Assembly: GCA_023251555.1 (NCBI GenBank)
Contig: JAHEYN010000015.1
Span: 18,288-74,750 of the forward strand
From: Bacteroidota bacterium
Lineage (GTDB): Bacteria; Bacteroidota; Bacteroidia; AKYH767-A; JAHEYN01
DNA length: 56,463 bases
Reading direction: 5' to 3'
In this document: positions 1-56,463 of the stretch, in pieces
Layout of the letters: each line of letters starts with the position of its first letter
Position numbering within the stretch: position 1 is the stretch's first letter
The notes under the pieces: model-generated
Databases searched by the model: none
Seen by the model: the letters and a program-made list of their open reading frames with translations, nothing else
What the model was told of the DNA's origin: nothing
Position numbers and translations under genes: made by a program

Positions 1-427
1 TTTCGAGGGAAAGTTTTTCATCAAGGATGATACCCGCCTGGGCGAGGATGAACTCGTAAGTATAGATGGGGCAGTTAAACCGGACCGCTATTGCAATGGC
101 ATCAGAAGTGCGTGCGTCTATCTCAATAGTTTTGGTGCCGTCAAATGAAACAAGTTTTGAATAAAAGATACCTTCAACCAGATTGTAAATGATTATTTCT
201 TTAATCTCTATCCCGAAGGACTGTGAAAAGTTTTTGAACAGGTCATGGGTAAGAGGGCGGCTGGGAGTCATCTTTTCCAGCTCAATGGCGATCGCCTGTG
301 CTTCAAACCCGCCGATGATGATGGGGAGCCTTCGTTTCCCTTCCGTTTCCCCGAGTACGAGGGCGTAAGCGCCGGTATGGGTCTGGCTGTATGAGAGTCC
401 GACAATATCTAATTTGACTTTTTCCAC
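1..427 (-). CDS. Bifunctional nuclease family protein (DUF151), 3' part cut by window edge
   Basis: About 142 codons are visible, reading leftward off the window edge, so the C-terminus is missing. The visible part matches the DUF151 (BFN) domain: a KLDIVGLSYSQTHTGAYALVL start, a RRLPIIIGGFEAQAIAIELE core, and a DARTSDAIAIAVRFNCPIY segment that is typical of the family. In Bacteroidota the DUF151 domain is usually followed by a short UVR domain, which would lie outside the window. The only plausible start is GTG at 427-425, since no in-frame ATG lies upstream. It follows etfA closely on the same strand and is probably the last gene of the etfB-etfA operon. Family members are described as having DNase and RNase activity, but the role in this organism is unknown. 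Confidence 0.85.
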   Translation of the reverse strand, partial: MEKVKLDIVGLSYSQTHTGAYALVLGETEGKRRLPIIIGGFEAQAIAIELEKMTPSRPLTHDLFKNFSQSFGIEIKEIIIYNLVEGIFYSKLVSFDGTKTIEIDARTSDAIAIAVRFNCPIYTYEFILAQAGIILDEKLSLE

Positions 428-476
428 CGGGCAATAGCTTACTCTAAAATACAGGTTTAAAGGTTAAGAAAAAAAA

Positions 477-1454
477 TCAGTGATGGGAGGCTTTAAAAGC
501 CTTAACGGCTTCAATAAGTTTTGGAACCACTTCAAAGGCATCCCCGGCAATACCATAATCTGCGGCTTTAAAAAAGGGGGCTTCGGGATCTTTGTTGATA
601 GCCACGATCACTTTGGAAGAATTGACTCCTGCGAGGTGCTGGATGGCGCCGGAGATACCGATGGCTATATAAAGATTGGGGCTGATGGCTTTCCCGGTCT
701 GGCCGACGTGTTCGTGGTGTGGCCTCCAGCCTATGTCGGCTACGGGTTTTGAACAGGCTGTGGCGGCCCCCAGTTCAGCTGCCAGTTCTTCTACCATGCC
801 CCAGTTTTCGGGTCCTTTCATGCCTCTGCCCGCAGAAACAACAATTTCAGCTTCGGTTACAGATACTTTCCCGGAAGATTTTACAATTTCCCCGGATACA
901 CTTCTGAAATCAGTGTCGGGAATGGCAGGATTATATGCTGTGATGGAAGGGGTTGCCGGCGATTTTATGATTGTAAACGAATTGGGGGCGACGGATAAAA
1001 TTTTCACAGGAGTATTACAGACCACTTCGGATAATGCTTTCCCGGAGAAGGATTTCTTTTTTACGGTGAACTTATCTCCTTTGGAGGGAAGCTGTATAAC
1101 ACCCGTTGCGAGTGACGCCTGGAGTTTCACCGCAAGGCGGGGCGCAACGGCTTTGCCGGTATAGGTGTTGGAGAGGACAACGACTTCCGCCCCTTCATCC
1201 TTTGCAGCCTGTGCGATCACTGAGGCATAGGCCTGGTTAACGAAGTTATTTAGCCTGGAGTCCGTAACACTCAGGATTTTTGACGCTCCGTACTCCCCGA
1301 GCTGTTTGAGGTCATCACCGGTAATGTTCCCGACAGAGATGGCGGTAGTGGTAGTTCCGAGGATCTTAGCAGTTTCATTCGCATAGGATACGGCCTCGAA
1401 GGCGGACTTTTTAAACTTGCCGTCTATGCTTTCTGCAAATACTAATACTGGCAT
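477..1454 (-). CDS. etfA: Electron transfer flavoprotein alpha subunit
   Basis: 325 residues, normal for ETF-alpha. The C-terminal FAD-binding domain is clear: GRGMKGPENWGMVEELA, then VGQTGKAISPNLYIAIGISG and QHLAG (about 250-276), then the KVIVAINKDPEAPFF signature (about 281-295). With EtfB it forms the soluble heterodimer that takes electrons from acyl-CoA and other flavin dehydrogenases and passes them to ETF:quinone oxidoreductase. It lies 21 bp downstream of etfB on the same strand, so the pair is surely co-transcribed. Confidence 0.97.
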   Translation of the reverse strand: MPVLVFAESIDGKFKKSAFEAVSYANETAKILGTTTTAISVGNITGDDLKQLGEYGASKILSVTDSRLNNFVNQAYASVIAQAAKDEGAEVVVLSNTYTGKAVAPRLAVKLQASLATGVIQLPSKGDKFTVKKKSFSGKALSEVVCNTPVKILSVAPNSFTIIKSPATPSITAYNPAIPDTDFRSVSGEIVKSSGKVSVTEAEIVVSAGRGMKGPENWGMVEELAAELGAATACSKPVADIGWRPHHEHVGQTGKAISPNLYIAIGISGAIQHLAGVNSSKVIVAINKDPEAPFFKAADYGIAGDAFEVVPKLIEAVKAFKASHH

Positions 1455-1475
1455 AAGAGATGGTTTTTATGTCTT

Positions 1476-2213
1476 TCAGATAATTTTTGCTTCGTTGTGC
1501 AGGAGGTCGATGAGGGCAGCGGGGTTATCGGCAGGAATCATTTTACAGGCTGCTTTTGCAGGCGGAAGTTCATATTTTTCATTAACAGTGAATGCCGGGC
1601 TGCCCTGGGGTTCTGTGACAGCAAGGGGTTTGGTGCGGGCGGACATAATTCCCCGCATGTTGGGTATGCGCGGTTCTGCCATTCCTTTCTGTGCCGAAGC
1701 AACAAAGGGGAGGGGTGTAGTTACAATTTCTTTTCCCCCGTCGATTTCTCTTTCAAGAGTAGCTGTAGTGCCGTCTATGGTAAGTTTTGTTGCAACTGAC
1801 ACAGAAGGGATGCCGAGCAGCTCTGCAATCATGCCGGGCACCTGAGATCCGTTGTAATCAATGCTTTCTTTTCCTGTGAGGATGATATCATACCCCCCCG
1901 TTTTTGCGACATGAGCAATCTGGGAGGCAACGAAATAGGCATCCGATGGATCCGCATTAACCCTGATGGCGTCATCGGCTCCTATTGCGAGTGCTTTCCG
2001 GATGTTGGCTTCCGTATCCGGTTTGCCGACATTGATAACAGTAACACTCCCTCCCAGGCTTTCTTTTAATTCAAGAGCGCGTGTCAGGGCGATTTCATCA
2101 TAAGGATTAATGATAAACTGCACGCCCGACGTGTTAAATGCTTTACCGTCAGGTGTGAAAGATATTCTGGCGGTGGTGTCGGGAACGTTGCTGATACATA
2201 CAAGAATTTTCAT
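1476..2213 (-). CDS. etfB: Electron transfer flavoprotein beta subunit
   Basis: 245 residues. The N-terminus MKILVCISNVPDTTARISF and the FIINPYDEIALTRALELKE segment (about 34-52) are typical of ETF-beta, followed by the adenine-nucleotide-binding Rossmann-like core (ALAIGADDAIRV). It is the partner of EtfA and holds AMP in the heterodimer. It is the first gene of the etfB-etfA-DUF151 operon. A TAACTTTG promoter box sits about 50 bp upstream of its ATG. Confidence 0.97.
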   Translation of the reverse strand: MKILVCISNVPDTTARISFTPDGKAFNTSGVQFIINPYDEIALTRALELKESLGGSVTVINVGKPDTEANIRKALAIGADDAIRVNADPSDAYFVASQIAHVAKTGGYDIILTGKESIDYNGSQVPGMIAELLGIPSVSVATKLTIDGTTATLEREIDGGKEIVTTPLPFVASAQKGMAEPRIPNMRGIMSARTKPLAVTEPQGSPAFTVNEKYELPPAKAACKMIPADNPAALIDLLHNEAKII

Positions 2214-2263
2214 CTGGAACGGAGTTTAATATTGACTGAAAGGGGGCTGTGGCAGAAGGCCTG

Positions 2264-2271
2264 CAAAGTTA
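2264..2271 (-). promoter_or_regulatory. Bacteroidota-type -7 box upstream of etfB
   Basis: On the minus strand this reads TAACTTTG, a full match to TAnnTTTG. It lies 50 bp upstream of the etfB start, giving a predicted leader of about 45 nt. The -33 element is weak: GTTG instead of TTTG, at a spacing of 23. Confidence 0.5.
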
Positions 2272-2344
2272 TTGAAATACCTCAGAATAAAAAACAACGG
2301 TTTTGCGGGGAAGCAGCAAAGAAACCGGAAATACAAGTCACCTT

Positions 2345-3016
2345 TTATATCATTCCCGGGCGCCTTTCTTTTGTGCGCCGGAGAGATTCTTCGTGCCTCC
2401 ATTTTTCAATTTCGGGGGTATTGCCTGAAAGCAGTATTTCAGGAACTTGCAGTCCTCTGAAGTCTGCCGGCCGCGTATAAACCGGGGGGGCTATCAGTCC
2501 GTCCTGGAAAGAGTCCGAGAGTGCGGATGTTTCATCCGAAATAGCCCCGGGCAGGAGCCTGATGATGGAATCGCAAAGGACGGCTGCCGGGAGTTCTCCC
2601 CCGGAGAGCACATAGTTTCCGATGGAAATTTCCCGGGTAACGAAATGTGTGCGCACCCTTTCGTCTATTCCTTTATAATGTCCGCAAAGGAGTATAATAT
2701 TATGCAGCATGGAAAGTTTGTTGGAGATCTGCTGGTCCAGCAGCTCCCCGTCAGGGCTGAGATAGATCACTTCATCATAATTCCTTTCAGAGCGGAGTTT
2801 ATCGATGCACCGTGCCACGGGTTCGATCATGAGTACCATGCCTGCGCCGCCGCCGTAGGGAGCATCATCCACGCTGCGGTGCTTATCAGTGGAATAATCA
2901 CGCAGGTTAATGACATTAATCTCTGCGACACCTTTTTGTATTGCACGTTTTACAATGGAATGTCCCAGCGGACTTTCAAGCAGCTGCGGGAGTGCGGATA
3001 TAATGTCAATGCGCAT
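2345..3016 (-). CDS. trmD: tRNA (guanine-37-N1)-methyltransferase
   Basis: 223 residues, the usual size for TrmD. It methylates G37 of tRNAs that read CNN codons, using S-adenosylmethionine. Family motifs are present in order: MRIDIISALPQLLESPLGHS at the N-terminus, DDAPYGGGAGMVL (50-62), CGHYKGIDERV (111-121) and SIGNYVLSGGELPA (131-144). The last two form the trefoil-knot cofactor pocket. The gene stands between etfB and the divergent biotin operon. Its 3' neighbour etfB appears to have its own promoter box. Confidence 0.97.
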   Translation of the reverse strand: MRIDIISALPQLLESPLGHSIVKRAIQKGVAEINVINLRDYSTDKHRSVDDAPYGGGAGMVLMIEPVARCIDKLRSERNYDEVIYLSPDGELLDQQISNKLSMLHNIILLCGHYKGIDERVRTHFVTREISIGNYVLSGGELPAAVLCDSIIRLLPGAISDETSALSDSFQDGLIAPPVYTRPADFRGLQVPEILLSGNTPEIEKWRHEESLRRTKERRPGMI

Positions 3017-3054
3017 TTTACATTTTTTCAGAATGCAAATATCAAACTTTGGAT

Positions 3055-3062
3055 TATCTTTG
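3055..3062 (+). promoter_or_regulatory. Promoter -7 box of the biotin operon
   Basis: TATCTTTG matches TAnnTTTG exactly and ends 24 bp before the bioB ATG. No good TTTG box is seen 19-21 bp upstream. The same 70-bp intergenic space must also hold the divergent trmD promoter. No biotin operator was recognised. Confidence 0.5.
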
Positions 3063-3086
3063 TCAAAAGCAAAAATCTGACATAGA

Positions 3087-4070
3087 ATGATACGTCATAA
3101 CTGGACAAAAGAGGAAATCCTTGACATCTACAATACACCCCTCCTTGACCTTGTTTACCGCGCTGCTTCCGTACACAGGGAGCACAATACATACGGAGAA
3201 GTTCAGGTAAGCAGCCTGCTTTCCATAAAAACAGGGGGATGTTCCGAAGACTGTTCATATTGCCCGCAGTCGGCTAAATACCATACGGATATTGATATTC
3301 ATGCCCTTGTTTCCACGGAAGAAGTGGTTACTGCAGCGATGAAAGCGAAAGAAGGGGGGGCTTCCCGCCTGTGCATGGGTGCTGCCTGGAGGGAGGTGCG
3401 GGACAACAGGGACTTTGACCGTATCCTTGAGATGGTAAAAGCTGTTGCAGAGATGGATATGGAGGTGTGCTGCACACTCGGAATGATCAATGAAAGCCAG
3501 GCAAAAAAACTTGCTGATGCCGGGTTGTATGCATACAATCACAACCTTGATTCCTCTGAAGATTTTTATAAAAAAATTATCAGCACAAGAAGTTATGCCG
3601 ATCGCCTTCAAACTCTTGGCCATGTGCGGAAAGCGGGACTTTCTGTTTGCTGCGGCGGTATTATCGGCATGGGCGAGAGTGCGGAAGACCGTGCATCCAT
3701 GCTGCAGGTTTTGTCGGCCATGAATCCTCACCCGGAATCTGTTCCGGTCAATGCCCTGGTACCCGTAAAAGGGACTCCCCTCGAAAGCAACGAAAAGATT
3801 TCCACCTGGGAGATGGTGCGCATGATAGCCACTGTGCGTATTGTCCTTCCCGCTTCTGCCGTCCGCCTTTCGGCAGGGAGAACGGAAATGAGCACCGAAG
3901 CTCAGGCCCTGTGTTTCATGGCGGGCGCAAACTCTGTTTTCGCAGGCGATAAACTGCTTACTACTCCCAATCCTGCTTTTAACGAAGACCTTGAGATGTT
4001 CACGGTACTCGGGCTGAAGCCTATGCAGGCATACAGCAAAGCGAAAAAAGAATCAGGCATTCCTGCCTGA
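3087..4070 (+). CDS. bioB: Biotin synthase
   Basis: 327 residues. Radical-SAM enzyme that inserts sulfur into dethiobiotin, the last step of biotin synthesis. The CxxxCxxC cluster motif is C52, C56 and C59 within GCSEDCSYCPQ, and these cysteines bind the 4Fe-4S cluster. The downstream RLSAGRTEMS segment carries the arginine typical of the 2Fe-2S site. The N-terminus MIRHNWTKEEILDIYNTPL fits full-length family members, so the ATG at 3087 is preferred. It is the first gene of bioB-F-D-A. Confidence 0.98.
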   Translation: MIRHNWTKEEILDIYNTPLLDLVYRAASVHREHNTYGEVQVSSLLSIKTGGCSEDCSYCPQSAKYHTDIDIHALVSTEEVVTAAMKAKEGGASRLCMGAAWREVRDNRDFDRILEMVKAVAEMDMEVCCTLGMINESQAKKLADAGLYAYNHNLDSSEDFYKKIISTRSYADRLQTLGHVRKAGLSVCCGGIIGMGESAEDRASMLQVLSAMNPHPESVPVNALVPVKGTPLESNEKISTWEMVRMIATVRIVLPASAVRLSAGRTEMSTEAQALCFMAGANSVFAGDKLLTTPNPAFNEDLEMFTVLGLKPMQAYSKAKKESGIPA

Positions 4071-4090
4071 TTCCATTCCCGGGCAGAGCC

Positions 4091-5224
4091 ATGTATCCTG
4101 TTGAGCATCACCTGTATGAAGCATTGAGCAGGAGGAAGAACGACGACTCTCTCCGGGTGCTTCCGGCAGGCAGGGATCTTATTGATTTCTGTTCCAACGA
4201 TTACCTCGGGTATGCAAGAGATAAAGATTTATGGAGGTCTGTTGTTTCTGAAATCTCCGCGCAGGCACACAAAAACATTTCCGGCTCCTCGGGTTCCCGC
4301 CTCCTGGGGGGCAACAGTATGTACGCCGAAGACCTTGAGCAATATATAGCATCTTTTCACGGTGCCGAATCTGCTTTGTTATACAATTCAGGCTATGATG
4401 CCAATACCGGTTTTTTTTCCTGTGTTCCGCAGAAGGGCGACACGGTTATCTATGATGAACTTATACATGCTTCGGTCCGGGATGGAATGAGGCTGGGTGC
4501 GGCTCAGAGTTTCCCCTTTTTTCACAATGATATCGCCCACCTCGAAAAGCGCCTGCGGTCGGGTTCCGGTAATGTTTTTATTGCAGTGGAATCTGTTTAC
4601 TCAATGGATGGCGACTACGCTCCCCTGAAAAAGATTGCGGCCATAGCCCGTAAATACAAATCTCATCTGTTTGTTGACGAGGCGCATGCCACGGGGCTCA
4701 TGGGCCCCGGGGGTGCAGGAATGGTTCAGTCTCTCGGGCTGGAGGATAAGGTGTTTGCGAGGGTTCATACATTCGGTAAGGCGCTCGGGACGCATGGCGC
4801 AGCGATACTGGGATCCCCGGTACTGAAAAAATATCTTCTTAATTTTTCCCGGCAGTTCATCTATACCACGGCTCTCCCGCTGCATAACCTTGCGGGGATC
4901 AGGTGCGCCTATGAAAAGCTGCGAAAGGAGTACAGCAGATACGGCAGGATTAATGAGCTGGTAAGCATGTTCAGGAAAGAATCCGGTTCGCTTCCGGGTA
5001 TGCATCTCCCTGACAGCGGCAGCCCCATACAGAGTGTTATCCTGAAAGGAAATACGTATGTCCGTTCTGTTGCAAAAAGAGTTCAAAAGAGGGGGTATGA
5101 TGTGCGGGCTGTCCTGAGTCCCACGGTGGCGAAAGGGAAAGAGCGGCTGAGAATCATTATTCATCTTTTCAATACTGAAACGGAAATCAAAGGCCTGGTA
5201 AAAGCTATTGGCGAAAGTCTGTGA
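4091..5224 (+). CDS. bioF: 8-amino-7-oxononanoate synthase
   Basis: 377 residues, alpha-oxoamine synthase family. Condenses pimeloyl-thioester with alanine to 8-amino-7-oxononanoate, using PLP. Visible motifs are NDYLGYA near residue 37, SGSSGSRLLGGN, VDEAHATGLMG and the PLP lysine K230 in HTFGKALGTHG. It starts 20 bp after bioB, and its TGA overlaps the GTG start of bioD, so coupling is likely. A close relative such as 2-amino-3-ketobutyrate ligase is possible by sequence alone, but the biotin neighbours settle it. Confidence 0.95.
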   Translation: MYPVEHHLYEALSRRKNDDSLRVLPAGRDLIDFCSNDYLGYARDKDLWRSVVSEISAQAHKNISGSSGSRLLGGNSMYAEDLEQYIASFHGAESALLYNSGYDANTGFFSCVPQKGDTVIYDELIHASVRDGMRLGAAQSFPFFHNDIAHLEKRLRSGSGNVFIAVESVYSMDGDYAPLKKIAAIARKYKSHLFVDEAHATGLMGPGGAGMVQSLGLEDKVFARVHTFGKALGTHGAAILGSPVLKKYLLNFSRQFIYTTALPLHNLAGIRCAYEKLRKEYSRYGRINELVSMFRKESGSLPGMHLPDSGSPIQSVILKGNTYVRSVAKRVQKRGYDVRAVLSPTVAKGKERLRIIIHLFNTETEIKGLVKAIGESL

Positions 5225-5856
5225 AAGCACATCCCCGAAATATTTTTATTACAGGCATAGGAACAGGAGTGGGGAAAACACTGGTGTCTTCCATTCTTGT
5301 TGAGTCTTTGCAGGCAGACTACTGGAAACCCGTTCAGGCAGGGTGTACTCCCTCCACAGACAGGGAAACGGTCCGCAGCCTGGTTTCCAATGGTATCTCG
5401 GAATTTTTTCCGGAAAGTTATTTTTTTGAAGAGGCCATCGCCCCCCATGCTGCTGCAAAAAAGAAAGGTATCTCCATGAGCCTTGGCGGTATCAAACCGC
5501 CTGTAACAGACAAACCTCTTGTGACAGAGGGCGCGGGAGGCGTGCTGGTGCCGCTGAATGAAAGTGAGTTTATCATTGATCTTGCAGCCAGGCTTGACGC
5601 CGCTGTGGTCCTTGTGGTATCGCATTATCTTGGCAGCATCAATCATACGCTTCTTTCCGCGGAAGCACTTGCGGCGCGGAAACTCAGAGTGGCCGGATAT
5701 GTTATCAGCGGGCCGCCCGACGTTTATTCGGAGGCGGTCATTGCAAGCTGCTCCGGCCTGCGTATGCTTTTCAGGGTTAACAACGAAGCTCTTATAAACA
5801 GGGAGCTTGTAAGCCGTTATGCTGCACAGATTGACAAGCGCATATTTGAAAAATAA
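5221..5856 (+). CDS. bioD: Dethiobiotin synthetase
   Basis: 211 residues. ATP-dependent carboxylation of 7,8-diaminononanoate to dethiobiotin. The P-loop is GIGTGVGKTLVSS (12-24), followed by YWKPVQAGC and TEGAGGVLVPL, which are typical of BioD. The start is a GTG at 5221 that overlaps the bioF stop codon by 3 bases. Its own TAA shares one base with the bioA ATG. Both overlaps point to translational coupling. Confidence 0.96.
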   Translation: MKAHPRNIFITGIGTGVGKTLVSSILVESLQADYWKPVQAGCTPSTDRETVRSLVSNGISEFFPESYFFEEAIAPHAAAKKKGISMSLGGIKPPVTDKPLVTEGAGGVLVPLNESEFIIDLAARLDAAVVLVVSHYLGSINHTLLSAEALAARKLRVAGYVISGPPDVYSEAVIASCSGLRMLFRVNNEALINRELVSRYAAQIDKRIFEK

Positions 5857-7124
5857 TGAAGACTCCTGCCGGTAATATATGGTATCCATACACCCAGATG
5901 AAAACATCCGGTGAGCCGTTGTGTATCGTAAAAGGGGAAGGCGTTTACCTTTATGATACCGAAGGGAAGAAATATATAGATGCCATCTCTTCCTGGTGGG
6001 TCAACCTGCACGGACACGCACACCCGTACATTGCAGAGAGGGTTTCTGCCCAGCTCCGTACGCTTGAGCACGTTATATTTTCCCGTTTCACCCATCCGCC
6101 TGCGCTTGAGTTTGCCGCCCGGCTGCTGAAGATACTTCCTTCGGGCCAGTCGAAAATTTTCTTTTCGGATAATGGCTCTACCGCCGTTGAGGCGTCTTTA
6201 AAGATGGCTATACAGTATTGCCGGCAGCGCGGAGATAACCGCCGGAGAGTGATTGCATTGCAACATGCATATCACGGGGATACTTTCGGTTCCATGAGTG
6301 TGAGTGAAAGGGGATATTTTACAAAACCGTTCCGTGATTTTTTGTTTGAGACAGATTTTCTTCCTGCTCCTCTCCGGGGGCAGGGGGAACAGGCTGTTAC
6401 CGCGATGAAGGAATACCTTTCCCGCTTCGGATCCCAGACAGCTGCTTTCATCTACGAGCCGATCGTCCAGGGTGCAGGGGGCATGCTGATGCATGATGCT
6501 GATGCATTAAATGAAATGATCCGGGCATGCCGGGAAGAAGAAATCATAACTATTGCTGATGAAGTGATGACGGGTTTCGGGCGAACGGGGAAACTCTTTG
6601 CCTCAGATTACATGGATGAGAAGCCCGACATTATGTGCCTTTCCAAAGGTATTACAGGCGGCACTATGGCCATGGGAGTGACTTCCTGCAAAGCGAAAAT
6701 CTTCGACGCTTTTCTTTCGGACGATAAGACAAAAACTTTTTTTCACGGCCATTCATACACCGCCAATCCCCTTGCATGCACGGCAGCACTTGCGAGTCTT
6801 GACCTGCTTGAGAAGAAAGAGTGTATGGACAGGATTCAATTCATATCACAGCAGCACAGGGACTTCCTTAAAGGGATAAAAAATAACAAAAATGTCAGGA
6901 ATGCCCGTTGTGCCGGGACTATCCTTGCCGTTGAGTTAAATACAGGAGAAGAAACTTCCTATTTTCATTCCTCATCCGATGACAGTTTTCGTTTTTTTCT
7001 GGAGCGGGGTATGCTTTTGCGGCCTCTGGGAAATATTTTATACATGATGCCTCCCTACTGCATCAGCAAAGATGAACTGGGTCGGATATATAGTGCTGTT
7101 GAGGAAAAGATTACCGGAAAATAA
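5856..7124 (+). CDS. bioA: Adenosylmethionine-8-amino-7-oxononanoate aminotransferase
   Basis: 422 residues, class III PLP aminotransferase. Transfers the amino group from S-adenosylmethionine to make 7,8-diaminononanoate. Seen in order: the N-terminal IWYPYTQMK motif typical of BioA, SSWWVNLHGHAHPYIA, the cofactor aspartate in IADEVMTGFGRTG, and the Schiff-base lysine K264 in CLSKGITGG. It is the last gene of the operon and converges on smpB. Confidence 0.97.
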   Translation: MKTPAGNIWYPYTQMKTSGEPLCIVKGEGVYLYDTEGKKYIDAISSWWVNLHGHAHPYIAERVSAQLRTLEHVIFSRFTHPPALEFAARLLKILPSGQSKIFFSDNGSTAVEASLKMAIQYCRQRGDNRRRVIALQHAYHGDTFGSMSVSERGYFTKPFRDFLFETDFLPAPLRGQGEQAVTAMKEYLSRFGSQTAAFIYEPIVQGAGGMLMHDADALNEMIRACREEEIITIADEVMTGFGRTGKLFASDYMDEKPDIMCLSKGITGGTMAMGVTSCKAKIFDAFLSDDKTKTFFHGHSYTANPLACTAALASLDLLEKKECMDRIQFISQQHRDFLKGIKNNKNVRNARCAGTILAVELNTGEETSYFHSSSDDSFRFFLERGMLLRPLGNILYMMPPYCISKDELGRIYSAVEEKITGK

Positions 7125-7130
7125 CAAGAC

Positions 7131-7160
7131 AACCGGTTTGTTTATTCCTGCCGGTTTTTC
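7131..7160 (+). terminator. Possible weak hairpin between bioA and smpB
   Basis: AACCGG (7131-7136) can pair with CCGGTT (7151-7156) across a 14-nt loop, followed by a short T-run. It overlaps the 3' end of smpB, and the stem is only 6 bp, so this is tentative. Confidence 0.25.
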
Positions 7161-7591
7161 ATCTGTTTTTTTACTTCCTTCAGCCGGATGGATTCGCGCT
7201 TGTCATAAATCTTTTTCCCTTTGGCAAGTGCGATGTCGAGCTTTGCGAGCCCCCTGTCGCTGATAAACATCCGGAGGGGGATGAGGGCAAGGCCTTTCTC
7301 TTTATGCCGCGAAAAAATTTTTCTCAGTTCTTCTTTATGAAGGAGCAGTTTGCGCAGGCGTTTCGGTTCGTGGTTGCTTTCGTGGCCGAGGCGGTAAGGA
7401 GCAATATCCATGTTCTTAACCCACAGTTCCTGTCCTATGAATACGCAGAAAGCTTCCGCTATGCTTACCTTTCCTTCTCTTACCGATTTGATTTCAGTTC
7501 CTGTCAGTTGTATCCCGGCAGTATATGTTTCGATGAGCTGGTATTCGAAGGACGCCTTCCTGTTTTTAATATTGAGATCCCGGGAACCCAT
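7142..7591 (-). CDS. smpB: SsrA-binding protein
   Basis: 149 residues, the usual length. Binds tmRNA and is needed for trans-translation rescue of stalled ribosomes. The N-terminal KNRKASFEYQLIETYTAGI, the GTEIKSVREGKVSIAEAF core (about 32-49) and the basic C-terminal tail (KGKKIYDKRESIRLKE, then KKQMKNRQE) are all typical. It is separated from the upstream Nramp gene by one base and may be co-transcribed with it. No tmRNA gene was recognised in the window. Confidence 0.97.
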   Translation of the reverse strand: MGSRDLNIKNRKASFEYQLIETYTAGIQLTGTEIKSVREGKVSIAEAFCVFIGQELWVKNMDIAPYRLGHESNHEPKRLRKLLLHKEELRKIFSRHKEKGLALIPLRMFISDRGLAKLDIALAKGKKIYDKRESIRLKEVKKQMKNRQE

Positions 7592-7592
7592 G

Positions 7593-9476
7593 TTACTTCC
7601 TTACTACCAGCAAAGGTATTTTTATTTTATGTCTTACCGCTTCTATGGTTGTCCCGAAAAGCAGGTCTTTGAGCGTATTGTGCCCGTGGGCTCCCATCAC
7701 AAGGAGACCGGGAGCGAAGCCGTTGACGATTTCAGGGATGACTTTCTTGGGATTCCCGTAACCCAGCCTGAATGATGCATGGTATCCCATACCCTGGAGC
7801 TGGTTTGCATATTTCAGCATGTTTTCATGGTCGCTTTCTGTTTCAAAATCCCTGATCTCATTTCCCATCATAAAAGCTCCTGCGGTTTCCACAACGTGCA
7901 CCAGGAGGTACTCCGCATCTTTTTTCCCCTGGGCCACGGCATGGGCGATGGAGATGGCATCCATCTCCGAAAAGTCAACGGCAATGGCGATTTTGTCACA
8001 GGCAGGAGGGGAGAGCGTACCAATGTCGGGGAGCATCCCGTGGGGGAGCGTGACTTTCCTGCGGATAATCCCCGACAGCATCGGGAAAAGGAAAATATAG
8101 ATCAGGAGAAGCCCGGATACAACAACAACAGGGATCACAAATAACCATACAGCAAGACTTTTCCCTGAAGCTGACATCCACTCCGACAGCGTTTCCGCCA
8201 CCAGTTTAACATTCAGGGATATGATAACCAGGGCTGATAGCCAGGCAAGAGTCTTTGTTGTGAAGCTGATGGAGTGAATCCCCATTTTCTTTTTGTTGCT
8301 TACGAAATGTATAAGGGGAATGATTGCAAACCCCAGCTGCAGGCTGAGTACGACCTGGCTGAGGACCAGCAGTTTTCCCGCTGAGCCTTCGCCGAGGACG
8401 GATATCGTGATAAAGGCAGGGATGATCGCGAGCATTCTCGTGAGAAGCCTGCGGAGCCACGGTTGTATCCTCAGGCTGAGGTAACCTTCCATCACGATCT
8501 GTCCTGCGAGCGTGCCCGTGATGGTAGAACTTTGCCCTGCGGCAATAAGTGCTACGGCAAACAGGATGGATGCCCATTTTGTACCGAGGAGAGGGGAGAG
8601 AAAATGATAAGCATCTTTTATTTCAGAGATATTGAAAAGTCCTGCTTTGTAAAATGTGGAAGCGGCGAGAATAAGGATAGCTGCGTTCACGAAGAAGGCG
8701 AGGTTCAGCGCCACAGCCGAATCTATGATGTTAAACCTGATGGCTGATTTGATGCCCTGAACGCTTTTGTCTATCCGCCTGGTCTGTACAAGCGCCGAAT
8801 GAAGGTACAGGTTGTGTGGCATCACCGTGGCGCCGATGATACCGATGGCGATATACAGGGCGGTATGGTCGGGGAGGGAAGGGATGAATCCTTTTACAAG
8901 TTCTCCCGGCAGCGGTTTTGCGAGTATCATCTCTGCAAGGAAAGAAAGCCCTATGACTGAAATGAGCCCGAGTATGAAGGCTTCAAGTTTCCGGATGCCA
9001 TACTGCTGCAGGATAAGGAGAATAAAAGTATCTGCCACGGTAATGCAGACGCCTGTGAGCAGGGAGATGTTAAAAAGGAGCTGAAGGCCGATGGCCATGC
9101 CAAGTACCTCGGCCAGGTCGCAGGCGGCAATGGCTATCTCTGCAAGCAGCCAGAGAGAAAAATTTACGGCAGGAGGATAACTCTCCCTTGAGGCCTGTGC
9201 CAGGTCAAGTCCTCTTACGACACCCAGCCGGGCACTGAGACTTTGCAGGAGCAGTGCAATCAGGTTAGACATCAGCAGTACCCATATAAGTGTGTAGCCA
9301 TACTGGCTTCCGCCTGCAATGTCTGTTGCCCAGTTGCCGGGATCCATGTACCCTACGCTTACAAGGAATGCAGGACCGGAGAATGCAAGTAGTTTCCTGA
9401 AGAAGCCTTCCTGTCCTGTATTTACAGAAGAATGCACTTCCGAAAGCGATGCTGCATGAGCTTTTCTTCGTATCAC
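7593..9476 (-). CDS. Nramp divalent-metal transporter fused to a C-terminal universal stress (UspA) domain
   Basis: 627 residues, about 200 longer than a plain MntH. Residues 25-470 are an Nramp H+-coupled Mn2+/Fe2+ importer: DPGNW (45-49) in TM1 and MPHNLYLHS (219-227) in TM6 are the metal-binding motifs, with about 11 hydrophobic segments. Residues about 485-627 form a cytoplasmic UspA-type domain starting KIAIAVDFSEMDA. Its ATP-binding signature G-2x-G-9x-G-T is visible in GAHGHNTLKDLLFGTT (595-610). The start overlaps the mntR-like stop by 4 bases, so the two are an operon. The fused domain may sense nucleotide or tune transport (inference). Confidence 0.93.
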   Translation of the reverse strand: MIRRKAHAASLSEVHSSVNTGQEGFFRKLLAFSGPAFLVSVGYMDPGNWATDIAGGSQYGYTLIWVLLMSNLIALLLQSLSARLGVVRGLDLAQASRESYPPAVNFSLWLLAEIAIAACDLAEVLGMAIGLQLLFNISLLTGVCITVADTFILLILQQYGIRKLEAFILGLISVIGLSFLAEMILAKPLPGELVKGFIPSLPDHTALYIAIGIIGATVMPHNLYLHSALVQTRRIDKSVQGIKSAIRFNIIDSAVALNLAFFVNAAILILAASTFYKAGLFNISEIKDAYHFLSPLLGTKWASILFAVALIAAGQSSTITGTLAGQIVMEGYLSLRIQPWLRRLLTRMLAIIPAFITISVLGEGSAGKLLVLSQVVLSLQLGFAIIPLIHFVSNKKKMGIHSISFTTKTLAWLSALVIISLNVKLVAETLSEWMSASGKSLAVWLFVIPVVVVSGLLLIYIFLFPMLSGIIRRKVTLPHGMLPDIGTLSPPACDKIAIAVDFSEMDAISIAHAVAQGKKDAEYLLVHVVETAGAFMMGNEIRDFETESDHENMLKYANQLQGMGYHASFRLGYGNPKKVIPEIVNGFAPGLLVMGAHGHNTLKDLLFGTTIEAVRHKIKIPLLVVRK

Positions 9477-10141
9477 TTTTTATGAGAGATTAAAATATTT
9501 TCAGCCATCTGGCTGCTCAGAAAAATCTGTTTTTTCCCCTTCACGGAAACCTGCATGGAGCCGTCACAACTGTTCAGGGTATTCACCCTGATTTTATCGC
9601 CCAGAGAGAGCGGTATCCTGCTGAGGTAGCGCAGAAATGCATCCGAATGGTCAACCACCCCTGTGATGATTACACTTGCTCCTTCTTCGGTCTGGGATAG
9701 CTGCCTGTACTGGGGAAAGGAGATTTTTCCTTTTGCATCCGGGATGGGATCCCCGTGGGGGTCAAATTTCGGGTAATTCAGCACCTTATCCACCTGGAGC
9801 ACAAGCTTTTCCGACTCAATGTGCTCAAGCTGTTCCGCCACTTCGTGCACCTCATCCCACCCGAATGAAAATTTTTCGACAAGAAACATCTCCCAAAGCC
9901 TGTGCTTCCTGATGATTTTCAGCGCAATTTTTTTTCCTTCCGGCGTTAAGGTTACGCCGTTGTATTTCCTGTAGTTAACAAGCCCCTTGCGGGAAAGTTT
10001 TCTCAGCATATCGGTTACAGAAGATGCCCGTGTGCTGATCTTTGCTGCAATGTCACCGGTGTACACCACGTCTTCTTTTTCGAGAAGCTTGTAGATGGCT
10101 TTCAGGTAGTTTTCTTCGGAATGCGAGTTCATGGGATGCAT
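9473..10141 (-). CDS. DtxR/MntR-family metal-dependent transcriptional regulator
   Basis: 222 residues. N-terminal winged helix (about 1-75, SEENYLKAIYKL and TRASSVTDMLRKLSRKGLV), then the metal-binding dimerisation domain with KHRLWEMFLVEKF, HEVAEQLEHIES and PKFDPHGDPIPD, and a C-terminal SH3-like/FeoA-like domain (about 145-222). This is the layout of MntR/IdeR-type repressors. Translation may begin at 10141 or at the ATG three codons later (10132). It is co-transcribed with the Nramp gene, so it most likely represses it when Mn2+ or Fe2+ is plentiful. The exact metal cannot be read from the sequence. Confidence 0.92.
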   Translation of the reverse strand: MHPMNSHSEENYLKAIYKLLEKEDVVYTGDIAAKISTRASSVTDMLRKLSRKGLVNYRKYNGVTLTPEGKKIALKIIRKHRLWEMFLVEKFSFGWDEVHEVAEQLEHIESEKLVLQVDKVLNYPKFDPHGDPIPDAKGKISFPQYRQLSQTEEGASVIITGVVDHSDAFLRYLSRIPLSLGDKIRVNTLNSCDGSMQVSVKGKKQIFLSSQMAENILISHKK

Positions 10142-10166
10142 GATTTTACTGCAAAGTAAGAAAAAA

Positions 10167-10184
10167 TTTTAGATATGTCTAAAA
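10167..10184. promoter_or_regulatory. Palindromic candidate operator of the metal regulator
   Basis: TTTTAGATATGTCTAAAA is an 18-bp dyad: 8 of 9 positions of the left half match the reverse complement of the right half. It lies 26 bp upstream of the regulator's ATG, where the promoter should be. Operators of DtxR-family proteins are often palindromes of this TTTAG-n-CTAAA type. Self-repression of the regulator-Nramp operon is the natural reading (inference). Confidence 0.6.
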
Positions 10185-10218
10185 AAAAGATTAGTTAAAT
10201 AAAAAAATCCTGGCGGGG

Positions 10219-11499
10219 CTACCTGTTGGTGGCCAGTTCAAAGAGCAATTCCGTAATGGATGTATAGTCTTTAAAGAAGAATGTGGCGCCCCATTTGTAT
10301 TCGTTTTTACGGTAAACAGTGACTTTGCTACCCCTGGTTACGAGTACCTGGGTGATAGTCCTGTTATACTCTTCCGTAACGGATCTCGTCACTCCTTCCA
10401 CGGGATTTTCCATAGCCGCTTTAATTCTTGCTTCCGATTCTGCTTTTGCTTCCGCGGCTTTTTTTGCTCTCTCCTCAGCCTGTTCTTTTGCTGTATTCCT
10501 TGATCTTTCTTCTTCCTCTGCCTTTGCTTTGGCCCTCGCCTTTGCATCTTCATCAGCTTTTGCCATGGCGGTGGCTTTTCTTGCGTCATCATCAGCTTTT
10601 GCCTGTGCCGCGGAACGCTTGTCTTCTTCGGCCTTTCCCCTGGCCCTGTTCTTTGCATCCTCATCTTCCCTCGCCTTGGCTGCTTTCCTGTCTTCTTCTT
10701 CGGCTCTCGCTTTTGCTTTGGCATTAGCCTCATCCTTTTCCTGTGCGGCTTTTTTTGACACTGCTTCGGCTCTTGCCCTTGCGCTGGCATCGGCCTCATC
10801 CTTTTCCTGCGCTGCTTTCTCCGCCTGTTTTTTTGTCTCAGCTTCAGTTTTGGCTTTTTGCTCCGCCTCCTTTTTTGCTTTTTTCTCTGCTTCCCCCTGT
10901 GCTCTGGCCCGCGCATCGGCTTCATCTTTGGCTTTCTGATCCGCTTCTGCTTTTGTCTTCGCAGCTTCCTTTGCTTTCTGTTTTTCCTCTTCCTGTTTTT
11001 TGGCTATTGCCTCTTCCGCTTTCTGCAGTGCTGATTGTATAGACTTTGTGTAGTCCACGTCATAGTCGAAATCATCCTTGTCCTGAGAAAAAGAAATTTT
11101 GGCGATAGGCTGGTTAAAGACAATGATGTTCACGCCCTCGTACTGCTTGAAAAGGCTTATCTCAAAAGGATAAGGTTCAAAACCCTGCTTTTTCCTTTCA
11201 GCAGGGACTTTGGTCACTATACTCACTTTCTTTGTAACATATCCCGGCTTGGAAAAGGAAATGATGTATTCACTGTCGTAATCAAGCTCAAGTTCAAAAC
11301 GGGCATCCCCTGCCATTTTCCGTGTGCCACCCCCGATTTTCTGTATACTGATGCCTGCTGCATCCATACTTCCGTCCTCGATCCTGAATTTAACCGGGAC
11401 GATAAACTTTTCAGTCTCCTGAGAGAAAGCAGGAAGGAAAAACAGCAAAGAAATAACGCTTAACAAAATGCATTGCAGGCTGTTTCTGTTGTTTGTCAT
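10219..11499 (-). CDS. Secreted protein with long Ala/Lys/Glu-rich coiled-coil region, unknown function
   Basis: 426 residues, not recognised as a named family. A signal peptide covers about 1-26 (hydrophobic ISLLFFLPAFS, then Q). Residues 30-150 resemble a small beta-sandwich of the carboxypeptidase-regulatory/PEGA type (FELELDYDSEYIISFSKPGY). Residues about 155-370 are almost only Ala, Lys, Glu, Asp, Gln and Arg in imperfect repeats such as KAKAEEEERS, giving a long charged helix or coiled coil like the stalk of TolA. A folded tail of about 55 residues follows (ITQVLVTRGSKVTVYRKNEY). No membrane anchor follows the stalk. It probably acts in the periplasm or at the envelope. A TATATTTG box lies just upstream. 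Confidence 0.8.
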   Translation of the reverse strand: MTNNRNSLQCILLSVISLLFFLPAFSQETEKFIVPVKFRIEDGSMDAAGISIQKIGGGTRKMAGDARFELELDYDSEYIISFSKPGYVTKKVSIVTKVPAERKKQGFEPYPFEISLFKQYEGVNIIVFNQPIAKISFSQDKDDFDYDVDYTKSIQSALQKAEEAIAKKQEEEKQKAKEAAKTKAEADQKAKDEADARARAQGEAEKKAKKEAEQKAKTEAETKKQAEKAAQEKDEADASARARAEAVSKKAAQEKDEANAKAKARAEEEDRKAAKAREDEDAKNRARGKAEEDKRSAAQAKADDDARKATAMAKADEDAKARAKAKAEEEERSRNTAKEQAEERAKKAAEAKAESEARIKAAMENPVEGVTRSVTEEYNRTITQVLVTRGSKVTVYRKNEYKWGATFFFKDYTSITELLFELATNR

Positions 11500-11515
11500 A
11501 GCAAAGAATGTAATT

Positions 11516-11523
11516 CAAATATA
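11516..11523 (-). promoter_or_regulatory. -7 box upstream of the coiled-coil protein
   Basis: Minus strand TATATTTG, an exact TAnnTTTG match, 17 bp upstream of the start at 11499. No clear -33 TTTG was found. Confidence 0.4.
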
Positions 11524-11552
11524 CGTTTCTTCAGGGTGTAATCTCCAGTAAA

Positions 11553-11560
11553 AAAATATT
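11553..11560 (+). promoter_or_regulatory. -7 box upstream of the 151-residue secreted protein
   Basis: TAAATTTG matches TAnnTTTG and lies 35 bp upstream of the preferred ATG at 11595. This favours 11595 over the earlier ATG at 11568, which would leave almost no leader. Confidence 0.4.
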
Positions 11561-11594
11561 TTTAAATTTGATAAAAAAAAACAGAATATTAAAA

Positions 11595-12050
11595 ATGAAA
11601 AACCGGCTCATGAAAACATTGTTCCTGCTTTTGCCTGCTTTTTTATTTTCCTTTTCTCTCAGGGCGCAAATTACCATGGAGCAGACGCTTGCATACATCA
11701 ACGGCAAACTGGGTGCAAAATGTACTATTGAGGTAGTCCATGGGATCGTTATTGCGAGGTATTACGAAAATGGCACTCTCTTCAGGGAAGATAAAGTGAG
11801 CCTTAAAGAACTTGACCTTAAGAGGATGGGATATGAGGCAAAAGATAAAATATTTTTTATCCCGTGCAGAGGGGATGACGATTGTGTTGACCGGAAGCTC
11901 TTCGACACTAAAATCAGGCGGCAGTATTCACGTTTCAGTTTTGTTCTTGATACGAATAAGAAAAGCGTTGACGGGATGATGAAGGCTTTCAGCCACATGT
12001 CGAAGCTGGCTGCCAGTCCTAAATATTCCTCTTCCGAGCCGTTTGAGTAG
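11595..12050 (+). CDS. Small secreted protein of unknown function
   Basis: 151 residues from the ATG at 11595 (an ATG at 11568 would add nine residues; one at 11610 is also possible). A signal peptide is evident: basic MKNRLMK, hydrophobic TLFLLLPAFLFSFSL, then RAQ. The mature part is charged and carries two cysteines (IPCRGDDDCVDRK). I do not recognise the family. It is divergent from the coiled-coil protein and converges on the next gene with 7 bp between the stops. Confidence 0.75.
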   Translation: MKNRLMKTLFLLLPAFLFSFSLRAQITMEQTLAYINGKLGAKCTIEVVHGIVIARYYENGTLFREDKVSLKELDLKRMGYEAKDKIFFIPCRGDDDCVDRKLFDTKIRRQYSRFSFVLDTNKKSVDGMMKAFSHMSKLAASPKYSSSEPFE

Positions 12051-12057
12051 AGTGCTC

Positions 12058-12711
12058 TCAAAAAGGAATTCCTATCTTGAATCCCCCGATCAGTTTTGCA
12101 CCGCTTTTGGGAATTTTTTTATTGATGTGTGAAAAAAATAATTCTTCATTCCCGGAAAAAGAAATAAAACTGGACCCTTCTCCCGCATAAAGGTCAAAAA
12201 CAAAAACTTTCCCAATCACTGCCTGGTAGCCGAGAGTGGCGGCGACCTGGTAGTCGTATACGGTTATCTTATTGCCCGGGTCATATGAAATGGTAATGCT
12301 TTTGTTTGTTCGTGAATAAATGTAGGGGGTTACGCTTTTCACCTGGCGGGTAAACCCAAGTTCGGGCGCGGCATAAAATCCCCCCGGAACGCCAGGCTGC
12401 TTCCAGAGATAAAAACGGATGGACGGGTTGAGGTAAAAGCCTTTCCTGTCTGCGTAAGGATAAAGGTTCCCAAGTAAGCCAGTCACGCTCCCGGGCGGGT
12501 TCGTGATGTAGCAGAAACCCAGCATGATACTGGTTTTTTCTGAAATAAACCGCTCATATGACGCGGGTACCCATCCTGTAATGGTATAGATGGGGTTTGA
12601 TTTAATGACATTTCTCAGGGTGTCATTTTTTGCCTGCCGGGCACGGAGCGGGAAAGCGCAGCCAAGCAGGATGATGGTGAAATAAATTCTGAAGTGCCTG
12701 GAGATCTTCAT
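12058..12711 (-). CDS. Probable small outer-membrane beta-barrel protein
   Basis: About 217 residues from the ATG at 12711 (an in-frame ATG at 12723 adds MKYP). Signal peptide: ISRHFRIYFTIILLGCAFPLRA. The mature part alternates polar and aromatic residues in short strands (YTITGWVPASYERF, TSIMLGFCYI, FYLNPSIRFYLW, FYAAPELGFTRQV, AATLGYQAVIG) and ends in a phenylalanine (KIGIPF), as outer-membrane barrels do. It resembles DUF3575-type proteins, but that is only a guess. Confidence 0.7.
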   Translation of the reverse strand: MKISRHFRIYFTIILLGCAFPLRARQAKNDTLRNVIKSNPIYTITGWVPASYERFISEKTSIMLGFCYITNPPGSVTGLLGNLYPYADRKGFYLNPSIRFYLWKQPGVPGGFYAAPELGFTRQVKSVTPYIYSRTNKSITISYDPGNKITVYDYQVAATLGYQAVIGKVFVFDLYAGEGSSFISFSGNEELFFSHINKKIPKSGAKLIGGFKIGIPF

Positions 12712-12733
12712 AGGATATTTCAAAAATGAGGAT

Positions 12734-12741
12734 TATTTTTG
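12734..12741 (+). promoter_or_regulatory. -7 box just upstream of surE
   Basis: TATTTTTG fits TAnnTTTG and ends 10 bp before the surE ATG, so the transcript would have a leader of only a few bases. No -33 box was recognised. Confidence 0.35.
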
Positions 12742-12751
12742 GGTTTTGAAA

Positions 12752-13522
12752 ATGAAAACCCTCCGCCCGCTTATACTTGTCACCAATGATGACGGCATTA
12801 CCGCTCCCGGCCTGCATGCGCTTGTGGAAGCTATGAAGAAAATAGGCGATGTGGCAGTGGTGGCACCCGACAGCCCGCAGTCCGGCATGGGGCATGCCAT
12901 CACCGTGGCATTCCCGCTGCGGCTTGACAAGGTTGATGTTTTCGGGAGTGTCCTTGCTTACCAGTGCTCAGGTACACCTGTGGATTGCGTGAAACTGGCA
13001 GTAAATAAAATTCTTCACCGCAAACCCGACCTCTGCGTATCAGGGATTAATCACGGGGGCAACTCTTCGATAAATGTGATTTATTCCGGCACAATGTCGG
13101 CCGCCATGGAAGGCGCTATAGAGGCCATACCCTCTATCGGTTTTTCTCTGCGGGATTATTCGTTTAGCGCAGATCTTTCTGCCGCCGCCCATTACGCAGG
13201 AAAGATAGCCTCCCGCGTACTGACGCAGGGACTTCCCCCGTCCACACTGCTGAATGTAAATATCCCTCCGGGATCCCGGGATGAAATTAAAGGAGTAAAA
13301 ATATGCCGTCAGGCAATTGCCAAGTGGCAGGAAGATTTTGACGAGAGAAAAGATCCCAACCGGAGGCCATATTACTGGCTCACCGGACGTTTTACGAATT
13401 ACGACAAAGGCGAAGATACCGATGAATGGGCACTGTCCCATGGCTATATTTCGGTAGTGCCCGTCCAGTTTGACTTTACCGCACATCATGCAATACCGGT
13501 CCTGAATGAATGGAGTTTTTAA
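12752..13522 (+). CDS. surE: 5'/3'-nucleotidase SurE
   Basis: 256 residues. Metal-dependent nucleoside monophosphatase/exopolyphosphatase. The metal-binding LVTNDDGI (D13, D14), APDSPQSGMGHAIT and CVSGINHGGNSS are the family signatures. The ATG at 12752 is preferred to an in-frame TTG two codons earlier. The gene overlaps the next one by 17 bp and heads a run surE, small membrane protein, lpxB, spoIID-like, comEC. Confidence 0.97.
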   Translation: MKTLRPLILVTNDDGITAPGLHALVEAMKKIGDVAVVAPDSPQSGMGHAITVAFPLRLDKVDVFGSVLAYQCSGTPVDCVKLAVNKILHRKPDLCVSGINHGGNSSINVIYSGTMSAAMEGAIEAIPSIGFSLRDYSFSADLSAAAHYAGKIASRVLTQGLPPSTLLNVNIPPGSRDEIKGVKICRQAIAKWQEDFDERKDPNRRPYYWLTGRFTNYDKGEDTDEWALSHGYISVVPVQFDFTAHHAIPVLNEWSF

Positions 13523-13814
13523 AGAGAAAGGAGACAGGGTATGGATTGGATTTTCAGCCGGAATCACAGCTCCTGCTGCCGGTTTCCTTATTTTATACTT
13601 TGCGCAATTCAGCGATAAGTATTCCCTCGGAACACTGCTGAAGTTTATTATTCATACGCATACCATTTCTCCCTTCCTCAGCCTCAGCCTCGTTTTTAAC
13701 CTCGCTGTTTTTTTTCTGTTCATCTGGCTGCGGTGGGACAGGGCGGCCAGGGGACTGATTGGGGCAATGTTTGTTTATGCTGCCGTGATCGGCTGCCTGA
13801 AAATTTTCAGATGA
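13506..13814 (+). CDS. Small inner-membrane protein of unknown function
   Basis: 102 residues with three likely membrane segments (about 14-34, 51-74 and 80-98). It overlaps surE by 17 bp and lpxB by 4 bp, so it is translated with them. I recall such small proteins between surE and lpxB in other Bacteroidota, which suggests a conserved but undefined envelope role. No catalytic motif is visible. Confidence 0.85.
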   Translation: MNGVFKEKGDRVWIGFSAGITAPAAGFLILYFAQFSDKYSLGTLLKFIIHTHTISPFLSLSLVFNLAVFFLFIWLRWDRAARGLIGAMFVYAAVIGCLKIFR

Positions 13815-14932
13815 AGTACTACATCATAGCGGGTGAGGCTTCGGGTGATATGCATGCATCTGCCCTTATGCGCGCCCTGAAACTGCTTGATGATAAGGCT
13901 GAGTTTCGCTGCTGGGGAGGCGACCTGATGAAGAAGGAGGGAGGGATAATCGTGAAGCATTACCTCGATCTTGCTTTCATGGGTTTTGCCGAAGTGCTGA
14001 TGCACCTTCGCGCCATACTTGATAATATTGCTTTCTGTAAAAAAGATATCACCGGATTTAAACCGGATGCGGTTATTCTTATTGACTATCCGGGCTTTAA
14101 TCTCAGGATTGCAGAGTTCGCACACCGTAAAGGATACAAGGTGTTTTACTATATATCTCCCCAGGTATGGGCGTGGAAGGCGTCAAGGATAACCCTTATC
14201 AGGAAGGTGGTGGACAGGATGTTTGTGATTCTGCCTTTCGAGAAAGATTTTTATGCGAAGCGCGGATATGATGTCACTTTTACCGGGCACCCCCTTCTTG
14301 ATATGATTTCGGCACGGAGAATCGGAACTGCTGCCGGGGTTTCTTTCCGGGAGAAATACAGACTGGATGATCGGCCTGTGGTTGCTCTTCTCCCGGGGAG
14401 CCGCATACAGGAAATTTCCCGCATGCTTCCCCTGATGGCCGGGGTGCAAAAGGAATTCCCGGATTGCCGGTTTGTAGTGGCGGCAGCTCCCGGCGTAAAT
14501 ACCGGGATCTATAAAAAGATCCTGCACAACGGGGATATAAAGATTGTGGAAGGAGTAACATATGATTTGCTTGAGAATGCTTCTGCCGCTCTTGTTACAT
14601 CGGGTACAGCAACACTTGAGACTGCTCTCTTTGGCGTGCCGCAGGTGGTCTGCTATAAGGGGAATGTCCTCTCATACATGCTTGCACGTGTTCTCGTTAA
14701 GGTAAAGTACATCTCCCTGGTAAATCTTATAATGAACAGGGAAGTAGTGAAAGAGCTCATACAGGCTGATCTTAACCATGAAAATTTATGTATTGAACTG
14801 AGGGCTGTGCTTTCAGCAGGTGCCGCGAGAGAAGAGATGCTCAGGGCATACAGGGAACTTGCAGCCAGGCTCGGAGGACCCGGCGCCTCGGCGAGAACAG
14901 CTTCGGAGATATACAAATTAATGACATCATAA
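13811..14932 (+). CDS. lpxB: Lipid-A-disaccharide synthase
   Basis: 373 residues from the ATG at 13811. An upstream in-frame start at 13733 would lie wholly inside the preceding gene and is rejected. It joins UDP-diacylglucosamine and lipid X to form the lipid A disaccharide at the inner membrane. Family motifs: YYIIAGEASGDMHASALM at the N-terminus, FRCWGGDLM, YISPQVWAWK, ILPFEKDFY, TGHPLLD and VALLPGSRIQEI. Its presence shows that the organism makes lipid A. Confidence 0.97.
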   Translation: MKYYIIAGEASGDMHASALMRALKLLDDKAEFRCWGGDLMKKEGGIIVKHYLDLAFMGFAEVLMHLRAILDNIAFCKKDITGFKPDAVILIDYPGFNLRIAEFAHRKGYKVFYYISPQVWAWKASRITLIRKVVDRMFVILPFEKDFYAKRGYDVTFTGHPLLDMISARRIGTAAGVSFREKYRLDDRPVVALLPGSRIQEISRMLPLMAGVQKEFPDCRFVVAAAPGVNTGIYKKILHNGDIKIVEGVTYDLLENASAALVTSGTATLETALFGVPQVVCYKGNVLSYMLARVLVKVKYISLVNLIMNREVVKELIQADLNHENLCIELRAVLSAGAAREEMLRAYRELAARLGGPGASARTASEIYKLMTS

Positions 14933-14935
14933 GCA

Positions 14936-16087
14936 GTGTGCCGGAAATACATATATACATTGTTTTTTCTTTTTGCTGCAGCGAGACTTTGGGGCATTAC
15001 GCTGAAAGTGGGTATCTTTTCGGCATCCACTCTTCATTCTGTTATTCTATCCTCCTCTGTGGGATCATACGAGGTTTATGGCGACGGCTTTAAAATATAT
15101 ACACTTGCTGCCGATAATTTTTTACAACTCTCCGTGGAGAACGAAAAGATTGTCGTGAAAAATTTCAGCACCGGTTTCGGGGAATATAATACCCTGAATA
15201 TTATAGGGGTTAACGGCGATGACCGCGCTTTCAGGGTAAAACCAGTGGACCCTTCGTCCGAAGGGGTTACTTTTCCGGACAACCTCAGGGTGGGTGTTTC
15301 CCGTTCGTCTCTCCGCCTGGTTAATTTCGCAGAGATTGAACATTATGTTCCGGGAGTGGTGGAAGCGGAAACCGGCAACTGTCCTTCGCCTGAATTCCTG
15401 AAAGTGCAGTCCATCATTGTCCGTACCTATGCCCTCAGCAACCTGAAACGTCACCAGGATGAAGGTTTTGATCTTTGCGACCAGGTTCATTGCCAGGTAT
15501 ACCGTGGCCTGCCGCGTTTCAATATGCTGGCCGTCGCCGCTGCCGCCGCAACCAGATCGCTGATGCTGATGGATGAAAATTCCAGGCCGGTTACTGCAGC
15601 ATTTCACTCTAATTGCGGAGGACATACGGCTAATTCAGAAGACGTATGGACCAGCTCCCTTCCGTATCTCCGCTCTGTGAATGATTCGTTCTGCACTTCC
15701 CAGCCCCACGCAAACTGGGAAAAATATATTCCGATGGAAGAATGGAAAAATTATATTGAAAGAAGAACTTTTTCGGACAATGATGATGCTCCCGACTCAT
15801 ACGATACCTTCGGGAATGAACGGCAGAAATTCTACACATATAATGGCGTAAATATTCCTATGAAAACGCTCCGTCATGACTGGGGTCTGAGGTCAAGTTA
15901 TTTTTCAATCATTGAACTGAATGACAGCATCCTTATCAGGGGAAAAGGTTATGGACATGGTGTTGGCCTTTGCCAGGAAGGAGCAATGCGCATGTCGGAT
16001 ATGGGGTATAGTTACACGGATATTATCCGTTTCTATTATAGGAATGTCTCGTTGGCCGTCATGGACACTTTAAAAATTACCGAATGA
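14936..16087 (+). CDS. SpoIID/LytB domain protein, exported
   Basis: 383 residues from a GTG at 14936, 3 bp after lpxB. A short signal peptide (YTLFFLFAAARLWG) precedes a SpoIID/LytB domain: EIEHYVPGVVEAETG, LKVQSIIVRTYAL, FHSNCGGHTANSEDVW and the C-terminal GKGYGHGVGLCQEGAM. SpoIID of Bacillus is a lytic transglycosylase that acts on denuded glycan strands. In non-sporulating Gram-negatives the domain is linked to septal or cell-wall remodelling. Activity here is inferred from the domain only. Confidence 0.92.
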   Translation: MCRKYIYTLFFLFAAARLWGITLKVGIFSASTLHSVILSSSVGSYEVYGDGFKIYTLAADNFLQLSVENEKIVVKNFSTGFGEYNTLNIIGVNGDDRAFRVKPVDPSSEGVTFPDNLRVGVSRSSLRLVNFAEIEHYVPGVVEAETGNCPSPEFLKVQSIIVRTYALSNLKRHQDEGFDLCDQVHCQVYRGLPRFNMLAVAAAAATRSLMLMDENSRPVTAAFHSNCGGHTANSEDVWTSSLPYLRSVNDSFCTSQPHANWEKYIPMEEWKNYIERRTFSDNDDAPDSYDTFGNERQKFYTYNGVNIPMKTLRHDWGLRSSYFSIIELNDSILIRGKGYGHGVGLCQEGAMRMSDMGYSYTDIIRFYYRNVSLAVMDTLKITE

Positions 16088-16114
16088 TTTAAAGCCGGAA
16101 GGAAGGGAAGATTT

Positions 16115-18217
16115 GTGAGGGTGATTTTGAACCAGGTTCCGCTGCTGCGGCTGCTGGTCCCGTTTTCGGGAGGGATTCTTTTTTCGATATACAGCAGGAC
16201 ATCGTGCAGCGGTATTGCATGGCAACTGCTGTTACTGTTGTTATTTCTGCTGCTGCCTTTTGTAATTGTCCGGCGGCTCTATTCTTCTTTCCGTCTCCGC
16301 TGGGTGTTCGGCCTTCTTTCAGGGCTTGCATTTTCAGCACTCGGCTGTTATATTCCGGCGGAGCAATCCCGTGCTGATTCCGCATCTCATTTCAGACGGG
16401 TTTATGAGGCAGGAGACGTCATATCGGCATACCTCCAGGAACCCCTCAAAGAAAAGGAAAAGACATACAGCAGCATACTGCAGGTGGTTTGTGTTTCAGG
16501 GAAAAATGGCAATATCACTGCCGGCGGAAAGTTGCTTGCGTATTTTGAAAAAGACTCCTTTGCCGCCAGCCTGCATTATGGTGATGAGATCGTTTTCGAT
16601 GCCCTGCCGTCTGCAATTCCTCCTCCCGGCAATCCGGCAGAATTCAATTATGCTGATTACATGACTCAGCACGGGATTTACCATCGCGTAATGATTGAAA
16701 ATGGGCAATGGAAAAAGATGGGAGAGAACAGGGGAAGCTGGATAAAGGCCTCCGCTGTAAGAGTGAGGGAAAATCTTGTGCAGGCATTTGAGGATTGCGG
16801 TGTCACGGGAGAGGAGCTTGCCGTAATCTCCGCACTTGTTCTTGGCTATATGAATGAGATGGATGCCTCCCTGATGAAAGCCTATTCGGGTGCCGGGGTG
16901 ATGCATATTCTCTCGGTCTCGGGAATGCATGTGGGCATGGTTTATGCCGCTTTGAACCTGCTGCTGTTTTTCATGGACAGGAACAGGGGGCTGAGATTTG
17001 CAAAAACAGTAATACTGATTTTTTCCCTCTGGTGTTATGCTTTCCTTACCGGCTTTTCTCCTGCCGTTCAGCGCGCTGCCGCCATGTTGTCTTTTGTGCT
17101 GCTTGGGAAAATTTTTGACAGGCAGGCAAGCATTTATAACTCCCTCGCAGCATCTGCTTTTTTTCTCCTGCTTTTCAATCCATTTCTTATTATGGATACC
17201 GGATTCAGGCTTTCGTATCTGGCAGTAGCAGGGATTGTTCTTATACACCCCGTTATATACAGCTTATGGGAACCTTCTTCAGTGATAATGGACAAGGTCT
17301 GGGCACTTGTGAGCGTTTCCGTCTCGGCCCAGATTGCCACCTTTCCCCTGGCGGTTTATTGTTTTCACCAGTTCCCTGACTATTTCATTTTTTCAAATCT
17401 TATTGTGATCCCATTATCCACACTGATTGTGTACAGTGGTATCCTGCTCCTGGTGATTTGCCCCTGGCATGCCGCCGGACTTGCAGGAGGAAAACTGCTG
17501 TCGTATATGGTTTTAATTCTTAACAAAACTGCATATACGGTGGAATCCCTTCCCTTTGCCGTCCGGGATGGGATTTTTATTTCTCCCTGTGAGTCATGGC
17601 TGCTTTTCCTGATGGTGATTTTTTTCTTCCTCTTTTTTATGATGCGGAGATCTTGGTATGTTCTTATCGCACTGTTGCTCACGCTTCTTTTTTCTTCCAT
17701 GCAGTTGCTGGAGAGTGTACGACAATCCCGGCAAAGGATTTTTACCGTATATGCTGAGCATGGAACTTTCGCTTATGGGTTTATTGAAGGGAAAAAGATG
17801 GTACTGCTGTCTGACAGTGTCATCCGGACCGGTAATTATCCTCAGAGCAGGGGTGTGGAAGAAAAACAGATTATAGCTCCCGGCAGTGTAAATGATAAAA
17901 GGAATTTTATTACGCCGTCTCTCAGCAGATCGGGTGATTTTTTTATGTTTTGCGGAAGGAGAGTCGCAATTGTAAGGGACACTTCTTTTTTATCCGTAAT
18001 GCCAACAGGGAGAAGGCTCAGTCTTGATTACCTGGTTCTCTCAGGAAATGTCAAGATTAAGATCGGGGATCTCCGCCGCCTCTTTTGCTTCAGGGCTTTG
18101 ATTTTCGATTCTTCCAATTCTCCTTACAGGATTTCTCTATGGCGCAGGGAATGCAGGGTGTCGCATGTCCGCTGTCATTCAGTGCCTATGAATGGAGCCT
18201 TCTCAGAGGAGTGGTAA
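16115..18217 (+). CDS. comEC: ComEC/Rec2-family DNA-uptake channel protein
   Basis: 700 residues from a GTG at 16115. Many membrane segments. The N-terminal DUF4131-like part includes a soluble beta-rich loop, and the competence domain carries HILSVSGMHVGMVYAALN (about 264-281), the family hallmark, and FSPAVQRAAAMLSFVLLG. It would form the inner-membrane channel for single-stranded DNA in transformation. The last ~150 residues look like a shortened remnant of the C-terminal beta-lactamase-like domain, but the metal-binding HxHxDH motif is absent. Confidence 0.93.
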   Translation: MRVILNQVPLLRLLVPFSGGILFSIYSRTSCSGIAWQLLLLLLFLLLPFVIVRRLYSSFRLRWVFGLLSGLAFSALGCYIPAEQSRADSASHFRRVYEAGDVISAYLQEPLKEKEKTYSSILQVVCVSGKNGNITAGGKLLAYFEKDSFAASLHYGDEIVFDALPSAIPPPGNPAEFNYADYMTQHGIYHRVMIENGQWKKMGENRGSWIKASAVRVRENLVQAFEDCGVTGEELAVISALVLGYMNEMDASLMKAYSGAGVMHILSVSGMHVGMVYAALNLLLFFMDRNRGLRFAKTVILIFSLWCYAFLTGFSPAVQRAAAMLSFVLLGKIFDRQASIYNSLAASAFFLLLFNPFLIMDTGFRLSYLAVAGIVLIHPVIYSLWEPSSVIMDKVWALVSVSVSAQIATFPLAVYCFHQFPDYFIFSNLIVIPLSTLIVYSGILLLVICPWHAAGLAGGKLLSYMVLILNKTAYTVESLPFAVRDGIFISPCESWLLFLMVIFFFLFFMMRRSWYVLIALLLTLLFSSMQLLESVRQSRQRIFTVYAEHGTFAYGFIEGKKMVLLSDSVIRTGNYPQSRGVEEKQIIAPGSVNDKRNFITPSLSRSGDFFMFCGRRVAIVRDTSFLSVMPTGRRLSLDYLVLSGNVKIKIGDLRRLFCFRALIFDSSNSPYRISLWRRECRVSHVRCHSVPMNGAFSEEW

Positions 18218-18229
18218 TGAGATAAGTGC

Positions 18230-19072
18230 TTACAAAACTTCTCTCAGGCTGAATTTATTTTTTACGGTAACGCCTTTCTCTGTCTGCTGAAGGCTGCAGC
18301 ATTCGCTGAAAGGATCGTGTTCAAAAAAAAGTATATAATCTTCTGCGGCTGCCTTTGCAAGGAACTTTTCTTTTTCATCAAGCGTTGTGAGAGGAAACAT
18401 ATCGTACGCCATCACATAAGGAAGAGGAATATGCCCGGTGGACGGGAGCAGGTCTGCCATGAATACAATGGTTTTATTATTATACCGTATATGCGGAATC
18501 ATCATGGCATCGGTATGCCCGTTGGTGTACATAATGGTAAATCCGGGGAAGGGCTCAGCCCCTTCCGTGGTGAATTTAAGTTGTCCCGACTCTTTTATGG
18601 GCAGGATGTTTTCTTTGAGAAAACTGGCTTTCTCCCTGCGGTTGGGTATGGTAGCCCATTTCCAGTGGCGTTCATTGCTCCAGTATGTTGCATTCCTGAA
18701 AGCAGGTTCAAAGTCTGTCCGGTCTTTGTTCCATTGTATACTTCCCCCGCAATGGTCAAAGTGCAGGTGCGTAAGAAAAACGTCTGTGACGTCGTCTTTG
18801 CTGAATCCGGCCTTGTGAAGTGATTTGTCAAGGGTGTCATCTCCATGCAGGAAATAATGGCGGAAAAATTTTTCATCCTGCTTTTCGCCGATCCCATTGT
18901 CAATGAGTACAAGGCGGTCGCCGTATTCAACCAGGAGGCAGCGCAGCGCCCACGTACACATATTGTTTTCATCGGCAGGATTTAATTTGTTCCATATGGA
19001 TTTAGGCACTACGCCAAACATAGCGCCGCCGTCCAGTTTGAATAAACCTGTATTGATGCTGTGCAGTTTCAT
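18230..19072 (-). CDS. Metallo-beta-lactamase-fold hydrolase
   Basis: 280 residues from the ATG at 19072; the two extra codons upstream are optional. The zinc motif THLHFDHCGG (H102, H104, D106, H107) is intact. Further ligands are plausible in TNGHTDAM and FMADLLPS, and FFEHDP follows. The overall pattern is like AHL-lactonase/MBL-fold hydrolases, but the substrate cannot be named. It converges on comEC with 12 bp between the stops and lies downstream of a T9SS cargo gene on its own strand. Confidence 0.93.
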   Translation of the reverse strand: MKLHSINTGLFKLDGGAMFGVVPKSIWNKLNPADENNMCTWALRCLLVEYGDRLVLIDNGIGEKQDEKFFRHYFLHGDDTLDKSLHKAGFSKDDVTDVFLTHLHFDHCGGSIQWNKDRTDFEPAFRNATYWSNERHWKWATIPNRREKASFLKENILPIKESGQLKFTTEGAEPFPGFTIMYTNGHTDAMMIPHIRYNNKTIVFMADLLPSTGHIPLPYVMAYDMFPLTTLDEKEKFLAKAAAEDYILFFEHDPFSECCSLQQTEKGVTVKNKFSLREVL

Positions 19073-19087
19073 GGGCATGATGGCATC

Positions 19088-20785
19088 CTACTGTATCACA
19101 ATCTTTCCTGTTCCGGCAATATTGCCGTTAGCTAAGAGCTTGTATAAATACATCCCCGCAGACAGGTTTCTTCCGTCAAGAATAAATTGCGGCTGCACTG
19201 AAGAGAGAGCGACATCCTCTATTTCTCTTCCCTCAAGGTCACAGATTACAAAGCGGAGAGAATTACCCGCACCGGCTGAAACGGATATGTTCGAAAACGA
19301 AGTAAAGGGGTTGGGAAAAATGCTCACGGCAAGTTCCTGCCCGTTTTTTTTCTCTCTGATGCTTGTGGTGAGGGGCTGGCACTGTGGCCCGTCCGCCATC
19401 ACCGGAGCGTATGCGTTGGTGCTGTTGCCTGAACTCTGCATGGTAAGAGGGCTTGTATACAGGTATAATTGTTTGCTGATACAATCCCATACGGTACCGC
19501 TTATATCAATAGTATAAGCTGTGCTGGTGATGGTTACATCCGTTTCGCCGCATGAGCCTCCTCCTCCTCCGGCATCAGAGTGAAGGAAATACGCTGCCTT
19601 GCCGTTTCCCGAAACAGGAAGGGAATACCCTGCGACAACAGCGTTTCCGTTGTCGCTGGCAATGCTGTAGCCCCCGGGTTTGCCGGACAGTTCTGCAAAA
19701 CCGTTGTATAATTTTGTCCACTGTGTGTTACCGGCAGCATCTGTTTTCATCAACCCTATGGACTTGTAGTTAATGTAAGAGATGGTAGTATCATGCGTGA
19801 AGCATACCATATATCCCCCGTCCGGACACTGGATAAATGACCTGGGATCGATCCCGTTGAATCCGCCGGGAAGCGTATATCCGACCCTCCACAATACCTG
19901 CGTGCTGCAGGGTTCAAGAAAGATGCCCCCGTAGCAGGGCCAGTTGGTGCTGCGAACCTTGGCGATGTACCAGTTGTAGTTAGCCCAGTCGGTAGTCCCG
20001 AAAACAATCAGGTTGCTGTCGGGAGCCAGTAACAGATCAAGGTTCGATTCAAGCGACCCGATGCTCCCGTTGGCTCCGAGGGTGCAGGTGTCAGTCACTG
20101 CCCCGGTTGCCTGATCCAGTCTTATCATAAGCTGGGGATATATCAGCATTATAAGGGAACCGTCGGCGCTCTCCCGCACGGCGGACCGGACATTGGAATT
20201 GAAATAATTGAAGTTCCATAGGATATTTCCCGTACTGTCGGCGTAGCCGATATATGATCCGCTATTGTCATTCCCAAGAATAATCAGGTGGCCGTCTTTT
20301 GTCTGGGAGATATATGTGGCCTCGTTCAGCGCATTGGCAGAAGTGGAAAAATGAAAAATTTTCTTCCATAAAATGTTTCCGTTCTGGTCAAGGTGCATGA
20401 TGAGAGATTCTCCTGCAGAACTGAAAACAGTTGTCCTGCCTGCCAGGTAGAAAGTCCCGTCTGCAGCCGTGATGATGCGGTTCCCGGATGCAGAATAGGG
20501 ATCTACCCTCAGGGCTTTTACCCATTTTTCCATTCCGTTGGAGTCGGTTTTCATGAGAAAAATCTTGCTATACCCGTAAAGAGAATCCGCAGTTTCTCCC
20601 GCAATAAGATACCCCCCGTCTGTTGTTTTGGTAACGCTGTTCCCTATAGTCTGGTACCAGCCTGCTGAGGGCATAGTGGCGGCATAAGCACTCTGGTATG
20701 CATTCTGGGAGTGAAGATGCAGGCAGAAAATCAATAAATTTCCGGCTGCCATCAGGATGGAGTGAAGTGTAGTGATGTGTTTCAT
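19088..20785 (-). CDS. Secreted T9SS-sorted protein with beta-propeller-like repeats
   Basis: 565 residues. Signal peptide 1-26 (ILMAAGNLLIFCLHLHS). The body has several repeats of the form TTDGGYLIAGET, IIMHLDQNGNILWKKIF and CPDGGYMVCF, as in the propeller-like proteins common in Bacteroidota. The last ~75 residues are a T9SS type A sorting domain (SIFPNPFTSF, then LEGREIEDV, then AGMYLYKLLANG, then GKIVIQ). It should be exported across the outer membrane and attached to the surface or released. Function unknown; no catalytic residues were identified. Confidence 0.9.
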   Translation of the reverse strand: MKHITTLHSILMAAGNLLIFCLHLHSQNAYQSAYAATMPSAGWYQTIGNSVTKTTDGGYLIAGETADSLYGYSKIFLMKTDSNGMEKWVKALRVDPYSASGNRIITAADGTFYLAGRTTVFSSAGESLIMHLDQNGNILWKKIFHFSTSANALNEATYISQTKDGHLIILGNDNSGSYIGYADSTGNILWNFNYFNSNVRSAVRESADGSLIMLIYPQLMIRLDQATGAVTDTCTLGANGSIGSLESNLDLLLAPDSNLIVFGTTDWANYNWYIAKVRSTNWPCYGGIFLEPCSTQVLWRVGYTLPGGFNGIDPRSFIQCPDGGYMVCFTHDTTISYINYKSIGLMKTDAAGNTQWTKLYNGFAELSGKPGGYSIASDNGNAVVAGYSLPVSGNGKAAYFLHSDAGGGGGSCGETDVTITSTAYTIDISGTVWDCISKQLYLYTSPLTMQSSGNSTNAYAPVMADGPQCQPLTTSIREKKNGQELAVSIFPNPFTSFSNISVSAGAGNSLRFVICDLEGREIEDVALSSVQPQFILDGRNLSAGMYLYKLLANGNIAGTGKIVIQ

Positions 20786-21230
20786 TTTTTTGTTTTAGAA
20801 TAATAATGCAGGTACAATAGTAATAATACCACGATAAATTTACAAGGAGAGTTTTGTTCTGTTTTATGGAGATTCTTTTATTTAATCCGCCTTCGCGTTC
20901 CGCTACGGCGGACAAGAGGGTTCGGGGCTTGCCCCGGAGTTAGTACCAATTTATTCTGGACTTTTTCTTTATAACGATAAAATAAGAATCCCCTGTATGA
21001 ATAAATTAATGCTATATTAGCATAAAATAATTGTATTTTGTAAGGTATATCTAAAAATGATTAAAGTAAATATTTATAATTAGATTTTTGCTTTTGGAGG
21101 GATATGGTATTTAAATTTTTTATGTTATGGATGTATCTTTAAGGTATATAAGTTGCGTATAATAAAAATAGAACAAAACCGGTTTCTTAATTCTATAGCC
21201 TGATACAATATAATTAGTCGTATTTAAAAA
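20786..21230. other. Gene-free AT-rich intergenic region with a repeat element
   Basis: 445 bp between divergent T9SS genes. It contains the GC-rich repeat at 20887-20952; the rest is very AT-rich (long A/T runs at 20960-21230) and probably holds the promoters of both genes. No exact TAnnTTTG box, RNA gene or credible small ORF was found. Confidence 0.7.
20887..20952 (+). repeat. Dispersed GC-rich repeat element, copy A
   Basis: A ~65-bp element beginning CCGCCTTCGCGTTCCGCTAC, followed by GGCGGACAAGA. It shares nearly all of its first 34 bp, and a looser tail (GTTAGTACCA versus GTTAATACCA), with a second copy in opposite orientation at 25830-25896. It carries a perfect hairpin CGGGGCTTGCCCCG at 20923-20936 and an imperfect one in its first 25 bp. 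It looks like a REP-type palindromic element. Confidence 0.75.
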
Positions 21231-23366
21231 ATGAACATGAAAATGTTATCCTCTTATGAGTTTTCCCGCAGATTGCCGGGAATGTTCTCATTGTTTACAC
21301 ACGTGGCAATTCTTGCATTGCTTCTGTCGCTGAATACTTCTTTAATGGCCAGTGTAACGGTTGCGCCTGCTTCCGTCAGCGGTATTAATGTGCAGGGCGG
21401 TGTTTCATGTTACACTTCCCTAGGAAGTATATCGCTTACCGAAATAGTAAATAAGGATGATATTCCCCAGACCGGCGGAACCCTTATCCTGAACTGTCCC
21501 GCCGGTTTCCAGTTTAATACTACCGGTATCTTTGGTTCTGTTACCACGAGCATGGATATCACCGGATTCTCCTTTGCATCAGCTACATCTTCTGCCATTA
21601 CTTTTAATGTAACGGGAAACGGAGGCGGAACCACTTTGGGAGATGTGCTTTCCATTACCGGTGTCCTGGTTCAGGCAACATCCACCAGTGCCAGCGGTAA
21701 TATTACTTTCTCCGGCACATGTGTGCTGGTGGGGGCCAACCCGATTTCGCTTACTGCCGTGAGCTATGCCGGCTGCCCTGTTATTACCACCATAGCCGGT
21801 TCGACGGCAAGTCCTCCCGTTTCAGGCTATACGGGCGACAACGGCCCTGCATCTTCGGCTCTTCTCTTTGGCCCATGGGGCGTGGCACTTGATGGTTCCG
21901 GAAATAACCTCTACATAGCAGATACCTATAACCATGCTATTCGTAAAATCTCTGGCGGAACAATCACTACTATAGCCGGGAATGGTACCGGTGGATTCGC
22001 GGGAGATAACGGACCAGCTTCTGCTTCACAGGTGAGGCAGCCTGAGGCAATTACCCTTGATGCAGCGGGCAACATTTATATCAGCGACACATGGAATCAT
22101 TGTATCCGTAAGATAAGCACCGGGGGAACCATCACCACTATTGCAGGTACAGGAGGCACCTTCGGATCTTCGGGAGATAACGGCCCTGCGACCGCAGCGC
22201 TCCTTAACCAGCCTTCCGGCATTACCCTTGATGCCGCCGGAAATATTTATTTCGCTGATTATGGAAATAACCGTGTCCGTAAGATAAATACATCAGGAAC
22301 CATTACTACTATAGCGGGAACCACGATGGGCTATTCCGGTGATGCCGGTGCCGCTACCCTTGCCCAGCTTCATTTTCCTTTTGGAGTGGCAGTGGATGCT
22401 GCAGGAAATGTTTATATAGGCGACCAGGGCAATAACTGTGTAAGAAGAGTTAATACTTCAGGTATTATATCAACTATTGCAGGAAACGGGACTGCAGGTT
22501 TTGCAGGCGATGGCGGTCCTGCAGGTGCTTCACAGCTTAACTATACCTGCGGTCTCTTTCTCGATGCTTCAGGCAACCTCTTTATCGCAGATAACGGCAA
22601 CCACCGCATCAGGGAAATTAATGCGACTACCGGGAATATCAATACCGTTGGGGGAAACGGAAATCCAGGCTGGACAGGCGACGGAGGTAACTCCCTTCAG
22701 GGAAGATTATACTGGCCTATTACCATGGTGGTGGATGCCTCGTGTAATGTCTATATCGCAGATTATAACAATAACCGTATCCGCGAAATTACAGGCCTTT
22801 CCGTCATGCCCTCCGCAGGATGCGCAGTCTTGCCCGTGAACCTCGTCTCTTTTACCGGGAGTTTCGGCTATGACAATTTTGCTCACCTCAGCTGGTCCGT
22901 TGCAAGTGAACAGAATAATGATTATTTCGCTGTTGAAAGAAGTTCAGACGGAGACTCCTATGCTGAAATTGGTATCGTAAAAGGCGCAGGTAACAGCAGT
23001 ACTGCAAAGAATTATGAATTCACAGACTATGCCGCCGGAATTCTTTCCCCGACTATATATTACCGCCTCAGGCAGGTGGATTACGATGGGCATTTCACTT
23101 ATCCCGGCACTGTTGCCCTTCACAGGCCTGCTGCACAGCAGGATTTACTCATCGGCCCCAACCCGGTGAAGGATGCCCTGTTTATACGTATCCCCGAATC
23201 AACAGCAGGCTGCGGATTTACCGTCTCTGACCTTTTGGGAAAAGAAGTAATGAGCATAGCCATACCTGCCGGCAGCAATGAATTCCGGGCAGATACCCGC
23301 ACACTCCAGCCTGGTGTTTATTTTCTGAAATCAGCAGCAGCCCGGGCTAAGTTTGTGAAGGAATAA
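21231..23366 (+). CDS. Secreted NHL six-bladed propeller protein with T9SS sorting domain
   Basis: 711 residues. An N-terminal export signal (LFTHVAILALLLSLNTSLMA, about 22-41) is followed by ~150 residues rich in short beta strands (VTVAPASVSGINVQGGVSCY). Six NHL repeats follow from about 185 to 520, each with a TIAG, GDNGPA, LDAAGNIYIAD and NxRIRKI pattern, so one six-bladed propeller is likely. After a fibronectin-like linker (LVSFTGSF to YYRLRQVDYDGHF) comes a T9SS type A domain (LLIGPNPVKDALF to GVYFLKS). It is bracketed with the RCC1 protein by inverted repeats. Binding partner unknown. Confidence 0.92.
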   Translation: MNMKMLSSYEFSRRLPGMFSLFTHVAILALLLSLNTSLMASVTVAPASVSGINVQGGVSCYTSLGSISLTEIVNKDDIPQTGGTLILNCPAGFQFNTTGIFGSVTTSMDITGFSFASATSSAITFNVTGNGGGTTLGDVLSITGVLVQATSTSASGNITFSGTCVLVGANPISLTAVSYAGCPVITTIAGSTASPPVSGYTGDNGPASSALLFGPWGVALDGSGNNLYIADTYNHAIRKISGGTITTIAGNGTGGFAGDNGPASASQVRQPEAITLDAAGNIYISDTWNHCIRKISTGGTITTIAGTGGTFGSSGDNGPATAALLNQPSGITLDAAGNIYFADYGNNRVRKINTSGTITTIAGTTMGYSGDAGAATLAQLHFPFGVAVDAAGNVYIGDQGNNCVRRVNTSGIISTIAGNGTAGFAGDGGPAGASQLNYTCGLFLDASGNLFIADNGNHRIREINATTGNINTVGGNGNPGWTGDGGNSLQGRLYWPITMVVDASCNVYIADYNNNRIREITGLSVMPSAGCAVLPVNLVSFTGSFGYDNFAHLSWSVASEQNNDYFAVERSSDGDSYAEIGIVKGAGNSSTAKNYEFTDYAAGILSPTIYYRLRQVDYDGHFTYPGTVALHRPAAQQDLLIGPNPVKDALFIRIPESTAGCGFTVSDLLGKEVMSIAIPAGSNEFRADTRTLQPGVYFLKSAAARAKFVKE

Positions 23367-23399
23367 AAAATAAGAAGCCGGAAGAACCCTTCTCCGGTA

Positions 23400-23407
23400 T
23401 ATCTTTG
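23400..23407 (+). promoter_or_regulatory. -7 box abutting the YdeI-like gene
   Basis: TATCTTTG (TAnnTTTG) ends only 4 bp before the ATG at 23412. The predicted transcript would start at or beside the start codon. No -33 TTTG is seen at the usual spacing. Confidence 0.35.
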
Positions 23408-23411
23408 CTTT

Positions 23412-23924
23412 ATGGTCAATTTTTTTGCAAGGGTATTGAAGTTTGAGAAGCAGGGAGAAAAAACAGGGTGGACGTATGTTGAAATCCCCGCTGATATTGC
23501 ACAGAAACTGAAACCTGGCAATAAGAAATCTTTCAGGGTGAAAGGATTACTTGATGGTTTTCCTGTCAGCCGGGTTGCTCTTCTTCCTGTGGGTGCAGGT
23601 TCTTTTATTCTGCCGCTTAATGCTGCGATCCGCAAGGGAACAGGGAAGAAGCATGGCGCCATGCTCCGGCTTCAGCTCACCGAAGACAAAAAAACAATTC
23701 CTCTCAGCAGGGATCTTATGGATTGCCTTGCCGATGAACCTGCCGCAAATAAATTTTTCAATAAACTGCCTGCATCTCACAGGCAATACTTTTCTAAATG
23801 GATTGAGAGTGCAAAAACAGAACCAACAAAGGTGAAGCGCATTAGCCAGACTGTTGCTGCTATGTCTGCCGGGCTTGGTTTTGCTGAAATGCTCAGGGCA
23901 GCAAAGGCAAACAGCGTTGCGTAA
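23412..23924 (+). CDS. YdeI/OmpD-associated family protein with DUF1905 domain
   Basis: 170 residues. The N-terminal ~95 residues fit DUF1905 (WTYVEIPADIAQKL, KGLLDGFPVSRVALLPVG, RKGTGKKHGAMLRLQL). The C-terminal part fits the YdeI/OmpD-associated helical domain (FFNKLPASHRQYFSKWIESA, TKVKRISQTVAAMSAG). Members have been linked to bacteriocin resistance and stress, but the molecular role is unclear. There is no signal peptide, so it is cytoplasmic. It sits between two T9SS genes and converges on the second one. Confidence 0.85.
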   Translation: MVNFFARVLKFEKQGEKTGWTYVEIPADIAQKLKPGNKKSFRVKGLLDGFPVSRVALLPVGAGSFILPLNAAIRKGTGKKHGAMLRLQLTEDKKTIPLSRDLMDCLADEPAANKFFNKLPASHRQYFSKWIESAKTEPTKVKRISQTVAAMSAGLGFAEMLRAAKANSVA

Positions 23925-23936
23925 CGGATTTCCTTG

Positions 23937-25634
23937 TCATTGTATGGAAAATTTCAGCCTCGTTGTCCGGTAATTATTTGTTATTTCAAGGAAATATATT
24001 CCCGGGTTATAGTTATCTGTCGTGAATTCGAAATGGTTTTCTCCTGTAAAGGTTTTCAGTCTTTCTTTCATTACAAGATTACCCGATACATTAAAGATGG
24101 CAATTTCGGATATGCAATTCTCTCCGGCAGAGTAAAGCAGGTGCAGAGTTTCATACACAGGAGAAGGGTAAATCAAAATGGCCGGTGTCGCCAACCCCGC
24201 AACTGAAATTGTTTGCGAATACATGGAGTTTCCGCTGAAATCCACCTGCCTGAGGCGGTAGTATGCCGTTGAATGTGCGAATCCCGGATCAGTATCCGTG
24301 AATTCATAGTTCCTGATTCCGCTGCTGTTCCCGGATCCTTTTATCAATCCGGCAGTTTCGAAGATTTCCCCGTTATTGCTGCGTTCAACAATAAATACAT
24401 CGTTGTTTATTTCTGATGCGGTTGTCCACTCCAGTATATTTTGCAAGCCGTTTTTTATGGCTGTAAAAGCTGTAAGGTTTACTGAAAGAGGAGTCATTGC
24501 GCAGGAGCCCACAAGTACAGGCGAAGACTGATCCACCAGCGCAGCGTTGTCGCCCAGTTGCCCGAGGTTATCTCTTCCCCATGCCCAGACTGTTCCGTCT
24601 CCCTTCAGTGCAAGAGAGTGCATATATCCCCCGGATACCGCCATGACACCGGTAAGGCTGGTTACCTGTACGGGTGTGGGCTGGTCGGTATTGCTTCCCC
24701 CGTCCCCTAGTTGCCCGTAAAAATCATAACCCCACGCCCATAGTGTGTTATCATTTTTTCTTGCAAAAGAATGGTTGTTTCCCGCTGCCACAGAAACCAT
24801 TCCTGTAAGCCCGCTTACCTGCACGGGTGTGGGCTGATCGGTGAGAGATGCATTGTCGCCCAGCTGCCCCATGGCATCCCATCCCCACGACCATACTGTC
24901 CCGTCATTTTTTACGGCAAGTGAATGGCCGTATCCCGCAGCAATGTATATGATTCCCGTAAGTCCGCTTACCTGTACTGGTGTCGGTTGGTTGGTGAGGC
25001 TGGCATTATCCCCGAGCTGCCCGTAATTGTCCCGCCCCCATGCCCATACCGTCCCGTCATTTTTCAGTGCAAGGGAATGACTCCATCCTCCCGAAATGGC
25101 AGTAATGCCGGTAAGCCCGCTGACTTGTACAGGTGTGGGTTGATCGGTAAGAGATGCATTGTCGCCCAGCTGCCCGTAACTATCGTTTCCCCATGACCAT
25201 ACTGTTCCGTCGTTTTTGAGAGCAAGAGAATGGTTGTTTCCGGCAGAAATGGCAGTGATGCCTGTAAGCCCGCTGACCTGCACAGGTGTGGACTGGTTTG
25301 CAAGCGCTGCATTATCCCCGAGCTGTCCATATACATCATATCCGCAGGACCATACAGAACCGTTGCTTTTAAGCGCAAGAGTATGATTTCCGCCGCCTGC
25401 AACGGCAATGAGGGTAGTTAAACTTGCCACAGCCACAGGAGTAGGCTGACTGGCGATGGCTGCATTGTCGCCCAGTTGACCGAATGCATCCTGTCCCCAG
25501 CTCTGGGCGGTACCGTTGCTGCATACTACAAGCGTATGATACCAGCCTGTCGAGATAAGCTGGGCATAAGAAATACTTGCCGCATGGAAAAAAATCATGC
25601 CTGCAGCGAGAAGTTGTTGGGTAGTCTTTTTCAT
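23937..25634 (-). CDS. Secreted RCC1-repeat protein with T9SS sorting domain
   Basis: 565 residues from the ATG at 25634, which gives a clean signal peptide (MKKTTQQLLAAGMIFFHAA to YAQ); an upstream in-frame ATG at 25664 is unlikely. About seven RCC1-type repeats of 51 residues follow (ISAGNNHSLALKNDGTVWSW, then GQLGDNASLTDQPTPVQV), which would fold as a seven-bladed propeller. Then comes a linker like that of the NHL protein (LSVNLTAFTA to YYRLRQVDFSGN) and a T9SS domain (ILIYPSPVYETLHL to GIYFLEITNNYRT). Repeat units are nearly identical at DNA level. Confidence 0.92.
   Translation of the reverse strand: MKKTTQQLLAAGMIFFHAASISYAQLISTGWYHTLVVCSNGTAQSWGQDAFGQLGDNAAIASQPTPVAVASLTTLIAVAGGGNHTLALKSNGSVWSCGYDVYGQLGDNAALANQSTPVQVSGLTGITAISAGNNHSLALKNDGTVWSWGNDSYGQLGDNASLTDQPTPVQVSGLTGITAISGGWSHSLALKNDGTVWAWGRDNYGQLGDNASLTNQPTPVQVSGLTGIIYIAAGYGHSLAVKNDGTVWSWGWDAMGQLGDNASLTDQPTPVQVSGLTGMVSVAAGNNHSFARKNDNTLWAWGYDFYGQLGDGGSNTDQPTPVQVTSLTGVMAVSGGYMHSLALKGDGTVWAWGRDNLGQLGDNAALVDQSSPVLVGSCAMTPLSVNLTAFTAIKNGLQNILEWTTASEINNDVFIVERSNNGEIFETAGLIKGSGNSSGIRNYEFTDTDPGFAHSTAYYRLRQVDFSGNSMYSQTISVAGLATPAILIYPSPVYETLHLLYSAGENCISEIAIFNVSGNLVMKERLKTFTGENHFEFTTDNYNPGIYFLEITNNYRTTRLKFSIQ
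24652..25416 (-). repeat. 153-bp tandem repeats inside the RCC1 gene
   Basis: The motif beginning GTAAGnnnGnTnACnTG recurs at 24652, 24805, 24958, 25111 and 25264, exactly 153 bp apart each time, equal to one 51-residue RCC1 unit. The central units differ by only a few bases, which suggests recent duplication or gene conversion. Confidence 0.9.
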
Positions 25635-25661
25635 CAGGGCAGTTTTGTGTGGTTTAAGTTT

Positions 25662-25669
25662 CAAAAATA
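25662..25669 (-). promoter_or_regulatory. -7 box of the RCC1-repeat gene
   Basis: Minus strand TATTTTTG (TAnnTTTG), 27 bp upstream of the start at 25634. It supports that start rather than the ATG at 25664. Confidence 0.45.
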
Positions 25670-25829
25670 CAGATGAAAAACAGGAGAATGCCTGATGTTA
25701 GTTCATAAAAAGCAAAAATCCATTATTTATATTTTTATATAATATTTAGCAAATACAGCAGATAAGATTGGTAAAATGTAAAATTCAAAAAATAAAACTT
25801 CTGCCAATTCTCAACAAGCAATGGAGTGC

Positions 25830-25896
25830 CAAAATGGTATTAACCCCGCCGCAAGTCCAGGGACATCTTGTCCGCCGTAGCAGAACGCGAAAGCGG
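25830..25896 (-). repeat. Dispersed GC-rich repeat element, copy B (inverted)
   Basis: Read on the minus strand it begins CCGCTTTCGCGTTCTGCTAC, then GGCGGACAAGATG, and ends near GTTAATACCATTTT. It matches copy A at 20887-20952 with two substitutions in the first 30 bp. It starts one base downstream of the stop codon of the Sua5-like gene and is inverted relative to copy A. Confidence 0.75.
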
Positions 25897-25897
25897 A

Positions 25898-26518
25898 TCA
25901 AAACAGGCTTTCCGTGCTTCCCTTGCCCTCTCTTAAAATAACAGGATCTGCTCCTGTGCAGTCAATTACTGTTGAAGGTTCATTGTCTCCCATACCACCG
26001 TCAATCACCATGTCGGCAAGTTTAGCGTATTTTTCGTGGATGAGCGTGGGATCCGTAGTGTAGCCTGAGATTTCATCCTCATCATGTACGGAAGTTGACA
26101 TAAGGGGATTGCCCAACTCCTTTACCAGCGTTCTGGCAATGTTATTCCCGGGGACTCTTATCCCTATTGTTTTTTTTCTGTGTCTGAAAACTGAAGGGAC
26201 TTTATTCCCTGCGGGAAGAATAAATGTGTAAGGGCCCGGCAGCGCCCTGTTCATGAGTTTGTATATAGAGCGGTCAAATTGTTTTGTAAAATCCGAGAGA
26301 TGGCTGAGGTCATGGCAGATAAAGGAAAAGTCGGCCTTCTCCAACTTTACTCCTTTGATCCTGCAGATTTTCTCGACAGCTCTTGTGCTGTATATGCTGC
26401 ATCCCAGAGCGTAAACCGTATCAGTTGGAAAAATAATCACCCCGCCTTCGCGCAGGCACGCAACTGCTTTGCTTATCTCCCTGGGATAGGGGTTGTCAGG
26501 ATGGATCCTGAGAAGCAT
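25898..26518 (-). CDS. Sua5/YciO/YrdC family protein (threonylcarbamoyl-AMP synthase-like)
   Basis: 206 residues, one YrdC domain. Seen: GGVIIFPTDTVYALGC (25-40), ICRIKGVKLEKADFSFIC, LPGPYTFIL and IGIRVPGNNIA. The family makes threonylcarbamoyl-AMP for the t6A37 tRNA modification. This short form with the KxxKADFSF variant resembles YciO more than TsaC, so the activity is uncertain. It lies 2 bp downstream of the transaldolase-like gene on the same strand. Confidence 0.9.
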   Translation of the reverse strand: MLLRIHPDNPYPREISKAVACLREGGVIIFPTDTVYALGCSIYSTRAVEKICRIKGVKLEKADFSFICHDLSHLSDFTKQFDRSIYKLMNRALPGPYTFILPAGNKVPSVFRHRKKTIGIRVPGNNIARTLVKELGNPLMSTSVHDEDEISGYTTDPTLIHEKYAKLADMVIDGGMGDNEPSTVIDCTGADPVILREGKGSTESLF

Positions 26519-26520
26519 CC

Positions 26521-27168
26521 TTATTTATTATGGTCGGCAAGGAATTTTGCAAGACCAATGTCCGTGAGCGGGTGTTTGAGCAAATCCATGATAGCGCTCA
26601 GCGGGCAGGTAACCACGTCTGCTCCCGCTTCAGCGCAGCGAACAATATGTACGCTGTGGCGTATGGAAGCGGCAAGTACCTGTGTCCTGAAATTGTAGTT
26701 TTTATAGATATGCACAATCTGTTTAATGAGCTCGATGCCGTCAACGGAATTGTCATCCAGACGTCCTATAAACGGCGAAACATATGCTGCACCTGCTTTT
26801 GCGGCAAGGATGGCCTGGCCGGGCGAGAACACGAGTGTGCAGTTTGTGCGTATGCCTTTGTTTGTGAAATACCTGATAGCTTTCACTCCGTCCTTAATCA
26901 TGGGTACTTTCACAACAATCCTCGGGTGGAGTGCAGCCAGCTTCTCGCCTTCTTTTATCATCCCGGCAAGGTCGGTGGAAATAACTTCTGCGCTTACATC
27001 CCCCTCAACAATGTTGCATATGTCTGTATATAACTTTTCAATGTTGGCCTGCCCCCTGATGCCTTCCTTCGCCATCAGGGATGGGTTGGTAGTTACGCCG
27101 TCAAGCACGCCAAGATCCTGAGCTTCCTTTATCTGGGACAGGTTTGCAGTGTCAATGAAGAATTTCAT
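26521..27168 (-). CDS. Small transaldolase / fructose-6-phosphate aldolase
   Basis: 215 residues, the short FSA/TalC type. MKFFIDTANLSQIKEAQDLG and GVTTNPSLMAKEG at the N-terminus, the Schiff-base lysine K87 in RIVVKVPM, TLVFSPGQAILAAKAGA, and YVSPFIGRLDDN. Enzymes of this group are either transaldolases of the pentose phosphate route or fructose-6-phosphate aldolases; the sequence does not tell which. Confidence 0.95.
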   Translation of the reverse strand: MKFFIDTANLSQIKEAQDLGVLDGVTTNPSLMAKEGIRGQANIEKLYTDICNIVEGDVSAEVISTDLAGMIKEGEKLAALHPRIVVKVPMIKDGVKAIRYFTNKGIRTNCTLVFSPGQAILAAKAGAAYVSPFIGRLDDNSVDGIELIKQIVHIYKNYNFRTQVLAASIRHSVHIVRCAEAGADVVTCPLSAIMDLLKHPLTDIGLAKFLADHNK

Positions 27169-27241
27169 GGCTTAATAATAATTTTTGTAAAAGTAGCAAT
27201 TAGGCGATTATCTGTTGATAAATGGCATCAGAATTCCCCGG

Positions 27242-28513
27242 TCACACATAAAGCGGGAACTGTTCCATGAAGCTGTTTACCTTTTTTCGTACGCTGCTTA
27301 TAACTCCGGGGTTTTCGGGGGAGTGGAGCACTTCGTGAATAAATTCAACGATGGGAGGGATATCTTTTTCTTTCATCCCCCTGCTGGTGATGGCCGCTGT
27401 TCCCAGGCGCAGCCCCGAAGTAACCATGGGTGACTTGTCGTCGAAGGGTACCATGTTTTTGTTTGCAGTGATATCGGCCTTCACCAGTGCATTTTCTGCA
27501 AGCTTCCCTGAGATATTTTTATTCCTGAGATCAATGAGCATGCAGTGGTTGTCAGTACCCCCGGAGATAATCTGGTATTGCTTCCCGGTGAAACATTCTG
27601 CCATTGCCCTGGCGTTGTTCATGACCTGCCTGCAATATTCTTTGTATTCCTCCGTAAGCGCTTCCCCGAAAGCCACGGCTTTGGCGGCAATGACATGCTC
27701 AAGCGGCCCGCCCTGAGTCCCCGGGAATACAGCAGAGTCCAGCAAAGATGACATCATGCGCACTTCGCCTTTGGGGGTGGTGATTCCCATGGGATTGGGG
27801 GAATCTTTTCCCATCATGATTAAGCCGCCTCTCGGCCCGCGCAGTGTTTTATGAGTAGTGGTGGTAACCACGTGGCAGTGGGGAAGAGGGTTGTTGAGCA
27901 GCCCGCATGCAATCAGCCCTGCCGGGTGCGAAATATCTGCCATCAGAAGGGCCCCGATCTTGTCAGCCGTTTTGCGCATTCTTTCATAATCCCAGTCCCT
28001 TGAATAGGAAGATGCTCCTGCAATGATGAGCCTGGGCTTCTCCTGTAATGCAATCTCCTCCAGACTGTCCTGGTTTACCCTCCCGCTTTCCCTGTCCACC
28101 CCGTAAAAACAGGCTTTGTATAATTTTCCCGAAAAGTTGACCGGGGATCCGTGTGTGAGGTGCCCTCCGTGCGAAAGGTCAAAGCCGAGTATTTTATCTC
28201 CGGGCTTAAGCACTGCAAGCATGACTGCGGCGTTGGCCTGGGCGCCCGAATGAGGTTGTACGTTTACCCATTCGGCCCCGAAAAGTTTTTTGACACGATC
28301 TATGGCAAGCTGCTCTACCTTGTCAACTACTTCGCATCCTCCGTAATACCTTTTTCCGGGGAGTCCCTCAGCGTATTTGTTGGTGAGGCAGGAGCCCATG
28401 GCCTCCATTACCTGCCTGCTTACGAAGTTTTCGGAGGCAATGAGTTCAATGCCATGCCTCTGGCGCAGTAACTCTTCATTAATAAGGTTGAAAATGGTTT
28501 CGTCGCGTTTCAT
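27242..28513 (-). CDS. glyA: Serine hydroxymethyltransferase
   Basis: 423 residues. PLP enzyme that converts serine and tetrahydrofolate to glycine and methylene-tetrahydrofolate. Seen: [19 protein letters not shown] (23-41), [28 protein letters not shown] and the PLP lysine K222 in [14 protein letters not shown]. It is 25 bp downstream of a sugar nucleotidyltransferase gene on the same strand, so the two may share a transcript. Confidence 0.98.
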
Positions 28514-28538
28514 AACGGTTATTTGTGTTGTTGAACTA

Positions 28539-29546
28539 TCAGCCGAAATCGATTTCGGTGTTATCGCCTATATTCAGGCTCTGGTTGGGAACTTTAAGAG
28601 TGGCATCGCTGCCTATCACCGAGTGGTGAAGCACAGCGTTCCTTAATTCGGAGAATGACCCGATGATGGAGTCTTTCAGGATGGAGTCGGAGATGACAGT
28701 GTTTTCACCTATGGATACGTTAGGGCCGATGATGGAGTTGGAAATTTTACAGTTGTCCGACACGGATACCGGCGGGATGAGAATTGAGCTTTCGAAATGC
28801 CCGGGAGGCGTTTTTCCGGCAGCAAGCTTTTTCAGCAGTACCGCATTGGTTTCAAGCAGGCTGGCCTTACTTCCGCAATCATACCAGTTCTCTACAGGGA
28901 AGGTGGTTATCCTGGCCCCCTTTTCAATCATTTTCATGAGGCCGTCTGTGAGATGGAATTCATTTTGGGTTTTAATGTTGTTATTTATGTTTTGTTCGAT
29001 AGATTCAATTAACAGTCCCGATTCTTTTATCTTATATATCCCTACCAGCGCCAGGTTGGAGGTGGGGATATTCGGCTTTTCAATGACCCGTTTGATAAAC
29101 CCATTCTCATCAAGCTCAGCCACTCCGAAACTCCTGGGGTCTTCAACCCTTTTTACCCCGAGGGACGAGTAAGGAAGGTTTATAATGGACCTGAGGTCTA
29201 CATCAAAGATGGTATCTCCGAGTACGATCAGTATTTCATTACCCGGCCTGATTTCGTTCCTTGCCAGCCATACAGCATGGCCTATACCCTCCCTGGGTTC
29301 CTGTACGATAAAGGTGGATTGAATAAGCGGGTATTTGTTTTTTATAAAAGATTCAATCTTGTCCCCAAGGTATCCTACTATAAAAACAAATTCGTTAAAT
29401 CCGGTCTCGGTGAGGCTGTCAATGATATGAGAAAGGATGGGTTTGCCTGCCACGGGAACAAGCGCTTTAGGCTGTGTATGCGTGTGGGGCCTTAAGCGGC
29501 TTCCTATGCCCGCTACGGGAATGATGACTTTCGTGCCCTGATTCAT
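28539..29546 (-). CDS. Sugar-1-phosphate nucleotidyltransferase with left-handed beta-helix tail
   Basis: 335 residues. The N-terminal NTP-transferase domain (1-235) has the [20 protein letters not shown] signature, [20 protein letters not shown] and VEKP-like VIEKPN. The C-terminal part (about 250-325) has hexapeptide-type repeats ([15 protein letters not shown]). Close in layout to long glucose-1-phosphate thymidylyl-/uridylyltransferases. The sugar and nucleotide cannot be read directly. It may feed the surface-glycan operons to its right. Confidence 0.88.
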
Positions 29547-29563
29547 GGTCGCAAAAATGTCTG

Positions 29564-29571
29564 CAAATGTA
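29564..29571 (-). promoter_or_regulatory. -7 box upstream of the nucleotidyltransferase-glyA pair
   Basis: Minus strand TACATTTG (TAnnTTTG), 17 bp upstream of the start at 29546. No TTTG is seen at -33. Confidence 0.4.
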
Positions 29572-29574
29572 GTA

Positions 29575-30030
29575 TTATTTCTTTATTTGCCTGGCCAGGG
29601 CGAAGGCCGGAAGCATGAGAAGAACGAGAACGGGCGACTGCACAAATCCCATGATATCCCTCGCGACCCTGTAGCCGGGGATGTCGTTCCCCGAAAGATG
29701 TCCGGCGTATAATGAGAGGAGGGCAAGCAGCATAAGAAATAGGTAAACGGCAATAGTGATTTTTATGAATATCTTCTCCCTGTAAAGCAGGTATAGTATG
29801 AGGCATCCGTCAAGGAGGTACAGGTCGCTGAATAACTCTGTCAGTATCCACTTGAGGATGTAGTATATGTTATCGAACCTGTACAATCCGATGGCCGTTG
29901 TTCCCTTTGGCGTTCCGATAATTCTGTTTATGTTTTCAAAAACATAGTCTCTCAGGAATCCTACAGAGAAAAGGACAATGAATAACAGCAGCAGGACAAC
30001 ATGTTTTTTTTTATTTTTTCCGGATTCCAT
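29575..30030 (-). CDS. Exosortase-associated membrane protein (probable)
   Basis: 151 residues from the ATG at 30030, 5 bp after the exosortase stop. An earlier in-frame ATG at 30069 would overlap the exosortase by 34 bp. It has about four membrane segments (near 10-27, 72-86, 89-113 and 131-145 of the short form) and no known catalytic motif. Position and topology match the small membrane companions that accompany Bacteroidota exosortases. Its role is unknown. Confidence 0.75.
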   Translation of the reverse strand: MESGKNKKKHVVLLLLFIVLFSVGFLRDYVFENINRIIGTPKGTTAIGLYRFDNIYYILKWILTELFSDLYLLDGCLILYLLYREKIFIKITIAVYLFLMLLALLSLYAGHLSGNDIPGYRVARDIMGFVQSPVLVLLMLPAFALARQIKK

Positions 30031-30035
30031 CTGAT

Positions 30036-30554
30036 TTATTTTCCCCGTCTGCTGAATTTGTTTACCCATAACATCCAGAGTGAAAAAATACAGATGTAAG
30101 CTATTATGGTGAATGTGTAAGTGTGGTTAAAGTTCATCCATCCGGGCCGGTATAGCAGCACAATGCACAGGCCTGCTATTCTCACAATATTTATGATGTG
30201 GATGATGATTATCCCCGAAGGGATGAAAACCAGTTTGTATTTTATCTTTCCGGGATAGGCAATGATAAACCCGCTGAACAGGGCAAAAAGGTTAAGCCCG
30301 TTGCAGGGATCTCCTATCCAGAGCCCGGTGGTGGGAACTATTCCTGTGAGACGGTTTCTTGAATAAACCGTAAAGCCCAGGAATGAAAGAATTTTTTTGC
30401 TCAGGTTAATGGCATTGTAGGTGACAAAGTCATCCAGGTGCTTTGCGGGATGAAGCAGGAGGTCATAAACAATGTACCAGGAAACATAAAGCCCGCATGC
30501 AATAGCGAGGAACCGTACTAAAGGTCTGTTCTCTTTTAAATAGTGGATGAGCAA
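30036..30554 (-). CDS. Exosortase/archaeosortase family protein (small Bacteroidota type)
   Basis: 172 residues from a TTG at 30554; no in-frame ATG exists between the preceding stop and this point. It has about five membrane segments. The family catalytic triad is visible: C84 in GDPCNGLNL, R125 in NIVRIAGL and H144 in FNHTYTF, each at a membrane edge. Exosortases are thought to cleave and possibly transfer proteins carrying a C-terminal sorting signal. The likely substrate is the small protein encoded 30 bp upstream. The size and gene order fit the XrtX/XrtF-like Bacteroidota forms; the exact subtype was not determined. Confidence 0.88.
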   Translation of the reverse strand: MLIHYLKENRPLVRFLAIACGLYVSWYIVYDLLLHPAKHLDDFVTYNAINLSKKILSFLGFTVYSRNRLTGIVPTTGLWIGDPCNGLNLFALFSGFIIAYPGKIKYKLVFIPSGIIIIHIINIVRIAGLCIVLLYRPGWMNFNHTYTFTIIAYICIFSLWMLWVNKFSRRGK

Positions 30555-30584
30555 AGCTGGCCCGCGGAATATACGGAAGTCCTG

Positions 30585-30830
30585 TTACTTCCTTTTTTTC
30601 ATGGAGTCGTAAATCTTTTTTGAACCGTAGGCTGCTCCTGCAGCAAGGAGAATGCTTATGCCACCGTCAATGGGGATTACGGGAGGACCAGGCATGGGGG
30701 GAGGAGCAAGGCATACCTGCGGAAAAACGAACAGGAGCAGGAGAACAGGCAGAAAGAGAAATATACCGCTGCAAATCCTTAGAACGCGTCTCAACAATTT
30801 TTTTTGTTTTTTAACTGTGTCTTTTCCCAT
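30585..30830 (-). CDS. Small exported protein with a PID-type C-terminal sorting signal
   Basis: 81 residues. A basic start (MGKDTVKKQKKLLRRVLR) and a hydrophobic stretch (about 21-42) form a signal peptide. A very short proline-rich middle (APPPMPGPPV) runs straight into PIDGGISILLAAGAAYGSKK and a short basic end (KKRK). This tripartite end (Pro-Ile-Asp-Gly-Gly motif, hydrophobic helix, basic cluster) matches what I know as the PID-CTERM signal. The mature part is nearly nothing but the signal. It lies directly upstream of the exosortase. Confidence 0.8.
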   Translation of the reverse strand: MGKDTVKKQKKLLRRVLRICSGIFLFLPVLLLLFVFPQVCLAPPPMPGPPVIPIDGGISILLAAGAAYGSKKIYDSMKKRK

Positions 30831-30855
30831 ATTCTATATCGCTTCACGCTTTTTG

Positions 30856-30863
30856 CAAAAGTA
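30856..30863 (-). promoter_or_regulatory. -7 box of the exosortase mini-operon
   Basis: Minus strand TACTTTTG (TAnnTTTG), 26 bp upstream of the small sorted protein. A TCTG near -33 (30882-30885, spacing 18) is a partial match to TTTG. It makes 30830-29575 an independent three-gene unit. Confidence 0.5.
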
Positions 30864-30902
30864 GGAAACTTTTGGATGAAGCAGAGCCGGTACCCGGAAG
30901 TT

Positions 30903-33900
30903 TTATTTCTTCAATTCTACTTTCTTGTTTAATGCCCTGTTCCCGGATTGAACATTTACGAGGTAAATTCCTCCGGGTGCAAAAGACAGATCGATGGATA
31001 AAAGATTTTTATCGGCAGAGATGTTTTTTACCTCCGATACCTTTTTGCCGAGAACATCATAAATGGACACCGAAGAGTTAACAGCCTCAGAATAGTTAAA
31101 ATTGATATTGATATGGCCATCCAGGCTATTAATGCTGATTTCATCGGAAGGAATAGGTTCTGCTTCTGCAGGTATTGTTTGCTGGGGGCCTATATGAAGC
31201 ACGAACCGTGTTTTCCTTTCTTTGTCTGACGCGGCATCAAAGGTGTAACTGTTGCGGGTCATGTCTGTGATCTTGCCGTTATCCAGATCTTCGAGTGTTA
31301 CAGAAGTCCCGGAAGGGAAACTGGCGAGGTTTTCTGCCGAGATGGTATAGCTTCCTGTTGCGCCAACATGCAGGGCAACGGGTATATCATAGCCTCTGTT
31401 GAGGGCAGGAAAAGTGTTCACGGTAAGGGGCAGTTTATCTGTGCTGAGCGTGGAAAGATTGGGTATAAGGGAAGTCGGGCTGAACAGCCTGTGTGAGTCG
31501 TATTCAGGCTCATAAGAGGTTTTCGCATCTTTTGTAAATCTTACGAGCGCAGCATCGGAAAAATGTTCAGGGCTGTTATTATCCACTACCCTCAGTCTCA
31601 TCAGGTCAGGCAGGTTTGCAATAGTACCATTACCGTTTTTATAGAAGGAGGGATCCTGGCTGCTCTTTACACTTTCAGGACAGGTAAGTGAGGGAGAAGA
31701 AGCTGTGGTTTGGATCCAGAAGGCCTGCATAGAGGCAATATACCTCGTTCCGTTTCCTCCAACCCCTGTCTGGTAAGACCTGTAGTCGCTGATGGTCTCA
31801 TCCCATATATAGAAGGTGGTCGCGACATTGGTTTTGGTAGTCCATGCCGCATCCCAGTCAATGGCAGAAGGGTAGGGATTGCTTACCAGATTCCAGCCGT
31901 CATTCACAGGGTCTCCGGGCCCGGTAGGGTTATAGGTTACATTAAGATTTGCCGCTCCTGATTTGGGTGTGCCTGTGATATCCACGGTGGCGGGCAGGTT
32001 GCTCTGGAAGAAATAAAGGTCATAACCTCTTCCGTTCACCATCAGGTCTGCAGTTCCTCCTGCAGGCACAACATAGGTGTTGGCCCAGTCGCCGGTGGTT
32101 GATTCATCATAGTAGTAAAGGCTCGGAAGCTGTGTCGGGTGCCTGTCCACGAGGCCCTGAAGTGTTACATCATCATCCAGCTGGAGTATGGTGGCATCGG
32201 TCATGGGAGATCCGATCATGTGATAGCAGGCGCTTCCTGCCACATAACGCTGCATCACTACTGTTCCGCTGATAGTTCCTCCCCCGGTATTGTCGGCAAT
32301 GCGTGCGGTTCCGTTTCCGTCAGAGATAAGTGTGAATGTCTGCCCGCTTACACTGAAAGTGCCTGCAGATACAGTAAGTGTTCCTGTAATGCTGGTGGCT
32401 CCGGCAAGTGATTTGGTCCCTGAGCCTGAGATGGTGAGGTTGGTATAGGTGGATGAGGGGACTTTGATAGTTTGTGCCCCGGCCCTGTTGTAATTTACCG
32501 TGTTTCCGCTTGCGCTGGCGGCAAGCGTGGTAAGGGTTACCGAAGATGCTCCTATGTTCAGCGTCTTGTTTGCCGCATTGGTAAGAGATCCGGCGCCGGC
32601 AAGAGTGGTTGTGATTGTACAGGTTCCGTTGTTGGTGTATGATCCTGAAACGGAAGCACTGGTAATTGTGACTGTATTAGCCCCGCTAAGTGTTTTGCCT
32701 GCCCCTGCAAGGGTATAAGTTCCGCTGTTTGAAGTGAAAGTGCCGTCGTTCTGAATATTTCCGTTTACGGTAAAGTCCTCTGCAGCTGTGCAGTTCCAGT
32801 TCCCTCCCGGGTTTACGGTAATATCCCCGAAAGTTTTTGTCCCTGCAGTTGAACTGATGGTGAAGGTGCCTGTAATGCTGGAAGTGCCTGTAACAGTCAT
32901 ATTATAGCCTCCGTTGCTTGCAGTGCCTGAAGCAACCGTGAAGTTATTGTTAACGGTGACAGCCCCCGTGGAAACAGCTCCTCCGGTGCTGGTTACATTG
33001 AGGTCGTAATAGGTGGTTTGTACCATGAGTTGGCTTGCAGATCCGTTGTAGTTAACTGTATTGCCTGCGGCTGTGGCGGTGAGGGTCGTAATGGTAGAAG
33101 ATCCGCCGATATTGAGTGTTTTTCCCCCTGCATTGGTCAGGGAGCCTGCGCCTGTAAGGGCGGTTGTTACAGATAATGTTCCGTTATTGGTGTAAGAACC
33201 TGAAACCGCTGCATTGGCAATAGACAGGGGGTTGTTGCCGCTGAGTGATTTCGCTGCCCCTGCAAGCGTATAGGTTCCTGCCCCTGAAGTAAAAGTCCCA
33301 TCATTCTGGATGCTCCCGTTGATTGTGAAATTTTCTGTTACTGTCGAATTCCATGTACCCCCTGAATTAACGGTGATATTGTTAAATACAGGCACTCCTG
33401 CATTGCTGGTAATGTTAAGAGTTCCGGTAACCGATGTGTTCCCGCTTACTGTGAAATTGTAAGCGCCTATGGCCAGTGTTCCCTGGGCTACATCAAGATT
33501 GTTGTTTACAGTGATAGCGCCATTGACAGAGGCAGTGCCTGCACTTTTGGTGACAGACAGATTATAATAGGTTGTGGTGCGGAGAGTCTGTGCTCCTGCT
33601 CCGTTGTAGTTTACTGTATTGGTGGCAGCGGTGGCAACAAGGGTTGTAATCAGTGCTGTGCCTCCGAGGTTGAGTGTCCCGGTAGCCCCCTGGGTAAGGG
33701 AACCTGCTCCGGAAAGTGCTGTCCCGACAGTAAGCACTCCATTATTGGTATAGCTGCCTGCACCTGAGATAGTTACGTTGGAGATGGCTGTTGAGGATGC
33801 GCCGCTGATCGTCTTTCCTGCGCCTGAAAGTGTATAAATTCCACTGTTACCGGTGAAAGTCCCGTCATTGGCTATGTTACCGGTAACGGAGAAGTCCTCC

Positions 33901-35333
33901 GCAACAGTGCAATTCCACGTTCCACCGGGATTTACAGTAATATCCTTGAATGTTTTTGTTCCGCCTGTGCTCGTGATGTTAAGCGTGCCGGATATGGTGG
34001 TGGCAGCACTTGCAGTAAAGGTAACGTTCCCCAGGGTGTTTGCTCCGCTGGATACATTGAATGTACCGGGAATGGTGATAATACCAGTGGCAGCTCCATC
34101 AAGCGAACCCCCTGTCATTGTCAGGTTCCCGGTAACAGTAAAAGTTTCAGCAGCGCTGTTGCTCCAGGATCCCCCGGAGTTGATATTTACATTTCCGAAA
34201 GTCTTTACCCCGGAAATACTTGTAAAGGTAACTGTCCCGGTTATATCGGTAGTTCCGGTTACGGTGATGGTTTCCTGTCCGATGGTGTTTGCCCCGCTGA
34301 GGATATTGAAGTTGCCAAGCACGTTGAAAGTGCCTGTGGATGTTCCGGTAATGGAACCGCCGGACATATTCAGATTCCCGTTGATGGTGGCGGTATTGGG
34401 AGTTCCGGAACTGGTGGCATCAATTGTACCTCCGGAGTTCACATTAACATCCTGGAACGACCATGTCCCTGAGTTTCCCGATAGAGTCAGTATACCGGAA
34501 ATGGAGGTGGTGCCGCTTACAGTTACATTATAGCTTCCTATGTTTGCGGTTCCTGTGGAAACGGTGAAATTATTATTAACGGTGATAGAACTTGTAAAAA
34601 CAGTACCGCCGGTGCTTGCTACGTTCAGGTCATAATAAGTTGTTGACTTCATGGTCTGCGTGGCAGAACCGCTGTAGTTTACCGTGTTTCCGGCGGCAGT
34701 GGCCGTTAGCGTTGACAGAGATACCGCTGAGGATTTGATGTTGAGTGTTCCCGTGCCGGAATTTGTCAGGCTGCCGGCACCTGCAAAGGTTGATACGACG
34801 GTAAATGTCCCGTTGTTTGTATAAGATCCCGTGATAGTTACCTGTGTGATGGAAACGGGATTTGCCCCGCTGATGGTCTTTGCCGCACCGGCAAGTGTGT
34901 AAAGGCCGGATCCGGAAGTAAACGTGGCATCGTTCTGGATGCTGCCGTTTACGGTCATAGCAACGGCAGTTGTAACATTCCAGTTTCCCCCGGCATCTAC
35001 GGTGATGTTATTAAAGATTTTTGTTCCGGTATTGCTTGTGATATTCACTGTTCCGTCAATCGTGAGTGTTCCGTTGGAAGTGAAGGCAACGGCACCTATG
35101 GTTAAAATCCCTGTTGCATTTACGTTTACGTTATTAATAGTAGTATTCCCGTTAAGCGTAACAGTATGGCCTGCAGCAACAACAACATCCTCCCCGGCAG
35201 CAGGAATACAATTACAATCCCAGGTGGAAGCCACGCTCCAGAATCCTGTCTGAACAGAGGTGCGGGTTTGGGCATTTGCTGCAAGTGTAATGATACATAA
35301 TGCAATTGCCGGCAGAGTGGTAATCTTTTTCAT
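30903..35333 (-). CDS. Giant secreted repeat protein with T9SS sorting domain
   Basis: 1476 residues from the ATG at 35333, where a good signal peptide begins (MKKITTLPAIALCIITLAANA, then Q). Residues about 40-1050 are beta-helix-like repeats rich in Thr, Ser, Gly and Asn. Four long units share the pattern IQNDGTFTSGSGTYTLAGAA, then SYTNNGT, GAGSLTN, TVNYNG, with shorter units between. A jelly-roll-like part (GWNLVSNPYPSAIDWDAAWT, IWDETISDYRSYQTG) follows, then a T9SS type A domain (VSIYDVLGKKVSEV to GGIYLVNVQSGNR, ending KKVELKK). It is probably a surface adhesin or matrix protein (inference). Confidence 0.9.
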   Translation of the reverse strand: MKKITTLPAIALCIITLAANAQTRTSVQTGFWSVASTWDCNCIPAAGEDVVVAAGHTVTLNGNTTINNVNVNATGILTIGAVAFTSNGTLTIDGTVNITSNTGTKIFNNITVDAGGNWNVTTAVAMTVNGSIQNDATFTSGSGLYTLAGAAKTISGANPVSITQVTITGSYTNNGTFTVVSTFAGAGSLTNSGTGTLNIKSSAVSLSTLTATAAGNTVNYSGSATQTMKSTTYYDLNVASTGGTVFTSSITVNNNFTVSTGTANIGSYNVTVSGTTSISGILTLSGNSGTWSFQDVNVNSGGTIDATSSGTPNTATINGNLNMSGGSITGTSTGTFNVLGNFNILSGANTIGQETITVTGTTDITGTVTFTSISGVKTFGNVNINSGGSWSNSAAETFTVTGNLTMTGGSLDGAATGIITIPGTFNVSSGANTLGNVTFTASAATTISGTLNITSTGGTKTFKDITVNPGGTWNCTVAEDFSVTGNIANDGTFTGNSGIYTLSGAGKTISGASSTAISNVTISGAGSYTNNGVLTVGTALSGAGSLTQGATGTLNLGGTALITTLVATAATNTVNYNGAGAQTLRTTTYYNLSVTKSAGTASVNGAITVNNNLDVAQGTLAIGAYNFTVSGNTSVTGTLNITSNAGVPVFNNITVNSGGTWNSTVTENFTINGSIQNDGTFTSGAGTYTLAGAAKSLSGNNPLSIANAAVSGSYTNNGTLSVTTALTGAGSLTNAGGKTLNIGGSSTITTLTATAAGNTVNYNGSASQLMVQTTYYDLNVTSTGGAVSTGAVTVNNNFTVASGTASNGGYNMTVTGTSSITGTFTISSTAGTKTFGDITVNPGGNWNCTAAEDFTVNGNIQNDGTFTSNSGTYTLAGAGKTLSGANTVTITSASVSGSYTNNGTCTITTTLAGAGSLTNAANKTLNIGASSVTLTTLAASASGNTVNYNRAGAQTIKVPSSTYTNLTISGSGTKSLAGATSITGTLTVSAGTFSVSGQTFTLISDGNGTARIADNTGGGTISGTVVMQRYVAGSACYHMIGSPMTDATILQLDDDVTLQGLVDRHPTQLPSLYYYDESTTGDWANTYVVPAGGTADLMVNGRGYDLYFFQSNLPATVDITGTPKSGAANLNVTYNPTGPGDPVNDGWNLVSNPYPSAIDWDAAWTTKTNVATTFYIWDETISDYRSYQTGVGGNGTRYIASMQAFWIQTTASSPSLTCPESVKSSQDPSFYKNGNGTIANLPDLMRLRVVDNNSPEHFSDAALVRFTKDAKTSYEPEYDSHRLFSPTSLIPNLSTLSTDKLPLTVNTFPALNRGYDIPVALHVGATGSYTISAENLASFPSGTSVTLEDLDNGKITDMTRNSYTFDAASDKERKTRFVLHIGPQQTIPAEAEPIPSDEISINSLDGHININFNYSEAVNSSVSIYDVLGKKVSEVKNISADKNLLSIDLSFAPGGIYLVNVQSGNRALNKKVELKK
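32683..34960 (-). repeat. Long internal repeats in the giant T9SS gene
   Basis: The segment beginning CCGCTnAnnGnnTT (plus strand) recurs at 32683, 33238, 33802 and 34867. Spacings are 555, 564 and 1065 bp, all multiples of three, so units of about 185 residues are repeated in frame, with one interval holding extra shorter units. Confidence 0.75.
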
Positions 35334-35495
35334 AAAAATATTGTTATTTGAGGGTTTCATTTGTCTTGACACACGATAATTTATACTTTATAACACATGG
35401 TAATGTTACAACTGTAATACAGCAATGAACACAAGGCCATTCATGCATGGCAGACTGAATACAAGTACTGATGTGCAGTATCACGCAAAAATAAG

Positions 35496-35503
35496 TATTT
35501 TTG
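35496..35503 (+). promoter_or_regulatory. -7 box upstream of the Wzc-type kinase operon
   Basis: TATTTTTG (TAnnTTTG), 41 bp upstream of the ATG at 35545. The -33 region lacks a clear TTTG. It would start the long glycan operon. Confidence 0.4.
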
Positions 35504-35544
35504 CTTAGCAAACTACCTGTCCGGATAAAAATTCCGGTATATGC

Positions 35545-37914
35545 ATGATGGAATCAACTACTAAGAAGAACACCGGTATTATTGACAAGTCTGACATCCG
35601 AAGCATTGTCAGCGTGTTTCGTAAAAACTGGTATGTCTTTGTTGTTTTCCTCATACCATCATACTTCATTGCGTACATCGTCATTCATAAGTCAACATAT
35701 ATATACCAGGCAAAATCAGCTGTCCTGGTGAAAACAAGTTCCCAGGGTTATGACCTCCAGGATGCATTTTTAAAGGGGCTCGGCATTAATCCCTCTTTTG
35801 AAAACATCGCCAACGAAATGCGTGTTATTAATTCTTCGCCCCTTATCGAAGAAACTATTTCAAGGCTTAACCTCGACATATCTTATTTTATTTCCGGGAG
35901 AATCAAGGTTACCGAGGTATATGAATCCATGCCCTTTAAGGTGGAAGCTGCAGTATATAATTATGCTGTTTACACTTATATGTTCAAAGTGCATATCATC
36001 AATGCCGAACGCTTTGATCTGATGTACGAGGTGGGAGATCAGAAATACAGCAAGGAGTACCGCTGGGGCGAACCCATCGTGAATAAAGATTTCACTTTTA
36101 TAATCAACAAAACCGAAGTGTTTCACCTTTTAAACCTTACAAGCCTTAAAGACATTAATTACCTGTTCAGGGTGAACAGCAAGAAGGATCTGGTGAAGAA
36201 ATACAAGAACTCCATCAAGGTGGAAGACTATCAGTGGACAGCGATACTTGAGATATCCGCCACCAATGAAATCCCCGAAAGGGCGGTCAGGTTCCTTGAT
36301 ACGCTCATGGCTGTGTATGTCGAAAAATCCATTGAGAACCAGAGAAGTGTGAATGAAAAAACGGTTGTGTTTATTGAAACACAGCTTAACGAAGTTGTGA
36401 ATGTGCTGAATGATATAGAAACCGACCTTGAGAAATACAAGGAGGAAAAGATCACCTTTAACGTAGATGAAGAATACAGCACTTATTTCAGGAGAGTGAT
36501 TGAGTGGGATACCGAGAAGCGAAAACTTGAGTACCGGATAAAGGCCTATGACCTGCTATACAATTACCTTACTGAAAATACCGACAATACTACCCTTTCG
36601 CCTTCTCTGGTGGAGCGTAACGAAGATCCTTACCTTAATGAAAACCTTGAAAAACTTTATGCCCTGAATATCCAGAAGAAGAATGCCAGATTCAACTATA
36701 CCGATGATAATCCAGTTTTTAAAGATTTTGACAACCAGATAACCAAACTTAAAGGAGTAGTTATATCATATCTGGTAAGCTCAAAAAAGAGTCTGCAGGC
36801 AGATATCAGGCACCTTGAGGAGCAGATTGATGAAAACCAGGTATATATTAAAAAGATACCCCGTACAGAGCGGGATATTATCAACATCAAGCGGAAACTC
36901 GAGGTAAATGAAAAAATCTATCTCTATCTCCTTGAGAAAAAGAATGAAACGATCATCGCAAAGGCGGGTATTGTGCCTGACAAAAAAATCCTTGAGCCTG
37001 CGCATTCAATGGGGATCATAAGCCCTAACAGCCAGAAGATTCTCATCAATTATCTTGGATTCGGAATTATCCTGGCGCTTGTGGTGGTGTTTCTCCGCAA
37101 GATGTTCTTTGATACTATAGAAGGAGTTGAAGACCTGAAAAGATTATCCACCGTTCCCATTGTTGGTATTGTGGGCCGGCTGAAAAAGAAAGATTTCAGT
37201 TACCGCGTTGTGGAAACGTCTCCCAAATCTGCTTTTACGGAATCCTTCAGGCTGATTCGTACCAACATGGAGTATATGGCTCCCGGCATTAAGCATAAGG
37301 TGGTACTTGTAACCTCGTTCGTGGGAGGCGAAGGAAAAACTTTTACCGCGATTAACCTCTCAACCATCCTCGCCAAAGCGGGAAAAAAGACGATCCTGCT
37401 TGAACTTGACCTGCACAAGCCAAGAATCCAGAAGGTGATGACTCTTAACAATGAAACAGGAATCAGCTCTATCCTGATTGAGAAAGCAAATTTTATGGAT
37501 GCCATCAGGCATACTGATATTGAGGGGCTGGATGTGATCCTGTCAGGTCCTCTTCCTCCCAATGCTTCCGAACTCATACTTACTCCCCAGCTGGGAATGT
37601 TATTTGAAAATCTCCGGAAAATATACGACTATGTTATCATCGATACACCTCCTATAGGTATCATCAGCGATGCGCTGGTAATGATGCAGCATGCCGATAT
37701 TAATCTTTATGTCCTCAGGGCGGGGAAAGCGAAGGCGGAGTTTATAGAAAATGGCCATCATATTAAAGAGAAGCATAATCCAAAGAACTTCGCTTTCCTC
37801 CTGAACGGGGTTAACTTTGAACGGGGCGGATATTATGGCTATGGCTACGGCTACGGTTATGGCTACGGCTACGGTTATGGCGGCTATGGCTATGGTTATA
37901 CAACCGAAAAATAA
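35545..37914 (+). CDS. Wzc-type polysaccharide co-polymerase / tyrosine autokinase
   Basis: 789 residues; ATGs at 35545 and 35548 are both possible. Wzz domain with TM1 (about 28-48) and TM2 (about 500-520) flank a long periplasmic coiled-coil region. The cytoplasmic BY-kinase domain has Walker A GGEGKT (594-599), Walker A' LLELDLHKP and Walker B VIIDTPP (about 697-703). The end is a tail of 12 tyrosines in Tyr-Gly repeats (last ~28 residues), the usual autophosphorylation site. It controls chain length and export of surface polysaccharide. The sugar genes follow 9 bp later. A CpsB/YwqE-type phosphatase at 51466-52215 may reverse the phosphorylation. Confidence 0.94.
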   Translation: MMESTTKKNTGIIDKSDIRSIVSVFRKNWYVFVVFLIPSYFIAYIVIHKSTYIYQAKSAVLVKTSSQGYDLQDAFLKGLGINPSFENIANEMRVINSSPLIEETISRLNLDISYFISGRIKVTEVYESMPFKVEAAVYNYAVYTYMFKVHIINAERFDLMYEVGDQKYSKEYRWGEPIVNKDFTFIINKTEVFHLLNLTSLKDINYLFRVNSKKDLVKKYKNSIKVEDYQWTAILEISATNEIPERAVRFLDTLMAVYVEKSIENQRSVNEKTVVFIETQLNEVVNVLNDIETDLEKYKEEKITFNVDEEYSTYFRRVIEWDTEKRKLEYRIKAYDLLYNYLTENTDNTTLSPSLVERNEDPYLNENLEKLYALNIQKKNARFNYTDDNPVFKDFDNQITKLKGVVISYLVSSKKSLQADIRHLEEQIDENQVYIKKIPRTERDIINIKRKLEVNEKIYLYLLEKKNETIIAKAGIVPDKKILEPAHSMGIISPNSQKILINYLGFGIILALVVVFLRKMFFDTIEGVEDLKRLSTVPIVGIVGRLKKKDFSYRVVETSPKSAFTESFRLIRTNMEYMAPGIKHKVVLVTSFVGGEGKTFTAINLSTILAKAGKKTILLELDLHKPRIQKVMTLNNETGISSILIEKANFMDAIRHTDIEGLDVILSGPLPPNASELILTPQLGMLFENLRKIYDYVIIDTPPIGIISDALVMMQHADINLYVLRAGKAKAEFIENGHHIKEKHNPKNFAFLLNGVNFERGGYYGYGYGYGYGYGYGYGGYGYGYTTEK
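37831..37899 (+). repeat. Hexanucleotide TAYGGY repeat encoding the Tyr-Gly tail
   Basis: About eleven imperfect copies of TAYGGY (TATGGC, TACGGC, TACGGT, TATGGC...). As the unit is 6 bp, slippage would add or remove Tyr-Gly pairs without a frameshift. Confidence 0.85.
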
Positions 37915-37923
37915 TATGGTGAT

Positions 37924-38943
37924 ATGCGGAAAACCTTGATAATAGCCGAGGCCGGAGTAAACCATAATGGAAATACTAAAATTGCAAAGAAACTGATTGA
38001 TGTGGCTGCGGCTGCAGGTGCTGACTTTGTAAAGTTCCAGACATTTAAAGCCGATAAACTTGTGACCGGGAGTGCCGGGATGGCTGCGTACCAGTCGCGG
38101 AACACAGGCGGGAAAGACCAGACTCAACTTACCATGCTTCGCCGCCTTGAGCTCAGTTTTGAAGACCACGTCCTGCTCAGGGAGCATTGTGAAAAGAAAA
38201 AAATAGGATTTCTCTCCACTGCGTTTGATGAAGAAAGTATAGAATGGCTTTGCAGGCTGGATGTGCCTTTCTTTAAGATACCCTCCGGGGAAATTACCAA
38301 TCTTCCTTACCTTAGAAAGGCAGGCAGCCTGAAAAAGAAGGTCATTCTTTCCACGGGTATGGCAGAAATGCAGGAAGTAGAAGCCGCTCTTGAGATACTG
38401 CTGCGGAGCGGTACGCGAAAAAAAGATATAATCCTCATGCACTGCAATACGGAATACCCAACTCCCATGGAGGATGTGAACCTCCTGGCAATGTGCACTA
38501 TGGCGGCGCATTTCCGCATGCCGGCCGGCTATTCGGATCATACTCCCGGCATCGAGATTCCCATCGCTGCGGTGGCTCTTGGTGCCGTGGTGATTGAGAA
38601 ACACTTTACGCTCAGCAGGGAGATGCAGGGTCCCGACCACAAGGCCTCTCTTCAGCCTTCCGAATTAAAACAAATGGTCATTGCCATAAGAAATATTGAG
38701 AAAGCCCTTGGAGACGGTCAAAAGCGCCCTTCCCCTTCAGAGAGCAGAAACAGGACTGCCGCCAGGCGCAGTATCCATATTTCCCGCTCCCTTTCCCGCG
38801 GCAGCCGGCTCCGTGCAGAGGACCTTGTAATGAAACGCCCGGGGGACGGTATTTCCCCGATGCGGATGAATGAGGTTACCGGGAAAAAAATAAAAAAAGA
38901 CATGCCTCCTGATTACAAACTCCGGTTTTCAGATTTAGCATGA
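37924..38943 (+). CDS. neuB: N-acetylneuraminate / nonulosonate synthase (NeuB family)
   Basis: 339 residues. Condenses an N-acyl-mannosamine-type sugar with phosphoenolpyruvate. Seen: IIAEAGVNHNGNTKIAKKL (5-23), ADFVKFQTFKADKL, FLSTAFDEESIEWL, FFKIPSGEI, HCNTEYPTPMEDVNLLAM and GYSDHTPGIE. The C-terminal SAF/antifreeze-like domain (about 280-339) includes RRSIHISRSL. It cannot be told from sequence whether the product is sialic, legionaminic or another nonulosonic acid. The start of neuC overlaps its stop by 4 bp. Confidence 0.93.
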   Translation: MRKTLIIAEAGVNHNGNTKIAKKLIDVAAAAGADFVKFQTFKADKLVTGSAGMAAYQSRNTGGKDQTQLTMLRRLELSFEDHVLLREHCEKKKIGFLSTAFDEESIEWLCRLDVPFFKIPSGEITNLPYLRKAGSLKKKVILSTGMAEMQEVEAALEILLRSGTRKKDIILMHCNTEYPTPMEDVNLLAMCTMAAHFRMPAGYSDHTPGIEIPIAAVALGAVVIEKHFTLSREMQGPDHKASLQPSELKQMVIAIRNIEKALGDGQKRPSPSESRNRTAARRSIHISRSLSRGSRLRAEDLVMKRPGDGISPMRMNEVTGKKIKKDMPPDYKLRFSDLA

Positions 38944-40061
38944 AAGTCCTTGTACTTACCAGCTCCAGGGCGGATTACGGTATCTACCATCCGCTTCTTA
39001 AAAAGATGAAGGCAGATCCTTTCTTTGAGCTTGACATTGCGGCATTTGGCACACATCTTTCCCCCGTTCATGGCTATACTTTAAAGCAAATCCTGGCTGA
39101 CGGCTTTGGGGTGAAATACCGTATCAGAACTCATCCCGCCGGCGATACACCGGGGCATATCGCACTGTCGATGGCAGGAACCATGAAGAGTTTTACATCC
39201 CTCTGGAAGAAGATCGCCGGGAACATTGACCTGGTATTTTGCCTCGGGGATCGCTATGAAATGTTTTCGGCGGTGGCAGCCTCGGTGCCGTTTAATATTC
39301 CGGTAGCTCATGTTCACGGCGGGGAAACAACACTCGGATCCGTTGATAATGTTTTCAGACATTCTCTTTCACTCATGGCATCCATGCATTTTACCGCCAC
39401 AAAGGAATATGCGCGCAAAGTGGCACTGCTGAGAGGAAGCGGAAAAAATATCTTTTCCGTGGGGGCGCTTGGCCTCGATAATATTGGGCTTATGAAACTC
39501 TTGTCTGACCGGGAGTTTGAAAAAGAATATGGAATAGATTCCCGTTCCCCGTTTATTCTTGTAACATTTCATCCCGAAACTGTTTCCCCTGAAAAAAATA
39601 AAAAACATGTGCAGGAACTGCTTGCGGCTTTGAACATCCTCAAGAGAAAATACCGGCTGGTTATTACGATGCCTAATGCGGATACCAGCAGCAACACGAT
39701 TCGCAATGCTCTCATCAGATTTGGAAAGGCAAATAAAAAAGACAATGTATTGTTAGTTGAGAATTTCGGTACGAAGGGATATTTCAGCTGTATGAATCTC
39801 TGTAGTTTTGTTCTGGGGAACAGCTCCAGCGGGATCATAGAGGCTGCTTCTTTCGGAAAATACGTTATTGATGCCGGCGATCGCCAGAAAGGCCGGCTGG
39901 CAGGGAAAAATGTTATTCATGTGCCTGTCGCCTGCAGGCAAATACTTGATGCGGTTACCCGTATTGAGAAACTGCCTTCTTTCAGGGGAAGGAATATATA
40001 CGGGGACGGGCTGGCATCGGAAAAAATTACACAGGTTATAAAACGAACTTTCAATGGGTAA
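38940..40061 (+). CDS. neuC: Hydrolysing UDP-sugar 2-epimerase (NeuC family)
   Basis: 373 residues. Family motifs: VLTSSRADYGIYHPLLKKM (4-22), FGTHLS, DLVFCLGDRYEMFSA, VAHVHGGETTLGSVDNVFRH, TFHPETVSPEKN and LGNSSSGIIEAASFG. It releases the 2-epimerised sugar (ManNAc or a diacylated relative) that feeds NeuB. If the substrate is GDP-linked, as in legionaminic acid routes, the CBS nucleotidyltransferase downstream would supply it (inference). Confidence 0.93.
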   Translation: MKVLVLTSSRADYGIYHPLLKKMKADPFFELDIAAFGTHLSPVHGYTLKQILADGFGVKYRIRTHPAGDTPGHIALSMAGTMKSFTSLWKKIAGNIDLVFCLGDRYEMFSAVAASVPFNIPVAHVHGGETTLGSVDNVFRHSLSLMASMHFTATKEYARKVALLRGSGKNIFSVGALGLDNIGLMKLLSDREFEKEYGIDSRSPFILVTFHPETVSPEKNKKHVQELLAALNILKRKYRLVITMPNADTSSNTIRNALIRFGKANKKDNVLLVENFGTKGYFSCMNLCSFVLGNSSSGIIEAASFGKYVIDAGDRQKGRLAGKNVIHVPVACRQILDAVTRIEKLPSFRGRNIYGDGLASEKITQVIKRTFNG

Positions 40062-40674
40062 GGATGTGGTATTAATTGGGTACTCCGGACACGCTTTCGT
40101 GGTATATGAAATTTTTCTCTCCCGGGAACGCAACATAGCCGGGTATTGTGAGCCTGCCCCCAAAAAACTCAATCCCTTTAAACTCCCGTACCTCGGAAAT
40201 GAAATTGAATCCTCTGTTATTGGCCGCCTGAAATCATTTGATTACTTTGTTGCAGTGGGTGACATCGCTGCGAGGAAAAAAATCCATGAGCAGCTTGCCG
40301 GCAAGATCCAACCTCCTGTTAATGCCATCCATCCGCGGTCTGTATTGTCAGGAGGTGTGGAGATTGGGAATGGCGTTATGGTTGCTCCGGGCGCAGTTAT
40401 CAATGCCCTGAGCAGGATAGGAGATGGGGTGATTTGCAATTCTGCTTCCGTGATCGAACATGAATGTGAAATAGGAGCCTTCGCCCATATTGCACCTGGT
40501 GCTGTCCTTTGCGGTAATGTGAAGGTCGGCGGGCAGAGTTTTATCGGTGCCGGTGCGGTGGTAAAGGAAGGGGTGGAAATAGGGAAAGGCGTAACGGTGG
40601 GCGCCGGAACAGTGGTTATAAAAAATATCCCCGACGGAGCTGTGGTGGTCGGGAACCCTCAAAGGTTTATTTGA
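40054..40674 (+). CDS. NeuD/PglD-family sugar O- or N-acetyltransferase
   Basis: 206 residues. An N-terminal Rossmann-like part (VVLIGYSGHAFVVYEIFLS, then DYFVAVGD) and a left-handed beta-helix of hexapeptide repeats (VEIGNGVMVAPGAVINALSR, GAFAHIAPGAVLCGNVKVG) ending in IPDGAVVVGNPQRFI. Acetyl-CoA-dependent; the likely catalytic histidine is in VIEHECEIG. Overlaps neuC by 8 bp. Could acetylate the amino sugar before NeuC/NeuB or the finished acid. Confidence 0.9.
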   Translation: MGKDVVLIGYSGHAFVVYEIFLSRERNIAGYCEPAPKKLNPFKLPYLGNEIESSVIGRLKSFDYFVAVGDIAARKKIHEQLAGKIQPPVNAIHPRSVLSGGVEIGNGVMVAPGAVINALSRIGDGVICNSASVIEHECEIGAFAHIAPGAVLCGNVKVGGQSFIGAGAVVKEGVEIGKGVTVGAGTVVIKNIPDGAVVVGNPQRFI

Positions 40675-40685
40675 CTGCCAATCCA

Positions 40686-40693
40686 TAAATTTG
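40686..40693 (+). promoter_or_regulatory. Possible internal -7 box before the CBS nucleotidyltransferase
   Basis: TAAATTTG (TAnnTTTG) in the 29-bp gap, 10 bp upstream of the ATG at 40704. There is no matching -33 box, so it may be chance. Confidence 0.25.
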
Positions 40694-40703
40694 TATCCCT
40701 GAA

Positions 40704-41756
40704 ATGAAAGATTTTAGCCGGAATATTATTAAAGAAACCAGCATCATTAAGGATGCTCTTCATGCGCTGAACTCTCTCGGCTCCAAGGAGAACCTTACCC
40801 TTTTTGTCGTAAACAACAGTCAGCAGATGGTGGCAACGCTTACTGACGGAGATATAAGACGGGGCCTTCTTTCCGGTAAAAATATCAATGACAGCATAAC
40901 TTCAGTCATGTTCAGGAATTTCAGTTTCCTGGAAAAGGATCGTTTTTCGCTTGATGACATCCGTGAAATCAGGAAGAAAGAGATTGAACTTGTCCCTTTT
41001 CTTGACAGCAACAAAAAGATACTGCGTGTAATTGACCTGAAACACCTGCGTTCCGTTCTTCCGCTTGATGCGGTAATCATGGCGGGTGGGGAAGGGAAAC
41101 GACTTAAGCCGCTTACCGACAATCTTCCGAAACCATTGCTTAAAGTCGGCGATAAACCTATCATTGAGCATAATATTGACCGCCTCCGCTCATTCGGAAT
41201 AGACACAATTTTTATCAGCATCAATTACTTGGGAGATAAAATTTCCGCTTACTTTGGCGACGGTAAAAACAAAGGAATTTCCATAAGGTATATCCGGGAG
41301 GACAAGCCTCTTGGCACGATCGGGTCTGTTAATTGTATAAAGGATTACAGCCATGACACCATTCTGGTGATGAACTCCGATCTCCTTACCGATATTGATG
41401 TTGAAGATTTTTACAGGAGTTTTATTGAGCGGAAAGCAGACCTCTCCGTGGCTACCATTCCTTACCGCGTTAATGTCCCCTTTGCTGTTGTGGAAACTGA
41501 TGAAGAACGGATTCTTTCCCTCAAAGAGAAGCCTTCATACACTTATTATTCCAATGCAGGCATCTATCTTTTAAGGAAAGAACTCCTGAAGTATATCCCT
41601 GCCGGGACCCATTACAATGCAACTGACCTTATGGAGAAGCTTATCAGTGAAGGAAAAAAAGTTTCCTATTACCCCATCCTCGGCTACTGGCTTGACATTG
41701 GGCAGGCAGAAGATTATGAAAAAGCCCAGGAGGATATACGCCACCTGAAATTATAA
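40704..41756 (+). CDS. CBS-domain sugar-1-phosphate nucleotidyltransferase (PtmE-like)
   Basis: 350 residues. An N-terminal CBS pair (about 1-118, with ATLTDGDIRRGLLSG and a PVF-like VPFLDSNKKILRVIDL) precedes an NTP-transferase domain beginning DAVIMAGGEGKRLKPLTDN (122-140) with PKPLLKVGDKPIIEH, VMNSDLLTDIDV and LKEKPSYTYYSNAGIYLL. This fusion is the layout of Campylobacter PtmE, a glucosamine-1-phosphate guanylyltransferase of the legionaminic acid route. Here the nucleotide is inferred, not shown. Confidence 0.88.
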   Translation: MKDFSRNIIKETSIIKDALHALNSLGSKENLTLFVVNNSQQMVATLTDGDIRRGLLSGKNINDSITSVMFRNFSFLEKDRFSLDDIREIRKKEIELVPFLDSNKKILRVIDLKHLRSVLPLDAVIMAGGEGKRLKPLTDNLPKPLLKVGDKPIIEHNIDRLRSFGIDTIFISINYLGDKISAYFGDGKNKGISIRYIREDKPLGTIGSVNCIKDYSHDTILVMNSDLLTDIDVEDFYRSFIERKADLSVATIPYRVNVPFAVVETDEERILSLKEKPSYTYYSNAGIYLLRKELLKYIPAGTHYNATDLMEKLISEGKKVSYYPILGYWLDIGQAEDYEKAQEDIRHLKL

Positions 41757-41765
41757 CATTGTCCC

Positions 41766-42806
41766 TTGCAGCGCTTTGACACAAACCGGAAAATCGCAGT
41801 GGCAGGCCTCGGCTCAATGGGCAAGAGGCGCATCAGAAACCTGTTGTCGCTTGGGTTCAGTAATGTCAATGTTACGGGCTTTGATAAAAGGGCAGACCGG
41901 AGGGAAGAGGCGAAGCAGTTGTACGGCATTAAGGTTGTTGGCTCTGAGGAGAAACTGCTCGGGGAAAATACTGATGTATTTATCATTTCTGTTCCCCCTG
42001 ACCAGCACCATCATTATATGAAACTTGCACTTGGCATGAACAGGCCTTTTTTCGTGGAAGCCAGTGTCCTTGACACGGATTATGACACCCTCACCCGGGG
42101 CGTCAAGAAAAAAAATATTGTTGCGGCGCCTTCGGCTACGCTGTGCTTTCATCCCGCCGTAAAAAAAATAAATGAAATTATACGTGCCGGTGAGCTCGGG
42201 AAACTTACAAACTTTATTTATCATTCCGGGCAGTATCTTCCCGACTGGCATACCTATGAACCGGTTTCTGAATATTATGTTTCCCGGAAAGAAACAGGAG
42301 GGGCAAGGGAGATTGTCCCCTTCGAACTTTCCTGGATTACACGCCTGCTGGGTTTTCCGGACCGTGTACAGGGAGTAATTAAAAATGCGGCGCAGATAAA
42401 AGGAGCCGAATCCGTTGACGATACATACAATGCGCTGCTTGAATATGAGACTCTTGTGGTGAATCTTGTGGTGGATATCGTTTCGAGGAATGCAGTCAGG
42501 GAGCTTCTTATCAACGGAACCGCAGGTCAGCTTCGGTGGAACTGGGACGACAACTGTGTCAGGGTGTTTGATGCTTCGGCAAAGCAATGGAAGGAGCATG
42601 CATACCAGTCCGCTCCTGCAGCCGCGGGATATAACAAGAATATCACCGAACAGATGTATGTGGATGAGATGGCCGCTTTTTTCGAAGCCATAGAAGGTAA
42701 AAAAGATATATTCAATACCATGGAGTATGATCACTGTGTGTTGAAGTTGCTCTATGCCATTGAGGAGTCTTCGAAGAAAGGCAGAACGATTAATTTTTCC
42801 TGCTGA
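41766..42806 (+). CDS. Gfo/Idh/MocA-family NAD(P)-dependent oxidoreductase
   Basis: 346 residues from a TTG at 41766. It is the only start compatible with an intact Rossmann fold, as a stop lies 12 bp upstream in frame and KIAVAGLGSMGKRR begins at residue 9. FFVEASVLD replaces the family EKP motif. The C-terminal alpha/beta domain includes GGAREIVPFELSW. It probably oxidises or reduces a sugar carbon, perhaps making the keto group used by the class III aminotransferase two genes later (inference). Confidence 0.9.
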   Translation: MQRFDTNRKIAVAGLGSMGKRRIRNLLSLGFSNVNVTGFDKRADRREEAKQLYGIKVVGSEEKLLGENTDVFIISVPPDQHHHYMKLALGMNRPFFVEASVLDTDYDTLTRGVKKKNIVAAPSATLCFHPAVKKINEIIRAGELGKLTNFIYHSGQYLPDWHTYEPVSEYYVSRKETGGAREIVPFELSWITRLLGFPDRVQGVIKNAAQIKGAESVDDTYNALLEYETLVVNLVVDIVSRNAVRELLINGTAGQLRWNWDDNCVRVFDASAKQWKEHAYQSAPAAAGYNKNITEQMYVDEMAAFFEAIEGKKDIFNTMEYDHCVLKLLYAIEESSKKGRTINFSC

Positions 42807-43568
42807 GTGACAGGCATACTTATACTCGCCCGTTTAGGCTCTTCCCGTTTGAGCAACAAGCACCTGCTCGGGGCATCCGGAAAGACTTTCATTGAGCATC
42901 TTGCGGGGAGATTCCTGAAAGAGTTCGGAAAAGAAATAAACGAAGAAAAATGTATGCTGATAATTGCCAGCTCCGACGAGCCTGCCAACCGTAAGTTTGA
43001 AGATATTTTCAGAGATACGCCGGTCAGGGTTTTTTACGGGAACAGGCATAATATCCCCCTCCGGCAGTTCGAATGTGCCGGCAGGTACAAACTGGATTTT
43101 ATCATTTCTGTTGATGGGGATGATATCCTGTGTTCTGTTCATGCGGCAAGAAAGATATACGAATGCCTCAATACCGGCCAGGCTCCTGCAGCCCGTACGA
43201 CAGGACTTCCCCTCGGCATGAATGTGTCGGGGTATTCTTCCGCTCTCCTGCGAAAGAACCTTGAAAAACACCCCTCCGCCAGGCTTGAAACAGGATGGGG
43301 GCGCATATTTTCAGGTGAAAAGTTTGCGGAGTTCCGCATGGGAGAATATGACAGGGACAGGAGTTTGCGGTTTACCCTTGACTACCCGGCTGATGCGGAT
43401 TTCTTCAGGACACTCATTTATGCAGCCGGTGAAAAAATTATTGATATTCCCGATGATGAATTAATTAAATTTGTAAAGGATAATCATTTCAATGACATCA
43501 ATAAATCACTTGATGAGGAATACTGGAAAAATTTTGAACGTGAAACCCGCGAAGAAAAAAACGGATGA
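42807..43568 (+). CDS. SpsF/CTP_transf_3-type cytidylyltransferase
   Basis: 253 residues from a GTG that directly follows the previous stop. The N-terminus ILILARLGSSRLSNKHLL is the nucleotide-binding motif of the SpsF/NeuA-like group (usual form QARMGSTRLPGK). Then come LIIASSDEPAN, VRVFYGNRHNIPLRQFECA, FIISVDGDDIL and FTLDYPADADFF. It may activate the nonulosonic acid or another sugar with CMP in place of a classical NeuA, which is missing here. Three bases separate it from the next gene. Confidence 0.85.
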   Translation: MTGILILARLGSSRLSNKHLLGASGKTFIEHLAGRFLKEFGKEINEEKCMLIIASSDEPANRKFEDIFRDTPVRVFYGNRHNIPLRQFECAGRYKLDFIISVDGDDILCSVHAARKIYECLNTGQAPAARTTGLPLGMNVSGYSSALLRKNLEKHPSARLETGWGRIFSGEKFAEFRMGEYDRDRSLRFTLDYPADADFFRTLIYAAGEKIIDIPDDELIKFVKDNHFNDINKSLDEEYWKNFERETREEKNG

Positions 43569-43571
43569 GTT

Positions 43572-44882
43572 ATGCTGAGCGATTCAAACAATGATTACAT
43601 CACCCGCCTGCACCGTTTGATCCCCGGCGGAGCACACACATACAGCAGGGGCGATGACCAGTTCCCTTCCAATGCCCCGGCGATACTCGAAAAAGGGAAG
43701 GGCGCTTACGTATGGGATCCCCGCGGGAACAAGTTCCTTGATTATGGCATGGCGTTGCGTGCCGTGACGCTTGGCTATGCGGATGAAGACGTTAATGCGG
43801 CCGCCTTTAAAGGCATGGAAAATGGTGTAAACCTGACGAGGGCAACCACGGTTGAACTGGAAGCCGCCGAACTTTTATCATCAATTATTCCATGCGCCGA
43901 AATGGTGAAATTTGCCAAGAACGGATCTACTGTTACTTCGGCGGCAGTAAAACTTGCACGGGCATATACAGGGCGGCCTCTGGTGGTCTTCCCTGCTGAG
44001 CATCCTTTTTTTTCATACGACGACTGGTTTATAGGCTCCACAGTGATGGATAAAGGGGTCCCGGATGAAGAGAAAAAAAACAGCCTCATATTTCATTATA
44101 ATGACATCGGGTCGCTTGAAAAACTTTTCAGCGGGCATCCCGGCAGGATCGCAGCTGTGATACTGGAACCGGCCACTACCGTCGGTCCTGAAGATAAGTT
44201 TCTCCATAAAGTAAAAGAATTGTGCAGCAGGAACGGTACTGTTTTTATTCTCGATGAAATGATAACGGGTTTTCGATGGGATATCCGCGGAGCCCAGGCC
44301 TTCTTTGATATTAAGCCGGACCTGGCCACTTTCGGGAAAGGGATGGCAAACGGCTTTTCTGTTGCCGCCCTGGCGGGGAAAAAAGAAATAATGGAACTGG
44401 GAGGAATCACAAAGGAAGGCGCGGAAAGAGTCTTCCTTATTTCTACAACTCATGGAGCTGAAATGCACGGTCTTTCAGCCTTTGTGAAAACAATGGAGAT
44501 ATACCGAAAACGTGATGTGGTAGCGCATTTATGGGCATATGGGGAAAAATTGGTGAACGGGATCAATGAAATTTCATCCGGGCTTGGAATAAAAGATTAT
44601 TTTTATGCGGAAGGATATCCATGTTCTCCGGCGTACGTAACAAAAGGAAAAGATGGAGCCCCTTCTCCCGGCTTAAGAACTCTTTTCTCTCAGGAGATGA
44701 TAAAGAACAATGTTCTTATGCCCTATATTGCAATCAGTTTCTCTCATGGAGAAAAAGAACTTGATATTACATTGTATGCCGTAAAGAAAGCCCTTGAAGT
44801 GTACCGGCGGGCACTTGAAGAGGGATATGAAAAGTACCTTTCAGGGAAAGTCATCCGGCCGGTATTCAGGAAGTACAACTGA
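43572..44882 (+). CDS. Class III PLP aminotransferase, glutamate-1-semialdehyde-aminomutase-like
   Basis: 436 residues. LIPGGAHTYSRGDDQFP near the N-terminus, GSTVTSAAVKLARAYTG, FILDEMITGFRWD and the PLP lysine K256 in FGKGMANGFSVAAL. HemL would act in haem synthesis, but the position inside a sugar operon, the divergent N-terminus and the C-terminal extension point to a sugar-modifying aminotransferase. The donor and acceptor are unknown. Confidence 0.88.
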   Translation: MLSDSNNDYITRLHRLIPGGAHTYSRGDDQFPSNAPAILEKGKGAYVWDPRGNKFLDYGMALRAVTLGYADEDVNAAAFKGMENGVNLTRATTVELEAAELLSSIIPCAEMVKFAKNGSTVTSAAVKLARAYTGRPLVVFPAEHPFFSYDDWFIGSTVMDKGVPDEEKKNSLIFHYNDIGSLEKLFSGHPGRIAAVILEPATTVGPEDKFLHKVKELCSRNGTVFILDEMITGFRWDIRGAQAFFDIKPDLATFGKGMANGFSVAALAGKKEIMELGGITKEGAERVFLISTTHGAEMHGLSAFVKTMEIYRKRDVVAHLWAYGEKLVNGINEISSGLGIKDYFYAEGYPCSPAYVTKGKDGAPSPGLRTLFSQEMIKNNVLMPYIAISFSHGEKELDITLYAVKKALEVYRRALEEGYEKYLSGKVIRPVFRKYN

Positions 44883-44912
44883 AGCAAATCGAAAAATCAC
44901 TACGCACTTAAC

Positions 44913-45872
44913 ATGAATAAAAACAAATTGTACCAGAGAAAAATCCTTGTAACCGGTGGTTCGGGATTTATAGGCAGTTGCCTTGCCGAAAAACTCGCCC
45001 GTGACAGTGAGAATCTCGTGATCGTGGTGGATAACCTCCTTACCGGGGACCAGGAAAAAGTTCCTGCTTCAGAGCACCTGAATCTTAAGTTTATCAAGGC
45101 GGATGTCAACGACTTCCGCGAAATATCCAGTATTTTCCACGCCTACTCTTTTAATTATGTATTTCACTATGCCGCAGTGGTTGGTGTAAGGCGGACGCAG
45201 ACTTTCCCTGTGATGGTGCTGAATGATATTACGGGAATAAAAAATATTCTCAACCTTTCCAAGAACACCGGGGTAGAGCGCGTTTATTACTCCTCTTCTT
45301 CAGAGGTGTATGGCGAACCGGTTGAATATCCCCAGAACGAACACACCACACCCCTGAACTCCCGCATCCCTTATGCCATTGTGAAAAATGTGGGGGAAGC
45401 ATATATGCGTTCGTATAAAAAGGAATTTGACCTGAACTATACCATCTTCAGGTTTTTCAATACATACGGGCCCCGGCAAAGCACAGATTTTGTCATGTCC
45501 AAATTCATTGCTTCAGCCATGAAGAACGAAGATATTCCTATTTACGGAGATGGGAGCCAGACAAGAACATTCTGCTATATTGACGATAACATAGAGGCCT
45601 GTACAAATGCTTTTTACAACAACCTTGTCGTGAATGATGTTGCCAACATCGGGAATGATACGGAAACGTCCGTTCTTGAGCTCGCAAAGATGGTTATACG
45701 CATTACAGGTTCCCGCTCAAAAATTGTTCACCTGCCTCCCCTGAAGGAAGGAGACATGACAAGAAGGAAGCCCGACGTTACCAAGATGAAGGAACTCCTG
45801 AAAAGAGAACTTACTCCCCTTGAAGAAGGAATACGTAAGATTATCAGCAACCCGCGGTATATTCTTGGCTGA
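44913..45872 (+). CDS. NAD-dependent sugar epimerase/dehydratase (extended SDR)
   Basis: 319 residues. KILVTGGSGFIGSCLAEKL (10-28) binds NAD, SSSSEVYGEP holds the catalytic Ser, and YAIVKN the Tyr and Lys. FFNTYGPRQ and YGDGSQTRTFCYIDD are typical of UDP-sugar 4-epimerases and UDP-glucuronate decarboxylases. The reaction cannot be fixed. It lies 30 bp after the aminotransferase and 14 bp before the polyprenyl synthase. Confidence 0.9.
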   Translation: MNKNKLYQRKILVTGGSGFIGSCLAEKLARDSENLVIVVDNLLTGDQEKVPASEHLNLKFIKADVNDFREISSIFHAYSFNYVFHYAAVVGVRRTQTFPVMVLNDITGIKNILNLSKNTGVERVYYSSSSEVYGEPVEYPQNEHTTPLNSRIPYAIVKNVGEAYMRSYKKEFDLNYTIFRFFNTYGPRQSTDFVMSKFIASAMKNEDIPIYGDGSQTRTFCYIDDNIEACTNAFYNNLVVNDVANIGNDTETSVLELAKMVIRITGSRSKIVHLPPLKEGDMTRRKPDVTKMKELLKRELTPLEEGIRKIISNPRYILG

Positions 45873-45886
45873 GAGCCTTTTTCGGT

Positions 45887-46867
45887 ATGCACGACATCAG
45901 ATATTTTCAAAAAAAGGTTGAGGCAGGAATCAAAAGCCTTAAGTTTGACAAGTCACCGCCGGAGTTGTATGACCCCGTTAAATATATTTTGTCTCTGGGC
46001 GGTAAACGGATGCGTCCCGTCCTTACGCTTATGGCCTGTGAGATGTTCGGGGGAAAACCGGATGATGTATTAAAGCCTGCCATCGGGATAGAGCTGTTTC
46101 ACAACTTTACCCTGGTGCATGATGATATCATGGACAATGCCCCTTTGCGCAGGACATTGCCAACTGTTCACAGCAGGTGGAATACGAACATCGCAATCCT
46201 GTCCGGTGACCTGATGTATGCTCTTTCTTATTCTCTCGTGGCGGCAGCACCACCGGGAGTGCTGCACCGGGTACTCAGCGTTTTTAACCGGGCAGCGGTG
46301 CAGGTATGCGAAGGACAGCAGCTTGACATGAATTATGAAAAAAAAGCAAAAGTATCCATCATGGAATATCTCCGGATGATTGAACTGAAAACCGCCGCAC
46401 TCCTTGCCGCAAGTCTTGAAATAGGCGCTATTACCGGTGGATCAGGTGAAACGGATGCAAAGCATCTTCGTGAATTCGGCAAAAGCATCGGGATTGCTTT
46501 TCAGATCAGGGATGATATTCTCGATGTCTATGCGAGCGAACGTGTTTTCGGCAAACAAAAAGGCGGAGATATTCTCTCGGGGAAGAAAACATACCTTCTG
46601 CTGAAAGCTATGGAATTGGCACCTTCGCGCCCTCTCCTTAAGAAGGAGCTTGACAGGTGGCTTTCAGCGCCTTCGCCTGACCCGCACAAAAAAGTGAAAG
46701 GAGTGACTGCTGTGTACGATGCCACAGGAGTCCGCAGTCTGGCTGAAAAAGAAATGAACAGACATTATGTGAATGCGCTTCGCGCTCTTGAAAAGATTGG
46801 GATCTCTGAAGAAAAGAAAGAGCCTCTCAGGAATATCGCTGTTGAAATAATTGATAGGGAAAAATAG
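45887..46867 (+). CDS. Trans-polyprenyl diphosphate synthase
   Basis: 326 residues. First Asp-rich motif DDIMD (79-83) in LVHDDIMDNAPLRR, second motif DDILD (209-213) in FQIRDDILDVYA, and GGKRMRPVLTLMACE near the N-terminus. Phe74 at the fifth position before the first motif usually limits the product to short chains (about C15-C25), so a farnesyl/geranylgeranyl-type product is more likely than octaprenyl (inference). It is the last gene of the long plus-strand operon. Confidence 0.93.
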   Translation: MHDIRYFQKKVEAGIKSLKFDKSPPELYDPVKYILSLGGKRMRPVLTLMACEMFGGKPDDVLKPAIGIELFHNFTLVHDDIMDNAPLRRTLPTVHSRWNTNIAILSGDLMYALSYSLVAAAPPGVLHRVLSVFNRAAVQVCEGQQLDMNYEKKAKVSIMEYLRMIELKTAALLAASLEIGAITGGSGETDAKHLREFGKSIGIAFQIRDDILDVYASERVFGKQKGGDILSGKKTYLLLKAMELAPSRPLLKKELDRWLSAPSPDPHKKVKGVTAVYDATGVRSLAEKEMNRHYVNALRALEKIGISEEKKEPLRNIAVEIIDREK

Positions 46868-46874
46868 AAATTAT

Positions 46875-46882
46875 TATTTTTG
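46875..46882 (+). promoter_or_regulatory. -7 box upstream of the TPR gene
   Basis: TATTTTTG (TAnnTTTG) ends 26 bp before the ATG at 46909. An imperfect TTG is about 21 bp upstream. Confidence 0.4.
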
Positions 46883-46908
46883 ATTCAGTGAACTGAAAAC
46901 CTCCGTTT

Positions 46909-47727
46909 ATGACAATCAGAATCCCCTCCTTTTTTCTGCTTGCGCCCCTGCTTTCTTTTGTTCCTTTGTGCAATGCATTTGGTCAGGCTACAGCGGAAGA
47001 CTACCTCAACACAGGGATCTCCAAGGAAGGTCTCCACGATTATAAGGGTGCCATACAGGACCTCACGAAGGCTATTGACCTGCGCCCTGGCTATGCAGAT
47101 GCCTTCTACCACCGGGGCGTTGTAAGGAGAAAGCTTGCGGAGAACACCCAGGCTATACAGGATTTTACAAGAGCCATTGAACTGAGGCCTGATTTCGGGA
47201 AAGCCTACTATAACCGCGGACTTGCCAGGTCAGATGCGGAAGATTACGCCGGCGCCATGCTTGATTTTGATAAAGCAAAAGAATTGTCGGATACAACCAA
47301 AACCTATCACAATGAAAAAGATGAGCTGAAAACCTACAAAGCCAATATTGATGCGATTACAAAAATTATTGAGGTAAAACCTAAAGAGATCAAAGGATAT
47401 ATGGACAGGGGAAATGCAAAAAATACTTTCGGGGATTATAAGGGCGCAATAGAAGATTATTCAAAGGCGGTTTCCATTAATGCATATTACACAGATGCTT
47501 ATTTGCAAAGAGGATTGGCGGAGTTTTCCCTCATGGATTACAAGGAAGCGATCAAGGATTTTAACAAGGTGATTTTGCTGAAGTCGGATAACGCCTATGC
47601 CTATTGTTACCGCGGCAGAACCCGGTATAACCTCGGCCAGAAAGATGAAGGCTGCGAGGACCTTAAGAAGTCGTTCGAGATGGGTTACTTCAAAGCATAC
47701 GAATATACCAGGCAGCTTTGTAAATAA
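46909..47727 (+). CDS. Exported tetratricopeptide-repeat protein
   Basis: 272 residues. Signal peptide about 1-27 (FFLLAPLLSFVPLCNAFG). At least five TPR-type helix pairs follow: YKGAIQDLTKAIDLRPGYAD, TQAIQDFTRAIELRPDFGKA, YAGAMLDFDKAKEL, YKGAIEDYSKAVSINAYYTD and YKEAIKDFNKVILLKSDNAY. It is a periplasmic scaffold for protein-protein contact; partner unknown. Confidence 0.92.
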   Translation: MTIRIPSFFLLAPLLSFVPLCNAFGQATAEDYLNTGISKEGLHDYKGAIQDLTKAIDLRPGYADAFYHRGVVRRKLAENTQAIQDFTRAIELRPDFGKAYYNRGLARSDAEDYAGAMLDFDKAKELSDTTKTYHNEKDELKTYKANIDAITKIIEVKPKEIKGYMDRGNAKNTFGDYKGAIEDYSKAVSINAYYTDAYLQRGLAEFSLMDYKEAIKDFNKVILLKSDNAYAYCYRGRTRYNLGQKDEGCEDLKKSFEMGYFKAYEYTRQLCK

Positions 47728-47750
47728 GCTGAGCTTTTTCCGTACCTTTG
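47717..47750 (+). promoter_or_regulatory. Promoter of the Bax-inhibitor-1-like gene
   Basis: TTTG at 47717-47720 and TACCTTTG at 47743-47750, 22 bp apart (usual 19-21). The -33 box lies inside the end of the TPR gene. The -7 box ends 23 bp before the ATG at 47774. Confidence 0.5.
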
Positions 47751-47773
47751 CGTAAAATAACAACAACCTCGTT

Positions 47774-48505
47774 ATGGAAAACCAGGAAGTAAATATCAAT
47801 AGCAGAAAAAACACCGGAGAATTCAGTGTTTCGGTGCCCAATGCATTTGTGGCTAATGTATTCTCATGGATGGCGCTTGCCCTTGCTATCACAGGGATTG
47901 TGGCCTACCGTTTCGGGACAGATGAAAATTACCTGCAGTATCTTTACTCTGCTGAGACCGGCAAGCTGAACGGACTTGGTTATTTTGTGATGTTTGCCCC
48001 CATCGGTTTTGTACTGCTGATGTCGCTCGGATTTAACCGGTTCTCGTCGACTGTGCTGATCGTTTTGTTTTTACTGTATGCGGCCATTATGGGCATGAGC
48101 CTGAGTTTTATTTTTCTCATTTACACACATGGATCCATTGCACTTACTTTTGGCATTACGGCTTCAACTTTTGGAGCGATGGCATTGCTTGGTTACACCA
48201 CTAAAACGGATCTCACAAAATTCGGAAGCATACTGATGATGGCCCTGATGGGAATTATCGTCGCTTCGCTTATCAATATGTTTATGCACAGTGAAAGAAT
48301 GGACTACATTGTGAGTTTCTTCGGGGTACTCATATTTACAGGCCTGACGGCCTATGACGTTCAGAAGCTGAAGAATATCGGGAACGGTGCTGAATACGGG
48401 GCGGAGGGAACCCGTAAGTTGGCTATTATCGGCGCACTTACCCTATACCTTGATTTTGTAAATCTGTTCCTGTACCTTCTCCGGTTTTTCGGAAAAAAGA
48501 AATGA
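47774..48505 (+). CDS. Bax inhibitor-1/YccA family membrane protein
   Basis: 243 residues with seven likely membrane helices. The N-terminal FVANVFSWMALALAITGIVA, the central GMSLSFIFLIYTHGSIALTF and the C-terminal LTAYDVQKLKNIGNG and LYLDFVNLFLYLLRFFGKKK are typical. Family members include pH-sensitive calcium-leak proteins (BsYetJ) and the FtsH partner YccA; the role here is not known. Confidence 0.93.
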   Translation: MENQEVNINSRKNTGEFSVSVPNAFVANVFSWMALALAITGIVAYRFGTDENYLQYLYSAETGKLNGLGYFVMFAPIGFVLLMSLGFNRFSSTVLIVLFLLYAAIMGMSLSFIFLIYTHGSIALTFGITASTFGAMALLGYTTKTDLTKFGSILMMALMGIIVASLINMFMHSERMDYIVSFFGVLIFTGLTAYDVQKLKNIGNGAEYGAEGTRKLAIIGALTLYLDFVNLFLYLLRFFGKKK

Positions 48506-48521
48506 TATCTGTTTCCTCCTG

Positions 48522-48560
48522 CAAGCCTCATTTCATTACGGAGTGAGGCTTGTTTCATTA
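48522..48560 (+). terminator. Rho-independent terminator after the Bax-inhibitor-like gene
   Basis: CAAGCCTCA (48522-48530) pairs perfectly with TGAGGCTTG (48544-48552) over a 13-nt loop, followed by the T-rich TTTCATTA. It lies 16 bp after the stop and before fabD. Confidence 0.75.
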
Positions 48561-48591
48561 TAGTAATAGATACAATTAAAACTCAAATATT

Positions 48592-49470
48592 ATGAAAGCA
48601 TATATCTTCCCCGGCCAGGGCTCCCAGTTTCCCGGAATGGGAAAAGATCTTTATGAAAGTTCTCCTCTTGCCAAGGATCTGTTTGAAAAGGCAAATGAGC
48701 TTGTTGGATTCCGGATTACCGATGTGATGTTTGGAGGAACCGAAGAAGACCTTAAGCAGACCAGGGTTACACAACCTGCAATCTTCCTTCATTCTGTCAT
48801 TCTTTCCCTGACGATGGGGGATAATTTCAGGCCTGATATGGTTGCAGGACATTCCCTTGGGGAGTTTTCTGCCCTTGTTGCAAACAAAACCCTTTCTTTT
48901 GAAGATGCGCTGCTTCTGGTGGTGAAAAGAGCAAATGCCATGCAGAAAGCCTGTGAAATCCGCCCGTCCACTATGGCCGCAGTGCTTGGAATGGATGATA
49001 AAAAAGCTGAAGAAATCTGCGCATCGGTTACCGGGGAGGTCGTGGTTCCTGCGAATTACAATTGTCCGGGACAGCTTGTTATTTCGGGGAGCGTGGATGG
49101 GGTAAAAATTGCCTGTGAAAAACTTATTGCGGCAGGTGCCAAACGGGCCATACTGCTGAATGTGGGTGGCGCCTTCCACTCCCCGCTCATGGAGCCGGCC
49201 CGCGTGGAGCTTGAGGCGGCTATTCTTGCAACGAAATTCATCCCGCCCGTATGTCCTGTTTACCAGAATGTAAATGCAAGTGCAGTAACAGATCCTGCCT
49301 CCATACAGAAAAACCTTGTTGCCCAGCTTACTGCCCCCGTGAGGTGGACAGAAACGATACTGAATATGATTGCCGGCGGAGCATCTTCTTTTACTGAAAC
49401 CGGGCCGGGGAAGGTGTTGCAGGGGCTCGTAAAAAAAATCAGCAAGAATGCCGTGATTGCTGGTTCATGA
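48592..49470 (+). CDS. fabD: Malonyl-CoA:ACP transacylase
   Basis: 292 residues. Loads malonate from CoA to acyl carrier protein for fatty-acid synthesis. The N-terminal FPGQGSQFPGMGKDLY, the catalytic S88 in AGHSLGEFSAL, the malonate-binding arginine in VVKRANAMQ, and GGAFHSPLM with the active-site His are all in place. It stands alone, not in a fab cluster. Confidence 0.97.
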   Translation: MKAYIFPGQGSQFPGMGKDLYESSPLAKDLFEKANELVGFRITDVMFGGTEEDLKQTRVTQPAIFLHSVILSLTMGDNFRPDMVAGHSLGEFSALVANKTLSFEDALLLVVKRANAMQKACEIRPSTMAAVLGMDDKKAEEICASVTGEVVVPANYNCPGQLVISGSVDGVKIACEKLIAAGAKRAILLNVGGAFHSPLMEPARVELEAAILATKFIPPVCPVYQNVNASAVTDPASIQKNLVAQLTAPVRWTETILNMIAGGASSFTETGPGKVLQGLVKKISKNAVIAGS

Positions 49471-49587
49471 AGCTAGCCCTTATCTTTTTCTCCATTAATG
49501 TGGAAGCATAAATTTCCTTGCATTACAGAGGTATTTTCGGCGGCAAATGTCTTTCCAGCAAAGGCTTTATATCAGATAAAAGCGGTT

Positions 49588-49618
49588 TTTGGATAATAAT
49601 TTCCTTTAACTATATTTG
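49588..49618 (+). promoter_or_regulatory. Bacteroidota promoter of the lipoprotein cluster
   Basis: TTTG at 49588-49591, a 19-bp spacer, and TATATTTG at 49611-49618. This is the consensus TTTG-N19-TAnnTTTG and the best promoter seen in the window. The ATG is at 49666, giving a leader of about 43 nt. Confidence 0.75.
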
Positions 49619-49665
49619 CAAATCATTCTCCGGTATTAAGTTTTAAAACTTAAATAAAAAACAAA

Positions 49666-50565
49666 ATGTATTTTAAGAACAAATTTTATCTGACGGGCCT
49701 TATTGGAGTTGCATTTCTTGCAATTGCCGGCTGCAATTCCCAAAGCACAAAAAAGGAAGAGCCTGCTGTGGCCGATGAACAGGACTCAACCTCTGAACAG
49801 ATCGCCAAAGTTAAAAAGGTGTTTTACACTGTTCCTTCCCCTGTACAGGCCACTGCCCTGCTTAAAAAATCAGGAGCAAAATATGCCAGGGAAATATTAA
49901 ATGCCACGGCCAATGTTTCCAGGTACACCACTAACTATGATAAAGCCATGAATCTTGGGGTATATGGAACGGATTTGGCATATACAAATATATTCAACCA
50001 GACACAGGAAGCAATAAATTACCTTGCGGTAGTGAACAAACTTGCCGGGGGGCTGGGGATGTCCAACATGATTGAAAACCTTGATATCTCCAAGCGTTTC
50101 CAGGCCAATATTAATAACAGGGATTCCCTGGTTGATATCATCTCTGACATTTTCCGCGAATCTGATGATTACCTGAAGGAAAACCAGCAGTATCACTCAG
50201 CAGCTCTTGTGCTGGTGGGCGGATGGATTGAAGGTCTATACATCGCCATAAAGCAATCAAAGAAGAACCCGAGCAAGGAAATTTCCGATCGTATCGCCGA
50301 GCAGAAATACTCTCTCAGGAACCTGCTTTCCCTGATTGATGAGTATAAGAACGAGAAAGATTTCGCTGAACTTATAACCAGCCTTACCGATCTTAAGCAG
50401 ACGTACGACGGTATTGTAACGGACCGCACTGAAAAAGCTCCTTCCATTGACACAGCCGGTAAGGTTACCACGATCAATACCACCAGTAAGATTTCCATCA
50501 CGGATGATCAGATGAAGGAAATTACTTCCAAAATAGAGGCTCTCAGAAATAAAATCATTAAATAA
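49666..50565 (+). CDS. Lipoprotein of unknown function
   Basis: 299 residues. The signal peptide has a lipobox LAIAGC, with the lipidated cysteine at residue 23 followed by NSQS. The mature part is soluble, mostly helical and charged (KKVFYTVPSPVQATALLKKS, YGTDLAYTNIFNQTQEAINY, LVGGWIEGLYIAIKQSKK, ending KIEALRNKIIK). I do not recognise a named family. It is followed 8 bp later by a small secreted protein and then by a Cys/His/Met-rich membrane protein, so the three likely work together in the envelope. Confidence 0.85.
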   Translation: MYFKNKFYLTGLIGVAFLAIAGCNSQSTKKEEPAVADEQDSTSEQIAKVKKVFYTVPSPVQATALLKKSGAKYAREILNATANVSRYTTNYDKAMNLGVYGTDLAYTNIFNQTQEAINYLAVVNKLAGGLGMSNMIENLDISKRFQANINNRDSLVDIISDIFRESDDYLKENQQYHSAALVLVGGWIEGLYIAIKQSKKNPSKEISDRIAEQKYSLRNLLSLIDEYKNEKDFAELITSLTDLKQTYDGIVTDRTEKAPSIDTAGKVTTINTTSKISITDDQMKEITSKIEALRNKIIK

Positions 50566-50573
50566 CTTTTACA

Positions 50574-51026
50574 ATGAAGAAGATCATAAGAATTTCGGCC
50601 CTGTGTGCATTAGTTGTACTTGCCTTTACCACTAAACTTTCATTTTCCCAGTGCAAGGGTGTGGCAAAGAAGTGCCTTCCGGACATGAAGCCCTTTGTAT
50701 ATACGGGGCAACTGAACAGTACCATCCTGAACGAGGGTGAATCTGCGGAACTTGTTATGACCTTTACTGCCGGCCAGGAATACAGAATTCTTACCTGTGC
50801 TCCTGTTTACCTCGGGATTCTCAAGTTTTCCATTTACGACAGCAACAGGAAACTTGTTTTCAATAATAAGGATTTCAATAATTCGCAATACTGGGATCTC
50901 AAGGTGGGTTCCACGGAGGATTATACCATCCAGGTTTCTGTTCCATATGCCAAGCACCAGAAGGTTGCGGATATCAGCGGTAGCGGCTGCGTGGCGGTGC
51001 TGGTTGGGTTTAAGAACGATGAGTAA
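50574..51026 (+). CDS. Small secreted protein of unknown function
   Basis: 150 residues. Signal peptide 1-26 (ALCALVVLAFTTKLSFS, then Q). The mature part carries four cysteines (CKGVAKKC at the start, then one in ILTCAPVY and one in SGSGCVAVL) and reads as a beta-sandwich (AELVMTFTAGQEYRILTC, FSIYDSNRKLVFNN, STEDYTIQVSVPYA). It resembles bacterial pre-peptidase-type beta domains, but no function is known. Confidence 0.82.
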   Translation: MKKIIRISALCALVVLAFTTKLSFSQCKGVAKKCLPDMKPFVYTGQLNSTILNEGESAELVMTFTAGQEYRILTCAPVYLGILKFSIYDSNRKLVFNNKDFNNSQYWDLKVGSTEDYTIQVSVPYAKHQKVADISGSGCVAVLVGFKNDE

Positions 51027-51049
51027 CAACTGACTTTAAAATTTACACT

Positions 51050-51460
51050 ATGATTATGTTTTCACTTTCTGCTTCGCTTATAGCGCTTGTTGCCGGCATG
51101 TTCCTTCTTATTAAAGTAAGAAAAGAAAATCTTGGCGGTATGTATAAATACATCTCCTACTTTGTAATTGTATTTGCCCTTCTTTCTTTCCTGTGTGTTT
51201 TCTCACAGGGTGTGTTCAGGATTAGCTGTAAACGAGGATCCGGTGGTGGGCATGGCAAGTGTATGATGATGCACCGTGGCGGGTGCAGTGGTGAGGATAG
51301 GGGATGCTGCCATCGCGGTGGTCATGTGGGCATGGGGGAAGAAGGCATGCAATGTCCTCATGCAGGAATGAAAGAGTGCCATATGAAAGAAGCAGGGGAA
51401 AAGCATGAGCATGAAGGTGAGGAGGCTCCAACTCCCAAGCCGGAAGATTCTAAGAAGTAG
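51050..51460 (+). CDS. Membrane protein with Cys/His/Met-rich tail
   Basis: 136 residues; starts at 51050 or 51056 are both possible. Two membrane segments (about 6-22 and 33-53) are followed by a soluble tail packed with potential metal ligands: C60, H68, C71, M72-74, H75, C79, C86, C87, H88, H92, C102, H104, C110, H111, M112, H119 and H121, then an acidic Pro-rich end. Such tails bind Cu, Zn or Ni in other proteins. No known family was recognised. It is in line with the two preceding envelope genes. Confidence 0.82.
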   Translation: MIMFSLSASLIALVAGMFLLIKVRKENLGGMYKYISYFVIVFALLSFLCVFSQGVFRISCKRGSGGGHGKCMMMHRGGCSGEDRGCCHRGGHVGMGEEGMQCPHAGMKECHMKEAGEKHEHEGEEAPTPKPEDSKK

Positions 51461-51465
51461 AATCG

Positions 51466-52215
51466 TTATAATTTCCCGTTGAGCAGTTTCCCCGAGTTCA
51501 GCAGTTTCCCGAGATAATTTTCCTGTAGTGTTTTTTTAAGAACGCCGATGTGTTTCGTGCTGTGAGCATCGGTTCCAAGCAAATCCACCATCCCGTTGTC
51601 TATCAACTTCTCGGCAATCTTTTTAGTGGCAGGGGAGTAATAGCCTGAGATGGAGTTGATGTTCAGCTGAAACAAAACACCCTGGTCTTTCAGGCTGATG
51701 TAGTTATCAAAATTTCCGTACCAGAAAGGGTAGCGTTCAGGATGTGCGAGGACTGGAGTATAGCCATTAATCTGCATTTCAAAAATCATCTCTTTCAGAT
51801 TGTCCGGCTTGTTGATATAAGACACTTCGAAAAGTAGATAATTTTCACCGAAGGTCAGGAGATTTTTTCTTTTCAGTTTTTCCTCAAACCCATCATCAAG
51901 ATAGTATTCTGCTGCTGCCTCTATGGTTACCGGAAGCCCGTTTCCGGCAACGGCTTCTTTCAGTTTTTTCAGGCCTTCCATGACAACTTCGGGTGTGTTT
52001 TTGTAGAAGTCATTCATGATGTGCGGGGTGGTAATGAGTTTCCTGAAACCGAGATGATACAGGTCTTTCACCAGCCCGAGCGAATCTTCTATCGTTTGGG
52101 CCCCGTCGTCTATACCAGGAATAAGATGAGAATGCATATCAGTGTGCAGTCCTGAAAAATCATTCAGGTTGTTTTGCCTGCTTCTCCCGAAAAGATTTCC
52201 AAACAGGGGCTTCAA
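51466..52215 (-). CDS. CpsB/YwqE-type PHP-domain tyrosine phosphatase
   Basis: 249 residues. The PHP metal-binding motif DMHSHLIPGIDDGAQT lies at about 26-41, followed by ITTPHIMNDFYKN, PVLAHPERYPFWYG and LLGTDAHST, all supplying His/Asp ligands. Members remove phosphate from the tyrosine tails of BY-kinases. The Wzc-like kinase at 35545-37914 is the obvious partner. The gene ends the minus-strand sugar operon and overlaps the epimerase gene by 4 bp. Confidence 0.92.
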   Translation of the reverse strand: MKPLFGNLFGRSRQNNLNDFSGLHTDMHSHLIPGIDDGAQTIEDSLGLVKDLYHLGFRKLITTPHIMNDFYKNTPEVVMEGLKKLKEAVAGNGLPVTIEAAAEYYLDDGFEEKLKRKNLLTFGENYLLFEVSYINKPDNLKEMIFEMQINGYTPVLAHPERYPFWYGNFDNYISLKDQGVLFQLNINSISGYYSPATKKIAEKLIDNGMVDLLGTDAHSTKHIGVLKKTLQENYLGKLLNSGKLLNGKL

Positions 52216-53204
52216 TGTTTGCCTCCTTCTTTTAAGAACCAGTCGAGTGTAATCTGTATGCCCTCCCTGAATTTTACAAGGCTTCCATATCCAAGATATT
52301 TCTCAGCAAGCGATATGTCTGCGAGAGAATCCCTGATATCTCCGGGCCTTTCGGGCCGGTAAACTGGCGGCTGACTGCCGCCTGTATTCTTTTGTATAGT
52401 GCTGAACAGTTCGTTTATTGAAATCTTTTCGCCAGCAGCAATATTGAACACCTTACCCGGAGTTTCGGCAGCGAAAAAAAAAGCTTTTATATTAGCCTGT
52501 ACTACATTTGACACAAACGTAAAGTCCCTTGTCTGGTTCCCATCACCGTTGATTACAGGAGATTTATTATCAAGGAGTAGTCTTATAAAAAGAGGGATTG
52601 CAGCGGCGTAAGGCCCTTCGGGGCTTTGGCGGGGTCCAAAGACATTGAAGTACCTCAGCCCGGAGATCTGCATCCCGTAGTTAAGGGCGAACACTCTGGC
52701 ATAGAGTTCATCGGCCTGTTTGCTAACGGCGTATGGGGATAGCGGATTCCCGGTTTTATCCTCGGTTTTCGGAAGAGTTGTGCTGTCGCCGTACACCGAG
52801 GAAGAGCTTGCATAAACAAATTTTTTTACACCGGCATCCCTTGAAGCCAGAAGCATATTTATAAACCCTGTAACATTGGTCTGGTGGGTTGATAACGGAT
52901 CTTTAATTGACCTTGGAACTGAGCCTAATGCTGCCTGGTGGGATACATAATCAATGTCCTTGCATGCCTGGTTGCAGTCTCCGGCCTTGCAGATATCTCC
53001 TTCAAGCAGTTCCACTCCCGGCGCAGAGAGAAAAGGCCGGATATTATTTTTGAACCCGGTTGAGAAGTTATCCAGTATGCGGATTTTTCCGGCTTTGTGC
53101 CTGACGAGGTACTCAACAATGTGGGAGCCTATGAACCCGGCACCCCCGGTGACGAGGAAAGAGCAGTTGCTTATATTTTCTTTATGAAAAGGTGTTTCGT
53201 ACAT
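52212..53204 (-). CDS. UDP-N-acetylglucosamine / UDP-GlcNAcA 4-epimerase (WbpP/TviC-like)
   Basis: 330 residues, extended SDR. FLVTGGAGFIGSHIVEYLV (about 16-34), YASSSSVYGDSTTLP and YAVSKQADELYA are the cofactor and catalytic motifs. LGSVPRSIKDPLSTHQTNV and LRYFNVFGPRQSPEGPYAA are characteristic of the WbpP/TviC group. Together with the dehydrogenase at the right end it would give UDP-GalNAcA from UDP-GlcNAc (inference). Confidence 0.9.
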   Translation of the reverse strand: MYETPFHKENISNCSFLVTGGAGFIGSHIVEYLVRHKAGKIRILDNFSTGFKNNIRPFLSAPGVELLEGDICKAGDCNQACKDIDYVSHQAALGSVPRSIKDPLSTHQTNVTGFINMLLASRDAGVKKFVYASSSSVYGDSTTLPKTEDKTGNPLSPYAVSKQADELYARVFALNYGMQISGLRYFNVFGPRQSPEGPYAAAIPLFIRLLLDNKSPVINGDGNQTRDFTFVSNVVQANIKAFFFAAETPGKVFNIAAGEKISINELFSTIQKNTGGSQPPVYRPERPGDIRDSLADISLAEKYLGYGSLVKFREGIQITLDWFLKEGGKH

Positions 53205-53217
53205 ATAGTTCTCCTGT

Positions 53218-54282
53218 TCAGCGGTGCGTGTATTGCTGTTCGTAATATTTCTGGTAATCTCCAGAAGTTACATCCTTCAGCCATTGTTCATTCGAGAGGT
53301 ACCAGTCTATCGTTTTTTCAATGTTTTCCCTGAAGCCTCCGGCAGGACTCCAGGAAAGTTCCTTGTGTATTTTTGAAGCGTCAATAGCATACCTGATGTC
53401 ATGACCTGGCCTGTCTTTAACGAAGGTAATGAGACTGGCAGAGGAGCCTTCAGGGCGGGACATTTTTTTATCCATGATGCTGCACAGGAGTTTTACAAGG
53501 TCAATATTTTTCCATTCATTTTCCCCGCCTATATTGTAGGTTTCCCCTGGTTTTCCTTTGTGGAAAACAAGATCTATTGCGCTGGCATGATCTTCAACAT
53601 AGAGCCAGTCGCGGATATTTTCGCCCTTGCCATAAACAGGGAGCGGCTTGTTATTTTTGATATTGTTAATAGTAAGCGGTATGAGTTTTTCCGGGAACTG
53701 GCAGGGGCCATAATTATTGGAGCAGTTGGAAATTACTGCAGGGATTCCGTAAGTGTGATGGTAAGCCCTTACAAGATGGTCGGAACTTGCCTTTGATGCG
53801 GCGTAAGGGCTCCTGGGGCTGTAAGGAGATTCTTCCGTGAACAGGCCGCTTGTTCCAAGTGATCCGTAAACTTCATCAGTGGAAATATGGTAGAAGAGAA
53901 CATCTTCGTATTTACTTTCGTTCCAGAGATTTTTAGCTGCGTTCAGCAGGTTGACGGTTCCGGTAATGTTGGTGCGGATGAACTCCATAGGACTTACAAT
54001 TGAGCGGTCTACATGAGACTCAGCGGCAAGATGGATCACGGCGTCAAACCGGTAAGATGAAAAAAGCTCGTCGGTAAACCCGGCATCAACGATATCTCCT
54101 TTGATAAAAGTGTAGTTTTTTTCTTTTTCGGTATCCCGGAGATTTGCGAGGTTGCCTGCGTAGGTCAGCTTGTCGAGATTATATATGTGGTAGTGAGGGT
54201 ATTTTTTTACAAAGAGCCTTACGACATGGGACCCTATGAATCCCGCACCACCGGTTATCAGTATTTTCTTTGCTTCTTTCAA
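53218..54282 (-). CDS. rfbB: dTDP-glucose 4,6-dehydratase
   Basis: 354 residues. ILITGGAGFIGSHVVRLFV (8-26), HLAAESHVDRSI, HISTDEVYGSLG with the catalytic Asp-Glu pair, YAASKASSDHLVRAYHHTYG and NNYGPCQFPEKLIPL are diagnostic of RmlB/RfbB. It makes dTDP-4-keto-6-deoxyglucose. No rmlA, C or D is adjacent, so either those lie elsewhere or the product feeds another deoxysugar. It overlaps galE by 4 bp. Confidence 0.95.
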   Translation of the reverse strand: MKEAKKILITGGAGFIGSHVVRLFVKKYPHYHIYNLDKLTYAGNLANLRDTEKEKNYTFIKGDIVDAGFTDELFSSYRFDAVIHLAAESHVDRSIVSPMEFIRTNITGTVNLLNAAKNLWNESKYEDVLFYHISTDEVYGSLGTSGLFTEESPYSPRSPYAASKASSDHLVRAYHHTYGIPAVISNCSNNYGPCQFPEKLIPLTINNIKNNKPLPVYGKGENIRDWLYVEDHASAIDLVFHKGKPGETYNIGGENEWKNIDLVKLLCSIMDKKMSRPEGSSASLITFVKDRPGHDIRYAIDASKIHKELSWSPAGGFRENIEKTIDWYLSNEQWLKDVTSGDYQKYYEQQYTHR

Positions 54283-55325
54283 GAGATTTTATTTTTAGCG
54301 AGCGCCTGTTCCCATTTCCAGGCGGACACAAGCATTTCCTCAAGTGTGTGCCGGGCGTACCATTTCAGTTTTTTGTTTGCGAGCCTTGTATCGGCATACA
54401 CCTTTACAACGTCGCCGGGTCTTCTTTTCCCGATTTTATACGGCAGTTTTTTCCCGCTGATCTTTTCAAAAGTATTTATTATTTCGAACACTGAATGTCC
54501 TTTTCCTGTCCCCAGGTTAAATACCTCGCAGCGCGAATTACCCGGAGAAAAGAGCCGTCTGAGCGCAGCCACATGGGCTTTTGCAAGATCCACCACATGA
54601 ATATAATCTCTTATGCAGCTCCCGTCTGAGGTATCATAGTCATTTCCGAAAACGGTAAAACTTTTTCTTTTACCGATAGCAGTTTGTGTAATGACGGGAA
54701 CAAGATTGGAAGGCGATGCAAGAGGGTATTCCCCTATCAGTGCTGAAGGGTGTGCGCCCACAGGGTTAAAATACCGGAGGGAAATCACTCTGAGGCCAAG
54801 GGCAGCAGCAGTATCGGCCAGTATCTGTTCACTAACCTGTTTTGTATTTCCGTAGGGAGACTCAGGTTTTTTCAGGGGTGCGCTTTCATTAACCGGAAGC
54901 TGGTCAGGTTCACCGTAAACTGAGCAGGAAGAAGAGAAGACAATTTTATCCAGTCCGGCCTTCATTCCAAGTTCCAGAATATTCAGGAGAGACAGAAGAT
55001 TGTTCCGGTAATATTTTAAGGGCTGCTCTACGGATTCTCCCACTGCTTTAAAAGCTGCAAAATGAATAACGGCATCTATTCTTTTTCCATCAAAAATTTT
55101 TTTTACGGCGCCGGTATTGCAGAGGTCAGCCTTTATGAAGGATGTTTTCTTTCCTGTAATTTTATGGATCGCATTAATAACCTCGGGCCTGGAGTTGGCG
55201 AGGTTATCGGCTATTACAACATCATAACCGCAGTTGAGAAGTTCCACGGCGGTATGAGAACCGATATACCCGGTCCCGCCTGTGACAAGAATGCGGTATT
55301 TTTTATTTCTGTTGGACAGGGACAT
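54279..55325 (-). CDS. galE: UDP-glucose 4-epimerase
   Basis: 348 residues. ILVTGGTGYIGSHTAVELL (12-30), VIHFAAFKAVGESVEQPLKY, FSSSCSVYGEP, YGNTKQVSEQIL and RYFNPVGAHPSALIGE are the standard GalE motifs. It interconverts UDP-glucose and UDP-galactose for the glycan. It stands 8 bp after the dehydrogenase gene. Confidence 0.96.
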   Translation of the reverse strand: MSLSNRNKKYRILVTGGTGYIGSHTAVELLNCGYDVVIADNLANSRPEVINAIHKITGKKTSFIKADLCNTGAVKKIFDGKRIDAVIHFAAFKAVGESVEQPLKYYRNNLLSLLNILELGMKAGLDKIVFSSSCSVYGEPDQLPVNESAPLKKPESPYGNTKQVSEQILADTAAALGLRVISLRYFNPVGAHPSALIGEYPLASPSNLVPVITQTAIGKRKSFTVFGNDYDTSDGSCIRDYIHVVDLAKAHVAALRRLFSPGNSRCEVFNLGTGKGHSVFEIINTFEKISGKKLPYKIGKRRPGDVVKVYADTRLANKKLKWYARHTLEEMLVSAWKWEQALAKNKIS

Positions 55326-55333
55326 TGCTGTTT

Positions 55334-56463
55334 TTACAGGCTCCAGTAGGAGAGTGTTTTTATCCTCGACTTATAAAGGCCTTTCAGGTCAACGACGATT
55401 CCGTCCCTGGAGCATATTTGCTTAAAGAATTTTTCATCAAGATCTTTATATTCCTTATGGCTTACCGCGACTACTACTGCGTCATAGTTTTTTCCAGGCT
55501 TTTTTATCAGTGCGAAGCCATATTCTTTTTCAAGTTCTTCGGAAGATGCGCGTGGATCAACGACTTCCACCCGTACGCCGTACGATTTGAATTCGCTCAC
55601 CACGTCAGCCACCTTGGAATTGCGGATATCTTCCACGTTTTCCTTAAAAGTGGCGCCCATCACGAGCACTTTTGCCATGGAGAGGTCTTTGCCGAAACCT
55701 ACGATTTTCTTTACCGTTTGCTTGGCGACATAAAACCCCATAGAATCATTTACATATCTTCCTGAGGTAATGACCTGGGCATGGTACCCGAGTTCCTGGG
55801 CCTTGTAGGTCAGGTAATAAGGGTCTACTCCTATGCAATGCCCCCCGACCAGACCCGGGGAAAACCCGAGAAAGTTCCATTTAGTTCCGGAAGCTTCGAG
55901 GACTTCATAAGTGTTGATACCCATCTTGTTAAAGATGATGGAGAGTTCATTCATGAGCGCGATATTCACGTCCCGCTGGGTGTTTTCAATAATCTTTGCG
56001 GCTTCGGCCACTTTGATGGAAGAAGCCTTATGGATGCCGGCTTTTACCACGATCCCATAGACTTTGGCTATTTCGTCAATGGATTCCCTGTCACATCCTG
56101 AAACGACTTTAATTATTTTTGCGAGTGTATGTTCCTTGTCGCCGGGGTTAATACGCTCGGGGGAGTAGCCCACTTTGAAATCTTTTTTGAAGCTGAGGCC
56201 CGACAATTCTTCAAGGACGGGGATGCAATCCTCTTCGGTGCATCCGGGGTAAACCGTGGATTCATAAACCACGTAGTCTCCTTTTTTCAGTACCTGCCCT
56301 ATGGAGCGGGTTGCTCCGAGCAGGGGTTTCAGGTCGGGGAGGTTGTGTTCATCAATGGGAGTGGGCACCGCCACGATAAAGAAGCGGGCTTTTTTCAGCA
56401 CCTGGAGAGATGAGGTAAATTCAATATCGCGCCCGTTGAAGGAAGAGGCGTCAAGTTCCCCGC
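55334..56463 (-). CDS. UDP-N-acetylglucosamine 6-dehydrogenase (WbpA/TviB-like), 5' part cut by window edge
   Basis: At least 376 codons. The frame stays open to the window edge (a GTG at 56401 is internal, since GELDASSFNGRDIEFTSSLQ continues upstream), so the N-terminal NAD-binding part is missing. Seen: ARFFIVAVPTPIDEHNLPDL, YESTVYPGCTEEDCIP, GYSPERINPGD, the catalytic Cys in GLVGGHCIGVDPYYL and MGATFKENVEDIRNSKV. The PGDKEHTL and TKWNFLGFSPGLVGG variants are those of TviB/WbpA, which oxidise UDP-GlcNAc to UDP-GlcNAcA. First visible gene of the operon. Confidence 0.93.
   Translation of the reverse strand, partial: GELDASSFNGRDIEFTSSLQVLKKARFFIVAVPTPIDEHNLPDLKPLLGATRSIGQVLKKGDYVVYESTVYPGCTEEDCIPVLEELSGLSFKKDFKVGYSPERINPGDKEHTLAKIIKVVSGCDRESIDEIAKVYGIVVKAGIHKASSIKVAEAAKIIENTQRDVNIALMNELSIIFNKMGINTYEVLEASGTKWNFLGFSPGLVGGHCIGVDPYYLTYKAQELGYHAQVITSGRYVNDSMGFYVAKQTVKKIVGFGKDLSMAKVLVMGATFKENVEDIRNSKVADVVSEFKSYGVRVEVVDPRASSEELEKEYGFALIKKPGKNYDAVVVAVSHKEYKDLDEKFFKQICSRDGIVVDLKGLYKSRIKTLSYWSL

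Follow-up and report, generated by a model that had tools for sequence, protein, structure and literature searches.

In the PEP-CTERM/EpsH (XrtA) system, a membrane exosortase whose invariant residues fit a transpeptidase is paired with a tripartite protein tail and is linked to exopolysaccharide genes (PMC1569441); it sorts many diverse proteins, 65 of them in Verrucomicrobium spinosum (PMC1569441). Archaeosortase A acts on PGF-CTERM proteins, with cleavage near a short motif before the transmembrane helix coupled to lipid anchoring (PMC7157517), and its clients in archaea are large S-layer and surface proteins. MYXO-CTERM has a Cys near the cut site and depends on it for cleavage (PMC11980579). 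The same source presents MrtJ as a sorting enzyme encoded beside a single target protein, of the JDVT-CTERM type, and as a glutamate-type CPBP intramembrane protease rather than an exosortase (PMC11980579). In Flavobacterium johnsoniae, deletion of xrtF (TIGR04128) or of the gene for its associated protein (TIGR04127), the pair Fjoh_1448-1449, led to the loss of zorbs and to strongly reduced biofilm; the substrates of XrtF, predicted to be unlike PEP-CTERM proteins, were left to future work in that 2024 study (PMC10936215).

We analysed a stretch of 56,463 nucleotides from a member of the class Bacteroidia (hereafter, the window), which encodes an exosortase, a small membrane companion and a mini-protein (mini). 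With PEP-CTERM/EpsH the window shares a membrane exosortase with invariant residues, a tripartite tail and the link to exopolysaccharide genes, but it has one mini instead of many diverse cargo proteins, and the motif is PID, not PEP. It has in common with MrtJ the gene pairing of one enzyme with one target; unlike MYXO-CTERM, its mini has no Cys at the corresponding place, and a protein of this size is unlike the large clients of archaeosortase A. The enzyme and the companion are both related to their counterparts in the XrtF pair; PID-CTERM minis co-occur with XrtF too, but their genes seldom lie beside xrtF and most of them have no Cys. Exosortases are commonly regarded as serving many large surface proteins, but over a large part of the class Bacteroidia they seem instead to be tied to one conserved client of peptide size, and the question becomes what the peptide does rather than which proteins the enzyme sorts.

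A mini-protein encoded beside exosortase XrtX

The three-gene set is a system already named in NCBIfam: PID-CTERM (NF046080), exosortase X (XrtX, NF046081) and the XrtX-associated membrane protein (NF046082). The window agrees with this set in gene order and size. Since the mini and XrtX score above their cut-offs, and the companion also matches its family, although below the cut-off, the mini and XrtX are not chance features; the companion is to be regarded as a relative at the expected place and not as a member by the curated rule. The open-access papers searched yielded none mentioning PID-CTERM, none relevant to XrtX and no function for such minimal cargo.

All three genes, the 81-residue frame, the exosortase and the membrane companion, lie, on the minus strand, where the original prediction had put them (Table 1). 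Its numbering of the catalytic residues C84, R125 and H144 is likewise exact, and this triad is invariant in an alignment of 38 XrtX proteins. The enzyme matches the Exosortase_EpsH profile PF09721 with 27.7 bits (cut-off 25.7), and with 82 bits falls below the cut-off of 90 for XrtF (TIGR04128). AlphaFold models of XrtX (mean pLDDT 93.4) and of the companion (five helices, pLDDT 87.9) had no real match in a structure search of the PDB (best E 0.96 and 3.4). All 45 companion homologues compared match the XrtX-associated family. In four loci (L067, L070, L077 and L081) the gene for this protein is still present although it lies approximately 4–8 kb away from xrtX; it can thus persist without being adjacent.

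Table 1. Features of the xrtX locus, in coordinates of the window
Feature	Position	Strand	Evidence
PID-CTERM mini-protein precursor, 81 aa	30585..30830	-	NF046080 45.5 bits, E 4.6e-12, cut-off 26
N-terminal signal-peptide-like segment, residues 1-42	30705..30830	-	sequence; cleavage after A42 predicted
Predicted mature peptide PPPMPGPPVIPID, residues 43-55	30666..30704	-	sequence; region with lowest dN/dS in relatives
PID-CTERM sorting signal, residues 53-75, then KKRK	30606..30674	-	NF046080 alignment
Exosortase XrtX, 172 aa, TTG start, C84/R125/H144	30036..30554	-	NF046081 193.4 bits, cut-off 170
XrtX-associated membrane protein (companion), 164 aa	29575..30069	-	NF046082 54.6 bits, E 1e-14, below cut-off 75
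TACTTTTG box (TAnnTTTG, Bacteroidota -7 type)	30856..30863	-	33 nt 5' of mini ATG
1489-aa repeat-rich protein, T9SS type A sorting domain	30903..35372	-	TIGR04183 32 bits, cut-off 23
Wzc-like polysaccharide co-polymerase/tyrosine autokinase, divergent	35545..37914	+	TIGR01007 157.5 bits, cut-off 108
Sugar-1-phosphate nucleotidyltransferase, 3' of companion	28539..29546	-	PF00483 E 2.4e-30
glyA (serine hydroxymethyltransferase), conserved downstream gene	27242..28513	-	in 30/81 loci

The translated mini bears out the layout proposed earlier: a 42-residue signal-like segment, the ten residues PPPMPGPPVI, PIDGG, a hydrophobic helix and a KKRK end, or MGKDTVKKQKKLLRRVLRICSGIFLFLPVLLLLFVFPQVCLA/PPPMPGPPVI-PIDGG-ISILLAAGAAYGSKKIYDSMKKRK, where the slash marks the predicted cut. 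The N-terminal segment has a hydrophobic stretch and V-C-L-A, with Pro at position +1 of the predicted signal peptidase site, whereas relatives possess clear A-x-A/Q sites. Proline at +1 generally disfavours signal peptidase cleavage, and the N-terminal helix of this particular mini could therefore stay uncleaved. A reading as a lipoprotein, based on the Cys in VCLA, was rejected, as there is no lipobox and the Cys is not conserved.

Pairing and copy number in the class Bacteroidia

The class was sampled evenly with 395 genomes, of which 123 possessed a strong XrtX (E < 1e-39). A PID-CTERM match was found in 111 of these, exactly one in 98 genomes, as against 5 of the 174 genomes without an XrtX-like protein. 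A broader profile, which we built from diverse minis, recovered seven of the 12 missing cases (118/123 in total), and four of the five that were left are assemblies of 65–86% completeness. The genome to which the window belongs (97% complete) encodes one XrtX and one PID-CTERM protein. The original prediction had proposed searching it for further proteins with PIDGG and a helix; the window's mini is the only match over the NF046080 cut-off in the whole genome, and the broader profile detected no second one. Two weak matches (E 0.1–0.2) were discarded, being by eye internal parts of unrelated proteins. XrtX was present in 10 of 42 genomes of the window's own taxonomic order.

The pairing is also physical. 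The original prediction would have fallen had no other species carried the tiny gene beside this exosortase; of the 80 named loci, 76 have it immediately upstream of xrtX and on the same strand, three have it approximately 0.6–2.5 kb away and one has none nearby. For L119, L123 and L129, the mini was located within an xrtX frame that had been drawn too long. Of the 29 loci of the class sample with the best scores (L005–L033), 22 have the mini directly upstream. The new element is this comparative picture, in which minimal cargo is the rule.

Conservation of the mature segment

Across 130 distinct minis the whole precursor has approximately 77 residues and its predicted mature part a median of 20 (10–90% range, 15–27). 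The latter is composed of 33% Pro and 22% Gly and is almost devoid of basic residues. Just before PID, 102 of the 130 have two Cys, mostly as CWPPPC or CGGPFPPC, and the form CWPPPC(I/V) occurs in 52, with a core nearly identical across families.

The window's mini lacks this Cys pair, so a Cys loop is usual but not required. In the XrtX tree the window falls inside Cys-bearing lineages, adjoining locus L063 of the same family (support 99/86); both L063 and G461/L239 have the same mini and gene order as the window. Where the window's mini reads APPPMPGPPVIPIDGG, that of L063 has QPCPPGCPDIVPIDGG. Given this position in the tree and the comparison with L063, the simplest account is a loss of the pair in the lineage leading to the window.

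A codon comparison of 33 independent pairs gave an omega of 0.067 (95% interval, 0.043–0.096) for the mature part, 0.125 (0.097–0.155) for the PID-CTERM tail, against 0.118 in xrtX and 0.37 in the signal peptide; as synonymous sites are near saturation (pS ~0.6) and gapped columns were omitted, only the ranking of these values should be used. The mature part attained the omega of the tail in 0.65% of bootstraps, and no other portion of the precursor is as strongly conserved. Such stronger purifying selection on it than on the tail argues against the precursor being just a tag or a decoy, and the possibility of a decoy consisting of the tail only is disfavoured on the same ground.

The peptide as the probable product

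The reading we prefer, with confidence somewhat above even, is that XrtX acts as a dedicated exosortase for one substrate, and that the short mature part of the adjacent mini would be the real product, conjugated to the cell surface. According to this scheme, the precursor would leave the cytoplasm through Sec and lose its signal peptide, while the PIDGG helix would hold the Pro/Gly-rich peptide of 10–27 residues on the outer side of the inner membrane. XrtX, through C84, R125 and H144 and probably together with the companion, would cut near PID-GG and transfer the C-terminus thus formed to an acceptor. A lipid or a lipid-linked or surface glycan seems the likeliest acceptor, a guess that draws on lipid anchoring in the archaeosortase A system and the exopolysaccharide link of EpsH. 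The conjugate may end in the envelope or surface matrix, working with the neighbouring T9SS repeat protein and a Wzc-dependent polysaccharide. Counting against this reading are the few genomes with 3–5 PID-CTERM proteins, the large protein with a weak PIDG tail in L163 and the Pro at +1 in the window's mini.

The original prediction had offered two options, and the comparative evidence favours the released peptide as the product over a decoy, anchor or regulator. In a reading of the latter kind, the mini would regulate XrtX, mimic a substrate or form part of the assembled enzyme: an uncleaved membrane microprotein of two helices that inhibits, switches on or steadies XrtX, while the true clients would have no recognisable PID tail. 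Strict adjacency, near 1:1 stoichiometry and minimal size speak for such a partner, as does the Pro at +1 in the window; however, the relatives have orthodox signal peptidase sites, constraint is highest in the stretch that separates the two helices, and in some genomes several PID-CTERM minis are scattered at a distance from XrtX. We thus consider a regulatory role unlikely.

It is more doubtful still that PID-CTERM sorting is general, comparable to PEP-CTERM/EpsH, with the mini simply its smallest client and the others missed. The tail has the same tripartite build as that of PEP-CTERM proteins, and a few genomes do carry 2–5 PID-CTERM proteins. Nonetheless, most genomes, that of the window among them, yield one client when searched as a whole, and nearly all clients are encoded in open frames of roughly 60–120 residues.

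A secreted signal or pheromone, merely released by XrtX and acting on other cells, would fit a product of peptide size with a dedicated processing enzyme and export genes nearby. Pheromones usually diversify, though, whereas the core of the mature part hardly varies between families, and no receptor or regulator gene is conspicuous among the recurring neighbourhood clusters; we regard this role as very improbable.

Genomic surroundings

The unit had been described as a stand-alone operon. It is not, because a gene with a T9SS tail sits directly upstream on the same strand, 72 nt away, in an order that is conserved: in 43 loci an upstream gene of the same direction lies within 120 nt of the mini (median 30 nt, with some overlaps of 1–4 nt), and 35 of the 36 such neighbours tested have a T9SS type A sorting domain, some together with G8, PKD or SprB repeats. 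T9SS cargo is common, with at least 150 matches in the window's own genome; even so, it would give only a small fraction of such neighbours by chance. The least probable of the alternatives, that mini and XrtX serve the T9SS by conjugating the peptide to anchor or modify the upstream secreted protein instead of a polysaccharide, draws on these neighbours and overlaps, but in many other loci the upstream gene is on the other strand or further away, and with SprA in 385 of 395 genomes the presence of a T9SS is uninformative. For the latter reason, the T9SS was also discarded as a co-occurrence partner.

Of the promoter proposed for the operon, the -7-type box TACTTTTG was found 33 nt upstream of the mini, but no TTG was seen at the usual distance upstream of it. 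A TAnnTTTG box within 150 nt upstream of the mini is present in 36 of 72 loci, against approximately 5.6 expected, so the mini can have its own promoter. The gene overlaps in other loci suggest co-transcription of the mini with the T9SS gene.

The proposed link to polysaccharide genes holds, with a Wzc-like kinase in 45 of 81 neighbourhoods, divergent in 96% of them. Behind the Wzc-like gene, the window has a polysaccharide cluster with NeuB/NeuC/NeuD-type genes for nonulosonic acid synthesis (37924–40674). The same-family relative L239 has the nucleotidyltransferase in the same order as the window; in that locus a gene for 444 residues (positions 1140–2474, on the other strand) separates xrtX from the companion, and gene order is otherwise that of the window. 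In L238, L241 and L242 further genes follow the companion in the same direction. Elsewhere in the window (21231–23366) is encoded a protein similar to the NHL-repeat PEP-CTERM protein ScyF, at 102 bits far below the cut-off of 350.

Candidate substrates of XrtF

The association was also studied in 60 genomes of one family, probably Flavobacteriaceae, in which the XrtX-like proteins are XrtF. XrtF was detected in 36 genomes and, at E <= 0.1, a PID-CTERM match in 32, with both in 30 (Fisher p 6e-9). Some of the weakest matches in XrtF genomes, such as those in L214 and L216, are by eye not minis, and therefore the strict count is given as well: at E <= 1e-3, 20 of the 36 XrtF genomes have a PID-CTERM match vs 1 of the 24 without XrtF (p 3e-5). 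With the broader profile, three of the six XrtF genomes lacking a match gained a mini, while six genomes without XrtF gave no match to this profile below E 0.01. The minis of XrtF genomes are built alike, with a signal peptide, a Pro-rich stretch, PIDGG, a helix and KK.

PID-CTERM minis are thus natural candidate substrates of XrtF, judging from sequence and co-occurrence; XrtF acquires a concrete candidate substrate class, and the gap becomes testable in a genetically tractable strain. More tentatively, and with less confidence than for XrtX alone, it is conceivable that neither XrtX nor XrtF is a protein sorter, and that both are dedicated peptide-conjugating enzymes, each serving one tiny, ribosomally encoded, often disulfide-looped, Pro-rich peptide per genome. 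Attached covalently through its C-terminus to a lipid or polysaccharide of the cell surface, the peptide would be a building block of the envelope throughout the class, needed for colonising surfaces.

Unusual minis and clients

In the window's own order, several minis (L237–L245) have an even shorter mature part of approximately 10 residues, for example QKSDPNVPID. One genome with several minis encodes a 973-residue protein (L163, positions 1115–4036) with a weak PIDG-type C-terminal tail, which may be a rare large client. In L189 and L193, second exosortases (G442 and G413) adjoin PID-CTERM minis with CxxC...C motifs in the mature part, resembling a small metal-binding ribbon.

Follow-up and report, generated by a model that had tools for sequence, protein, structure and literature searches.

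Half transporters of the ABCG/White type (TIGR00955) carry an ATPase (PF00005) followed by an ABC-2 membrane domain (PF01061) on one chain, and the same arrangement is found in an ABC exporter that lies beside a pair of envelope genes, here termed L and S, in many relatives of the bacterium considered here. Unlike the ABCG/White-type transporters, the linked exporter has a TerB-like N-terminal part (below the Pfam cutoff) and is linked to L and S. Two further sets of described proteins are relevant to the products of the pair. The periplasmic metal-binding proteins of the EfeO/Algp7/imelysin-like group, among which EfeO/imelysin-like members have an HxxE metal motif, are helical like L, and the GOLD domain of p24/TMED proteins and the PPC/collagen-binding domains share a predicted beta sandwich with S. 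The exporter, the lipoprotein and the GOLD/PPC-like sandwich each resemble known kinds, and no description of their combination was found in open-access papers.

The window, by which is meant the whole stretch of 56,463 nucleotides that was analyzed (contig JAHEYN010000015.1, positions 18,288 to 74,750, of assembly GCA_023251555.1), holds one L-S pair followed by a third small gene, M. L (49666-50565, forward strand) encodes 299 amino acids with a lipobox cysteine at position 23 and belongs to the exporter-associated lipoprotein family; S (50574-51026, forward) encodes 150 amino acids with a signal-peptide-like start and four cysteines after it; M (51050-51460, forward) encodes 136 amino acids with two hydrophobic segments and a Cys/His/Met-rich tail. 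The N termini of L and S were both judged by eye to be of the Sec type. The three ORFs are separated by gaps of 8 (L/S) and 23 (S/M) bases, a spacing that suggests possible co-transcription. Upstream lies fabD (48592-49470, forward; above the cutoff of TIGR00128), and downstream a convergent CpsB/CapC-type gene (cpsB; 51466-52215, reverse; PF19567) terminates 5 bases past M. A sequence-only reading of this region had described a lipoprotein, a four-cysteine secreted protein and a membrane protein, none with a name it recognized, and these descriptions of L and S hold, as both are real ORFs with the expected features. For L, S and M alike, searches of Pfam and NCBIfam returned only sub-cutoff matches, and when the family alignments were compared with profiles the matches were scattered and weak, with only ArlS_N (for S) being frequent.

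A scan of named genomes with the L alignment confirmed at least 546 relatives, of which the best 80 were analyzed as loci, a sample that therefore favors pair-type L. By title, 79 of these are Bacteroidota MAGs, and the remaining one (L142) reads Saccharibacteria and is suspected to be mislabeled. Among these best 80 of at least 546, S is found downstream of L in 78, the two exceptions (L118 and L124) being cut by a contig end. Across 100 relatives, the L family is present in 55 genomes and S in 38, all 38 of which have L when the per-genome tables are compared. Among the L matches listed for these genomes, 81 of the 88 S rows have L within 700 bases upstream. Conversely, 69 of 150 L rows, among the matches listed and with contig ends included, lack an S within 700 bases, 18 of them being of the L-exporter type and 51 L alone. 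As S is nearly always near L while many L genes occur without S, S depends on L for company and L exists without S. The earlier reading had named a lack of co-occurrence in relatives as what would refute it; L and S do co-occur, and M does not, as it adjoins S in only 2 of 25 M genes in the 100 relatives (own genome and G001). In a sample of 148 genomes from across the phylum, own genome included, S was detected in four (two of them weakly, at E about 1e-6), the exporter in four at E 1e-120 and M in one, the own genome itself; the L-S/exporter system is patchy across this sample. A search of plasmids with L returned nothing at E 1e-5. Two loci (L125 and L130) carry tandem double L-S pairs, in which the first and second L copies form separate groups in the L tree, and this suggests an old duplication.

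The exporter follows L-S in 49 of the same 80 loci, as the next gene in 41 and as the next but one in 8, where another small secreted protein intervenes. This ABC protein is 1019-1035 residues long and is split between two ORFs in L159 and L169. In the exporter of L097, ABC_tran (PF00005) spans residues 265-416 and ABC2_membrane (PF01061) residues 565-757, with the TerB match remaining sub-threshold. The best NCBIfam alignment is to the White-type model TIGR00955 (residues 260-802), though at 250.4 bits for the L097 exporter and 264.1 bits for the exporter on contig C42 of the own genome, both fall short of the curated cutoff of 736.35 bits. At E 1e-120, the exporter is present in 52 of the 100 relatives, and all 52 are among the 55 genomes with L (per-genome tables compared); the three L genomes lacking it at this threshold are G063, G086 and G092, the last of which is 72% complete. 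Counted among the matches listed, the overlap is 50 of 52 genomes (Fisher p 3e-22, kinship ignored). At the level of individual genes the linkage is partial. With contig ends included, an exporter lies within 1.8 kb downstream of 28 of 81 L-S rows among the matches listed in the 100 relatives. Of the 65 exporter genes, 46 are preceded within 1.8 kb by a listed L (28 with S as well and 18 with no listed S near), leaving 19 without one.

Within the own genome there are six L matches, four of which are among the matches listed: the window copy, one each on contigs C47 and C42, and a lone L on C36. On C47 (L177, about 1-4971), L, S and the exporter occur in order on a contig of 6479 bases, the end of which cuts the exporter, and a same-strand ABC ATPase (Pfam ABC_tran; LolD-like by eye) lies upstream. 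On C42 (L179, 742-5143), L is followed by the exporter with no S found, and a SiaC-family gene is located upstream. The SiaC family (PF09345) occurs beside 5 of the 49 exporter loci in addition to C42, making it a minority neighbor, and is absent beside the window copy. In 13 of the 80 loci S is followed by a further small secreted protein (157-170 amino acids), which precedes the exporter in 8 (examples are L150, 7439-7918; L156, 3026-3532; and L154, 7412-7924); a Pfam scan of two of these proteins gave nothing at E 1.

The predicted structure of L (AF2 model from 73 sequences; mean pLDDT 85.7) consists of helices and a beta hairpin at the C terminus, and the lipobox Cys23 occurs in 99% of the 73 rows. 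A fold search with this model returned nothing significant (best VIA row Z 7.0), and a comparison with the sequences of solved structures gave a single match, at E 0.17. Structural rows to EfeO-like metal proteins were weak, at Z 4.5-5.7 (Foldseek E 0.6 or worse), values that helical bundles commonly give and that designed bundles also reached. In contrast to the EfeO/Algp7/imelysin-like proteins, L has no conserved histidine and does not match the HxxE motif. Excepting the lipobox cysteine, no His or Cys column reaches 30% in the 73 rows, and none of the 73 members has an EfeO/imelysin-like Pfam match at E 0.01, such that an assignment of L to these metal proteins is unsupported. An assignment to the SLATT defense effectors was rejected, since only sub-cutoff matches were obtained (E 0.006 in one search; E 1.1e-4 in another, where 21.9 bits compare with a cutoff of 100) and just 1 of 73 members has a Pfam match at E 0.01.

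For S, the AF2 model (76 sequences; mean pLDDT 89.1) is predicted to be a GOLD/PPC-like beta sandwich, with several sandwich families tied. The closest structural row is the TMED1 GOLD domain (Z 9.8, rmsd 2.8, 96 aligned). It heads a set of largely tied rows, at Z 9.8-8.8, that contains, besides GOLD domains, the C-terminal domains of subtilases, collagen-binding domains and a single channel domain. In Foldseek the top row is PliG, a lysozyme inhibitor (E 1e-5). Sequence identity to the GOLD/PPC domains is 4-24% in the rows shown and, compared with them, S is stand-alone, secreted and possesses its own cysteine pairs. None of the 76 members has a GOLD or PPC Pfam match at E 0.1, and the only match to a sequence of a solved structure is at E 0.4. 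The most frequent Pfam match, to ArlS_N, occurs in 20 of 76 members with a best E of 0.014, leaving an ArlS_N-type sensor domain as a weak candidate for S. Cysteines 27 and 139 are jointly present in 60 of the 76 rows and jointly absent in 16, and neither ever occurs singly. The cysteine near position 34 and Cys75 occur together in 68 rows, are missing together from 2 and appear one without the other in 6, and a fifth cysteine (117) occurs in 41 of 76 rows. The coupling of most of this variation into two pairs fits two disulfides better than a metal site, and S is probably disulfide-bonded.

Considered together, the three genes may be best explained as a juxtaposition, in which L and S would be envelope partners of an undescribed exporter and M a separate gene for a probable metal binder; we hold this reading with even confidence, as likely right as wrong. 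Under the juxtaposition reading, L would be lipid-anchored and helical and S secreted and disulfide-bonded, with both located outside the inner membrane, where they could take over the substrate of the TerB-ABC-ABC2 (ABCG-like) exporter or present it, as adaptor and acceptor. The L-S copy in the window would then be a satellite pair whose exporter is the one encoded on C47 or the one on C42. More tentatively, and on balance doubtfully, L, S and the TerB-ABC-ABC2 protein could constitute an undescribed export machine of the Bacteroidia, with L and S as its cargo-handling partners and extra L-S pairs, such as that of the window, providing alternative cargo specificities. The exporter, for which open-access papers gave neither a name nor a description, occurs with its dedicated lipoprotein family in 52 of the 100 sampled relatives and, if the proposal is true, a role would be assigned to three families that have no annotation.

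An alternative, which we consider unlikely, is that the exporter carries S, or L and S together, as cargo, or that they form a binding pair displayed at the surface, as opposed to being parts of a machine. The resemblance of the S model to GOLD, PPC and collagen-binding domains, often ligand binders, would be consistent with this alternative, as would the 53 of 81 L-S pairs (relatives, among the matches listed) without a neighboring exporter. Against it stand the Sec-type N termini judged by eye for both proteins and the 18 of 65 exporter genes that have L with no listed S near, the latter as expected of a machine part. Less probable again, and quite improbable, is that the linkage of L-S and the exporter reflects inherited gene order only, with no functional partnership. 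In the tree of 84 L proteins, in which some rows are long-branched and 19 inner branches are open, the exporter-less pairs are scattered among the exporter-linked ones with 8 label changes, compared with 26 in shuffles, as inheritance would have it, while the occurrence of L in every one of the 52 exporter genomes, kinship ignored, argues for a partnership. The same tree places the window copy beside the corresponding L of the second genome in the family (100/99).

The tail of M (residues 58-136) contains 7 Cys, 8 His and 7 Met; the metal-ligand-rich tail after two helices proposed earlier is confirmed in composition, though it measures 79 residues and not 60. Cys, His and Met make up 28% of the tail, compared with 5.7% in the window ORFs of at least 250 amino acids (binomial P 3e-10). 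All 15 aligned rows of the M family, the window included, are enriched in these three residues (17-39%), with one row lacking Cys and one lacking Met, and across the family the tail is ligand-rich and poorly aligned. Binding of metal ions by the tail is plausible on this composition. Lysine and arginine number 2-4 in the loop and 0-5 after the second helix, counts that do not discriminate between the two sides of the membrane as the location of the tail. Nothing related to an M-like protein was found in the open-access literature.

M is independent of L and S in its gene neighborhood. A profile of M homologues detects M in 21 of the 100 relatives at E 0.001, with some of the 21 genomes having supplied sequences to the profile, and M is present in 9 of the 42 genomes of the order. 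In seven of these nine, M adjoins fabD or cpsB, five of them without L-S: M lies beside fabD in G005 and G008, beside cpsB in G017 and G027, and beside both in G011, and in G019 and G020 it is located elsewhere. In G000 and G001, L-S lies between fabD and M, with cpsB after M. As the full order fabD-M-cpsB without L-S is complete only in G011, an ancestral block into which L-S was inserted is the simplest reading and not proof. The L-S pair may thus have come between fabD and M within the family, M being a gene of the fabD/cpsB neighborhood whose tail would probably bind metal ions independently of L-S. M-family genes at L065, L070, L072 and L078 have unrelated neighbors (ferredoxin, recombinase-like and others by eye) with no visible common theme.

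The least probable reading is the one first put forward for this region, that L, S and M form a three-gene metal cassette that jointly binds, buffers or senses Cu, Zn or Ni at the envelope; the shared strand, close spacing and ligand-rich tail of M, the preservation of the trio in the two genomes sampled from the family (G000 and G001) and a weak co-occurrence of M with S (13 of the 21 genomes carrying M, p 0.02) and with L (16 of these 21, p 0.03), uncorrected and counted among the matches listed, speak for it, yet it is very unlikely given the rarity of M beside S, the five genomes of the order with M by fabD or cpsB without L-S, the lack of conserved His or Cys in L beyond the lipobox, the largely paired cysteines of S, and the absence of any recognized metal transporter beside M homologues, as judged by the first residues of the neighbors only. 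Reading the function of the neighbors of M from its metal-ligand-rich tail is a tempting error.

The consensus promoter proposed upstream of L persists as a pattern match only: a Bacteroidota-type sequence, TTTG-N19-TAnnTTTG (49588-49618, forward), ends 47 bases before the L start. In PMC9723704, TAnnTTTG is given as the sigma-A -7 box. The pattern TTTG-N17..21-TAnnTTTG has this single match in the whole window with both strands scanned, compared with a chance mean of 1.70 per window, and therefore only its position supports the match. A looser pattern starting with TTG has four matches in the window, three on the forward strand and one on the reverse. A sigma-70 scan returned 3 sites (4.6 in shuffles), and a terminator scan also returned 3 (2.1 in shuffles), including a hairpin at 49459-49477 just after fabD.
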